The notes below the pieces were generated by a model. The model did no database searches. It was not told the DNA's origin and was given only the letters and a program-made list of their open reading frames with translations. The translations under genes were made by a program, and so were the position numbers. Positions 1-64,000 of a DNA stretch of 64,000 bases are shown piece by piece (position 1 is the first letter of the stretch; each line of letters opens with the position of its first letter). Location of the stretch: the NCBI GenBank assembly GCA_016748015.1, contig JAAOMT010000577.1, positions 285,854 through 349,853 of the forward strand, read 5' to 3'. The DNA is from Geosiphon pyriformis. Its lineage: Eukaryota; Glomeromycota; Glomeromycetes; Archaeosporales; Geosiphonaceae.

Positions 1-2636
1 AAGGTCAACCTTTCCATCAAGCATTTAGCTCGTCTCATTTGAAGTAAAAATATCAGAATCTCCTTGTAATGAATTAAGGTTTCAGTGTTTATGATATTGT
101 CAATTGGCCATGGTAGCTATTCCAAGTAAAATAAGTAATTAAATGGTATAAGGGGTTTACGATTGGTTAAAAAATTAGGTGGTTAAGAACTATCCATACC
201 CTGTACTCAACCCTGATCTTTTCAAAAACTTGTACCCGAAAAGTGTCTGGTCTTTTCCCAGGATCATCGTCAATCCAAACGTTAATATCTTCACTTCTTA
301 AACATTTCCAATTTTTCAAACTGTTTAAAACTATGTCATTTAAGATATAGCTATCATACCACATTTGATTATGGTCCATCTAGAGGCAGATAAAAGACGG
401 AGAAAATGTTAATACAGTTCATTTAAAGCACAAAATTCAACGTAAAAATTTTTAAATTTCCCTTCTCAAAAAGGAGATCGCAGAGATTATTCATTGATTC
501 CCCTTGTTGCATAAAATATAAACCGGTCAAGACTCTGAGATGCTTCGAAAGGTAGTACTGATCAATCAACACTTTGTGTAGGCGATTGCCGATATAATCA
601 TACCAGGGCTGGAGATAATCATTGAAAATTTGATCAAATCGTTCGTTGAATGGTTGAAATAGAAAAAGTTCATCTGGCTGTGAATAATTAATGTTTTTGC
701 AATCGGAGTTCGATCTATAATTCTTTGTTTTACTATTGCTCCGAAAGGGGAACATATATTTAACAAGTTTTGAGTGATCGACAAGGATTTTATGGGGATT
801 GATGACTGGAGACAGCTCTATTTCACCAAGCTCATTGGTAAGCCGATCATATGGAAGCCTGCCGTCATCTTCAATATTTTGTAGAGTTATTTTTTGGTTA
901 AAGGTCGAATTAAAGAAGGGTAATGTTCCATTTCTAATTCCATTATTGACAGGGTATTCATGGTCAGTAATCTTTGTCTCTAATTGCTCCTGGAAAAATA
1001 TATACCTTCTTATTAAAGAGAAATAGGTCAAGAAATAAATAAATAACAAAAGAATTACCCAATTGTAATTAAAAGTTTTAAGAAGGTTACATCCTTTTCC
1101 TGAGAATAAAATTTTTTGAATGTATGGTTCCAGAAAACTAGGTGAAAGCCGTATGAAATGAAGTGGATCTTTTGAAGAAACCGGTAATGTACGAATCTTA
1201 AACATTTCTTGCCAATAATTAGAAGAATTACTTTTTATGTCGGAAGATCTAATATGAAATATACACTGAAAAATTGTATTTTAAAGAGCCCAAAATCACA
1301 CACAAAAGATAAACATGTCATACTTTACTATAAAAAATTCTTCAGCTGGATCTTTAAGAGTTCCATCTCGTATCCAATTATCTATCATACGCATATATGG
1401 GACGAACGTATTGTCGAAATGTTTGGCGAACATTAAGAAAACACATTTGTTACCAATCGTTTGATGATGCAAAATTTCTTTATACAATCCAGAAAGAATT
1501 GTAAATGCCAAATGTGCCGGGTTAATTAAAGGAGTATAAGGGGTCGGGAAGGATGGATCCCCTTCATTCTGGGATATCTCGTCAAAAAACTTATAAGGTG
1601 GAACTTCTACAAAAGAAAGCCTAGGATTAGTTTCACTGAGATCTGATATATTAAATATTGATCATTACCATTCAGAGGTGTTTGGACAAGAAATTCATAT
1701 AGTATTTGAAATTTCAGGAAATCATCTGAAAGCCGATTTTGGAGAAACAAAAGTGAAGCAAATGAATCTTGAGATTGAGCTGTGCCGATTCGATATTCAG
1801 ATTCCAAGTCAGATAACTTGTTTTCAAAACTAGACACCATAGTCAAAACAGAGAAGGCGAAAGCTTGTGTCGTCTGTCCGTAGATGGAAGAGTGTGCCCT
1901 ACATATTCTTTTTTACAATAAATGATTGGATCAAAATTTTGGCTTTTTTAGAGAAAGGGGTCTAATTTTACCTCGTTAATTTTCCTTTTAATTTGGCAAG
2001 CATATTTCCTTGATCACAAAAAAATTGTAACAATCCTTTGAAACTCCCTTCCGATAAATGAGTTAATAGGGCATTGAGATTAACCTTAATGAATAGTTTT
2101 TTGTGTTAGTTAAGGGAGTTTGGGATAGAAAGGTTAAATAGTGATAATTATAAAAAAATTTAATAACTTGAATCTGATCTTTAACTTCGCTAAATAAGAA
2201 GCTTGGCCTTCCAGAGAGCATAAATAGTATTTCACGTATTGCATCAAGTTCCGTGATATATCTGATGTCAGTAGGATTGTAAAATAAGTAACGAGGATCT
2301 TGTGCTTGATTCTCAGCGATAGACGGTCCTTGAATAAATTTTTTATTAATAAAAGGAGTAATCTAGGGCCTAATACGCTTAAAACTTACTGAACGTGCAG
2401 GAATCATTCATATTAAACTCAGTATGTAACTTTTTATTTGGATAATCATCGTAGTTTGGTAGCCAATACTGGCGTGATTGAAGATTTCTTATAAGGTCAT
2501 AATCAAATGTCACACTTTTAATATGGTCCATATCATAGGAATCTTTGAACCATAAATTATTGTAAATAATCAAGGTTATAAATTTGATTAAACTTCCAAA
2601 AAGAATTACCCTACCCATTATATCGCCTCGATACAT
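1..2636 (-). CDS. Gamma-tubulin complex component 5-like protein (partial)
   Basis: Component of the gamma-tubulin complex that nucleates microtubules at the spindle pole body (family knowledge). I joined exons at 2636-2390, 2328-2168, 2084-1972, 1898-1669, 1606-1329, 1265-432, 379-200 and 116-1; phases agree at every junction and nearly all introns are GT-AG. The reading gives an IREILFMLSGRPSFLF motif, then LTHLSEGSFKGLL, then MIDNWIRDGTLKDPAEEFF, and late in the protein LPWPID, the order seen in Spc97/Spc98-family proteins. The motifs fit GCP5 better than GCP2/3. Exon 6 (834 nt) probably hides a further 69-nt in-frame intron (GTAATT...TTCCAG) that reads as an odd hydrophobic stretch; exon 1 may contain another of similar size. 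The start is uncertain: ATG at 2636 or 2618, or an unseen upstream exon. The gene continues past the left edge. No disabling change was seen. Confidence 0.88.
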
Positions 2637-2659
2637 CCTTTTCTCCAGTACTACCAAAT

Positions 2660-4147
2660 TTGTGATATTTTAAGTGTGTTTCAACTTGAGTAGTAAGTCT
2701 GCTAAAAGTCTCAGTTCCAGGCTAAGGAACCATTCAAGAAGGAATAATTGAAACTTATGCTAAACTTAGTTAAAAGTAAAGAAATACCGCAAAAGTTTGG
2801 TTATTTGTTGTTTGAGTTTATTTTTAAATAATCAAGTTGCGACACGGCTTGTAACAGCTATGATTGGCTGGAGATTGAAATATTTAACAGATTGGATAAT
2901 AAAATCATGTGATTTGAGACATATCATTGCTTTTAAATCCTATGGGGCGACAGCAAATATATAATTAATTAATAATTATAGAGATTTTGATTAATTAACA
3001 ATATTAAATAATAAAAAGATATAATTAATTTTAATATTTAAAAGATTAAAATTTTATTTAATGAAAATCCAAATATAAATTATTTTTACATGATAATTAA
3101 TATTTGTAAAACTTATTATGATAAAAGTATTTAACATTTTATTTTTATTTTTATTTTATTATTAATTTAACTTATTAATGATATATTTTAAACGATGTAC
3201 ATATTTTTTTATTGATTAAAAAATAAATTTAAACTTAAAAATTGCAATATAATTACTTAAAACAATTGGTTTTATGTAAAGTATTATATTTAAAAAAAAT
3301 GATTAATTTATACAATGATTATTACTTTTTTTAAACGTAAAATATATATTTTTTATATATTTTTTATTTTTTAAAAAATCATTTATAAAATTTTAACAAA
3401 TTTTATATAATTTATTAAAGTTTTGTGTTTTTAACATAATTGATAAAAAAGGTTTATAAATTGCTTAAATTCTTAAAAGAAAATTTTTATCTCAATAATA
3501 TAAGCAAAATAAAAAAGTATGAAATTTAAATTATGTTCATAATTATTTATTTTTTAATTTTATGATTTTAAATAATATAATAATAATAATAATAATATAA
3601 TATTTTGTTGAAACTTTAATAATATGATTTATGCTCTTTTTACATATAAATATGACTTACATCAATTCAGATTATTTACAACTAAAAATAATGATTAATT
3701 AATTGTGATTATATCATAGATTTTTGATATATTGATTAAAACATTTATATTACTTTTAAATTATAATTTAATCATAATATTACATTAATAAGCTGAAAAA
3801 TAATGAACAGATAAAATAATGAAACCAAGTTGCCAATATAGTTGTGACTGGGCATTCCAAAATCAAATTATTTAACCAAAGTTAAAAAAGTCGCAAAATC
3901 GATAATCAAAAGCACTAAAATAAAATATATATCCCTCTATATATATATATATATATATAAAAGTAACAGCTATTTAACAATTCTATATAAAGAGCCAATT
4001 CCTAAATACAAGAAAAAAGAGTTTTTAAGTTATAACTTGAGATCATACCAACTCTAAATGATTTTCGTCCTAATATATAATCATTTAATCCTTAAAACCT
4101 TTTCAACTGAATTTCCCTCTTTCCCACTGCTAATGATATAATTAGTG
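2660..4147. other. A+T-rich intergenic stretch
   Basis: No gene found. From about 2,940 to 3,830 the sequence is almost pure A/T with many homopolymer runs. A short (AT)n run lies at 3939-3958. The first few hundred bases should contain the promoter of the tubulin-complex gene, but I recognise no specific element. Confidence 0.5.
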
Positions 4148-4328
4148 GCGTCAAACTAGAGATAGTGCAATACTAGGAACACCATGAGTTGAGTTTAGCA
4201 AGCCAGGGACTCGACTCTATTATTAAAAATTAGTCTAATATCGTAAGAGTTCAGTGAACTCTGTTACAGATATTACACTGTAAAGAACAGATACTACACT
4301 TGATCTTAGCCAAAAGGCTTGAGAGGAT
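4148..4328 (-). ncRNA. U2 spliceosomal snRNA
   Basis: RNA core of the U2 snRNP, which pairs with the intron branch point. Read on the minus strand, the 5' region carries CTTTTGGCTAAGATCAAGTG followed by TAGTATCTGTTC, the near-universal U2 block that includes the branch-point recognition GTAGTA. Stem IIa is TTACAG/CTGTAA around TGTAATAT, with both arms changed from the usual form so that pairing is kept. Stem IIb is a hairpin AGAGTTC/GAACTCT. An AATTTTTAAT stretch can serve as the Sm site, and a terminal stem-loop CTAGTATTGCACTATCTCTAG matches loop IV. The paired changes argue for a working gene. The 3' end is approximate. The many spliceosomal introns elsewhere in the window fit with it. Confidence 0.93.
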
Positions 4329-4360
4329 TGAGAGAAATCGTAATGGGGGACGCAAGGGGT

Positions 4361-4368
4361 ATATATAA
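4361..4368 (-). promoter_or_regulatory. TATA-like box upstream of U2
   Basis: TTATATAT on the minus strand lies about 33 nt before the proposed U2 start, the distance expected for a TATA element. Confidence 0.45.
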
Positions 4369-4369
4369 C

Positions 4370-5290
4370 AGTTGAACAGGGGAATATATATATGAGTAGT
4401 GAATTATGGGACATGTTGGCGTTAAATAGAAATTTTTAAAATGATAATCAACAATAATGACTCATTAAAGTTAAGAAATTTTGAGAAAAAAGTTTTAGTT
4501 ATTGCAATAGAAATTTTGGACTTCAAAAACTATGGCCTGGGGTTCTGAAGTTTCAAAAAAAAAAACTGAAGAAATATGTTTAGAAATTTCTTTCTACCTT
4601 TAATAAAAATTTTAAGAATAAGTACTTTTATTTTATTTTATTTTATTTTATTTTATTTTATTTTATTCTATTTTATTTAGTCAATTTCCATATCACACCA
4701 TGAAAAATTTGAATAGTTTGATTTTTAAATTAAATTTACAAGTGTGAAAGCAATTTACATGTGATTAAAGCAATAAAAACAAAAATCTTTCCAAGAAAAC
4801 TTGATAATATAAATTTAAATTTAAATTTAAATACTTTAAATTCTTAACTTTTAGGGAAATAAATAAATTCATTAAAAAATCATGTTAAAACAAGATTAAA
4901 AAGACTTTTTTTTTTAAACTGAATAAATCAATATGAGAATTTAATGAATTGAAAGGTTTTGAAATTTCTTTTATGTAGTTTCTAATTTTTTAAAATATAA
5001 CTTCTTACTTGTAGACTTGTTATGATAAATATCCCAGTAGAGCGATTCTCAGAATTAGCAGTCCAACACTTTTCATCGAGTTTATCGATAGAAAGGTGGG
5101 AAAAGTATAATTGATATTGATCAGATTAAAAAATTTATATATACACTTATTGATATATTAATTATAAAAATATATAATTAAAAAATAAAGTAAAAATTAT
5201 TATTTATAATTATTTTATATTATATATATATATATATATATATTTTACAATATTTTTATTTAAAACAGTTTTACTTAAAAAAAAAACAAA
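4370..5290. other. Intergenic, with a pentanucleotide microsatellite
   Basis: No gene found. A run of (TTTTA)n with few errors lies at 4626-4679, and an (AT)n run at about 5219-5242. The rest is ordinary A+T-rich sequence. Confidence 0.6.
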
Positions 5291-5299
5291 AAAAAAAAC

Positions 5300-5570
5300 G
5301 AGGAAAAAGTGTTTGAACTCTATTCAAAAAGCAGCAGACACGAGAAATACAAATACATAATAATACAACCTTGGATGGTGTTATCAAAATGGATTGGGAA
5401 CAACGAAAAATTCCGAAAAAGTGGAAAATCCAACTCACACAATCCAAAGCTTAGAGGAAGTCATCGAAATGGATCGGGAACAAAAAATAATGAAAAAAAA
5501 AAAGTGTTTGAACTTTATTAAAAAGCAGCAGAAACAGATAATTTAAGTTATCAAAATAATTTTCCTGATT
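5300..5570 (+). pseudogene. Sel1-repeat protein relic
   Basis: Sel1 repeats are TPR-like helical units, and they are strongly expanded in Rhizophagus (family knowledge). Three frames each give repeat fragments: EEKVFELYSK, then NLGWCYQNGLGTTKNSEKV, then RNGSGTKNNEKKKVFELY followed by a stop and KAAETDN. The pattern LG-x-CY-x-NG-x-GT-x(n)-EK-x-x-FELY is the Sel1 unit. Frames change at least twice and stops intervene, so this is a broken remnant of about two repeats. No start codon or flanking domain was found. Confidence 0.72.
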
Positions 5571-5993
5571 TGGATTCCCAACAACCTGGAACGTATCATT
5601 TTTTAAAATACCAGAATCGAGGCTCAATACTTAGATCTGGTGGGAACGATAGGATTTGGTATTGTTAAAAAAGGCGTATAAGGGAACAGAATTCTATTTT
5701 GGTATATGAAAAATCAAAAGTATGAGCCGACTGGGCTCACGAAAATTGTTTTAAAATATCCTAAAAACAGCTGAATATATAAAATGTGTTAATTAAGATG
5801 AGGTATTGCCTTTTAAAAAATATATGGGATTTTTGTTATTCTAATTTCTTTTCAAATACTAAAAACCGTATTTACATAGTTTTTACTCCCTGGATTTGAC
5901 TAAAGCACTCCTAAAGTTTATAGTATAGACTAGAAAAGAAACCGATTCTTGTTACTTTTGCCAATCGAAAATAAGATTTTTTCAGATGTGAAA

Positions 5994-5994
<1 letters not shown>

Positions 5995-6060
<66 letters not shown>
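5995..6060. repeat. (ATT)n microsatellite
   Basis: About 22 uninterrupted copies of the trinucleotide. Confidence 0.97.
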
Positions 6061-6061
<1 letters not shown>

Positions 6062-6275
6062 CGTTATGGAATAGATAAAGAATATATTTTCTTCAAAACT
6101 ATCCAATTTTACGATTGCTTACATGATAAAATCCATACCGTTATTATTTTAATCGTGCAAATCAAAGATGCTGAGATAGAGTTTTTGCTTTTTCAATCTG
6201 TTCTGCGTCATATGACGCTGTTAGGAAATAACTTGTTCCATTCGTTGGGATAAGCCTTTAGCATATGCATCGTAA

Positions 6276-6328
6276 TCATAATCATCATCATCATCATCGT
6301 CATTATCATCATCATCATCATCATCATA
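6276..6328. repeat. (ATC)n microsatellite
   Basis: Imperfect run of ATC/TCA units broken by ATCGTCATT. No gene lies around it. Confidence 0.95.
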
Positions 6329-6569
6329 GCATAATGAAATATGCTAATTCTTAATTCTTAGTACAGTACATTTTAGTAGATGACAAACATTTCTCGGTGG
6401 TGAAATCAAGAATTTTCACTTTTGGACCACCATAGACATATACTTTCGACGACTGGTTAATTTTAAATAAAAAAATGCTCGACCAAGAAAAAGCACTCGA
6501 TCTACCCATTACTGAATGTATTCTTTTTTTCTATTAAGAAATCAAACTATTAATCATGATATGGTTGTA

Positions 6570-7214
6570 CTATTTTCTACAAGTAAGTCTAACTGACTTA
6601 GGTAAAGAAGCATTATACGATAAGCTCATATTAACTATCAAAATATTAGCCTTATATCTAATAAAATATTCAGGTTGCAGGATTTGTCCTGCAACCTGAA
6701 TTCCAACAACCCTGAATTCCAACAATTCCGAATTCATTCTTATCAGGCTCACAACTCTTATGACCCCAATACATAACATCATTCGTTTCTCTCGATAATT
6801 TTACCAGAAATTTTCTCCACCACGTTTCATAACAAATATAATATCTGGTAGTCACCCTGATCATCCATCTCCTCTTCTATCAGCGCTTGCATTGCTTTGT
6901 TTTTCGAAATTGCTGATAAATGTAAATTGCCAACAAGATCTTTTAATGTTGCTCGAATGGCAGGTATGATCACATTGGCAACATAAGTGTCTTTTTTTGA
7001 TACTTTTGTAAAATCAGTTTCAAATATTGGCTTATTCCAAGCATCATTTCTATATTAATAATAATAACTTTTTGTAAGCTTTAATCAAAATACAATATAC
7101 TTACAAAGTATTTAAATTATACTCACTCTCTTTCCATATTTCATCATGTGAAAGCTCTCGTGAAAGAAAGCTCATTTTGTGGTGTCCAAGGGTCTTGGTA
7201 AATGACAAAGCCAT
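6570..7214 (-). pseudogene. Frameshifted unknown protein of a likely fungal repeat family
   Basis: The model starts at ATG 7214 (MALSFTKTLGHHKMSFLS...), has a probable GTAAGT...ATATAG intron near 7100-7050, and continues as NDAWNKPIFETDF...DTYVANVIIPAIRATLKDL. After an in-frame stop, another frame reads SRETNDVMYWGHKSCEPDKN and EFGIVGIQ, then shifts again to VAGQILQPEYFIRY and NILIVNMSLSYN. The last shift is explained by a 16-bp tandem duplication (6695-6710 and 6711-6726). I recall similar uncharacterised proteins as common in Rhizophagus, but I assign no function. The order of motifs along one strand makes it a single decayed gene. Confidence 0.62.
6671..6698. repeat. Perfect 12-bp inverted repeat
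   Basis: CAGGTTGCAGGA and its exact reverse complement are separated by TTTG. It lies inside the frameshifted pseudogene, directly beside the 16-bp tandem duplication. Confidence 0.97.
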
Positions 7215-7887
7215 TAGTAATATTTTCTTCGGCAGTGTTTGTTTAAAAGTTGTTTAGATATATTGATAAGAAAAATAAAAGTAAAAGAGTGAGAAGAGAA
7301 AAAAAACCCCATTTATTACCGGAAATAACTAGTGTGAAAAAAAAATCTATCTTCTATCACTTTCGAAAATGTTCTATGCAGATTGATAACACATAGCCGG
7401 GTAATCACATGTACTTTGGGATTGTGCGATAATCTTCACATATGTATCTTTGATCATTATGAAACTAAGAATAAAGCTTCATAAACATCATTCAGAAAAA
7501 ATATTTCTTATAAATTTTTTTCATACAATTATTAAATTAATTAAATATCAAAATTTCAAATTTTATTAATATTAATTTAAATAAAAGCTTTTTTTATTAA
7601 TTCTTATATTACAAAGAAAAAAATATCTTAATACTTTTAATACACTTTTGTTTAAGAATAACCAAAATAAAAAAAATAAAAAAGCTTATTATAAAAAAAA
7701 TATTATTAATTATAAGATTAAAAGCATAAATAAAATAATTAAAAAGTCTAATATAATAAAATTATTGTCAAAAAAGCCTATTAATAAAATAAAATTAATT
7801 AATACTGGTTTTATTATATTTATAAACAAATCAGAATCTTAAAAAATAAAATATATAGTTTTTATAATAGTATTAATAATAAATATA
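7215..7887. other. A+T-rich stretch without a supported gene
   Basis: An open frame of 64 codons at 7648-7842 is almost entirely Lys, Asn and Ile, as expected by chance in such DNA. I see no motif in it. Confidence 0.5.
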
Positions 7888-9690
7888 CAGTCAAACCTGA
7901 GATAACCTATATTCTTGGTAAATATAAATTGTTATAGGTTATTACAAGTTATGAGTTTTTTTAAATTTAAGTATATATAGTATATATATAATAAAAATAG
8001 ATATAATATTATTAAAAAATAAATTTATTTGCATATTCTTATAAGAATTTTTAAATATTTTTATGCAATATTAAAGAAACTTGTAAGAATTATTTGTTTT
8101 TGTTTATTTTGTATTCTCTTATAAAGTATATATTTAACATAAGCAAACTTATATACTGTATTATAAAATTTTTTGCTATTTTCAAGCTTTATAAACTGTT
8201 CAAAATTTGTAATAACAATTAATACATTTTTAATACTTATTATTTTCTGTATCTATTTTTTTTTATTAGAGCTATCATGTTTTGTTTTATGATTTATTAT
8301 AATATAATTTACTATCTTATTATTATCTAAATATTCTAAAGTAATTATATTATTTTTTTTAGATAGATTTATTAATTTTTCAATTAATAAGTATGTATAA
8401 TTTGGTTGTATACAATTAAACTTTTTATAGCAATTTTTAATCTTTTTTAATAAGTTTGTAGTTTTATTCTGAAAGTTGTTATTTATATTGATTAGAAAAA
8501 TACCAACTTTGTATTAGCAATAAGCAATTGTTTTATTTAAAATATTTTTCTATGTTTTATAAATTAGATTCATTGTTTAAAGTTGGTTAATTGCATAAAT
8601 ATTATCAATATCATCATTAAAAAGATTTAATACATAATGAAAAAAATAGTAATGGTAATATGTCTTAAAACAATGAATAATTCTAGTATTTATAGGCTAA
8701 ATATGTACTGTTAAATTAAATACAAACTGTTTTATATAAATATTTATAATAGATTTCATATTATAATTGTGATTAGCAAAATTGTTTATTAATAACAATA
8801 TGTTTTGGTTTTTTTTATACAGCTAATAGTCTTAATTAACAAGCTATTATCAAATAATATTACCAGTTATTTAAGCACAAGTGTTTAAATAATACTAAAA
8901 ACCAAGTTGTTTTTCTGTTTTTTTTTAAAAACAATGTAGATATTTAGCATAATCAATAATAAGTAGTAGTAAACATTCAGTTCTATTAGCATTAATTGTA
9001 AAAATAAGTGTCAATTACATTTTTAATTGTTTAATACCATAACATAATATTATAACAAAACCTTGATTTAATGATATAGCATAAAATAGTATAGTTTTAT
9101 TTATGTTAAAAATATTATATAACTTCCAATTAACAAGAAATATTATTATATGCACTTATTTATCTTTAATATACTTAATATTGACTGATAATACATTATC
9201 ATAAAAGTGAAATAAATGCAATCTAATATAGTTTTTAAAGCTTTCAAGCCAGCCATTAAATAGTTTTTGGCACTTATTTTCTAAAATATCTAATTAATTA
9301 TAGAACTTTATGCCAGCAGCTCAAATTACATCTTCAGTAAGTATCATTTTATGTGATTCTGCTTTTTGAACAAAAATAACAAGTGCTTTATCAAAGTTAA
9401 TATTACATACTATATATATATACTTATTAGTCAAGTCATGTATTGTATTTGTTTATAAACAAAAATTTGGTTTATCTTTGATCCAAGCCGAAACTAAAGG
9501 TTGTTTTATGTATGAAAAACCGTTTTTCTTAAAGTGTTTTGCAGTTTTTGATTGGTTTTTATCATTTGCATGATATTAATCGAGCACCATGAAGTGTAGT
9601 ATTTTCACAACTTTGTGAAATGCAAGCTAAAGAGATAGCATGCTTTTTGCTATTAAACATAATAGAATTAAAAGACAAAAAAAAAGTACA
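7888..9690 (-). mobile_element. Decayed pogo/Tigger-type DNA transposon
   Basis: One end, at 7888, reads TA then CAGTCAAACCTGAGATAACC, the form of a pogo-type terminal repeat next to a TA target. On the minus strand, the start near 9.6 kb has NDKNQSKTAKHF and IKQPLVSAWIKDKPNF, as in the CENP-B/Tc5-type DNA-binding domain. Further on come ALVIFVQKAESHKM, GWLESFKNYIRL and IFNINKTILFYAISLNQG. In Tigger transposases the last motif normally carries Asp and Glu (DET) where this copy has NKT, which two G-to-A changes explain. Many stops interrupt it. The far terminal repeat was not found near 9.7 kb, so that boundary is a guess. Confidence 0.72.
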
Positions 9691-9733
9691 ATTAAGACTC
9701 TGATCAGATATGGCTGATTCAATTATCCGACTT

Positions 9734-9848
9734 AATTATTCATACAATTGATAATAATTTAAAACTTGGAATAATTCGAAACTCTAATTTGATTACTCAC
9801 ACAATTGATATTAATTTAGAACTTGAAACAATTCAAAATTCTGACTTA
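9734..9848. repeat. Two-copy tandem repeat of about 59 bp
   Basis: The stretch starting ATTATTCATACAATTGATAA recurs as ATTACTCACACAATTGATAT, with further matching through ACTTGGAATAATTC/ACTTGAAACAATTC. It lies just outside the start of the Tigger relic. Confidence 0.75.
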
Positions 9849-10340
9849 ATTTTAAAAAATTATAATATACAAATTTTTAATAACAAATAATAATATTATA
9901 TTAATATAAAAATTACACTTAAATTTGGTTTAAATAAAAAAATTTTATTTTAATATCCATTTATTATTTAAATATAATATATAAATATATAATAAATAAA
10001 TTAATTTGTTTAAAAAAAGTTTACATAAATTTATTAGCTTTTATATTGCTATTTATTTAAAATTTTTATAATAAAAATTTAGAAATTATGATTGTATATA
10101 TTTTTATTTCTTTAAAAAAACTATTCATAATTTTAAAACGTATTATAAAAATAAATTATTTGTACAATTACAACAATTTTTACAAAATTCGGAGTTTTTA
10201 TACAAATTTAATTATTATAATAAAAAAATTATTATTTATTAGAAATATATTGTTATATTTAAAACTTTTAATTTTTAGTTTTATTTGTTTACTCGACCAT
10301 AATTAATTATTAATATTATTAATTAATCATTTTTAAAAGT

Positions 10341-10885
10341 AATTATTAATATGATTATTAACTTGATTATTGATAAAATTATTAATCTGATTATTGATTT
10401 TTTTTAATAGTATATAAGTAAAACTTTTTAAAGCTGTAAAAATTTATTTATACTAAATCAAATTTATTTAAAACAAAAATTAATGCAACAATATTGATTC
10501 TTTTTTTTACTATTTTTTTCTTAATTTGTATGATTATTAGTTTTTGTAAAGTATATTGAATAAACATTTATTAAAAAATACAACTAATATTTGATATTAA
10601 ATTTTAAAAATGCCAACATAATACATAAAATTATATTAGTGTATTATTTTTTTTTAATAATATAAACTAATTTTTTAATTTCAAATTTTCTTATTTTTTA
10701 AAAAGAATAACAATTAAAATATTTATGAAACTAATCTTGTATATTGAATTCTTACTAATTTAATTTATTTATTAAAGTTAAATTACTTTTTGATTATTTT
10801 TTTCGTTATATAATATTGTTTTTTCTTGCTATTTGTTAATATATTATCTCTAATTATAATAATATGTTATAATTTATAAAAAAAA
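10341..10885 (+). repeat. Dispersed repeat, copy 1, with 12-bp tandem array
   Basis: The copy starts with five 12-bp units of the type GATTATTGACTT (10341-10400). A TATATAAG stretch follows, then a body whose last 150 bp align clearly with 35500-35645 (for example TTCTTGCTATTTGTTAATAT against TTCTTGCTATCTGTTAACTT). Differences are mostly C in the other copy against T here. No coding capacity was seen. Confidence 0.7.
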
Positions 10886-13800
10886 TTTTAATTTTTTTGC
10901 TAAAAATAATTTTAATTAAGATATTTACATCAAATTTGTTTAGTAAATACTTATAATAATTATGTTAACCAAAATTATATATTTTATTTTTACAATTATA
11001 AACATAATTTTAATAGATAATTAATAATGATCATAAATATTATAATTTTTTATTTGTTAAAATTAAAAACAAAATTAACAATATTATTAAGCATTTTTTA
11101 TAATAATAATTGGGTTTATAAAAATTTTCATAATAGTAATTTCTTAATTAAAATTAATAAAAATAAAAATTTATTTTTTGTTATATTAATAAATTTTTAT
11201 TGAATAAAAAAATATTTACAATACAATATTTTTTAAATATTAATTTTATTAATATATAATGACTAAATACAATAAAATAATAAGTTAATTACAAAAAATT
11301 TTAATTTTAATATTTTTATAATTATATAAAAAGAGTTTAAATATAAAAAAATAAAATATTTTAAATAAAAACAAGTACTTATTAAAAACTTGAATAAATT
11401 ACCAAATAAAAAAGTTAATAAAAAAGCATTTGTTTTTATATAATAATTTAATTTTGATTAATATTATTATTATAATTTAGTATTAATTAACTTAAACATA
11501 TTGTACAATTTTTGTTTTAAAATATTTATTTTAAGTTTAATTAAAAATAATTGATTTTAAACTTTATTATTAATATAATTAACAAAACAAAAATTACATA
11601 AATTAAACAATAAAATTACTTGATATTATCAAATATTTTATTATTTATTTAGAAAATATTAAAAATTATTCACAAACTGTTTATTAAAACTTTCTTATAA
11701 GTTTTAAAAAATATATTAATACTTTTTTTTTATTATATTTTACATGTAGTTCAATTATTATCTAATACAATGAGTTAAATTAAGTGACTTAAATTAGATG
11801 TAGTTCACGTGTTTTCTATATATGACCAGATATAAGCCAAATTTTAAAAAATTTAGATTATTTGCTTTGAAAAAAACTACTATTTTTATAAACTATTTAA
11901 TTTTTTTAAAAAAATTTTCAACATAGAATTAATATTAATATATTAAACACTTTTTTTTATTTTTATTGCAATTACACAATTTAAAACTATTATTGTAGTT
12001 AAATTCGAATATTTAGTTATTTACTAAAAACTACTTACTAATATTAATTAAAACATTTAAAATAAAATTGAAAAAATGTTAAAAAATTACAAACTATAAT
12101 TATTTTTATTCTAAATTATAGTGGCAAAGACAGAAAAGACCAGCTTGTTAGCTGGCCTATTATTAAATATACAAATAATATCACAATTTTTTCCAAAACT
12201 AAACAAAATAAAACTAAAATATGACATTGAAACAACAAAAATCACTTAGTCATTTCTTTACTTTTGCTCAAAATTATCAATTTTATTTTTGTTTCAAATT
12301 AAGAAAATTTTGGCCAAACCAAACACAAAACCTTGAAGTTTTGGTTTAATTAATTATCTTAATATAATTATTGAAAATTTTATTATAAGCTTAAGAAATT
12401 TGATTAAACTAGTTTTAACTGCATTAGTATTAGTTATCTTGAAAGTTATTAATTTATAGTGTAATAAAAATATTGAAAAAAATATTTTTGTTGATTTTAT
12501 TATTAAATAAAAGAGACTTTTATTAGTAAATTGTATTTATTTTAAGTATAAACTTCTTAACTATTATAAAATGCACTTATTAAGTATTATTTTTTGCAAA
12601 ATTTTTAAAAAATTTATTGTTATATAGTTTAAAATTATACATGACTTAATTATAATATTTAGTTGCATATGTAAATTGCTACAAATTGAGTATTGATAAA
12701 ATAAAAGACAAAAATAATTAATATAAATAATAAGATAATAAGAATAATCTTATGGTAATTTTTGGTTCAAATAAATAACAGATAAACGAGAAACTATAAA
12801 AGCAAGTTTTTTACTTATCAAGTTAATTTTAACAATATACAAATTAAAAAAAAAGTAATTGCAAAAACTAGATTCTATATTTTCTGGATATGAAAAAGTA
12901 GTTTTCTTCTGGAAAAAAGATTTTAATTAAATTCTCCGCTAAAGTGCAAGAAATATTTAAGGCCCTTATAAAATGCCTATCTCAATTTATTTGCATAAAG
13001 AATTTGTTTTATAAAAAAATCTCTTTGTCGAAATTAATGAAGTTTCTTAATTTTAGGATCCTGTTTATTGTTCTTTTAAAAATAAGCAATACAATACATT
13101 ACTTTCGATCAAGAGCATGTTATCACTTGGAAAAAAAATAATTATTTGAATGTGAAAATTGCTAATTATTTGTTGAAAATGATCTTGCAGCATAAAAATG
13201 GTTTAGAATATTTTACTTTAAGTTTTATTGAAAAATCAAATTTTTTACTAAACTTCTTAGATTTGCTAACAATAGTATTATAGTTAATTTTTCTATTTAG
13301 CTATTATAGGTTAATTATAGAGAAAAATATTTTATTTTAAAAAGAAATTGTTGACTTGATTATTGACTGAATTTTTAATCTTTTTTAGAAAAATATAATT
13401 GACATAGTATAAAATCTCCAAATCTCTTTCTTATTATTCCAAATTTTATTTATTATATATAATTAGGTTTAAAATTAATAAAAACTATTTGTAATTTTAA
13501 ATCGTTGTTGATTGAATTTGATTTCTTTTATTAAATAATTTACAATATTTAATTCAAACCACATTTTTTTATTTTATCATTATACTTATTTTATTGTTTT
13601 TAATACTTCATATATGTTTTTACTTATTAGTTCCAAATTTAATTAAATCAAAGATTCATTTTTGATTAACTAATAAATCAAAATCAATATTATTTGAAAA
13701 TTTAGTCTTTGATATACAATTTTAAAAGTATTTATAGAAAATATGAAGAATTATTTAAATAACGTTTTTTATTTGTTCATAAATTAATCAAGGTATTTAT

Positions 13801-13999
13801 TGATTTTATACAAAAAACACTATTTGATTGTGGTTCTATTTGCAGCAATTACATATTTTCGATCAAATTTTCATAATAAATGTATTCAAAAGTATGATAA
13901 TAGTTTATTATTTAAATAAGAGCTTCTTTTAATTTTATTAAGCAAATAAATGAATAACTAAATGACGCGATTAACTCAAAAAATGGATAGTTTAGATAT
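10886..13999. other. A+T desert
   Basis: No supported gene. A weak third version of the 12-bp array is at 13347-13382. An open frame of 65 codons at 12944-13141 (MQEIFKALIKCLSQFIC...) has more varied codons than its surroundings and could be a decayed coding fragment, but I do not recognise it. A short hairpin CCAGC/GCTGG is near 12142-12159. The text near 12300-12350 (ACCAAACACAAAACC...) resembles the ends of the hAT element further right. Confidence 0.5.
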
Positions 14000-14966
14000 T
14001 TATAGATAAGCTAATTAAAGAATTTAGGATGCTTTAAAAAACGGGGGTATTCGTAAACGCAATAAAGATCTGTTTCCATTGACGATCAAAAAATAAAGGG
14101 GGAAACATCTATTGGACTCGAGTAATTTGCTTTAATGTTTGGAGGCGCTTTCGTCTATGAAATATGAACACCATGTTCTTTATGCTGTGGCCATTTACAT
14201 TATTTAGTCTAATTTATTAATTTTTGCATAAGAGATATGGGTCCCACGGTTTTAAGGGGGATGTGAATTTGATTTCCCATTCTGATTGTATTTACCCATT
14301 ATAGGATAGCAGAGTCAAAAAAAAAATGAGTCATGAGGATCTGCTTAATATTACATTAGTCATGAGGATCCGCGTAATAATATAAAAAATTTCCAGAAAG
14401 TACCAAGGTTTCAAAAAGTGACGCTTTGTTTTTAATCACTACATATTAGTTAAACCCACCCTTGTATTATTTGATACTTGTTTTCGCGTTTTCGCATGAA
14501 AAACAAACGCATAATTTTTGATCTCAAAATCAACAACTTAGTGGCAGTAACATATATAAAGAGGTATTCTCTGCCTTTAAGCAAAATTTTATCCTATATG
14601 GGATTACTCTTATCTTTATCGGCGACGAATTACCGGCGTCCACAAACTTACGAACCCAACAGCTATAACCAGTACGACTAACGACTCACCAATCACGACT
14701 CACGAATCCAAAGAACACTAAAAAAATCTAAGAGAGGTTCATTCTCGTCCCCAGTCGTACTGATAACCGCAGCAGGTCTCGAAGGTTAAAAGCCTCTAGT
14801 TGATAGAACAATCCAGGTAAGGGTGTTGACGTATCTCTTCTAGCTCTAAGTGTTGGGTGAGGGAGGGGGGCATCCTTTACCGGAAAGAACCCCAACCTTA
14901 ACCGAAGAAACTCAACCAAGCACGGGGTTTCCAACTCCTTTATATCGCCAAATGTGGTGTTCTCTA
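14000..14966. other. Non-coding stretch with higher G+C than its surroundings
   Basis: A 29-bp unit, AGTCATGAGGATCTGCTTAA, is repeated at about 14329 and 14358. Short ACGACTCAC-type repeats occur at 14670-14710. The longer open frames here show no recognisable domain and I do not annotate them. Confidence 0.5.
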
Positions 14967-15238
14967 ACCACTGTGCCTGCACCCATTCTGCTGAATGTCT
15001 GTTTTCACTTACGGTCTATGACATGAATTGTTATACCTCTGTGCATGTACCCGTTCTTCCGAATGTCTGCTTCCACTGACGGTCAATGACATGAATTGTT
15101 ATACCTCTGTGCATGTACCCATTCTGCCGAATGTCTGCTTCCACTTATGGTCAATGACATGAATTGTTATTTAACCTCTGTGCTTGCCGCATTCCAGCTA
15201 AATGTCTGTTTCCACTTATGGTTATTGATGTGCATCAT
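14967..15238. repeat. Minisatellite of four 68-bp units
   Basis: Copies begin at 14967, 15035, 15103 and 15174, each reading ACCTCTGTGCATGTACCCAT or a near variant and ending near ATGACATGAATTGTTAT. The fourth spacing is 71 because of a three-base insertion, and the fourth copy is the most divergent. Confidence 0.96.
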
Positions 15239-15362
15239 GGGTTAAACTATTCCTATCTACTATCTAGTGAAACCACAGCCAACAGAACGGGCTTGGCAAA
15301 ATCAGCGGGAAAAGAAGAGCCAATTGAGCTTGACTCTAATTTGACACCAACAATTGACGGAT

Positions 15363-15693
15363 AACCACTGCTTACCAATAATTCGCGAATTCAACATTCG
15401 AATAACCATCACCCACCAATAATTCGCGATTCAAACTTCGAATATAACCATCACCCACCAATAATTCGCGATTCAAAATTCGAATATAACCACTACTCAC
15501 CTAAAATGCACGAATTCAACATTCAAATAACCATCACCCACCAATAATTCGCAACTCGACATTCGAATAACCACCGGCCACCAAAAATGCACGAATTCAA
15601 CATTCAAATATAACCATCACCCACCAGTAATTCGCAATTCAACATTTGAATAACTACGCTCACCAGCAATTCGCAATTCAACATTCGAATAAC
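15363..15693. repeat. Minisatellite of eight units, about 41-44 bp
   Basis: Eight tandem copies have the form AACCATCACCCACCAATAAT followed by TCGC, ATTCAACA and TTCGAAT. Two subtypes exist: the major one has AATTCGC and a minor one has AAATGCACG (copies 4 and 6). The alternation suggests an earlier duplication of a two-unit block. Confidence 0.95.
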
Positions 15694-15800
15694 CAATGAA
15701 TATGGAATAGGAATGCATGAACAATCGATCATCAAATAACTGAATTAAATTTTAGGGTTAGGTGGTGAGGAATTGATAATTTTTAGTCTGTTATTTATGC

Positions 15801-15910
15801 CTTGCAAGAATGAAGAGTGGGAAGAGGGCAGTTTAAGATTTCTTACAAGAATAAAGAGTGGGAGGGGGGTAGTTTAAGATTTCTTACAAGAGTGAAGAGC
15901 GGGAGGGGTA
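15801..15910. repeat. Minisatellite of three 41-bp units
   Basis: Copies start at 15801, 15842 and 15883 with CTTGCAAGAATGAAGAGTGG-type sequence followed by GGGAGGGG and AGTTTAAGATTT. Purines dominate one strand. An open frame across it is a product of the repeat. Confidence 0.94.
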
Positions 15911-16818
15911 GCCACATTTGTCAATTATCTTTTCTATATCCATCTAGTCTATATAGGAATAAAACTTTATCAGTATATAAAAAAGTTATCAGGGAAGGGT
16001 TTTTACAATAACAAAATTGTTCGCCCGTTGCCAATTCTGATAAACTTTTGTTATTTACTGTTTATTGTTTAAGCCTATTGAAATCTAATTCAGAAATTTG
16101 AAATGATCGATATAAAATATTTAAGAAACCTAATGTATAATAAACTATTGTAATTAATATAAGTATTTTTAAATGATAATAGTTCGGTTATAAGATTAAG
16201 AATTGGTAATATTAGCTTAAGTCCAAGCAATAATAACTTTATTTTCAAACCACTGATCAAATATCCTTGAGACCTTTTTTACACAAGTACGGATTTAAAT
16301 ATTAAAATAGGTAATATTGAACATGCTTAATATACTTTTTCACCGTGTAAAACGAAAACCCTCTGCCCTTGCTATCGAAATATATTAATTTGATCAGCAT
16401 GAATAAAAAATTTTATGGTCACTATTAATTCGGAAATATTTTTATGTCCTTAAGTTTTAAATGAGAAAAATGTGAGTGTTTATTTTTAATTAAAACCAGA
16501 ATTTTAAATTGAAAACCAAATTCTATTGGGATTTGATAATTTTATTTTAATTTGCCTCAATTAAATCCACGCTGAAATAATTTTTCAATGAAGGCAAGGC
16601 CAAAATAAAATTTTAATTACTTCAAGTTTTTTAAACCTTTTTATTTAAAAATAGTGAAGCCTTTGATTTAGTTAAATAATTAGAATATTCATAAAAAAAT
16701 TTATTAAAAAAAAGGCAATAGACAATATATCTAAATAAATATTTTCTAGAAAAATTTAATTATCGGGATTAAATTTAATTTTAGTGTCATTATTTTTGAT
16801 AGTAATAAAAATGGTCAT
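15911..16818. other. Intergenic, nothing recognised
   Basis: Ordinary A+T-rich sequence on the downstream side of the lipase pseudogene. No coding or repeat signal was found. Confidence 0.5.
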
Positions 16819-17860
16819 TTAAGAATGATTGATTGTTATCATAGGAGGACATTGTGACATCATTTGTCCTAAATAAGGACCAAGATGTAATGCAAAAGCT
16901 TCTTCATTTGATGCAGCCTCGGTTCTACCATTGCATTCATAAATATATAAAAAATGATTAATAATTGTAAAAGAATTGTTCAGATTAAAAACAAAATTTT
17001 GATTCTATAACAACTTACTTGGCTTTCCAACTTTATTCTGCTCGTGGTTTTGGGGCCTGGGCATCCCCATTATTATTATCGGAAGTAGCACAGCCACAAT
17101 CTTTTGGCAATATCCAAAGCTCCTTTCCATGGTGTAAATATTATACTTTCTGATAACTCCTTAGATACTTTGGTATAAAATCATTATAATATGTCACTCT
17201 ATATATTTTAGATTATTAAAGGAATTTAGCTTATGAGCGAATTGGTAGTTTCCAAATCGAGGTTCACCATATGTGTAAACTTTAATCTGAGATAATTCAG
17301 GTGCTTTACTGTCAAGAGTTCGAAAGCTCCAAGTACAGCAAACACTAAAAATTAATGTCAATTAGATGAGTCTTGTCAAGAAATTTGATTAAAATATAAA
17401 TATTTATGTACCACCACCAAGCCCATGTCCAACAAAACTCAAATTATGTGCTGGCGGAATTCCTTTTCGTCTATGACCAATATGACGCCTTAACTCTGTC
17501 CATCCAAGTTGAAATATAAGGGAAAAATTTTCATCGATCATCAGATCATTTATACTTTTGTATCGCGTTCGGAGTTGTTTTTCCGAAGTAATCTCAAAAA
17601 TCTAACTCATTGGCACGAATCTGGATCAAGAAAATTTGGTTTTTATGTATGCTTGTTATTTTCACTAAGATAGACAATTGAGATTTGAATTTTAAAAAAA
17701 AAGAAATTTTGGGGAATTAATCATAAAGTAATATAAAGTATATAATGTAAGATGCTAATACTATAAATTCAACAGTCAATTTTATAACGTCTTGATCGTT
17801 GACCGGATTTAAACAAGATGCTTCACTAGCGAAAAGAGTGAATTTTTTCAATTTTTCCAT
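16819..17860 (-). pseudogene. Class 3 (Lipase_3) triacylglycerol lipase relic
   Basis: Class 3 lipases hydrolyse acyl esters with a Ser-Asp-His triad; fungal members are usually secreted. From ATG 17860 the text reads MEKLKKFTLFASEASC and NDQDVIKLTVEF. Next come a GWTELRRHIGHRRKGIPPAH stretch and LSFVGHGLGG, where the family has GHSLGG, so the nucleophile serine is replaced by glycine. After a GTACAT...TTTTAG intron and a frameshift come KVYTYGEPRFGNYQFAHKL, then RVTYYNDFIPKY (the Asp position), then ECNGRTEAASNEEAF and LGPYLGQMMSQCPP at the end. At least two frameshifts and several stops are present. Family assignment is secure from motif order; inactivity is clear. Confidence 0.82.
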
Positions 17861-21361
<3,501 letters not shown>

Positions 21362-21505
21362 ATTCACTATAAAATCCAAGAATTACAGCACAATTAAAAG
21401 CATTTTAAAGAAAGCTCAAGAAGAAAAAATTGCTTTATTTGTTTTTAAAATCAATGATACCCAAACTCTTTAGAAATATCTGAATAAAGAAAAAATTACT
21501 TATAA
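21362..21505 (+). pseudogene. Unknown coding fragment, left copy
   Basis: Reads KNYSTIKSILKKAQEEKI, FVFKINDTQTL, a TAG stop, then KYLNKEKITYKIY. The same text occurs inverted at 32885-33116 and is better preserved there. The left copy differs mainly by added A/T. I do not recognise the family. It marks the left edge of the less A+T-rich island. Confidence 0.6.
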
Positions 21506-21624
21506 AATTTATCTTTGCCATTGCTTTGCTTATAATATATTAATTCTTTCTAAACAGTTTTTCTGTACTATTATAATTTTAATTACTAAAGTAACTAAGA
21601 TAAAAATTAGTAATTCACTAATTA

Positions 21625-22527
21625 TTATTCAAAAACTCAACTGTTTCTCTCTTGTATTTGCAGAAATATTAGTTTTTTCTTTAAATGATTATTTTTTATC
21701 TCTAAAACAACAATAGTAAAGTCTTCATTTTTTAGATCAACAATATTAGTCTCTAGATGGTAAATATTGGGAGCTTGGAAGTAATTGTTACAAGCAAATT
21801 TTGGTAATATATAAGAGCTGTTGGGAATAATTTCACTAATTTTCTTAATTGAAAGGGAATGGTTATTAATATATTAATCAAAATTGGGATAATGTTCTTT
21901 AATATAATCTCATCTAGTAGATTGAACTAATTCTTGTTCTAAAACAACCTTAGTTTCAATAAAATCAAACTTGGCTTGTGGAAATTGTCCCCAAGTTTTG
22001 TCAAATTTTTTCTTTTTGCCTATTGGATACCTTTCGCATGGTTTTTTTTTAAAGGCTGTTACAATAATTAATTCTTTAAACAAATCATCCTTTAAAGCTT
22101 GCAATAATTCTTTATTTAGTGATAAAGGGGGCGATCGGTCATAAAAAGAATGCTGCTCACTATAATGTTGAGTTTCCTTTTCATTTCTTATTCTTTTTAA
22201 TTCTCCCGAAGCTAATCTTTGAATATTTGTCTTCTCATTTGGGTCATCTTTATCAATGTAAGATCATTCTCATGAATTTAATACATCAGCATTGATGGTT
22301 GAGCCATGACCTTTAGGATTGTGAGTAGCAATTTCCGCTTTACTTCAAAATCTTTTAAAATAATCCTTAAAAGAAAGATTTTTCTTTCCCGCTTCTCACA
22401 ACAAAAAAGGTTTACTGCTTTGTAAACATTCATCTTAATCACAAATAATTTTTAATTCTCTCCCTTTGAGTTTGACTTGTTCTTTGATAAGAGTGTAAAG
22501 GGAATCAATTTTGTTTTGATTATTCAT
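21625..22527 (-). pseudogene. HAD-like protein gene using UGA as a sense codon
   Basis: A frame of 301 codons from ATG 22527 to TAA 21625 is open apart from six TGA and two TAA codons. TGA falls at 22396, 22345, 22270, 22264, 21910 and 21637, in contexts such as PFLL-x-EAGKKN, KDYFKRF-x-SKAE and NS-x-E-x-SYIDKDD that look natural with Trp. TGG occurs once. The N-terminal ICD-(stop)-DECL has the DxD spacing of HAD hydrolase motif I, with TAA in the variable position. The late stretch NFD-(stop)-YINNHS, then SYILPKFACNNYF and NIYHLETNIVDLKNEDFT, could be the HAD end with its acids changed to Asn. The two TAA codons can be CAA after C-to-T change. The gene lies 51 nt after the transposase-like gene on the same strand, an operon-like spacing. 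HAD assignment is tentative; the UGA reading is well supported. Confidence 0.72.
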
Positions 22528-22578
22528 ATTTCTACAGCTTTGGTATTATAAATATGTTTTATTTATTGACAGTGTAGA

Positions 22579-24328
22579 TTAAATTGGTTCTGGACAAGTG
22601 ATATCTTTGAATTCATCCCGGACAAATGGACGAATATTGTGATAAAGGTATTCTTGCCTTCTGTAATCCAAAGGAGGAGGGGTTAATACTAGGATTGAAA
22701 AGGACTTAATTTCTTTGGTAATTTCAGAAACACTTGCTTTTCTAGTTTTTAACAGATTAAATTCAGTATACGAACCATTAGCAACCAGCTGAACTTTGAC
22801 AATACCAGGTTTGGCTGCTTCAAATACAATATGCTGATATTTTTGTAAACCACTCAATTTTTTAAAGAAAATACCTAACACAGAATTAAGATCTAAATAT
22901 TGAAAACCTTTGCCGTTTTCATAGCACTGAGCTTTGTTTAATCCTGCAGTACTTGACATTTTCACAACCTTAACAATATGATCCACACAATCTACCGTCG
23001 TTTTTCGATAAAGCCTTTTAATCAATCCAAAACTGCCATCACATTTAAATTTAGTATGTCCTGGTACCATGAAATTTAATTCGATACTTTCATAATAGCC
23101 GCAGAATACTAAATATAGGTAAAATCAAATAGTGGCATTATTTTTATTCTGTCCTCCCGCGTTACCGCAAGTAATCTTTAGATGTTTTTCGCCTTTATTC
23201 AATCGTTTAATCCCATCGAATACCATGCTTAGCGTACCATTAGGACCTTTGCCGATAATTTCATCTTCATCGAGAACGTAATTAATTTGTTCACGTACTG
23301 CTTCATCTTGGATACCAAATAAATGTACTTTACGCGGACTAAGATAATAAATCTTACTTACCTGTTGATCGGAATGGGGAACGTGAACGTTTTGTGCTCA
23401 ATCGTAACTGTAATGCGCAGTCGCGTCAATGCTACAATAGGCTTTATATCTTGTTATAAAATGCTCGTTTTACTAATTTTCTCTGTTGTTCTGCTAATTT
23501 CGTATTTTTGTTGTAATAGTTTCTCTCTAACTTAGCTTTAACTAAATGTTCTTTGTATTTTTTCAGTAAATCTCTTGCTTCTTCTTCCTTGCGAGCATTA
23601 TACTGCAAGTCATTCCGAAAATGTTGGCAAGTATCGCATAAATCTGTTCTCGGACTCATAATTTGAATATAAGGCGTTAATTGGTGTCATAACTTACGAA
23701 ACGCATCATATTTTAACAATTTCAACGTGCTATCGTTTTCGAGGCCTGCGATAAAATCATGATAAACCGATTTATAACTCGTTTCGGCTGGCAATAATGT
23801 AAGCGATTGAGTAATGCGATTAACATTTCTACCAGGACTTGGTAACCCATGAATTTCAGCATAGTTTTCAAGAAAATTCTTCACAGATGTAGCAACAGTT
23901 ATATCAATGGTTATCTTGGTTTTCCATCGTGGCACCTTTTTTACATTACCATGAACACGTGGTATTATACCATTCGTCGCTAGGTGGTTTCTGACGTTTT
24001 CGAAATGAGTGCGACTAATTCCTAACATATTGAGATACGTTTTCTGGCAGAGAGGCGTATTGCGATCTCAATAGTAAAAAGTTCTCTTATTAGTACGCGT
24101 TTTCTTTTTAAGACGTCGGCTGGCCGTTATTCCTCCACCATTCATTGCTTTCAGCTGGGCCATTAAAAATATATCTTGCTCGGATCTAGAGAGGGCTTGA
24201 AACGCTTCACGTAATTCAGCAAAATTCTCTCTCGGAATCATTTTTGAGCAACCACAACTGCATCCTATTTCCAAGAAACGCATGGCTTTTTCATATTCAG
24301 TCGAACCGTTATAATTATAGTTTTCCAT
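22579..24328 (-). pseudogene. Transposase-like protein (DUF7869-type) with UGA at Trp positions
   Basis: The order of motifs is that of a eukaryotic transposon-derived family I recall as DUF7869. It begins MENYNYNGSTEYEKAMRFLE with an early CSCGCSK. Then come CQKTYLNMLGIS, NGIIPRVHGNVKK, FLENYAEIHGLPSPGRN, SPRTDLCDTCQHFRN, KYKEHLVKAKLERNYYN, SPRKVHLFGIQDEAV, CGNAGGQNKNNATI, FMVPGHTKFKCDGSFGLIKR, and an end at DITCPEPI. Four TGA codons interrupt it, at 24068, 23687, 23398 and 23125, in the contexts FYY-x-DRN, FRKL-x-HQL, SYD-x-AQN and NATI-x-FYL. Homologues as I remember them have Trp at these places. No TAA or TAG interrupts the frame outside one frameshift near 23,440. The only TGG is in PRWKTK. 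The frameshift makes the copy inactive unless it is a sequence error. Confidence 0.75.
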
Positions 24329-24678
24329 ATACAGGTATTCCTATATATAATTTTATGTATAATCCAGGCGTATATTCAAATAGAACATTAATTTAATTTC
24401 GTTGATTGAAATTTAAACTGATTGACCATAATTTCTCCTGTATAATTAATTCATCAAACATTACTATTTATATTGATACATTCCAAATTCACATTCTTTG
24501 CAAATGATAATACTGATCAAATCATTCTTATTCTACTCACTTCATCAACAATAATACACTCAACTGAACAAGATACATGAAGTCTGAGAAGAGCTCAAAT
24601 ATATGGGTAGCATTTTTTATTTAATATAAGTCACTGACATATCACACAGTATTGAAGCCATTATCTAGCATGTACAAG
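24329..24678. other. Intergenic, nothing recognised
   Basis: No coding, repeat or RNA signal seen between the transposase-like gene and the kinase relic. Confidence 0.5.
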
Positions 24679-24956
24679 TCATAAGCTGGCAGGGTGCCAA
24701 TCAATATCAGGATTCAGGAGGGGTGGGTAAACAACCTCTCCAACCTTACCAGACCCGTCAAAGTCTATTATCTTTACTGAATGAGGTTTGAAAGTCTCAT
24801 ATCACCATGCACAAAACCCTGGTTATGCATTTTCTTTACTGACTCTATTGCTTTCTTCTGTATGAACAGCTTTTTGTCTTGAGCAAGAGAAGATAGTGAG
24901 CTATATTCCCTCAGCTGTTCCATAATCACAACACACCAAATGTTTCCACATCCCAT
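24679..24956 (-). pseudogene. C-terminal fragment of an atypical protein kinase
   Basis: Protein kinases transfer phosphate from ATP; the catalytic loop and Mg-binding Asp motif lie in the C-lobe. The text reads IESVKKMHNQGFVHGDMRLSNL, with HGDxRxxN as the catalytic loop. A one-base frameshift follows, then SVKIIDFDGSGKVGEV (DFD in the DFG position) and YPPLLNPDIDWHPASL to a stop. This form is typical of kinases attached to Crinkler-type proteins, which are numerous in Rhizophagus (family knowledge). The N-lobe is missing: the fragment begins where the RING relic on the other strand begins, so a rearrangement joined the two. Confidence 0.72.
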
Positions 24957-25650
24957 AAAAAGCAGTCACCGTCTATCGTGTGGTCATATTTTTCATTGTA
25001 TCTGTGTTGAGAAAAAACTATTACTTTCGCGAAAAGAATCATGTCCTTATCCTAACTGTACGTCATCAATAATTGGTAGAATGGAAAAACATCTCACGAT
25101 AGTATCTCAAGGAAATCCGGACGAGGATATGGTGGATGTGAATGACTCGTGAAGGGAGAATACTCCCATATCTGAAGCCGAACATATCGCTCAAACAGTA
25201 AAAGTGCAAACTTAGGGCCTAACAAAAGATCTCTCAGTAAGGAAGCGAATTAAAAAAGAAGACTTGCCCTCACTAAAGAGACTTATATCTAAATTGACCG
25301 CTGAAACTTCTGAGACTTCTAAAATAGCTGAAGCATACAGTAAAAACACAACGGATCTTTTACACCTCAATAATATCATTACTCATGCAGAATCCCGAAA
25401 CGAAAGCACAAACTGAGAAGTTATTCATTGCTATTATTGTTTTGGCGATATTCTGTCACAGCGATTAAACTATTATAAAAGTTTAGAATGCGGTGACTTA
25501 TCGGTTAATGAAGTTCGAAAACAATTGGGGACAAAATCTCAAACGACACTACGTAAAAGAACTCAAAGGGTATTTGCTCTTCTTAATAGCATTTTCATAG
25601 ATAGGGAGATATTTGTAATCATGTGTTTACTGCGCCTGTGAACTAATGTA
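24950..25650 (+). pseudogene. RING-finger protein relic
   Basis: The start shows LSCGHIFHCICVEKKLL and SCPYPNC, the second half of a RING-type zinc site (CGHxFHxxC...CPxPxC). After a TGA the frame continues with ISEAEHIAQTVKVQT, RKRIKKEDLPSLKRLISKL, HLNNIITHAESRNES, HCYYCFGDILSQRLNYYKSL and NEVRKQLGTKSQTTLRKRTQ. I recall this tail following RING domains in an expanded Rhizophagus protein family; its function is unknown to me. Three stops and a missing 5' part mark it as a pseudogene. It starts head-on against the kinase relic. Confidence 0.65.
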
Positions 25651-25711
25651 CTTCACCGTTAATTGGCCCACTTCTGAATTAGAATGTGATTTAGCTTAAC
25701 AAATTTTCCTC

Positions 25712-25738
25712 CTCAGGAGTTTTACCTGATTTGGGAGA
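25712..25738. repeat. Inverted repeat, left arm (27 bp)
   Basis: The segment beginning CTCAGGAGTTTTACCTGATT is the reverse complement, with two differences, of 27592-27618. The arms enclose 1.85 kb holding a decayed coding region and the LINE insertion, so they may be the ends of a DNA transposon. No target duplication was identified. Confidence 0.75.
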
Positions 25739-25930
25739 CCAGTTCTAGAAAATTCAAGCAAATATCACAATGACGCTTTTATTGATCCAAACACTGCAGT
25801 AAGAATCAAGCTAAGAGTTGAAATACACTTTTACGAGTATATACTTTCAGAATCCACGGGGATCCATGCAACTTTGCAAAGCCGCTAGTTTAATTTTACT
25901 ATTGCTGTACACTTTGTTACACACGTTTCA

Positions 25931-27500
25931 GAATGAGCTCAAAACTTGAAGCTAAAGATCTACCTTGCCCTTTGGAACCTCTCCCTATTGATCTCACACC
26001 TTCCCTCCATCCTCCATCATCCACTCATATCTTCCCTCAAACATTAAACACATTGCTCGTTTAATCCAATCAGCTGTCCTCTGGACCATTTGGATCTCCT
26101 ACACTCAAACATCCTTTGGCTCCTCTAATCCCCCCTCTAATCCTGAAGCTTCCTCCTCCTTTATCTCCATCCTCCTTTCATATAAAATTACTACTTCATA
26201 CTTACCCTGGCCTTCCACTAACTCCATCACCAAAATCCTCTCTCATAACTCTTCATCTAACATTACAAATACATAAACATTCCCCTATATTAATATTAAT
26301 ATATTTCTTTACTTAAATAATAACACTAGTAACACAATTAATCCCTCATTCCATATATTTTAATCTGGCTATCAAGCCAAGCTCTTTGTTGCACTTCTAT
26401 ATGCTTGCGTGTATGTTAAAACTAGCTTTAGCAGTATTCTGTAGTTAGGCAATAAAGTTCTAAATTATAAAAAAAAAAAGATCTACCTTGAGTATGCGTC
26501 TCTTTCCAAGGATAGTCAGTTAGCACAAATGTGAATTAAAGAAAATCATAGGTGGCGACATGCATCAGCTAGTGCAACAGCGAAACGACTAACGGAAATG
26601 GCTGAGTATTTTCCTGAACTATCTTCATTGCTTAATTACTCTTTATGTGAACGGCATTACAACTAGATTGTCAAAAGAACTTTTGTTAAACAGAAAAATA
26701 AAGTGGATAATTCAAGTTTTTTAGATTCGGAAGAAGTGGAGAGGAAAAGAAGAAAGCTTACTGATGATAACGACGATTGCAGCAAAAAGGTTTTTCCGAT
26801 TTTGGAGTAACGTTGTCTCTGAGGAAAATCATACTGCGGAAGGGTATTTAGAATAGACCCAAAATCAAACAGATTTCATATTCAGGTTAAGTATGAACAA
26901 ATTTTTTTGTATTTACAAGCAATTATTAACTTTCGCACTGGAGTTCGTTTTAATAGGCCTTCATTAAGACTTGCGGCTAGATGAACATTTGCGCCAATTT
27001 GGTCTGCCTGACGATATCCTATTTACCGACAAATCGAACTCGCCGATGAAGAACAGAGATTGCGATTAAGGCCTGAAATTGATAAGTTGGTTCAAGAAAG
27101 AATTGTGACTTCACGGTCTAAACTTTCCGATCAACATCAAGGCCATGGTGCAATACTGGAAGAAATTAACAAATGCTCAAATCATTAGTCCCTTCCATAC
27201 CTTCACAACGGCATTGGGAAATCGCTGCACGTAATTATATCAAATTTTTGAAATTGCGTACTAACCTTTTCAATGTAATAGGGTATACTGAAAATGAAAT
27301 ACATAGGCCTCGTACAAGTCCCAGCTTCATTGCAGAATCACAACGACTTCGGGTTCGAATAAGGAAAACGCAATTTGTACCCGAATGCTGATAATCGTGT
27401 TTTCCAAAATATAAGTGGGGAATGGATTCTAAGTGAAGAAATGAAGCTAACTAAACATTATTATGCTTTTGGCAAATCTTATCCATTATCAATTTTTTAA
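25931..27500 (+). pseudogene. Unknown protein relic split by the LINE tail
   Basis: Before the insertion the frame reads MSSKLEAKDLP. After it, pieces in changing frames read RHASASATAKRLTEMAEYFP, ELSSLLNYSLCERHYN, SSFLDSEEVERKRRKLTDDN, then HLRQFGLPDDILFTDKSN. At 27.05-27.48 kb further pieces follow: RPEIDKLVQERIVTSRSKLS, VPSIPSQRHWEIAARNYIKF, LKLRTNLFNVIGYTENEIHR, FQNISGEWILSEEMKLTKHY and YAFGKSYPLSIF. I recall such text from repeated, uncharacterised Rhizophagus proteins and give no function. It sits between the 27-bp inverted repeats and could be their cargo or two separate relics. Confidence 0.55.
25968..26479 (+). mobile_element. 5'-truncated LINE (non-LTR retrotransposon) tail
   Basis: The insertion is bounded by identical 14-bp target duplications AAAGATCTACCTTG (25954-25967 and 26477-26490; the last A's of the tail overlap the second). 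It ends with AATAAA at 26451 and an A-run at 26469-26479. One frame reads KHIARLIQSAVLWTIWISYT, then an Ser/Pro-rich stretch and SITKILSHNSSSNITNT to a stop, like the end of a LINE reverse-transcriptase ORF. A 3' untranslated region follows. This is standard target-primed integration with 5' truncation. The insertion splits the coding relic that continues at 26491. Confidence 0.85.
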
Positions 27501-27591
27501 GTAATAGTTATATTCTCGACACGTGACGTTTAGACTTCCAATGCTAGAAATTTCTAGAATTGATTTTTAATCATAAATGGTGTGATCTGCA

Positions 27592-27618
27592 TCTCCCAAA
27601 TCGGGTAAAACTCCTGAC
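27592..27618. repeat. Inverted repeat, right arm (27 bp)
   Basis: The segment beginning TCTCCCAAATCGGGTAAAAC pairs with 25712-25738. It lies 78 bp before the start of the intact 13-exon gene. Confidence 0.75.
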
Positions 27619-27695
27619 TGGAGTAGCCAATGGGCAATATGTGATAAAAATGTGACCCGAAAAAAAAAGCGGACACGCAACTTTACGCGGTCAAA

Positions 27696-30600
27696 ATGAA
27701 ACTAGATAAAAACGTCCGCGAAATCCTAAGTGATCCAGGTAAACGTTGGTTCTTTGCTTTTTTATCGATCACGTACGTTCAGGTAAATATTGGTGTATCG
27801 CTCCCTATATTTGTTAAAACTTACAGCATACTGGAGTTCGATTTCAAAACCATCGTTGATTACGTATTTAACTTATCTCTCACAAACAACAAAAGATTCA
27901 CTCTCGAAAGACAAGATTCAAAGTCAATACATATCAGAACTAACCACCATCAAACGAAGTTACGAGGAAATGAGTGAACAACACGAAATAATCGAAGAAG
28001 CTTTGGCGAGTTTTGCAGTAAGTTAGTTTTTTGTTATGGTCTATAATGTACATGGGTAGACATTCGTTTTGTTGCGCGAATGTTGTGGCGCATTATCAAC
28101 TAGTGTACTGGCTGCGGCTACGTATATGAAAGGCTGCGGCTCCGTTGAGAAATGCCATTGCTGCTCTATTAGCTAGTATACTGGCTGCGGCTACGTATAA
28201 CGAAAGGCTGCGGCTCCGCTATAGATACACACCATGTATATGCTAGGTTTGAGTAGGCTTAGTTGGTTTAGAGTGAATTCGTTCTGTTCGTATTAAAACA
28301 TTAATATTCTACATTGAAATTTGGCGAGAACGAGAAAACGTCAGAGGATGTGAAAAATTTCTGGGAAGACAAATATTTGGACCAGAAACTCTGTACATTA
28401 GAGAAGAAAACAAAAATAATCGAGGTAATGTTTGGTTAAAATTCTAAGAATTTTTATTCGAAGCAAACTATGATTATTAATAACCATTTAGGCCGAAGGT
28501 GTTATGAATTTTTTGCAAACGGGAAACGAGCGTTTAAACGATGCGTCGAAAATGGTTCATAAGTCTCACTTAAATTTTCTGGAAAGAAAAGAAGCAAAAT
28601 ATTATGAACAAAAAGAGAATGATGCCAATAAGGTAAAGAGATTAGCTTTTTAAGATTTCAGGAAACTAACAGCACAAACGGTATAGCACTGTGTTTTGCC
28701 ATCGCAAGCCCCGAGATGCTAATTCAACAATTTATATAATTATTCGTATATACCAGGATGAGTCAGCTACATGTAGCCAAAATTATGAGAGAAAAAGACG
28801 AAACGCTGACGATAACAGTCAAGACGAGTACACTACACCCAAGAGACGAGCACTCGCAGATGATAAATCATATACGCCATGCGGAACTGATGATAGTGTC
28901 GGTGTCATAATAATGTTAATTTGTTTGTGTTTTTTTTTTCATTGCTCCTTCTACAACTGACAAATCTACAAAGTATGCGAGCGATGAATCCGACGACGGA
29001 AGTGATGAGGAGTGTGGATCAAAATTAATTGTGGAAGAGATTAGCTTTGACGAATTCATTGATCAAGAGGACAAACCTGTAAGTGTTTCATTCTACCGCA
29101 ATCAATTGCAAGTGTGATCTCATCAATATAATGGAGTTTTTTAGTTCATTTTCAAAGCGAAGAATATTTCATCATTATTCAAATCATACCGATGTGAAGC
29201 ATTGACTAAGTCGAGAAAATCTGGATTATCAGTTACGCAGGATTATCGGGAGATTTTGTGAGCAGATTTCTAAACAGTCTTTCATTACAACGACATTGTT
29301 AGCGTTGATATTTACTCTTTGAAATATTTAGGAGTATATCGCATATTCTTTTATTACAAGTTGACGACTATTCCGACATGCAAATAAAAACGTTTTCCAG
29401 AGATACTCTTGAGGATCTAAGAAAGGATATCAGGGCAAGGATTTTTGGGAAGGAAAAAATATCTAAAGAATTCAAATCAACTTTTCAGGAATATGTCGAG
29501 GTACAATGCCTTTATATTATAATTTGAAATATTATTATTGCGTTTGCTAATAGTTTTACTTTAGACTGTTCTTGATGACGAAGATTGCGGACTGGATAAG
29601 CTTTGGAAACTAATAATAGAGTCTTATCCAAAAACGTTTGATAAGACCGAAGAGAATGCGCTTTTCCTGAAAATGCAATTATTGTTTCAAAAACTGTAAG
29701 TATAATGTCAATTAAGCCTGACCTTAGAATACTCGTAACATTTATAAAATAATTTTTAACTATTTTGCAGAGCCAGTAATCTTTCAGTGCGTACATTAAA
29801 AGAAAAAATCAGTGAAGGGACGTTAGTAGCGAATTTTATTAGTCCTATATTACGGATCTTTCTACATAATGCTTCGGTTCATCCAACCACATGGCCGAAT
29901 ACGGCTAGCACTAGTGCAAAGATTCGTAAGCTTGCTAATAGTGATCCATCTCGTGCAAAACAGCCTGACATGATTGGGAAAGTTGTTCACAACGGTATTA
30001 TATAGATTTTTATAAAGCAAAACAGCCTGACATGATTGGGAAAGTTGTTCACAACGGTATTTATATAAAATTTTATGAAGGTATAAATGACATATCTTTT
30101 CTTTTTTACATAATAGGGAAATTTGCTTTTGAACTTATGTTTGGAGAAGTGACAGGCGAGGGCAGAAATAACACTGAAAAGAAGAATATTATTGACCTGA
30201 TTAGATTAGGAATGTTTATGAAGGACTCTATCGACTTGACTCTACACAAAGCAAATGTTAATTGTGTTTTATTCGGATGGCAAAGTATTGGTAAGCAAGA
30301 AAATTACTTTAAATAAAATTATTCGATCTGGCTAACAATTTATGCGATTTATAGTATTGAAATGGACTGGCTACATCATGGTTTTAATCGCACCTGGCGT
30401 CTACCTAATGGTAGAAGCTGGCAATATAGAATTGCCAAAGTCTTTTGACACCTGTAGCATGTTTTTCAATGGTTTAGATACTCTGCGGACATTTCAGGTA
30501 TAACTACAAACGGTTGTTTACACCTGATTTTCGTATACATTGACTAATAAACCGTCTCTTTAGGTGGCATATGAACGAACAGTAAAAGAAGTCCTTTCAG

Positions 30601-30704
30601 CTATGAATAAGAGTAGAGAAAAATCTGATGATGATAAACTCAAACAATGGTGCCGGTCGACACTTGGGACACCAGCGTTTAAAAAAATCATTTTTTTCAA
30701 GTAA
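27696..30704 (+). CDS. Intact 13-exon gene, unknown function, about 603 residues
   Basis: Exons at 27696-27738, 27827-28017, 28329-28424, 28492-28632, 28757-28897, 28974-29078, 29145-29257, 29332-29500, 29565-29695, 29771-29994, 30117-30290, 30355-30497 and 30564-30704 join in phase with GT-AG introns and no stop until TAA 30702. The N-terminal third is helical and charged (SKDKIQSQYISELTTIKRSY, QHEIIEEALASF). An acidic, basic and Ser-rich linker follows (RKRRNADDN; YASDESDDGSDEEC). The C-terminal half holds KQPDMIGKV, FAFELMFGEVTGEGRN and KKNIIDLIRLGMFMKD. PD...E...K spacing vaguely recalls PD-(D/E)xK nucleases, but I do not claim it. All Trp codons are TGG. I recall related proteins as an expanded family in Rhizophagus. 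The exon 5/6 splice sites and the first exon are the least certain parts. Confidence 0.82.
28100..28218. repeat. Two-copy G+C-rich repeat inside an intron
   Basis: Two copies with a 73-bp period read CTAGTGTACTGGCTGCGGCT, then ACGTATA, then GAAAGGCTGCGGCTCCG. Each contains GGCTGCGGCT twice. They occupy the second intron of the 13-exon gene and account for its unusual length (311 bp). Confidence 0.9.
29954..30061. repeat. Tandem duplication (63 bp) across an exon-intron junction
   Basis: GCAAAACAGCCTGACATGAT and the following 40 bases recur 63 bp downstream, including the donor site AACG/GTATT. Splicing from the first donor (29994) to 30117 keeps the frame; use of the second donor would include an in-frame TAG. 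Confidence 0.93.
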
Positions 30705-30742
30705 TTCAATGTTCATGCGCTGCAATCGACTTTTTATTATCC

Positions 30743-30934
30743 TTATTCGTCGGTTATCATTGTAAATACCTTACGTCCAAAATCTTGAGCATATTCGTCT
30801 AATTCTGCGGGCATGTCCCAACCTTTCCGAATGTATATAGGATCCTCTTTTGTTTTAGTCAAGTCAATAACAATAAAATCTCGGCCTTGCAAATTCTTAT
30901 TTATCGATTGTATCAACGGCGTTACCCTCGCCAT
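30743..30934 (-). CDS. Small unknown ORF, 63 codons
   Basis: Starts MARVTPLIQSINKNLQGRDF and ends RKVFTMITDE; it includes IVIDLTKTKEDPIYIRKGWD. The composition is that of a real protein, with balanced residues and little Lys/Asn bias. Immediately upstream, past a run of ten A's, another frame reads KKPELVDIVRRYTKK. The ORF may therefore be the end of a longer gene frameshifted at the homopolymer. It converges on the 13-exon gene, with stop codons 39 bp apart. I do not recognise it. Confidence 0.45.
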   Translation of the reverse strand: MARVTPLIQSINKNLQGRDFIVIDLTKTKEDPIYIRKGWDMPAELDEYAQDFGRKVFTMITDE

Positions 30935-31159
30935 TTTTTTTTTGTATACCGCCTAACTATATCAACCAATTCAGGTTTCTTTTATTAGTTTTGGACAAGA
31001 GAAAAGCTTTGCGTCATGTAGATTGAACTGATGTTTGAGTGACGTTCACTCAGTGAAGTAAGGGATAATTTTTTTGTTTTTTTAGGCTCACTACATAAAT
31101 CTTCGAATATAACAACCGTCCTTCTTTCAGGAGAAAAATTCGTCAATCTTTAGTATTTT

Positions 31160-31399
31160 GTCGGGTTTCATCGATCGGAACGTAACATTTTCGCGATATG
31201 GCTTTGGACTATTCACAACGAGTGCACGGCAAAGGCTGTTAAATGGCATGATTTTCACCGCCGTCACGATACCCAACAGGCAGTTGATGAACGCATTCAA
31301 CAAGAGCAAGCATCTGCAGAGAACGATCCTAACAACCCTCACAAGATCTACTTCCACCATCCTGAGCGACCTAAACCAAATAGCGAATCACAAATATAA
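31160..31399 (+). pseudogene. Unknown coding fragment
   Basis: One frame reads [19 protein letters not shown], then [20 protein letters not shown] and [18 protein letters not shown] to a TAA at 31397. Composition and continuity suggest a true C-terminal coding piece. Longer open frames overlapping it in the other registers look like shadows. No start or upstream exon was found; function unknown. Confidence 0.45.
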
Positions 31400-31659
31400 T
31401 CTTCCCTTTGCAGAAGGCAACTCAGTTAGAGTCTGCTATGCTCGTAAAGTAGATGGTGCTACAACCCCCAGCGACAATTCAACGACAACAAACAACCTCT
31501 TGCATTAGACGTAATGACTGCTTGCAATGAAGAATGGAACTAGATCTATTTGATTTGACAGGCAATAATTCTCCTTGCGGTAGTTTCATTATTTCGATTA
31601 ATAATTACATCTCGATTTGCATACAATTAAAAGCGAAAGATCACCGAAATCAATATTAT

Positions 31660-32205
31660 TTATGGTTTGGGGATAGAAAGGGGACGTAATTTGCTTACGA
31701 TTTTGGAACGATCAAGAATATATATCCATTCCCTCCCTGCATTAATTCGTACTTGCTTTCGCTCAATCCCAATTTGTGAAAACTTCTTTCCCGCAACTCT
31801 ACTAGTTAATGGCTTTTCTCCATTACCACTAGATCATGTAATATAATTCTGGTATAAATTCTCACAGCTTGGTTTATTAATTTGATCCTCAGACCATGGC
31901 GCGATATGATCAATTATGAATCGAATTGGATTTGGTAAACGCTCTCGCATCGTCTCCACTTTCATTTTAGTGGTAGGAATATCTTGTGGGTTCCAATCTG
32001 AAAGATCAAGACTAAGTAAATATGCCATAACTATTCTAGGCGCATCAGGACGCAATACCGGAATTGTTCCAGGCTTTTTAGATGGTTGTCGTATTAGATA
32101 TCCTATCCAGTGCCAGAAATATTTATTAAACTCTTCATTTCCTTCGGAGATTATATTTTTTGCATGCCATAAAATTGGATCCATAATAGCAGAATTAAAT
32201 TTCTT
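31660..32205 (-). pseudogene. D5-like primase/SF3 helicase relic lacking its ATPase core
   Basis: The family (DUF5906/D5-type) couples an ATP-driven helicase to a primase in large DNA viruses, plasmids and related mobile elements. Visible here are DPILWHAKNIISEGNEEFNK, YFWHWIGYLIRQPSKKPGT, then directly a C-terminal part with LLSLDLSDWNPQDIP, LPNPIRFIIDHIAPWSED and CENLYQNYIT. After a TGA it continues with NGEKPLTSRVAGKKFSQIGI and REWIYILDRSKI, to a TAA at 31660. The Walker A (GxxGxGK) and Walker B region expected between PSKKPGT and the C-terminal part is absent, so about 200 residues are deleted. The TGA sits where homologues tend to have Trp, but the six other Trp codons are TGG, so here I read it as ordinary decay. 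The virus or mobile-element source is unknown. Confidence 0.68.
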
Positions 32206-32252
32206 TTGTTTGTTGGGCTTTGAATCCTAGAAAAAGATTGAAGAACTTGGTA

Positions 32253-32638
32253 CTAGGTAATGAAGTGTTTGGTGAGTATGGTAAACATGTTATCTACCCA
32301 TTTTTTAAGCGCTCCGATCGTTTTTCTCGAGAATTGGCCTTTTACAATAAAAGCGATAATGCTTTTTCTTCCGTGAACTTTGTGGTATTTTATAACCATT
32401 TTGTTGAATAAGACTGAGTCCAGCTCAGATATTTTATCAAGCAACTTGTTAAGACCTTCCCACGAACAAGTTATTCTTGATAAGTATGTTCGCTCAACAA
32501 GCAGCTGGTATTTTGATTCATTGTCCTTGATTTTATCGCTTGAAAAAGCGTTTGAGTCATAGTTCGGACTTGATTGTGAGTTTTATGGTAGAGCAAAGTA
32601 CCAGCGATAAGCGTGATCAGCAGCAGTAACTTGAACAT
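32253..32638 (-). pseudogene. Membrane-anchored small protein, frameshifted
   Basis: Starts at ATG 32638 with MFKLLLLITLIAGTLLYHKT, a clear signal peptide or membrane anchor. After about 27 codons the reading shifts by one base near 32555 and goes on as DNESKYQLLVERTYLSRIT, WEGLNKLLDKISELDSVLFN and FIVKGQFSRKTIGALKKWVD to a TAG at 32253. The body looks helical. I do not recognise the family. It lies just upstream of the helicase relic on the same strand. Confidence 0.5.
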
Positions 32639-32884
32639 TTTGTTACATCATAACCATGGGCTTTAAACAGTTAATTTGCCGATCAAACGTAATGATTTAT
32701 TCTAGTGTTTCCTTTTTATTACCTTAAATACCTACCAAAACGATCCAGGTTTTGCTGGTCATGAATTGTGTCAGATTTGTAGTACTTGGGCACAGCAAAT
32801 CAAAATTATCGTATTTATACTCGAACGGCATACAAAGAATTTGTCCCGGTTATCAATAATTATTAACAATAATACATAAGAGGT

Positions 32885-33116
32885 TTATATTTCTTCAAGT
32901 TTTCGTTTCTTTCTTGATTCATCAAAAGTTGGGGTTAATGTTCGTTTATGGTTTATTATTTTTCGTTCTTGGTAAATTTCATAAGTGATTTTTTCTTTGA
33001 TCTAGATATTCCTGGAGAGTTTGGGTATTATTGATTTTAAAAACATAAGGCGTAATTTTCTCTCTTTGAGCTTTCTTTAAAATGCTTCTAATTGTGCTGT
33101 AATTCTTGGGTTCCAT
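32885..33116 (-). pseudogene. Unknown coding fragment, right copy
   Basis: From ATG 33116 it reads MEPKNYSTIRSILKKAQREK, YVFKINNTQTLQEYLD, then after a one-base shift KEKITYEIYQERKI, NHKRTLTPTFDESRKKRKLE and EI to a TAA. It is the inverted, better preserved counterpart of 21362-21505. The N-terminal helix pattern could be a DNA-binding helix-turn-helix, but nothing proves it. Confidence 0.55.
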
Positions 33117-34973
33117 GGTGGATTTTATGTAAATTAGTTTCATATTAATATTTTTTATATAGAGATAATCCTATATTAATCATGTTATGGTTTATATTCA
33201 TCACATTCTGGTATGATAAAGTGAATATTAAAATTTAACAAGTCTATAAGTTATGAATGAGCACCATTATTACTTTTCAAAAACGTCATCAGTCACACTG
33301 GTCAATTTTACAGCCACTTCATAATAACCCCTCATTTATAGAATGTCACTTTGTCTGGTTTTGTTGCAGTCTGTCCCATATTAGATATATAAAATATCTA
33401 ACTACTTAGGCTTTGTTAATAAAAGAAATAATATTGATACTAAAAATTAAAATTGTTTATAAAAAAAAGCTTAATTTCTAACAATTTTAAGTAATTTTAA
33501 ATTTAACAGATTTTTAAATAATTTTAATTTTAGTATTTTAATTTTGTTTTTAGATATTAAAGCCATTATATTAGGATTATATCGAAATTTACTTTTTGTT
33601 TCTTGAATTAAGTTCTGCTTAATGGTTTGCTATTTTGTTTTTATAGGTTTATATTATTAATAATTATATTAAGACTAAACAAAAAGTTTTTTTTTCTTGG
33701 CTTGTACTTTTATCTTTAATAAACACATCTATTAGTTTAAAAATTAATATTCTATTGTTTTAACTAAGAAATCTTCTTTAAAAAAGCCTACATAAATTTG
33801 ATTAGCATTTTAATTAAGAGTTTAATTATTATTGTTTTTATTGTTTTATTAATTGTTATTTTTTAAATTTAAAGAAAACATTAGAAAATTGTTATAGTTT
33901 TATGCTATATGACCAGTATTTTTATATTAATAGCAAATTAAAAAACTTTGGTTTTTAGGTTTTGAATTATACAAAAACTGTTGAGACTAATTATAATAAA
34001 ATTAGTATTAAAGTTTTAAAAATCTTTGTTTTTAATTATATTAAGCCAACTTTTTTTATAGTTTTATAGTAAGTAGTTGATTTTTTTTTCTATATATATC
34101 TTTTTTTCTAAGTTTTAAATATTTATTATTAATATTTTTAGTATTTTTTCATATTTTTTATTAATATTTTAAGTCATGTTTTATTCTAACTTATTATATA
34201 TTTATTATTAACTTTTGAATTTTTTATTACTTTATGTTTCTTAAAATACATATTATATTTTATTTTTAAGAATAAATTATTAATTTTATTATTTAATATT
34301 GTTTTTATTATAGTATTAATTAAGTAAGAAAATTGTTATATTATTAAAGATTTAATCTTAATAATAGCATTTTAATTCAAAAAATATTTCAGTTATATTT
34401 TATTTATAAACTTTTAAATAATTTTTTATCTTTGCTTTATATAAATTAAGCTTTTGAATATTATATATTTTCAATTGTTAATTAAAAAAATTCTGGTTAT
34501 AATTTTGTTAAATTAATTTTTAACTGATTGTATTTTTTATGTTTTTATAAAGTTTAATTATTATTTTTTATAAAATTTACATTAAGACTACTATATTTTA
34601 TAGCCTATATGATATTTTTTAATATAAAATTAAAAACTAATTCTTCTCTGAAATTTTTTATCTATTCTAAGTTAAATATTATTATTGATTACATAAATAC
34701 AAATCCAACTCTAAAAAAGTAATAAAACCAAGAAAGTTTATAAAATATTAAATATAAAAAATGAAAAACTTATGTTTTATAGAAAATTCAGGTTATGAAA
34801 TTAATTAGCCTTAATATTTTGTTATATCTTTGATAGCACTTTATGTTTCTTCCAAAATTAAGGCTTATTAATTTAAGTTACAATTATTATGCATAGCAAT
34901 AACTCTTTATTGAGATTTTTCTACAGTATTATAACAAGTTGGTATATGTTTTTTGATCATAGGATAAAATAAT
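33117..34973. other. A+T-rich stretch, nothing recognised
   Basis: The composition changes sharply at about 33.12 kb from the island to nearly pure A/T. No open frame with a recognisable motif was seen. Confidence 0.5.
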
Positions 34974-35650
34974 AATCAATGATCTAATCATTAATTTGAT
35001 TATTGACCTGATTATTGATTTGATCAATAACCTAATTATTAACTTAATCATTGATCTGATTATTGACCTAGTTGTTGACCTGATCATTGACTATTTTCAA
35101 TAACTATATAAGCAATAAGTCTTTTAGCTATAGAAAACATAATCAAAGTAATAAAATAAAACCCACTATCAATTACTTTCTCTTATATTGCTTATTCTCT
35201 TTTTTCTACCTTTAAATATTTAAACATCTTAGGATAAAAAATTACTTATTGGCATTTACATACCTTATTTTTTTTTTGATTTGTATTTGTTAAAATTAGT
35301 CTAAAAAATAATTGTTTACTTTTATGATTTATTAAATAAAGAAATAATCAAAAAGCACAATAATATTTGTTATTAATTCTAAGAATTAGTAAGTTAAGGC
35401 ATAAAATAATAGCAGCAGTGTTATTTTGTTGACAATTATGAACTATTCCTCTATCTTCAAATTTTCACAAAAGATTTACAACTGTGATTTTTATAAGACT
35501 GATTACACACATTAAATTCTTACTCATTTAATTTACTCCTTTATTGTAATTTGTTCTTTGATTATTTTTATTACTCTACAATTCTGTTCTTTCTTGCTAT
35601 CTGTTAACTTGTTATTTTAACTCATAATAATATTATAATTATTGAAAATA
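34974..35650 (+). repeat. Dispersed repeat, copy 2, with 12-bp tandem array
   Basis: Nine 12-bp units (34981-35088), consensus GACCTGATTATT, are followed by ACTATATAAGCAATAAG and a body that aligns with 10341-10885. This copy keeps more C and G than the first. No reading frame was identified. Confidence 0.78.
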
Positions 35651-36471
35651 AGTAATTAAAAAAAGCAAAAGCTTTTTTAAATTATAAATTTTATAAGCTT
35701 AAATGTTAATATTAAACAGTACTTTGTGTAATAACTTAATAATAGCAACAAAGCAACAATAATAATAACTTTAATAATTCTAAAAATTTCAAAAAAATAA
35801 AAATAATTAGTTTTTATTATTTTTAATAATAATAAAAATTTTTTAAACAATACATAAACCAATAAAAAAGAATTAGTTATTAAACTTATCTATTAATTAT
35901 ATTATAATATGTTTAAAAAAATATTTAAACAACAATTTAAAAAAAAGCAAAATAAAATTATTAATAATATAATCTTTGTATTTAATATTAGTGTAATTAT
36001 TTTTTTTTATTTTTTTGGTAATGAATGCAAATTATGTTTATTTTTTTTCAAAAATTGAAAGCCAATTAGTTTAATTGCTAATAAAAAAATCAAGCTGTGT
36101 AAAAAAAACATTCAAAAAAAATATATTTAAAGTTTATTTTTAGCAATCAAAAAAAAACTTAATAAAAATAATTAAAAACTAAATTTTAAAAACTTAATTT
36201 AAAATAAATTAATAGTATTAAAAAAAACATTTTAATAAAACAAATATAATCTAATATATAATCAAAATTAAAAATGTCTAATTTATTTATTTAAAGTTTT
36301 ATTAACAAAATAATAAATTTATTAAGAAATAAATAGATCAAATAAAAAAATTTGAATTTATACAAAAAACCAAAAATAATTAAATATTCTTAATAGTAGT
36401 AATATTTAAAAAAAAACTTTATAATTTTATATAGCTTATTAATAATTAAATAAAATTACCAAATAAAATAT
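35651..36471. other. A+T-rich stretch, nothing recognised
   Basis: Runs of A and T up to the LTR unit. The only longer open frame is low-complexity Leu/Ile/Lys. Confidence 0.5.
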
Positions 36472-38756
36472 TGTTACTTATAGAATATAAAAAGTATATT
36501 AGCATATAAATTAGCCAATCAGAAGTAAACATAATAAATGTGGAATTCCAGAATTCTTTTTAAAAAAATTACAAGATACCAAGAATTTCAGAATTCCTCT
36601 CAAAAAAATTGTAGGATTTCAGAAATTTCAGAATTTCTGGTGTAAAAAATTGAGAAATTGAGAAATCTTAAATATGTATATATAACAGTAACATTAAAAA
36701 CAGAAAAGACAGACATCTAGTTTATATTTGATCTAAGCAACTTTTCGAATCACAAATATTAATAAATAATTATTTACTATCTCAAATCCACTTTTCACTA
36801 TCAACACTTTATGTTGATAGTAATTAACACTTAACCATACTAGAACAATAGCTCTTAATCATAGCTATTGATGAAATACTAATTTTGAATTGCCTTGGCT
36901 TATTTTTTTATTTTTTTTTCTTTTATTTTTGCTTTTGTTGTTATTAAGGTGGTAATTGAATTTAAGGTTGTAGTGGTAGCTATTGTTGAATGGCAACTAG
37001 TAGTGAGTTAATGATAATTACTGGAGATAAGTATTGTTGATTATTAATGTTGGGGTTTGGATCATTTTGATTTTGCTGATTCATATTATCAGAGTTTAGA
37101 TTGTACTAATTTTTTTAAGTTTAAATATTTAGGGTTTCAACTTCCAGGTTTTTTACAATCGGATTCTAGTAATTAAATTTCTGATTGTCATCTTTTTTTT
37201 CTTCTGATTTGGTTATCTTCTAAGGACTTGCAGTTCTAAAATCTGGTTGAGGTAGTGATAATTGAAATTCTAATGGTGTTGGGGATCATAATTTGAATCC
37301 TTCAAAATAATTATCATAAGTTTTCAATAATTCTGCTTTCTTTTGTTTACTTTGAAATAGGAGTCATCCAAATGTTAATGTTGTATTTAATGTGGACATG
37401 TCTGCTAATGTAATATTGATGGTACTTCTGAGTGTGTAATAATATAATAGATATAGTGGAGATTCAATTCTTTGTTTTATCCATGTTGGTAATTGTATTT
37501 TTTTTGGAGATACTGCTGGTGTTTGTAACTTTTCTTTACCTTTATTTGTGTTAGTAATAGGGAATTGTTGTTGAGTATATCTTTTAATTTCTTGATTAAT
37601 TTCTTTGATGATTGGTACGAAACTGTGATTTCATGATAAGCTGGTGTGTTGGATTAATTCTGTATAGAAATTTTTTCTTGCTGATTTAATGTCAACTGGT
37701 CTTTCAAGAAAATCTGTGATTCTTTTATTGACATAAAATTTGAAAGCTAATTCTACTGAATAATAGTTGTTGGTTAAGTCTAATTGTTGGCTATACTGTT
37801 GAAATAAAAATTTAGTGAATTCTAAATGGTTTGTCCTTATTATTTCTGATTCTGCCACTTTTGAATGATTGCTGTTAATGCTGGTTCTCTGTAAGATTAT
37901 ATTTCATAGGAAGTACCAAATGTTATAAGTAATTATTTGGAGTTTCAAATCAAATAACAAACTTGTAACTTGGTGCTTAATAGCTGGGTTGGTATTAATA
38001 TCTAAAGAATTTACAATCTAAAGGTTTTGGTTAAGTTTTTTGTATAATAGACAGAAATGTAGTAGTTGTTTTTAGTAGCCTTCTGAAATTGCAATTCTAT
38101 CAAATTTTTTTCCCAGCATGATGGCTGGTAATCTTCTTGGTAAGCTATCTTCAAATTGATGAGTGTTCTATTCTTGTTTCATGGGTTTTTTACCAGTCTC
38201 TATGATATTTGTAACTCAGTGCTTAATTTTTAATCAATTAATAGACAACAACAAAAGTGAAAATAAAAGAAATAAAAATAAAAAAATAAGCCAAGGCAAT
38301 TCAAGATTAGTATTCTGTCAATAGCTGTGATCAAGAGCTATTGTTCTAGTGTGGTCAAGTGTTAATTACTATCAACATGAAGTGTTAATAGTGGAGAGTG
38401 GATTTGAAATAATGAATAATTATTTATTAATATTTGTAATTTAGAAGGTTGTTTAGATCAAATCTAAACTGAATGTCTGTTTTTTTTGTTTCTAATACTA
38501 CTGCTATATATAAATATTTGAGATTCCTCAATTTCTTAATCCTTCACACCAGAAATTCTAGAATTTCTAAAATCCTGCAATTTCTTTGAAAAGAATTCTG
38601 GAATTCTGGAATTCTGTAATTCTTCATATGAGAATTCTGAAATTTCTGAAATCCTGCAATTCCTCTAAGAGGAATTCTGAAATTCTATATTTACTATGTT
38701 TACTTCTGATTGGCTAATTTATATGCTAATATACTTCTTATATTCTATGAGTAACA
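36472..38756. mobile_element. Head-to-head LTR unit with an inverted gag segment
   Basis: The left end, TGTTACTTATAG (36472), is the start of an LTR in plus orientation and runs to about 36945. The right part, 37921-38756, is a complete 836-bp LTR of the same family in minus orientation, ending ATGAGTAACA. Between them lies minus-strand gag text. Both outer ends are therefore the same (U3) LTR terminus. The 4-bp flanks are ATAT on the left and ACAT on the right (38757-38760), which fit one target duplication with a single C/T difference. The unit seems to have been integrated in this rearranged form. Confidence 0.75.
36946..37920 (-). pseudogene. gag fragment of a Ty3/gypsy element
   Basis: Begins after the LTR with the same primer-binding-like TGGTACTTCC motif. 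An open stretch (37858-37631) reads LEFTKFLFQQYSQQLDLTNN and FKFYVNKRITDFLERPVD. This corresponds to FMKFLFQSYKSYLELTNN and NCYVNKKIVYYLGGQ in the complete element at 47.74 kb. It ends in a Gln-rich part where it meets the left LTR piece. Confidence 0.7.
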
Positions 38757-39064
38757 ACATGTATTTATTTTTAAAAATTAATAATATTCTTAATTAATTT
38801 AAAGATTTAATATATTTTACAACAATTAATTTAACTATTGAATTTTGGCAAATAAAAATAAATCTTATTAATAGAAAAAAAACTATATTTATTACAAAGT
38901 ATAAAACTTACAAGTTTATTGTTATATATTTTAAATTAAAAAATTTTTTATTTATATTTTAAAAATTAATAAACAAAATATTAAATTAGAACATTATAAG
39001 TTTATTTTTATGTATCTTAATAATATAATTATATATCCAAAAACTTAAAACAAATATTTAAAAC
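38757..39064. other. Short A+T-rich spacer
   Basis: Lies between the head-to-head LTR unit and the 5' LTR of the outer gypsy element. No feature seen. Confidence 0.5.
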
Positions 39065-39913
39065 TGTTACTTATAAAAAAAAAATACAAGAAAAAAATAA
39101 AAAAAACAGATTATAAAATAAATCAATAGGATAATAATACTCAATAAGTGAGCATATTTTCAGAAAATTATAATATATTTTTAGAAATTACAGCATATTT
39201 CCAAAAATAAGCATATTTTTAAAAAGTAACATAGAAAAAAAGTAAAAATATATAGAATTTTATATAATACAAATTATGTATATATAGTGAGAATATTAAA
39301 AACAGAAAAAACAAAACAATAGTTAGTAACAAGTAATTATCAAATATCTTTTTCTTGAAAAAATAGTTTGTTATAATTTGAAGTAAAATCATATTTATAT
39401 TTTAATAAAATACTCAATTATTATTTAATCTATTTTATTATTATTTAATTAAGAATCTTTATTAATTTTATATTATTACTAATTAATGTTAATAGAATAC
39501 AATATTTAATTATACTAGAATAATAATTTTTGATTATAATTATTGATGAGATACTAATTTCTTATTTCTTTTTTTCTTTTTTTTTTTATTTTCTTTATTA
39601 TTTACTAATTGATTAAAGAATTAAGTACTAAATAATTAACATCATAAATAGTTTAATAAAAGACTTATGAAATAAGAATAGAAAACTTAAGAATAGCTTA
39701 TTAAAAAAACATAACTGTTAAATTAAACTAGCTACTATGCTAAAAAAAAATTTATAAAAGAAACTATTAATTAAATCTCTGTTTATTATAAAAAAAATAT
39801 AACCAAACTTTTTAGATCATAAAACTTTTAGAAAACATTATTATCAATAGTTATTGAATACTATATTATAAATTTGTTATTTATTTTAATACTTCAAATA
39901 ATTATCTATAACA
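39065..39913 (+). repeat. 5' LTR of the outer gypsy element
   Basis: Starts TGTTACTTATAAAAAA and ends ATTATCTATAACA, with 5-6 bp terminal inverted repeats. The tRNA-primer site TGGTGTTCTCTGTGAG begins two bases later, at 39916. Confidence 0.8.
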
Positions 39914-39919
39914 TTTGGT

Positions 39920-42900
39920 GTTCTCTGTGAGATATAATTTAATAAAAAACAAGCACTATTAAAAATTATTTAGAAAAGTGACAGACCAAAAAATTATAAG
40001 AGGAATTACTTAGAATTTACAAAATTTTTATTTTATATTATCAAACTTATCTTGGATTAATAAATAATTATTGGTTAGCAAAATCAGCTTTCAACTTTTA
40101 TGTAAATAAAAAAATTATAAACTACTTGAAAGGTCAAAAAAATCTAAAAGCTATCATTAAAAATTTTTATAGTGAGCTATTATAATATACCAGTTTTTTA
40201 CAAAATTATAGTTTTGTCTCAATAATTACAAAGATAAATCATGAGATCAAAACTTATATCAAACAGAGATTTTCTATCATCTTTGCAAACAAAACAAAAA
40301 AAAAGCTACAAATCTTAACAGAAACTTCAAGAAAAATACAACTATCTACTTAAAAAAAACCAAGAGTTATTTTATCTATTAACTTATTATATTATTATAT
40401 GTTTAAAAGCACCATCCAGATAATATCAACAACTATGCTTATATCAAAAACATTATTATTACAAGTACTATTCCAAAATAACCAGAAGAAAACCAAATTA
40501 TTAAAAACCTATAGTAATTTTTTTAAAAAATTTAAATTGCAATCAACAATCTCATTAAGATTTTAATTATTGTCATTTTAACCAAATTTTGGATCTACTA
40601 GTAATTAAACAGACACCAATTCAGAAGAAAAAGAAGACAACAATCAAAATAATAATAATCCAAACTTGATCTTAAATAATCTAAAAATCCTAACTCTGAT
40701 TGTTTAAACCCAGCAAAACCTGAATAGCTTAAACTTTATTTCTATTTTTTAACAAAACTTACCTTCAGTTATCATAATTAATCAATTGTCAATAGCATCA
40801 ATTGTTGCTTATTAACAACTATAACAACAATAATTTGCATTAATAGTCTACACACTATTATTAGAGATTTTTGGTCTCTTTTTTTAAATGTTGTTTAATG
40901 TTAATTTGTTGTTAATTCACAATTATTAAAAGTTAATAAATTTTTAATAACTGAATTTATTTTCAAATTATCTTTTATAATTTGAATTACTGGGCTTATA
41001 AATAAAATAACCAATTCTGTGTCAATTATTTATATAGTTACTTTATAGTAAAAGTCAACTCTTTCCCAAAAATTGCTTATCTAGAAGCTTATTAAGATGT
41101 GTAATTATTTTGCTATAAAAGTCAACTCTTCTACAGAAATTTTGTCTGCAAACTATCTTAATATTAATAATAATAAAAAATAAATATAAAAAATATAAAA
41201 CAAATGAAATTTTATTAAGAAAATCGTTTTTTGTTTAGGCCTAAAGTTACTAATAAATTACTGAAATTAATAACCAATCAATTTCAAAATGTTAGTTAAA
41301 ATTTGAAGAATTTCAGGTGTAGTTTTTAATAAATTTGTTTTTTAAGTGTTTGATTTTTTTTATTTAATTTGTACTAAGAAACTTGTTTTAAAAAAAATAG
41401 TTCTGAGCTAGATATATTTTTTTTGAAAAAAAATTTTTTTTTTATATAACTTGTTATAGTACTATTCTATAAACTTGAATTTTTTTTTTGCTATAATTTT
41501 GATAAACTAAAAATATATTTTGACAAACTACAAGTTATTTCGACAAACTATTAACTATTTTAGTAAACTGTCTATTATTTTAGCAAATTTCTATAAATTT
41601 TAAATGTTATATAATTTAGAATATTATATAATCTGATTATTTTAATTTTTATTATAAAAATTGGGTTATTAATTAAATAATAATATTTGATAATTTTAAT
41701 TAATTAATAAGTAATAATTAAAACAATATTTAATATATGCTAATTAATAATAAGAGTTTTAAGAGTAATTTTATGTTAATTAATAACTAATAGTCTACTG
41801 GTAACAATACCAATTACCAAATTAGAAAAATTTATCAGCAAAGAAAACAACACTTAAACATGACCAAATAATATAGAAAAAACCATTATAATCAATAAAT
41901 AAAATAATGCTAAAACTTTTTAAATCATATCATACTTTCTACAAAATACTGTAGACTTATGATATTAGGGTTTAATAAACAAACCACAAGATTTTAACAC
42001 ATTCAAAATCATATTTCTACAATACTTTAGCAATTACAATAACATCAATTATCTGTTAACTAGTTTTACTACTATTAAGCAAAGCAATAATGAAGCAGTC
42101 ACTACTTACTTGGGATGCTTTTATAAGAATCTACACCAAATTCGAGCAATTAACACTAACTACTTTACAAGACTTCAGATCTTAAATTAATTTATTCATA
42201 AATTATACAGTAGTTTGTTATAATAGGTATGTTCATTATATTCAAATATCTTTCAAAATATAGTTATTTATACTAAAAATTTTGAATTAACTGAATTCAA
42301 AATCAACTATGCCCAAGCTATAAATCTAGTAATAAACAAATTATCTAAATTGAATACCAAATTAAAGCAATTTGAAAAATCAATCAATAAAAAAATTAAA
42401 GAATATTTAACTACCAATTAAGTAATTTATCAATTTTTTTAATACCATGACTATCAAAAAATCTCTAATCAGTTCTAAAATTAGTCATGTTTATTATTAT
42501 TAACAAATCAACCATGACAACAAAAAATATGTATTTGCCATTATTGTAATAAATAAGAGTACCTAAAAATAGACTATAAAACAAGATTAAATAATTAATA
42601 ATTGGAAAATCAATATCAAAACCCTAATTGCAAGTTTTAAATTCAAAACTATGTTAACAATTTGTTATTAAAACAATATTAATATTAATTATATTACATA
42701 CCAATAATGTAGCAATCAATATACTTACTTTTAATCTATCAGATTCTAGTATCAGTAATATATTAACTGTAGTTATAAGTAATCTATTAGTTTTAACCAA
42801 TTCAAATACCACCCTAAAATCTAATTCCATTGCTAATCAAAAGCCAAAAACTAAAGATTATTACACTCAACAAAACTAGAGATCGACAATGATTATATAC

Positions 42901-44706
42901 TAACTAATTTTCAATCCTTTAAACCAGCTATCAAGATTATATCAGTAAAATTCAGAAAATAGATATATCCAAAACACGAATTTTTAAAACTATTTAAGTC
43001 TCTTAATAATCCCAGAAATTGCAACACCTAAATTACTAGAAACCAACCTAATATCACTTATCAACAATATTTTATCAGCAACTATTACTGAAGATATATT
43101 ACTTACAACTATTTTTTTTTTGAATTAGAAGAATTAGCAACAACATTTTTATTTAGTGGAACTACTTTTAATATCAAACCTATTACAGTCATGTATACAG
43201 ATGCCAAAGTCAATGGCCAATCTATCAAATTAATTCTTAATAATAGTTCAGTAGACAATATTATTACATAACAACTTATAGATTAATTAAATTACCAAAT
43301 TAATTGAGCTATCAACATTAAAATTATTATTGCTAATAAAACAACCAAGATTTTTATTAATAAAATTAATGACTTTTTATTTAAAGTTAATAGTATTATT
43401 GGATTTATTAAAGTTTTAATCATAAAAGTCATGTAATATTAAGTATTTATTGATAACAACTGGCTCTTTAAAATCAACACTGTATTTAACTGGAATACCT
43501 AAAAGCTTCAATTAATATTTGATAATCAGTATACTTAAGTATTTGCTATCTGCAGATACTTTAAAGCTTTTTTAAAAGAGCAATTATTAATTAAGTTGGA
43601 AAAAAAAAAGAAAAACCTATCTAAGAAGCCTATTAAATTTTGTGAACTAAAAACAAACACAATGAGCTATTACCAATACTCTTTTAGAATGACAAAAGAA
43701 AAAGAAAAGATGAAGATGAATCTCAAAACACCACTATTATAAAAAAAACATTCAACAGTTGGAACATTTTATACTCAACATCAAAGCCAAAAAAACAACT
43801 ATCTTGTATCTTATTTAAATACAAGAATTACAAAAAAAAGCTTTCATCTATAAGAACTTAGATTTTGTCTAAAAAAAATATGAAACATATATCTGTTATT
43901 ATTGTAAAACATGCTACTAAGAATGCTTTGAATATTCAAAATAGCAGAAAAAGTGAGACAACAAACCATATTTTATATGTAAAAAAATATTACTCAATAA
44001 AAAAATATGAAATAATATTCTTGATTAAAAAAAAACATATAACATATCATGCCAATACATAATTTTTATTAGTGATTGGATAAGCAAAAAAACATTATTT
44101 AATATCATATAGAGCAGAGTTCTGTTATGTTTGGATGGTTATTTACATAACAAAAATAAAATTTGGCAAATAACAAATGTTAAAATCAAAGACATTTCAT
44201 CCAATAAAATATTAGCAATTAAAACCAACTTACTAAAACTTATTAAAACTGTTTTTATTACAAATCTAGATATTGTTGTTAATATTATAAGCAATTTAAA
44301 ACAATTTTATGAACACAACTAAGATTTAGCACTCACTCAAAAAGAGCAAGAGCAGTATTTAAAACAATTAAATATTAGAGTCTGTAAACATTGTTTAATT
44401 TCCAATAATTTCAAATATTGTGATAATTGTAACTTCATTTACAATCCACTATTGTGTATAATTTATTTAATTTCTGAAAAAAAAAACCAATCAGTTGTTG
44501 CACTTTGAAATTGGAATTGGAACTTAATTTTGATTTTAACTCTAACAATGATAACAACAATAGTTCTAATACTGTTTACAACAACAACAACAATAACTAT
44601 GATTCAAATTCTAATAAAAATTTCTAACAATATATTATACTTTCAGATCTATTAATGAACCAGAAACTTATATGATTTAGCAATAACAATAAAAATATTA
44701 TATCAA
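39920..44706 (+). pseudogene. gag-protease half of the outer element
   Basis: The parts follow the order of the inner element. Gag text includes FNFYVNKKIINYLKGQKN near 40.1 kb. A decayed zinc knuckle lies at about 42,530 (ICHYCNK, with later His and Cys changed to Tyr). Protease is near 43.2 kb (VMYTDAKVNGQSIKLILNNS, where the active DSG reads NNS). The cysteine-rich region has VCKHCLISNNFKYCDNC at 44383. A second-family LTR interrupts gag at 40856-41806. Stops are mostly TAA and TAG at former Gln codons. Confidence 0.72.
40856..41806 (-). mobile_element. Solo LTR of a second LTR family
   Basis: The minus-strand sequence starts TGTTACCAGTAGACTATTAG and ends TCTCTAATAATA. It is flanked by ACAC (40852-40855) and ATAC (41807-41810), a 4-bp target duplication with one C/T change. 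The other copy, in plus orientation, is at 61246-62217. Shared inner text includes AAAGTCAACTCTTTCCCAAA. No internal coding region accompanies it. Confidence 0.8.
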
Positions 44707-46875
44707 AACTAAGATTCTGATTAAACCAAAACAAACCAAACTTTGAGTGTTGTTTAAGTTTAGTTTAAGTCTGGTTCAAAGTTTATAAACTTGTTCAAAT
44801 TTAATAGAATTAAAAAAAATATAATTTGTACTATTTGTTAATTAATTATTATTTTGTTTAATTATTATAATTAGTTAAAGAAATATATAAAACTATGTAT
44901 ATATAACAACTTTATTCTTCAACTTACCAAAATAAATTCATTATTAGTATTATCTAATATTATCAAAAATTTAAAATTTAAAATAACAGAATTTGATAAC
45001 CCAAATAGTTCGAATATTAATATATTTGGTAAACATAATTTTTAGAGTAAAATATAGAACTATTTTAATAAGTTTGAATAAATGAAAAAAAAACAGCTAA
45101 ATATATGATCTCAAAATATGTGTATAAACTATTTTTTTATGGATTTACAGACACTATTAAATCTTTATAGTGCCATTTAAAGGCTTTTTACCAGACAATA
45201 TATATTATAATAAAAAAATATCATAAAAAAAGCAAAATATTCAGAAAAATTGTGAGTTAATTAAAAAAATATTTTGATAAAAAAAATTGCTATTTTTTTT
45301 TATAATTTTTGGTCAATTTAACTAGAAACTGCTCTAGTCTTTTGTAATAACTGCTATTGACATTAATAATGAAAAACTTTGTAACATAATTATTATTTGA
45401 CTTATAATTATTAATGACTATTTCTTATAATAGAAAACTCTAAATTAATTAAAATATTTCAATATTTAAACCCTATTTCTCAACTTGTTTGTGCTGATAT
45501 AATTAAAAATAAAGTCATAAAACTTTATATTTTAAGTAGACAAAAATTAAGAGTAAGTATTATTTTTATTATAAAATATCTGTTTTTTATTTATATTTAT
45601 AATGTGATAAGCATATTTAACTATCAATTCCAAAATTTTTTTACATTAAATCTTTAAATATCTTTTAATAACAAAATCTTTGTCTTTATTACTGCTTATT
45701 ATATTAATGACAATTGGAACTTTTAACAAACAATAATTGATTTTGGATTAATAAGTAGATAATATAAGAGAATAAATTTGTGAATTAATTTTTTAAAGTA
45801 TTAAAAAATTATAGAATTACATCAAAAATACATATGTATATTCTTGTATAAATTTGAATTAGTTAATGGCCAATAATAAGATTAGTATACTATATAGTAT
45901 ATTGGTATCATTTAAAACTCAAAATTATTACAGTATTTATATCATCAAAAATCACATTTTTTTAATGTTGGCTTAAGTTGATTTTTATTATTGCTTAGCA
46001 TTATTATAGTAGTTATATTATTAAAAACCACATTTTCTTAATGTTAACTTAAATGGTTTTTATCATTGTCTTAAGTCGAATTTTCAGCCAAAAAGATTAA
46101 GAAAAAAAGTTTAAAAAAAAGTTACATTTACCCTCTTTTTATATAAATTTATTATTAATTTTATTAGTTATAACCTAATTTTTTTTGACAACTTCTTGCT
46201 ATTACTTTCAATAATTTTGCAAATAATAATACTTTTATAAAAAAGTTAATGAAAAAATTAAAAAAGAAAAACATTCAATAGAATTCAAAAGATTTTTAAT
46301 TTTGATGCTTTAATTATATTTTAAACTTAACAGTACAGATGGTTTTAAATAAAATAAAGAATAATGTTTTTAAGATATTTGTTAAAAACTCAAACTAAAT
46401 ATATTTACCTAAAATTTTCTTAATGTAAACTTTGTATAAATTAAAGATTAGGAAACTTACTCTGCAATTTGTATCTTATTTTAATGTTTTAAGATCTTTA
46501 AACATATCTGTAATATATGTTAAATTAAATATTATAAATTTATTTTGGATTGTTTTATCTGGTAGAATTTTACTTATAACAAAGTCAGAAATAGATTATT
46601 TCTTAAATTGGCAAGTTGTTTATTTTTAATTTCATATATTTTGAATACAAAAATTCTAACAATAAATTTATAGACATTAAACACACTTACTAATATTTAC
46701 ATTGATTTCCATCAATATGTTATTTCACATGATCAATGAGTTGTCTTTGATAAGATTGCTAAATTTTTTGAATTATTTAAAAATATTATAGTTAAAATAT
46801 TAATTAGTTTAAATAATACTGTCTTTTTAATTATTTTTCTTTTTAATATTATTTTTAATCACATCAAAAACATGG

Positions 46876-47643
46876 TGTTACTCATAAAATATAGAAATCA
46901 TATTAGTATATAAATTAGCCATCAGAAATAGACATAGTAAAAAAGAGAATTCCAGAATTATAAGATTTTTATATAAAGAATTACAAAATTTCACAATTCC
47001 AGAAATTTCAGGATTCTTGGTACAAAGAATTGAGAAATTAAGGAATCTCAATTATGTATATATAATAATAGCATTAGAAAAAGAAAAGACATCTGAGTTT
47101 TACTTCTTAGTTAACATCTATATATTTATATTATCAATAAATATATTTATTAATTATATCAATCTAATTGTCCACTATTAACATTTTATGTTAATAGTAA
47201 CCAATACTTAACTACACTAAAATAATAGTTCTTAATTATGCCTATTAACAGAATACTAATTTTTTTGCTTTGGCTTATTTTTTATTTCATTTTTTATTTA
47301 TTTATTTTTTTTTTTTGTGTTTTGTTGTTGATTTACTAATTGATTTAACAAAAATTAATGTGTGGGTTATTGATGTCAGGATAAAACACTGGTAAAAGAC
47401 TCAGAAATAAGGGTAGACATTCAGAATTGAAGATAGCTTACCAGGAGATTGCTGGCCACTACATTAAGAAAAAAATTAATAGAATTGTAATTCTGAGAAG
47501 TGACTGAAACAACTATTGAATCTCTGTTTATTATACAAAAAACTTAACCAAAAACTTTCAAATCTTACCAATTGTATCAAATACTAAGTACCAAGTTACA
47601 AGTTTGTTATTTGCTTTGAGATCCCAAATAATCACTTGTAATA
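46876..47643 (+). repeat. 5' LTR of the inner gypsy element
   Basis: Starts TGTTACTCATAAAATATAG and ends CACTTGTAATA (GTAACA changed to GTAATA). Two TTCCAGAA motifs (about 46951 and 47001) precede a TATGTATATATAATAAT promoter-like box at about 47054. Confidence 0.88.
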
Positions 47644-47645
47644 TT

Positions 47646-47662
47646 TGGTGCTTTCTGTGAGG
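47646..47662 (+). promoter_or_regulatory. Primer-binding site
   Basis: TGGTGCTTTCTGTGAGG starts two bases after the LTR, with TGG able to pair with the CCA end of a tRNA. I cannot tell which tRNA. Confidence 0.75.
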
Positions 47663-47739
47663 TATAATCCAACAGAGAATCAACATCAACAGCAATTATT
47701 CAAAACAGTGACAGAATTAAAAAAATAGAGACAAACCAC

Positions 47740-49450
47740 TTGGGATTTATGAAATTTTTATTCCAGTCTTACAAAAGTTATTTGGAATTAACAAATAATA
47801 ATTGGCCAGCAGAATTAGTTTTTAATTGCTATGTTAATAAAAAAATTGTATATTATTTAGGAGGCCAAGAAAATTCAGAATCTGTCTTCAACAATTTCTT
47901 CAGTAAACTACTCCAAAACACTATATTACTACAAAATCATCTATTTGCACTAATAATTACAAAAATAAACAGGAAAATTGAAAAATACACTAAACAAAAA
48001 TTCCCTATCATTTTTGTTAACAAAAAAAAAAAGATTACAAACACCAGCAGGAACTCCAAAGCAAATACAAGTACCTACTTGAAAGAAACAGAGATTTGAT
48101 TTACCTGCTAATCTATCATATTATTATACACCCAAAAGCATTATCAATATAATATCAATAGGCATATTTACAGCTAATGTAACAACACTACTAAACAGAA
48201 TTCCATTCCAAAGTAAACAAAAAAAAGCAGAATTTTTAGAAACCTACAGCAATTATTTTAAGGAATTTAAATTGTGATCTCCAATACCATCAGAAGTTTG
48301 ATCATTGTCATTACAACCAAATTTCAGAGCTGCTAGTTCTTGGGAAATAACCAACTCTGAGAAAGAGAAAAACAGTGATCAAGAAATTAATAAGCAAAAT
48401 CCAATTTCAGAAAACCCAGAAATTCAAACTTCAATTATTCCAACTCAGCAAAATCAGAACAATCCAAATACCACTCCTATTGTTCTCCAAAATTTACTTT
48501 CAGTAATTGTAATTAATCTACTACCAGTTTTACCAATTGTCAAACAGCAACAACCACAGTCACAACCACCATCCCAACAGCAATTTTAACAGCAACCACA
48601 ACTGCAACAACAATTACTATTAGCACCAATAATATATATACCCATTACCAAAATTGAGAAATTGACTAGTAAAAAGAACAATGCTCAAGTATGGCTCAAT
48701 GACATAGAGAAAGCCATTGTAGCTAATGGATAGAACAATGTCAAAGCATTATAGGCAATCCCATATTTTCTCTAGAATACTACTAATTTATGATATTAAA
48801 GACTGATTCAGAAACCCCAAGATTTCAATACATTTAAAGTTGAATTCTAGAGATATTTTAGTAATAATAACAATATTAATTGCCTAGCCAATACTTTCAC
48901 AACTATCAAACAAGGAGAAACTAATTATTACTTACCTAGAATGCTTCCATAAAAATTTGCACCAAATTCAAGCCATTGACACTAATTAGTTCACAGTAGC
49001 CCAAATATTGAATCAGTTCATTTGTGAATTATGTAGCAGTATCTTATAACACATATGTTTATTACATCTAGTCACACTTCAAGCTGCAGTCACATATGCT
49101 AAAAACTTTAAAGCAGTCAAATTAAAAGCCAACCACACTCAGGCCATAAATTTAGTAATAAATGGATCATTTGACTTGGATTCCAAATTAAAACAATTTA
49201 GTAATTCAATTAATCAGAAAATTGAGAGATACTTAGCTAACAATTAAGCAATCTATCAACTCCCACAATGTTACAACAATTCAGAAAACTTCAGTCATTC
49301 TTAAAATCAGATGTATCTATCATTATTAACTAATCAACCATGACAACAGGAGACATGTATGTATTATAATTGTGATAAACAAAACCATATAAGAGCCAAT
49401 TGTCATAACAAATTTAATAACAACTATTAACAATTAGAAAATCAATATTG
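47740..49450 (+). pseudogene. gag region of the inner element
   Basis: Gag forms the particle and binds RNA. The first 119 codons are open (MGFMKFLFQSYKSYLELTNN...). A Gln/Pro-rich section follows at 48305-48589, and a zinc knuckle at 49356-49403 reads CMYYNCDKQNHIRANC. In a normal CX2CX4HX4C knuckle the first Cys would be where Tyr now stands, one G-to-A change. Stops and frame changes lie between these parts. Confidence 0.75.
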
Positions 49451-49899
49451 AAACCTTGATTGCAGATTTTAAACTCCAAATTACCACCCAAATTAAAATC
49501 AATATCAGTCCTATTACCCACCAATGACACAACAAATATACTCATCACCAATTTATTAATTTTCAATACCTGTAATATATCAACTACAGCCACAAGTAAT
49601 TTATCAACCTCAACCATTTTCAACACTGCCACAAATTTCAATTCAAATATCCAAAAATCCAAGACCAAGAATTACCAACACCCAACAAAACTAGTGATCA
49701 GTAATAGTAATGCATTAATTAATATCTAGTACATCACAACAGCCATTAAGGTTATACTAGCAGAGTTCGAAAACTGGGTATAACTAAACTCAAATTCCCA
49801 GAACTATTTAAGTTTTTTGATTACTTCAGAAGACACATCACCCAATAAACTAGAATTCAACCAAAAATAGCCTTTTATTAACAACATACTGCCAACAAT

Positions 49900-50290
49900 G
49901 ATTACTAAAAATGAATCACTTACTGCCATCTTTCTTTTTGAACTCAAAGAATCAATTAAAATGCTGCTATTCAGTAGAGCTGCCCTAAAATTAAAACTCA
50001 TCACTACAATGTATACTGATGTCAAAGTTGATGATCAGTTCATCAAACTAATCTTAAACAGTAGATTAACTGACAGCATTATCACCTAACAACTCATGAA
50101 CTAATTAAGTCATCAAGTTGATCATGCTGTCAGTGCACAAATAATCACTGCTGATAAAGTGACAAAAACTCCAATAGGCAAAATTGACAACTTTTTCTTT
50201 GAAGTTAGTGGTATCATCGCACCAATCAAAGTTCTTGTCATGGAAGCTACCCAGTATCAAGCACTTATTAATAATAACTGGCTGTCTAAA
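49900..50290 (+). pseudogene. Aspartic protease region of the inner element
   Basis: Reads TTMYTDVKVDDQFIKLILNS and RLTDSIIT. The active-site motif normally DSG/DTG appears as NSR (about 50056-50064), so the catalytic Asp is lost. Confidence 0.75.
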
Positions 50291-50599
50291 ACCAATACTA
50301 TCCTTGACTGGATTATATAAGAGCTATAACTCAGTTGAGATAACCACCAAATTCGAGTACCTGCCACTTGCAACCATTTTAAGACAGACACCACTCAATT
50401 GCCACCACTAATCAAATTTGATGAAGAAGAAAAGAAACCTATCTGGAAAGCATACCAAGTCTTATGGGCTAACACTGACCACAACAATCTACCACCAGTA
50501 CTTACATAAGAAGAAGAAAAAAAAAAAAAAAAAAAGATAAAGAAGAAATTCAAGCAACCACCTCTATATATACAACATATACTTCTATCACTCAAACAC

Positions 50600-51320
50600 A
50601 GCCAAACTATCATCAACCCAAGTTAATTTGTGTTAATTGTAACAAGAAATTGTTAACAATAAATGCATGTTGTAGTAACAATAAAAAATAACCAATGACC
50701 ACAAAATATTACTGTTACCTATGCATCCTTAAACAATTTGAATAACTGAAGTAACAAAAAAAATAGGACAACAAACCATGCTTGGCTTGTGAAAAAACTC
50801 TTCTCAACAAAAAAATATGGAACAACATTCCTGGAAGAGAAGAAATATATGATAAATTGTGTCAATACATGATTCTAATTAGCAATTGGGTACACAAAAA
50901 AACACCAATAAATGCTGCTTAGAAAAAAGCAGTAAAATGCTTAAATAGTTGTCTACATGATGATAACAAAATCTGGTGAATGACTTTTACCAAAATCAAA
51001 AGCATGTCAAAAAAAGAAATAAAAGAAATCAAAAATAACTTGTTAGAACTCATAGAACTCGATTGGACTCCAAACTTCAATATTGTCTTTGACACTATGA
51101 ATCCAGAATAATTCTATGAATATTATCAAGATCTAGCACTCATTAAAGAAGAGCAAAAACAATGTTTAGAACAACTAAACACTCAATTATGTGACTACTG
51201 TTTGATTCTATATGACTTTCAATATTGTAATGAGTGTGATTTTATTTACAATCTACCACTATACATAATCTACATAATTTTAGAGAAAGAAAAACCAATT
51301 AGCAACTGCACATTGGAATC
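50600..51320 (+). other. Cysteine-rich region between protease and reverse transcriptase
   Basis: Contains CVNCNKKLL and ACC (about 50628-50672), YYCYLC, PCLAC (about 50783), and at 51190-51237 CDYCLILYDFQYCNEC, a CX2CX8CX2C motif. The last motif recurs in the outer element at 44383-44430 as CKHCLISNNFKYCDNC. An Asn/Ser-rich acidic stretch follows (51340-51430). Standard Ty3/gypsy polyproteins do not have such a region between protease and RT. Confidence 0.65.
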
Positions 51321-52319
51321 AGAATTAATGTTCAATTCCGATTCAAACTCTGGCAATGACAATGAAAACAATGATTCTAACTCAAATTTAAATAACAATA
51401 ACAACAATTTGAACTTCAATTATAACTTTGAACAATACATTGCACTTTTTGATCTTTCTAAGAAGCAGGAACTAAAATGGTTTAGCAATAATAATGAAAG
51501 TATTATGCCAAAATGAGCACATAATATTGATACAGAGTTTGATCTAAAATATTCAGAAAAATATGTCATCAAATTAGAATTACATTTATGAATTTACATT
51601 AATCTGAAAGTAGCACTAGAGATTTTAGCAACAACCATAATACAATTAGCATCTAGATCTAGTTTAGCAAAGAAGAAAATCAACATCAGAGGAAGAATAA
51701 TTAATGTAGGATATGTAAAAAATATTATCACAATGCTACAAAATAACTTAGAAAAAAAAATATTATTGAACCAAATGAAAAGATAGCACAGATAATATTC
51801 TTGTCTTTGATTAAAATAGCTCAGTTAATATTAATAAGAAAAAGAGAGAAATTAGGAATGACAGCAAAAAAAATCAGTGGATTTGGATCCACAGATAGAG
51901 TAGATATACTAGTTAATATAGCAAAAAAAGAGGTTATTGACAAGAAAAAAATTATTTCCACCTGTCAATCAATTTTTATTCTACCATATAACCAGTACAT
52001 ATTAGCCATAAAAAGAAAAGTAAAAGATCAGACCCAAATTTTTGAAGTAGAAACTATAATTTGTGAATCAAGAAAGATTAAAATCTTTACATATCAGCCA
52101 AAAGTCTAAAAAACATCAAAATTCCTATCTATAATACAATTAGAGACATTATAGAAATACCAAAAAAAACCACCATTGGATATTTAAGTACTGAAGTTGA
52201 AAACCAACTGTTAACCACCATTTCAGATTTTTCACAACTTTGCAGATATGTGGATATTATATTACAAACAATATATAGACAAAAAGAATGTTATTTGCTC
52301 TAACCAAAACAATTGGAAT

Positions 52320-53710
52320 AAATGAACTTAAGAAATTTAGACCCACTTCAAAAAATTCAGCTCAAGATATTGCTTAACAATTTTACTGACATTTTTGCCA
52401 ATAAAAACAAATTTGGCTGAACTGATATTATCCAATATTAGATCAAAACTGGAGATGCAATGCCAATTAAACAGAGAGCATACTGAGTACCACCAGCCAG
52501 CCATGAAATTATCCAACAAAAAATCAACAAAATGTTGGACAACAAGTTAATTCAACTATTAATAAGTCTATGGTTATTACCAATAGTACTAGTTCATAAA
52601 AAGAATGAAAAAATCCACTTTTATGTAGATTACAGAAAACTCAACAGTGTTATTTATGAAAACAGCTATTCAACTTCACGAATTCAAGAATTATTTAACA
52701 CTTTCAAAAAAAAGAAATGGTTCTTCACATTGGACTTGAATAGTGGTTACTAATAAGTAGCCATGAATCCAGCTAACAAAGAGAAAACTGTATTTACTAC
52801 TAGAGAAGAAAATTTTGAATTTAAAATTATGCCATTTAGCTTAACCAATGCTTCAGCCATATTTTAATGGCTTATGAAAATTGTTTACACTGAACTACTA
52901 TGGAAATCAGTAGTTATTTATCTAAATAACACCAATGTGTTCTCAAAAATATTTGATGAGCATCTGCATTATCTGCAGCAAATATTTGAAAGACTATGAA
53001 GAACTGAATTAAAACTGAATGCAACCAAATGCTTTTTTGGCAAAACAAAATTAAAATTTTTGGGATATGTTGTCAGCAAAGATAGTATTAAAACAGATCC
53101 AAACAAAATCAAAATAGTTAAGAACTTTCTAGTACCTATCAACTTGACTGAATTATGAGCATTCTTGGGATTTGCTGAATACTACTGCTGCTTTATACAG
53201 AACTTTTCAAAAATAGTTCAATTATTCTACCAATTTCAAGCCAAGAATGTAAAATATAGATGAACTAAAGAACAACAAAAAGCTTTTAACACATTAAGAA
53301 AAAAGCTCATCTAAGTACCAGTGTTGATCTATTCAAATTACAACAAATCATTTATTATTACCACTAATACATCTGGCCAAGCATTAAGAGCCATACTATT
53401 TCAGAGAAAACTGGATGGATGAGAACATCTAGTAGCATACACCAGCCAAAGTTTAAGTTCAGCTGAAAAAAACTATGAAATATCAACATTAGAATACTTA
53501 GCTATCTATTAAGCAATTATGAAATAGAAGAAATACTTAAGCCAGAAATTTGACATATATACTGATCACAAAAGATTAACATCAATTCAGAAGCAAAAAT
53601 TTGGAGATGACCATCATGTTAGATAAAAAATAGAACTTTTACTATTCAAATATACTATACATTATAAAAAGAGAAAAAAAAATAGAAATACTGATGGCTT
53701 GTTGTAAATA
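52320..53710 (+). pseudogene. Reverse transcriptase and RNase H of the inner element
   Basis: RT copies RNA into DNA; RNase H removes the template. RT text includes LPIVLVHKKNEKIHFYVDYR, KLNSVIYENSYSTSRIQELF, KWFFTLDLNSGY and IMPFSLTNASAIF. The catalytic YxDD motif reads YLNN at 52919-52930, both Asp changed to Asn. The palm is followed by KCFFGKTKLKFLGYVVSK and a connection. RNase H has FIITTNTSGQALRAILFQ, YEISTLEYLAIY and FDIYTDHKRLTSIQ. Stops occur at CGA, CAA and TGG positions. Confidence 0.88.
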
Positions 53711-53929
53711 AGATAAATCTAAAAACATTTCAATCCAAAAATACAACAAAAGATAAATATTAACAACTCCAATACTATATTAAGACCCAATAGTTCCAGA
53801 AAAAATTATTTTAAAAGAAACAAAACAACATAAAACAACAATCCAAATATTTTATTACTCACTAAAATATATTATATAGGAAAAACAGAAAGAATTCAGA
53901 TCAACTATTCAGAGTAATTACAAAACCAA

Positions 53930-54800
53930 AAAAAGAAACAATACTATACAACATGTACTCAAATCTAACAGCAGGATATTTTCATAAAAAAGCAACCATA
54001 GAAAGAACCAAAAAAAGATATTACTGGCCATTTATGTATCCAGACATTATTCAATATGTCTAAAGTTGTGATGCTTGCCAAAAAAGAGAAAGAACAAGGT
54101 CCAGTAAACTATTGAGACCAATTAAAGTGAAACAACTATTTAATTAAATTGGAATTGACTTAGTCAGATTATTAACAATAACCAGCAAAGGAAATAGATA
54201 TATTATAGTAGTCATAAATTATCTTACTAAATGGCCAGAAACAAAAACAATTCAAAGAGCGGATGTAAAATTTATTGCCAAATTTGTTTATTAAGATTTA
54301 ATTTGTCAACATAGATGTCCAAAAAAATTGTTATCTGACCAAAAAACTCACTTTGTAAACAGAATATTAGCAGAATTAAGTCAAAAATTTGGAATCAAAA
54401 GACCATTGTCATTATCATATCATCCATAAACTAATGACTTAATTAAAAGATTCAATAGAACATTGTGTAAAACAATAGCCAAGATCAGCCAAAAAAACCA
54501 GGAAGAATAAGATTTGTTTATATCATCAATACTATTTGCTTATTAAACAATAAAACAAGATACTACACAAGCAACACCATTTGAATTAGTATATAGTAAA
54601 ATAGCAACATTACTAGTTAAAATAAAAGTTAACACATATTTAGCTAACCAATAACAGAAGACAATTTTCAAAAAACATTGTTAAGAAGAACATATAAATT
54701 AATAGAAACTCTAGAAAACAAATAAAGAAGAGCAGCTAATAATATTCAAAAGTCATAAGCAAAACAAAAAAAACAGCATGATAACTAATTACCAAATAAA
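53930..54800 (+). pseudogene. Integrase of the inner element
   Basis: The zinc-binding part reads AGYFHKKATIERTKKRYYWP and SCDACQKRER, with the first His apparently changed to Tyr. The core has IGIDLVRLLTITSKGNRYI (first Asp), LLSDQKTHFVNRILAEL (second Asp) and NDLIKRFNRTLCKTI, where the catalytic Glu of the family is Lys. Text resembling the usual post-core tail (FKWNGPFFIEKILGNRAYKL) follows near 54.88 kb. Confidence 0.85.
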
Positions 54801-55804
54801 CCAGTTAAATTCAGGATGAGAAACAAAGTACTTTTATATTGTACCAAAACAGAAAAACAATGAAGTAAAAAATTTGATTTCAAATGGAATGGACCATTTT
54901 TCATAGAAAAAATTCTAGGAAATAGAGCTTATAAATTAAGATAAAACAACAAAATCTTAACCAAAACAGCACATAGTGATTAACTGAAACCATATTATAA
55001 TACAGTATTATCATCCACCAATAATATTCTACAACTGAGAGTACAATGAATATTAGTCCAACCAGATAAGATTCTATGAGATCTGAAACCAATTATAGTT
55101 ATTAATACAAACATGTCGAATTGACCAAACAAAGTAGTATATAAAAACCTGGTAGACATAACTAAAAGCAACAATAAGATAGAAATTATAGACAACATTC
55201 AATTTTTTATACAACAACTATTCTAATTGATTCAATAAACAAACATAAAAATTACAATTAATTAACAAATTATTCAGTACAAAGATAATAAAAAGAAAAG
55301 ATGATACAAGGAGCATGAAAAACTAGAAAACACTATTGACAAGATAATTATAAAAGTAAAATCGACAATAGAAGAACAAACAAAAGTTATACTATACCAA
55401 GAGTTGATAAAAGAAACTTGGAATTGGTGGATACAATAATTTTTAAGAAACTTTTGTTATTTTCACTTAAGACAACATCTGAATATTTAGAATTTATATA
55501 CAAATAAAACAAAACAATTATTTGACACAATATTACTACAACAATTTAAACAGTTTGTGGAAAAAAACAATCTAACCACACAAAAGCTATATATTGATTA
55601 CAAGCTAGATTTCAAGACTGACCAGAAATACTATTCAATCCAGAAATAGATACAGTTACTACTAATTAAATGGGTAAAATGACCAATGCCCAATTTGAGG
55701 AATTATAACTCAGAATAATACAAATAATTCTCAAAAAAGAAGTTTAAGATGTAATCCAATTTAAAGAGTTAAAAGAGTTAGAAAATCTCGACAGAGCTTA
55801 ATAT
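54801..55804 (+). other. Element 3' region after integrase
   Basis: Partly open text without a recognised domain, for example KLENTIDKIIIKVKSTIEEQ and LLQQFKQFVEKNNLTTQKLY. A counterpart exists in the outer element at 62.9-63.66 kb, so it is a regular part of this family. Open frames on the other strand here are shadows. Confidence 0.5.
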
Positions 55805-55820
55805 TAAAAGAAAAAAATAA
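55805..55820 (+). promoter_or_regulatory. Polypurine tract
   Basis: TAAAAGAAAAAAATAA stands directly before the 3' LTR, the place of plus-strand priming. It is an imperfect tract. Confidence 0.55.
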
Positions 55821-56604
55821 TGTTACTCATAAGATATAAAAATCATATTAATATATAAATTAGCTAATCAAAAGTAAACATAATAAAAAAGAGAATTCCA
55901 GAATTACAGGATTTTTATATAAAGAATTCCAGGATTTCAGAATTCCAGGATTTTTCTCAAGAAATTACAGAATTTCTAGTGCAAAAAATTGAGAAATTAA
56001 GGAATCTTAATTATGTATATATAATAGTAGCATTAGAAAAAAAAAGATATCTGAGTTCTACTTCCTAGTTAGCATCTATACATTTATACTATCAATAAAT
56101 ATACTTATTAATTATATTAATTCAATTGTTTACTATTAACACTTTATGTTGATAATAATCAATACTTGACTACACTAAAACAATAGGTCTTAATTATGGC
56201 TATTGACAGGATACTAATTTTTTTGCCTTGGCTTATTTCTTATTTCATTTTTTATTTTCTTTATTTTTTTTTCTTTTGTGTTTTGTTGTTGATTTACTAA
56301 TTGATTTAACAAGAATTAATATATGGGTTACTGACATTAAGATAAAGCACTGATAAAAGACCCAAAAATAAGGATAGACACTCAGAATTAAGGATAGTTT
56401 ACCAAGAGATTTCTGGCCATCATGCCAAGAAAAGAATTGACAGAATTGCAATTTTAGGAAGTAACTAAAACAGTTATTGAATCTCTGTCCATTATACAAA
56501 GAACTCAACCAAAAATTTTTAAATATTACCAATTGTATCAAGTACTAAGCACCAAGTTATAGATTTGTTATTTGCTTTGAGACTCCAAATAATTATTTGT
56601 AACA
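55821..56604 (+). repeat. 3' LTR of the inner gypsy element
   Basis: Starts TGTTACTCATAAGATATAA and ends AATTATTTGTAACA, followed by the ATGG duplication. It differs from the 5' LTR by scattered, mainly transition changes. Confidence 0.9.
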
Positions 56605-59600
56605 ATGGTTAATAATAATAAATCTGATAAAGTATTATAATCTTGATTGTATTTATTTAGTTATTTATTTAATATATATTAATATTAGATTTATTACTTA
56701 TTATAGCAACTAGGACAGCAAAAAGAAAGTTGGTTGAATATTATTCTAAAACAAATACAACTATAATACTCTATACTGCATTGAATCCAAAAAAAAAATT
56801 CCATTATTTTACAAAAAAAAATTTTTAGATAATAATATTAATAAAATGAAAGAATTATAAGTTATTAATTTATTTAAATAATTTTATTTTCCAACTTTTA
56901 CATAATAAATAAACTTTTAGAATACATATTTTTTTTAAAATAAAGTACATATTAGACATTATACTAATATCAAATCACAGTTTTTTGTTAAATAATAATT
57001 TTAATAATATTATAATATCAATTACATAATTTATATTAGAGACAGACTTTGATAATGATAAAAAAAAAACTTGATAAAATTAATCATTATATTTCTGAAA
57101 AAATGATCAATAAAAAAATAGATATAATAACATAATGAAAGATATATTACAAAAAATATTTATCTAAATTAACATTTTATTAATAATTTAATATTTAGGT
57201 ACATTAAACACAATTTCTTTATCTTATATATATAACTTGTAATTATTTGACAATACAAAAATTATCTGTTGCTTTTGAATGTGTTTTTTCTGTAAATAAA
57301 AATATAATTATAAATATGAGGTTTTGCTTAATGTTTAAAACTATAAGAGCAATATAGTGTTTTCGATTATAAATATAAGAATCATTAAAAAAAATTAAAT
57401 AATAATATAATATAATATAATGTTTTTAATAATTGAATCTAAACATGTTTATAAACTTTAAACCAAACTTGTTATATGTATTTGGGTTTGGTTCAAGTTT
57501 AGTAATTTTAAGTCTGGTTTAAGTTTAAGTTTAAAATTTTGCCAAATCTTCTGTTTAAGTTCAGTTTAGTTTGGTGATTCAATTGAATTTAAACCAAATC
57601 AGACCAAACATCAAAACTTTAATCAAAAAACACATATAATACTAATGCAGAGTTTGATCTTAAATATTCTGGAAAAACTGTCATTAGATTGAAATTTTAT
57701 TCACATATTAGTATAAATTTAAAATTAGTACTAGAAATTCTGACAACAATAATAGTACAATTAGTATCTAGATTTAGTTTAGCAAAAAAAGAGATTAATA
57801 TCAGAAAAAAAATAATTGATACAAGATATATAAATAATATTATTACAATGCTACAAAATAAATTAGAAAAAGCATACACAATTGAATTAAATAAAAAGAT
57901 AGCACAAACAATATTTCTGCCTTTAATAAAAATAACTTAATTAGTATCAATAAAAACAAAAAAAAATTAAAGATAACAGCAAAAAAGATAAATGAATTTG
58001 GATCCATAAATAAAATAAAAATACTAGTCAATATAGTAAAAAAAAAACAATTGATAAGAGAGAAATTATTTTCATGTATTAATTAATTTTTATTCTATCA
58101 TATAGCCAGTATATATTAACTATAGAAAAAAAAAATCAACTCTAAATTTTTAAAATAGAATCTACTATTTGTGAGTTAGGAGAAATTGCTATTACCAATT
58201 TCTACATATCAGCCAAAAACCATAAACACATTAAGATTCTAATATACAACACAACTAAAAATTCAATAGAAATATTAAGTAGAATTATTATTGAATAATT
58301 AAGTATAAAAGTTGAGAATTAGGCACTGACTATCATTCCAAATTTTCTACAACTTTGTAAATATGTGGATATTATATTACAGATCATCTACAAATAAAAA
58401 AAAAAGTATTTGTTACAACCAAAACAATTAAAACAAATAAATTTAGAAAACTTAAACTTATTTTAACACATGCAAATTAAGTTATTACTTAACAATTTTA
58501 TTAATATTTTTGCAAATAAAAATGAATTTGGCAAAACTAATATTATTTAATATCAAATTAAAACTGGAGATGTAATGTTAATCAAACAAAAAACATATTA
58601 AATATCACTTGCCAGTCATGAAATTATTTGGCAAGAGATTAACTATATGTTAAACAATAAGTTAATTCAATCATTAATAAATCTATAGTCATTACTAGTA
58701 ATATTTATCCATAAAAATAATAGAAAGATCCACTTTTACATGAATTATAGAAAGTTCAATAGTATTATTTATGGAAACAGTTATCTAACTTCATAGATCC
58801 AAGAATTATTTAATGTTTTTAAAGAAAAAAAATAGTTTTCTATATTGAATTTAAACAATAGTTATTAATAAGTAATTATAAATTCAGCTAATAAAAAAAC
58901 AGCATTTATTACCAAAAAAGAGAACTTTAAATTTAAAGTTATGCCTTTTAGTTTAACCAATCTCTTAACTACTTTTCAATAGCTAAAAAAAATTGTCTAT
59001 ATAAGATTACTATAAAAATCAATAGTAGTTTATTTAGATAACACAAATAATGTTTTTCAAAACATTTGATAATCATTTTTACTATCTTTAAAAAATGTTT
59101 GAAAGATTAAGAAAAGCAGAATTAAAGTTGAATGTAACTAAATGCTTTTTTGAAAAAACAAAACTCAAGTTTTTGGAACATATTGTGAACAAAAATAGCA
59201 TAAAAACAGATTCATATAAAATTAAGATAATCAAAAACTTTTCAGTTTTAACCAATTTAACTAAATTAAAAGCATTCTTAAAATTTGTTAGATATTATTA
59301 CTACTTTATTCAGAATTTCTCCAAACTGGCTCAATTATTATATTAGCTTCAAGTAAAGTATGAATAAACTAAGAAACAACAAAAAGCTTTTAACACACTA
59401 AGAAAAAAGCTCATTTAAGTTTTAGTATTAATCTATCCAGATCACAGCAAATTATTTATTATTATTACTAATGTATTAGGTCAAATATTAAAAACATTGC
59501 TATTACAAAAAAAATTAAATAAACAAGAATATCTAATAACATATGTCAGCCAAAGTTTGAATTTAATTAAAAAAAACTATAATATCTCAGCATTGGAACA

Positions 59601-59656
59601 CTTAGCTATTTATTAGACTGTTATTAAAAAAAATACTAAAGTCAAAAGTTTGATGT

Positions 59657-60466
59657 TGTTATACTTGAATATTTGGAGTCTCAAGTCAAATAACAAACTC
59701 ATAACTTGGTGCTCAAAACTAGTTGTAGTTGATAGTGATCTAAAGGTTTTGTATCTGAAGGTTTTGGTTGAGTTCTTTGTATAATGGACAAAGATTTAGT
59801 GGTGATGGTAGTAGTTTTCTTGGAGTTGCAATTATGCCCAATTTCTTTCTTAGCTTGGCAGCCGGATTTATTCTGGCAGTTGTGCCCTTTTGGTAAGCTA
59901 TCTGTTAATATATATAATTCTACCCTTATTTCTGGGTCTTTTACCAGGCTATCCTTGACATTAATAACTCAGCACTTAATCTTTTTAATCAATTAGTAAA
60001 CAACAAAAGAAAATAAAATAAAGAAAAATAAAAGAAAATAAAGAAATAAAGAAAATAAAATAAGAAATAAGTGTGATCAAGAGCTATTGTGCCAGCAGAT
60101 TAAGTAGTGGATAATAACATTAATATGGGAGTGATTTCACTTTAAGTTATAGTATTCTATCTTTTGAAGGAAGGATATTTAATAATTATAACCTGTGAGT
60201 CTAATTAACTGCCTAATTTTTTCTCTTTTTTTCTAGCTTCTGATACTACTGCTATATATACATAATTGAGATTCCTCAATTTCTCAATTCTTCATACCAG
60301 GAATCCTGGAATTCTTGGAATCCTGCAATTCCTTTGAGAAGAATCCTGAAATTCCTGGAATCTTGCAATTCTTCTAAGAGGAATTCTGGAATTCCATATT
60401 TACTACATTTATTCTGATTGGCTAATTTATGTACTAATATTTAATTCCTATATTCTATGAGTAACA
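59657..60466 (-). mobile_element. Solo LTR of the gypsy family
   Basis: The plus strand reads TGTTATACTTGAATATTTGG at the left and TTCTATGAGTAACA at the right, the inverse of the plus-oriented LTRs. Target duplications ATGT flank it (59653-59656 and 60467-60470). Host RNase H text continues exactly across it. LTR-LTR recombination has removed the rest of the element. Confidence 0.88.
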
Positions 60467-61245
60467 ATGTATATACTAATCACAAAAAATTGACATTAAT
60501 TTAAAAGCAAAAATTTGAAGATAAATATTATATAAAATAAAAAATAAAATTATTAATATTTAATTATATAGTATATTATAAAAAAAATGAAAATATTAAT
60601 AGTTTGTTATGAATAAGACAAATTTAAAAACATTTCAACCCTAAAATATAACAAAAAATAAATACACAAAAATATTAACAACTTCAAAATTATATTAATA
60701 CTTAATAGTTCAAGAAAAAATTATCTCAAAAAGAACAATATAACATAAAACAACAATCAAAATATTTTATTATTTACCAAAATATACTATATTAAAAAAA
60801 CAGAAAAAATCCAAATTGACTACTCAAAGTAATTACAGAATTAGAAAAAGAAATAATTTTGTTTAATATGCATTCAGATTTAACTACAAAACATTTTTTT
60901 ATAAAGAAGCAACCATAGAAAAAACCAAAAAAAAATACTATTAGTTATTAATGTATTCAAACATTTTCAAAATTATGATGCTTCTTAAAAAAAAGAAAGA
61001 ACAAAACTCAGTAAACCATTAAAATTAATCAAAATAAGACAACTATTTAATTAGATTAAGATTGACTTTGTAAAATCATTAACAATAATCAGCAAAAACA
61101 ATTAATACATAGTAGTAGTTATAAACTATTTTATAAAATAGTCAATAGCTAAAGCCATTTATAGAGTAAATATAGAATTTATAGCCAAATTTATATATTA
61201 AGATTTGATTTGTTGACATAAATGTTCAAAAAATTGTTATCATAT

Positions 61246-62217
61246 TGTTACCAGTAGAATTTTAGTTATTAATTAGCATAAAATTACTCTTATAATTTCT
61301 ATTATTAATTAGCATATATCATTATCATTTTGATTATTACTTATTATTTAATCAAATTATCAAATATCATTACTCAATCAATAATCCGATTTGTACTCTA
61401 GAAATTAAGATGATCAAATTACACAATACTCTGAACTATTTAACATAGTCAAAATTCGCCGATATTAATGAAAATTGGCCGAAATAATTAAATAGTTCAA
61501 TGAAATAACTTGTAGTTCACCGAAATATATCTTTAATTTACCCAAATTGTAGCAAAGAGAAAAGTGCAAGTTCAAAGACTAGTACTACAACAAATTGTAT
61601 AAAAGAAGAGCTTTTCTTTTTAAGAAAATATATCTTCTTATAGTATCTTATTATAGTACTTTATTTTAGATATCTTAATTAAAACAAATCACCTTTTTAC
61701 ATTCAAATAAAAATTAAATATTTGAAAAACAAATTCTTAAAATTATTATACTTGAAATTCTCTCAACATAACTAATGTTTTGAAATTGATTAGCTACCAA
61801 TTTTAGTAAACTGTTAGTGACTCCAGGCCTGGATAGAAAACGTTTCCCTTGATAAATTCTATTTCTTTTATATTTCTTTTATTTTTCTTTTTTTTTCTTA
61901 TTATAATCATCAGGATAGCCTATAGACAAGATTCCTATAGAAGAGTTAACTTTTACAGCAAAGTAACTACACATTTTTAGTGAGCTTCCAAATGAGCAAT
62001 TCTTGGGAAAGAGTTGACATTTACTACAACATAACTATATAAAAGCAACTGGCAAGAAATTGGTCATTCTATTTATAAGCCCAGCAGTTCAAATTATAGG
62101 AGATAATTTGAAGATAAATTCAGTTACTGGAGGTCCAACTACTTCCTGAAAACGTGAATTCACAGCAAATCAACATTAATAACATTCAAGAAAAGAGACC
62201 AAAAACCTCTGATAACA
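61246..62217 (+). mobile_element. Second-family solo LTR in integrase
   Basis: Starts TGTTACCAGTAGAATTTTAG and ends AAACCTCTGATAACA, flanked by ATAT on both sides (61242-61245 and 62218-62221). It splits the second-Asp region of the host integrase. It is the same family as 40856-41806 but opposite in orientation and better preserved. Confidence 0.85.
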
Positions 62218-63697
62218 ATATCAAAAAACTTATTTTATGAACAGAATATTAACAGAATTAAGTTAAAAATTTAGAATTCAAAAACTATTATTATTTTTAT
62301 ATTATCTATAAATAAATAGCTTAATTAAAAAGTTTGACAAAATACTATAAAACAATAACCAAAATCACCCAAAAAAACCAGAACAAATGAGATTTGTTTA
62401 TACTATCAATATTATTTATTTATCAAATAATAAAGCAAAATACTATACAAACAACACTATTTAAATTAGTCTATAATAGAACAACAACATTATCAGTTAA
62501 GATAAATGTTAATACATATTTAACAAAACTAATAACAGAAAACAACTTTCAAAAAACATTGTTAAAAAAAACATATAACTTAATAAAAATTCTAGAAAAC
62601 AAAAAACAAAGAACAGTTGATAATATATAAAAGTCACTAAAAAAACAAAAAGAACAATATAACAACCAGTTATTAGATAAACTAGTCAAATTTAAAATTG
62701 AAGACAAAATACTCTTATATTGTATTAAAGCAGAAAAACAATAGAGTAAAAAGTTTGATTCAAATAAGACAGTCTATTTTACATTAAAAAAATTCTAAAA
62801 AATGAAGCTTATAAATTAAGATAAGACAACAAAATTTTAACCAAAGGAGTACATAGTAATTAACTAAAATTATATTACAATATAGTATTATTATCTATTA
62901 GTAATATTTCACAATTAAGAGTACAAAAAATACTAATTAAATCAGATAAAATTTCACAAGATTTGAAACTAATCATAATCATTAAAAAAAACATAGAAAA
63001 TAAATTAAAATAAAAGTATATAAAAACATAATATATGTGACAAAAGCAATAGTAAAAAATAGAAATTTCAAACCATATTTATACAATGGCACAACAATTG
63101 TTTCAAGCCATAAATTAATAACAATTGGATATAAAAATCATTATTAATTATTAAAAAAAAAACAAAGATTATTCTATATTAATAACTATAAAATCAAACA
63201 AAGCATTAATTAGATAAAATTATAGAAAAAATAAAATTATTTTTGGAAATACCAATTACTATTCCAACAGAAAAACTAACCAAAAAAAACCGAAAGCTAT
63301 AAATAAAACAATTTCTAATATTATATTGTTACTATTAGTTAGAACAAAAACTAAATATTCAAAAGTTATATACTGACAAATCTAAAAAAATTTTCAATTA
63401 AAAAAATGTATAACAGATTGAAAACTTTATTAGAAAGAAGACAAGTTCTATATTATATATTAAAACAATTTACTAATTACATGCCATATTTTAAAATTAT
63501 CTAAAAATACTATACTATATTCAAAAATAGAACCAATAACTGTTAACCAGTAAAAAAAAAATGATTAATTTTTAGTTTGAAGACATATAAACCAGAATTT
63601 AACAAATAATATTAGAAAAAAAAAATTAAACTTAATTCAAAATAAGAATTTTGATAGAGCTCAATATTAATATTACTTATAAAAAAAAGAGTACTAA

Positions 63698-64000
63698 TGT
63701 TATAAGTAATTATTTGGGGTGTTAAGACAAATAAAAAACTCATAACTTAGTGTTTAATAGTTGTTAATATTGGTAATTTCTGAAGGTTTTAGAGTCTAAA
63801 GGTTTTGGTTAAGTCTTTTATATAATAAACAGAAATTCAATTAATGTTTCATATCCTTCTAGAAGTGTATTTTATGAATTTTTTTCTTTAGCATGATAAC
63901 TAGTTTATTTTAATAGTCATGCTTTTCTAGTAAGTTATTCTCAATTTTTATGAATTCCCTATCTTTGTTTTATAAGTTTTTTACCAGATTAATTTTAAAA
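63698..64000 (-). mobile_element. Partial LTR, gypsy family, running off the window
   Basis: Starts TGTTATAAGTAATTATTTGG like the right LTR of the head-to-head unit at 37921. It cuts the 3' LTR of the outer element about 28 bases after its start. The other end lies beyond the window. Confidence 0.8.

What the first reader, a model, noticed from the sequence alone, without database searches (positions are those of the whole stretch)
21625..24328. Two adjacent genes with UGA as a sense codon, probably Trp, inside a fungal chromosome
Ten in-frame TGA codons (24068, 23687, 23398, 23125, 22396, 22345, 22270, 22264, 21910, 21637) occur in two same-strand genes 51 nt apart. At the four transposase positions homologues as I remember them have Trp, and TGG occurs only once in each gene. 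The neighbouring 13-exon gene uses TGG only. Random decay or RIP-like change would turn TGG into TAG at least as often and would also create TAA/TAG from Gln codons; the transposase-like gene shows none. UGA=Trp is the Mollicutes code, and Mollicutes-related endobacteria live in these fungi. I infer transfer of endobacterial DNA into the nucleus; the transposase-like gene would then have moved from a eukaryote into the bacterium earlier. An assembly chimera is the main alternative.
Basis: partly seen in the sequence, partly recalled or inferred. Interest (0 to 1): 0.9.

Follow-up and report, generated by a model that had tools for sequence, protein, structure and literature searches.

The report
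Fungal transposon in two genetic codes
A family of jumping DNA elements in a fungal genome carries its own genes in a bacterial-style genetic code (UGA read as tryptophan) next to ordinary fungal-type genes, which suggests that it moves between the fungus and bacteria living inside it.

Summary
The ten in-frame TGAs lie at one end of a 12.24 kb DNA transposon (window 21139-33378) with terminal inverted repeats (TIRs) and TA on both sides. It belongs to a family (48 BLAST pieces on 32 contigs, 130 TIR sites). In 23 long transposase copies, the five Trp codons are TGA in 66 of 115 cells, TGG in 41, TAA in 4, unread in 4; they switched at least 14 times on the copy tree. Copies diverged under strong protein constraint read with UGA=Trp (nearest-neighbour dN/dS at most 0.30 in 23 of 32 copies). 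Two copies keep a full-length transposase frame, only under that code. Other genes between the same TIRs use it too, among them a HIT-domain protein with seven TGAs. The same elements hold standard-code, fungal-type cargo; the neighbouring 'fungal' gene sits inside the element. Decay/RIP, assembly chimera and a one-off endobacterial insert are rejected. Best explanation: a transposon whose proteins are made in a UGA=Trp compartment, most likely a Mollicutes-related endobacterium, and whose DNA moves in the fungal nucleus. The bacterial home is inferred; no endobacterial genome could be searched.

The parts
21139..33378 (.). whole transposon, 12,240 bp, orientation minus (transposase reads leftward); TA on both sides
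21142..21511 (+). extended terminal inverted repeat, downstream end (decayed: G>A, C>T, A>T), holds an ORF C remnant
   Evidence: 79.6% over 406 aligned columns to the other end
32973..33374 (-). extended terminal inverted repeat, upstream end (33346-33369 is 100% to the family TIR)
22579..24328 (-). ORF A, putative transposase with DUF7869 (PF25273); 4 in-frame TGA plus 1 TGG at Trp codons; one 1-nt insertion near 23455
24068..24070 (-). TGA (Trp): TGA 26, TAA 4, TGG 1, gap 1 in copies
23687..23689 (-). TGA (Trp): TGG 19, TGA 10, TAG 1 in copies
23398..23400 (-). TGA (Trp): TGA 20, TGG 8, TAA 2, gap 1 in copies
23125..23127 (-). TGA (Trp): TGA 22, TGG 4, TAA 1 in copies
21625..22527 (-). ORF B, HAD-like by eye only (DWDEC motif; no Pfam family); 6 in-frame TGA and TAA by decay; open in copy L023 under code 4
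32979..33143 (-). ORF C (MKLIYIKSTMEPKNYS...), small element gene inside the upstream TIR
21342..21473 (+). ORF C remnant (start codon ATG now ATA) inside the downstream TIR
24400..32970 (.). standard-code cargo region: weak kinase-like fragment (24774-24965, minus, E 0.01) and weak RING-like fragment (24883-25149, plus, E 0.007), both below Pfam cut-offs, and other exon-like frames
26812..27445 (.). stretch shared at 76-79% with a repeat at 39 other scored places of the genome (40 of 145 candidates scored)

Best explanation
The window holds one worn copy of a TA-inserting, TIR-bounded DNA transposon family whose own genes are written with UGA=Trp and which carries standard-code, fungal-type genes as cargo. 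Shown: the code, the constraint, the TIRs and TA flanks, the mixed gene content, and a short (MITE-like) derivative family with the same TIRs in the nuclear genome. Inferred: ORF A is the transposase; it and its companion proteins are translated in a compartment that reads UGA as Trp, most likely a Mollicutes-related endobacterium of the fungus; the protein and/or the element enters the fungal nucleus, where elements insert, pick up fungal genes, and then decay because the nucleus cannot make their transposase. Repeated arrival from a diverse outside pool, with host genes captured between the TIRs, would make it a shuttle for genes between endobacterium and fungus.
For: Copies: 48 aligned pieces on 32 contigs, 63 + 67 TIR sites with up to 2 mismatches against 0 + 0 for the reversed pattern. 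Code: Trp codons TGA/TGG across copies, at least 14 switches; L027 and L029 full length with no frameshift, TAA or TAG but 3 TGA each. Constraint: dN/dS 0.05-0.19 wherever dS is finite among the 66 pairs of 12 chosen copies; nearest-neighbour dN/dS at most 0.30 in 23 of 32 copies, but 0.51-0.62 in the other 9, which by eye fall into three groups sharing upstream sequence, i.e. copies that decayed in place. Not RIP: changes private to the window's ORF A are balanced (27 GC>AT, 30 AT>GC of 75) and 52 of 75 sit at third codon positions, whereas decayed copies L017 and L020 show 72% and 90% GC>AT, with CpG excess in L017. Other code-4 genes: ORF D 310 aa with 5 TGA and ORF E 220 aa with 3 (L029), D and E in L078 with 5 and 6, HIT-domain frame with 7. 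D and E are 9 nt apart, bacterial-operon style. Cargo: 516-aa kinase-bearing frame upstream of L041's ORF A with 0 TGA, 3 TGG. No standard-code transposase seen: all 23 long copies have at least 2 TGA at Trp codons, and of 35 DUF7869 places 28 lie in fetched copies and the other 7 each hold stops inside the domain. TA on both sides in 10 of 11 elements with both ends readable, TT/TT in the other (by eye). Short elements: 6 of 6 examined form one family that shares only the TIRs with the four large elements compared.
Against: No relative was found in the GTDB collection by two short peptide patterns, one of them containing Trp, in IMG/VR (34), phages or plasmids, and the 16S pattern used found no endobacterium to search. 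The rpoB model gives nothing over its cut-off in the assembly (three weaker matches). DUF7869 is absent from 14 control prokaryotes, so ORF A itself is probably of eukaryotic descent. The HIT protein does not settle a bacterial origin: its PDB hits include a Nit-Fhit fusion protein and an adenosine 5'-monophosphoramidase, it is far below the NCBIfam cut-offs, and the plasmid collection can return only bacteria. How a bacterially made protein or DNA reaches the nucleus is not shown. A nuclear UGA-reading tRNA was not excluded (searches failed to find even the normal tRNA-Trp). No empty site was found in the one flank pair searched.
Confidence: 0.57

Rival explanations
1. The fungal nucleus itself reads these UGAs as Trp (suppressor tRNA or programmed readthrough), so the element is an ordinary nuclear transposon with a private recoding trick.
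For: All copies sit in the nuclear assembly, cargo is fungal-type, and the MITE-like family suggests nuclear mobility. The low dN/dS by itself does not say which compartment translates.
Against: 3-7 UGAs per gene would each need efficient readthrough; the L041 and L002 kinase frames and an RPB2-like frame of 327 codons use TGG (3, 5 and 2) without TGA. ARAGORN found no tRNA-Trp in 40 loci or the window, only one tRNA-Gly in L019. The genome-wide tRNA question stays open (uninformative).
Confidence: 0.16
2. The reservoir is another UGA=Trp compartment: fungal mitochondria or a mitochondrial plasmid, or a eukaryote with UGA=Trp (some ciliates, some trypanosomatids), not an endobacterium.
For: Mould mitochondria use code 4; DUF7869 is not in the 14 control prokaryotes. 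No COX1 is in the assembly, so mitochondrial DNA could not be examined. The HIT gene's relatives found here are not only bacterial (organisms recalled from the molecule names).
Against: Operon-like spacing of D and E and several small intron-free genes fit bacteria better; a mitochondrially made transposase would not act in the nucleus. This is inference.
Confidence: 0.15
3. Neutral decay or RIP of a standard-code transposon made the TGAs.
For: Some copies are decayed with GC>AT bias; TAA occurs at Trp codons in a few copies.
Against: TGA sits on Trp codons shared by copies with dS above 1, with dN/dS 0.05-0.19 and balanced substitution; 15 copies with no other nonsense hold 47 TGA at Trp while their 406 CAA/CAG/CGA codons stayed intact (these 15 were picked for lacking other nonsense).
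Confidence: 0.01
4. Assembly chimera or bacterial contamination.
For: Endobacterial contigs do occur in such assemblies in the literature (PMC11423566, passages).
Against: Copies on 32 contigs, TA-flanked insertions in AT-rich DNA (window GC 0.24 and 0.22 outside, 0.34 inside), CpG-type decay of a copy, no rpoB match over cut-off.
Confidence: 0.02

Closest known systems
Tc1/mariner-IS630 group of DNA transposons
   Same: TA flanks, short TIRs, MITE-like derivatives; ORF A has invariant Asp at 311, 390 and 432 (the last two with 41 residues between) in five copies, which resembles a DDxD triad (lead, not a test)
   Different: ORF A passes only the DUF7869 model, no known transposase model; TIR starts TGGGGCG; several companion genes; UGA=Trp.
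Gene transfer between Mucoromycota fungi and Mollicutes-related endobacteria (Torres-Cortes 2015 and Naito 2015, recalled; PMC10507103, passages seen)
   Same: Traffic of genes between the same kinds of partner
   Different: Cases in the passages seen run fungus to bacterium as single genes; here a mobile element with both codes sits in the nucleus in many copies
Endogenous mitovirus copies in nuclear genomes (PMC4393810, start of abstract seen in a search listing)
   Same: Foreign sequences settled in a nucleus (their UGA=Trp code is recalled)
   Different: Those are RNA-virus fragments; this is a TIR DNA transposon family with MITE-like derivatives and cargo
Crinkler (CRN) effectors and transposons (PMC5289972, passages seen)
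   Same: Kinase- and nuclease-type effector genes linked with transposons; kinase domain in the L041 frame
   Different: CRN-like assignment of the cargo rests on my recall; Pfam found no CRN domain

Membership tests
TIR DNA transposon (class II) | matched terminal inverted repeats | tested here: met
   130 TIR sites, control 0; full elements of 7.2, 7.9, 8.6 and 12.2 kb
TIR DNA transposon (class II) | target-site duplication | tested here: met
   TA both sides in 10 of 11 readable elements, TT/TT in one (by eye); an empty site was sought once and not found
Tc1/mariner-IS630 | TA duplication | tested here: met
   as above
Tc1/mariner-IS630 | match to a Tc1/mariner/IS630 transposase model | tested here: not met
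   only PF25273 DUF7869 passes its cut-off; no convincing PDB relative by sequence (best E 0.75)
Tc1/mariner-IS630 | RNase-H-like fold with DDE/D triad | not tested
   structure prediction switched off; invariant D311, D390, D432 only
Gene set using UGA=Trp (code 4) | UGA interchanges with TGG at the same sites; frames closed by TAA/TAG | tested here: met
Mollicutes-related endobacterial element | present in an endobacterial genome | not testable with these tools
   no such genome found to search

The most novel reading that the evidence does not exclude
A cross-domain shuttle transposon: one TIR-bounded element with bacterial-dialect genes (UGA=Trp) expressed in a Mollicutes-related endobacterium and spliced standard-code genes expressed in the fungus, moving both ways and carrying genes between the two.
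Probability: 0.4. Interest if true: 0.98.

Novelty: new variant of a known kind. Interest (0 to 1): 0.92.

Why it matters
A nuclear transposon whose enzyme cannot be read by the nucleus's own code would mean that a mobile element depends on an intracellular symbiont for its proteins. It would give a concrete vehicle for the gene exchange already reported between these fungi and their endobacteria, and the codon dialect tags every gene with the compartment in which it was selected, so the direction of traffic becomes testable. It also offers a function (transposase) for DUF7869.

Tried and rejected
Led nowhere: phage, plasmid, IMG/VR and GTDB searches for ORF A, ORF E against plasmids (82), PDB by sequence for ORF A and ORF B (83, 84), PHROGs (112: nothing for ORF A and C, weak matches for the others), a 16S-primer pattern to reach an endobacterial genome (40), a plasmid accession meant as a Mollicutes centre (57, not held), a mitochondrial gene in the assembly (43, none), tRNA-Trp patterns (69: two 3-mismatch matches; 78: none; neither found a normal tRNA-Trp, so they say nothing about a UCA one), an empty-site search (111, only the two flanks themselves). 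The chaperonin control for the host code (109) is weak: 47 exon matches, 4 of them with TGA inside, beside more with TAG or TAA, because matches run through introns. A fuzzy TIR scan timed out (48). Considered and rejected: decay/RIP, contamination, another residue at UGA (TGG is the only sense codon at the five transposase sites). Dropped before counts: L005-L007, because longer pieces L041-L043 replaced them; copies with 1380 or fewer ORF A bases left out of the 23-copy table; the 12 copies were chosen as better preserved; the 15 'clean' copies and the nine frames were chosen for being open, so their lack of TAA/TAG is by choice; codon alignments drop insertions against the majority. Papers: PMC10507103, PMC11423566, PMC10234402, PMC8647823, PMC5289972: passages found by word search only; Torres-Cortes 2015 (PMC4485150) and Zhang 2016 (PMC4857004) were asked for and are not held; Naito 2015 is recalled only.

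Full report
What was checked. The ten TGAs are in frame where stated, in two same-strand genes 51 nt apart. Read with UGA=Trp, gene 1 (ORF A) is open from 24328 to a 1-nt insertion near 23455 and then in the next frame to 22579. Gene 2 (ORF B) is open except for TAA at 22435-22437, a codon that is TGA in 8 of 10 copies, and at 21874-21876. This copy is therefore worn even under code 4.

It is a repeat family. The window lies in a 124.7 Mb assembly of 406 contigs; the region matches 48 aligned pieces on 32 contigs at 71-100% (a lower bound by the tool's own note). I used 40 loci including the window's own (L005-L007 replaced by L041-L043). At the five Trp codons of ORF A, the 23 copies with more than 1380 bases hold 66 TGA, 41 TGG, 4 TAA, 3 gaps and one masked codon; the other 571 codons hold 8 TGA, 18 TAA and 6 TAG, 24 of those 32 in L017, L020 and L034. 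The state switches at least 14 times on a quick copy tree (1+3+5+3+2). Two copies, L027 and L029, are full length with no frameshift, TAA or TAG and 3 TGA each.

Constraint. In 12 better-preserved copies (66 pairs), dN/dS read with code 4 is 0.05-0.19 wherever dS is finite, and dS reaches 1 to 3 or saturates between subfamilies. Over 32 copies, the nearest neighbour gives dN/dS of 0.30 or less for 23 and 0.51-0.62 for 9; those 9 fall by eye into three groups with shared upstream sequence. The simplest reading (inference) is that most divergence arose where the protein was selected and only a little after copies went dead in the nucleus. In the window's ORF A, private changes are balanced (27 GC>AT, 30 AT>GC of 75) and 52 of 75 are at third positions; decayed copies L017 and L020 differ from L012 by 72% and 90% GC>AT changes, with CpG excess in L017, the only one examined for context. 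That is how nuclear decay looks here, and the window's transposase does not look like that.

Anatomy. The family TIR reads TGGGGCGTGCTGCAACAAAACCAGACAAAGTGAACAT. Its inner 23 bases, with up to 2 mismatches, occur 63 + 67 times against 0 + 0 for the reversed control (only the first places were listed). In 11 elements with both ends readable, TA flanks both sides in 10 and TT in one (read by eye); three more had lost one end. Complete elements measure 7852 bp (C355), about 7196 (C309; the script's 7192 missed 4 bases not fetched), 8594 (C294) and 12,240 in the window (21139-33378). In the window the two ends are extended repeats, 79.6% alike over about 400 columns, each with a piece of a small gene, ORF C. 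Six of six short TIR pairs examined (353-513 bp between the inner repeats) belong to one family that shares only the TIRs with the four large elements compared, as expected of MITEs mobilised in this genome.

Two dialects in one element. Code-4 genes: ORF A (DUF7869, E 4.5e-16 in L029), ORF B, ORF D (310 aa, 5 TGA; coiled-coil-like by eye), ORF E (220 aa, 3 TGA; Cys pairs and coiled coil by eye) 9 nt after D, the same pair in L078 (5 and 6 TGA) beside an ORF A that lost its core in frame, and in the C330 element, where no ORF A was seen in the 4.5 kb of about 5.2 kb fetched, a 252-codon HIT-domain frame with 7 TGA (PF01230, 2e-8). The HIT family is widespread: PDB hits here include a Nit-Fhit fusion protein and an adenosine 5'-monophosphoramidase, NCBIfam matches (an actinobacterial ATP adenylyltransferase model, the mycoplasma HinT model) are far below cut-off, and the seven plasmid hits at 25-28% come from a collection of bacteria, so this gene does not prove a bacterial origin. 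Standard-code cargo: a 516-aa frame with a protein-kinase domain ahead of ORF A in L041 (0 TGA, 3 TGG) and a kinase frame in L002 (0 TGA, 5 TGG) (that they lie inside the element is inferred, their left TIRs were not fetched); exon-like fragments in C309, C355 and C294, some related between C355 and C309, without a Pfam family over cut-off in the four tested; and in the window weak kinase- and RING-like fragments plus a stretch shared with nuclear repeats. The C355 cargo stretch searched has no place in the genome outside its own element. That cargo is spliced and fungal is judged from the broken exon-like frames and recalled families, not from a gene model.

Mechanism. No copy with a standard-code transposase was seen: 28 of 35 DUF7869 places are in fetched copies and the other 7 hold stops inside the domain, and every one of 23 long copies has at least two TGA at Trp codons. 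So the protein must come from a UGA=Trp compartment or from a nuclear recoding system. An endobacterium related to Mollicutes fits the code and the intron-free, closely packed genes, and such bacteria are known partners of these fungi (PMC10507103, PMC11423566, passages seen). That the host belongs to Glomeromycotina is recall and inference: no tool named it. The step from bacterium to nucleus is inferred.

Limits. No endobacterial genome could be searched, the tRNA test failed its own control, fold prediction was off, and the catalytic residues are a resemblance only. Not in print as far as my searches go: searches listed no paper whose title or abstract start describes such an element in the open-licence library; subscription papers are mostly not held.

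Noticed in passing
G000:C330:920972-926194 (L079 covers 920980-925500): TIR element in which no ORF A was seen; carries a 252-codon HIT-domain frame with 7 in-frame TGA and a 144-codon coiled-coil-like frame with 4.
   Followed up: partly
L061-L066: Family of short MITE-like elements (353-513 bp between inner repeats) with the same TIRs; main matched stretches 69-89% alike.
   Followed up: partly
L078 (G000:C406:45500-51050): Element whose ORF A lost its DUF7869 core by an in-frame deletion while ORFs C, D and E stay open under code 4.
   Followed up: yes
L017, L020 against L012: Copies with 72-90% GC>AT changes; in L017 C>T is commonest at CpG (36 of 66), which looks like methylation-driven decay.
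   Followed up: partly
window 48000-56000: Strong GC and AT skew with somewhat higher GC than its surroundings.
   Followed up: no
L060 (G000:C309, right flank of the element): The flank holds an inverted-repeat-like stretch (TTTTGAGGGG...CCCCTCAAAA) that may be the end of another mobile element.
   Followed up: no
L019:4872-4942: A tRNA-Gly (GCC) gene in the flank of one copy, the only tRNA in the 40 loci scanned.
   Followed up: no
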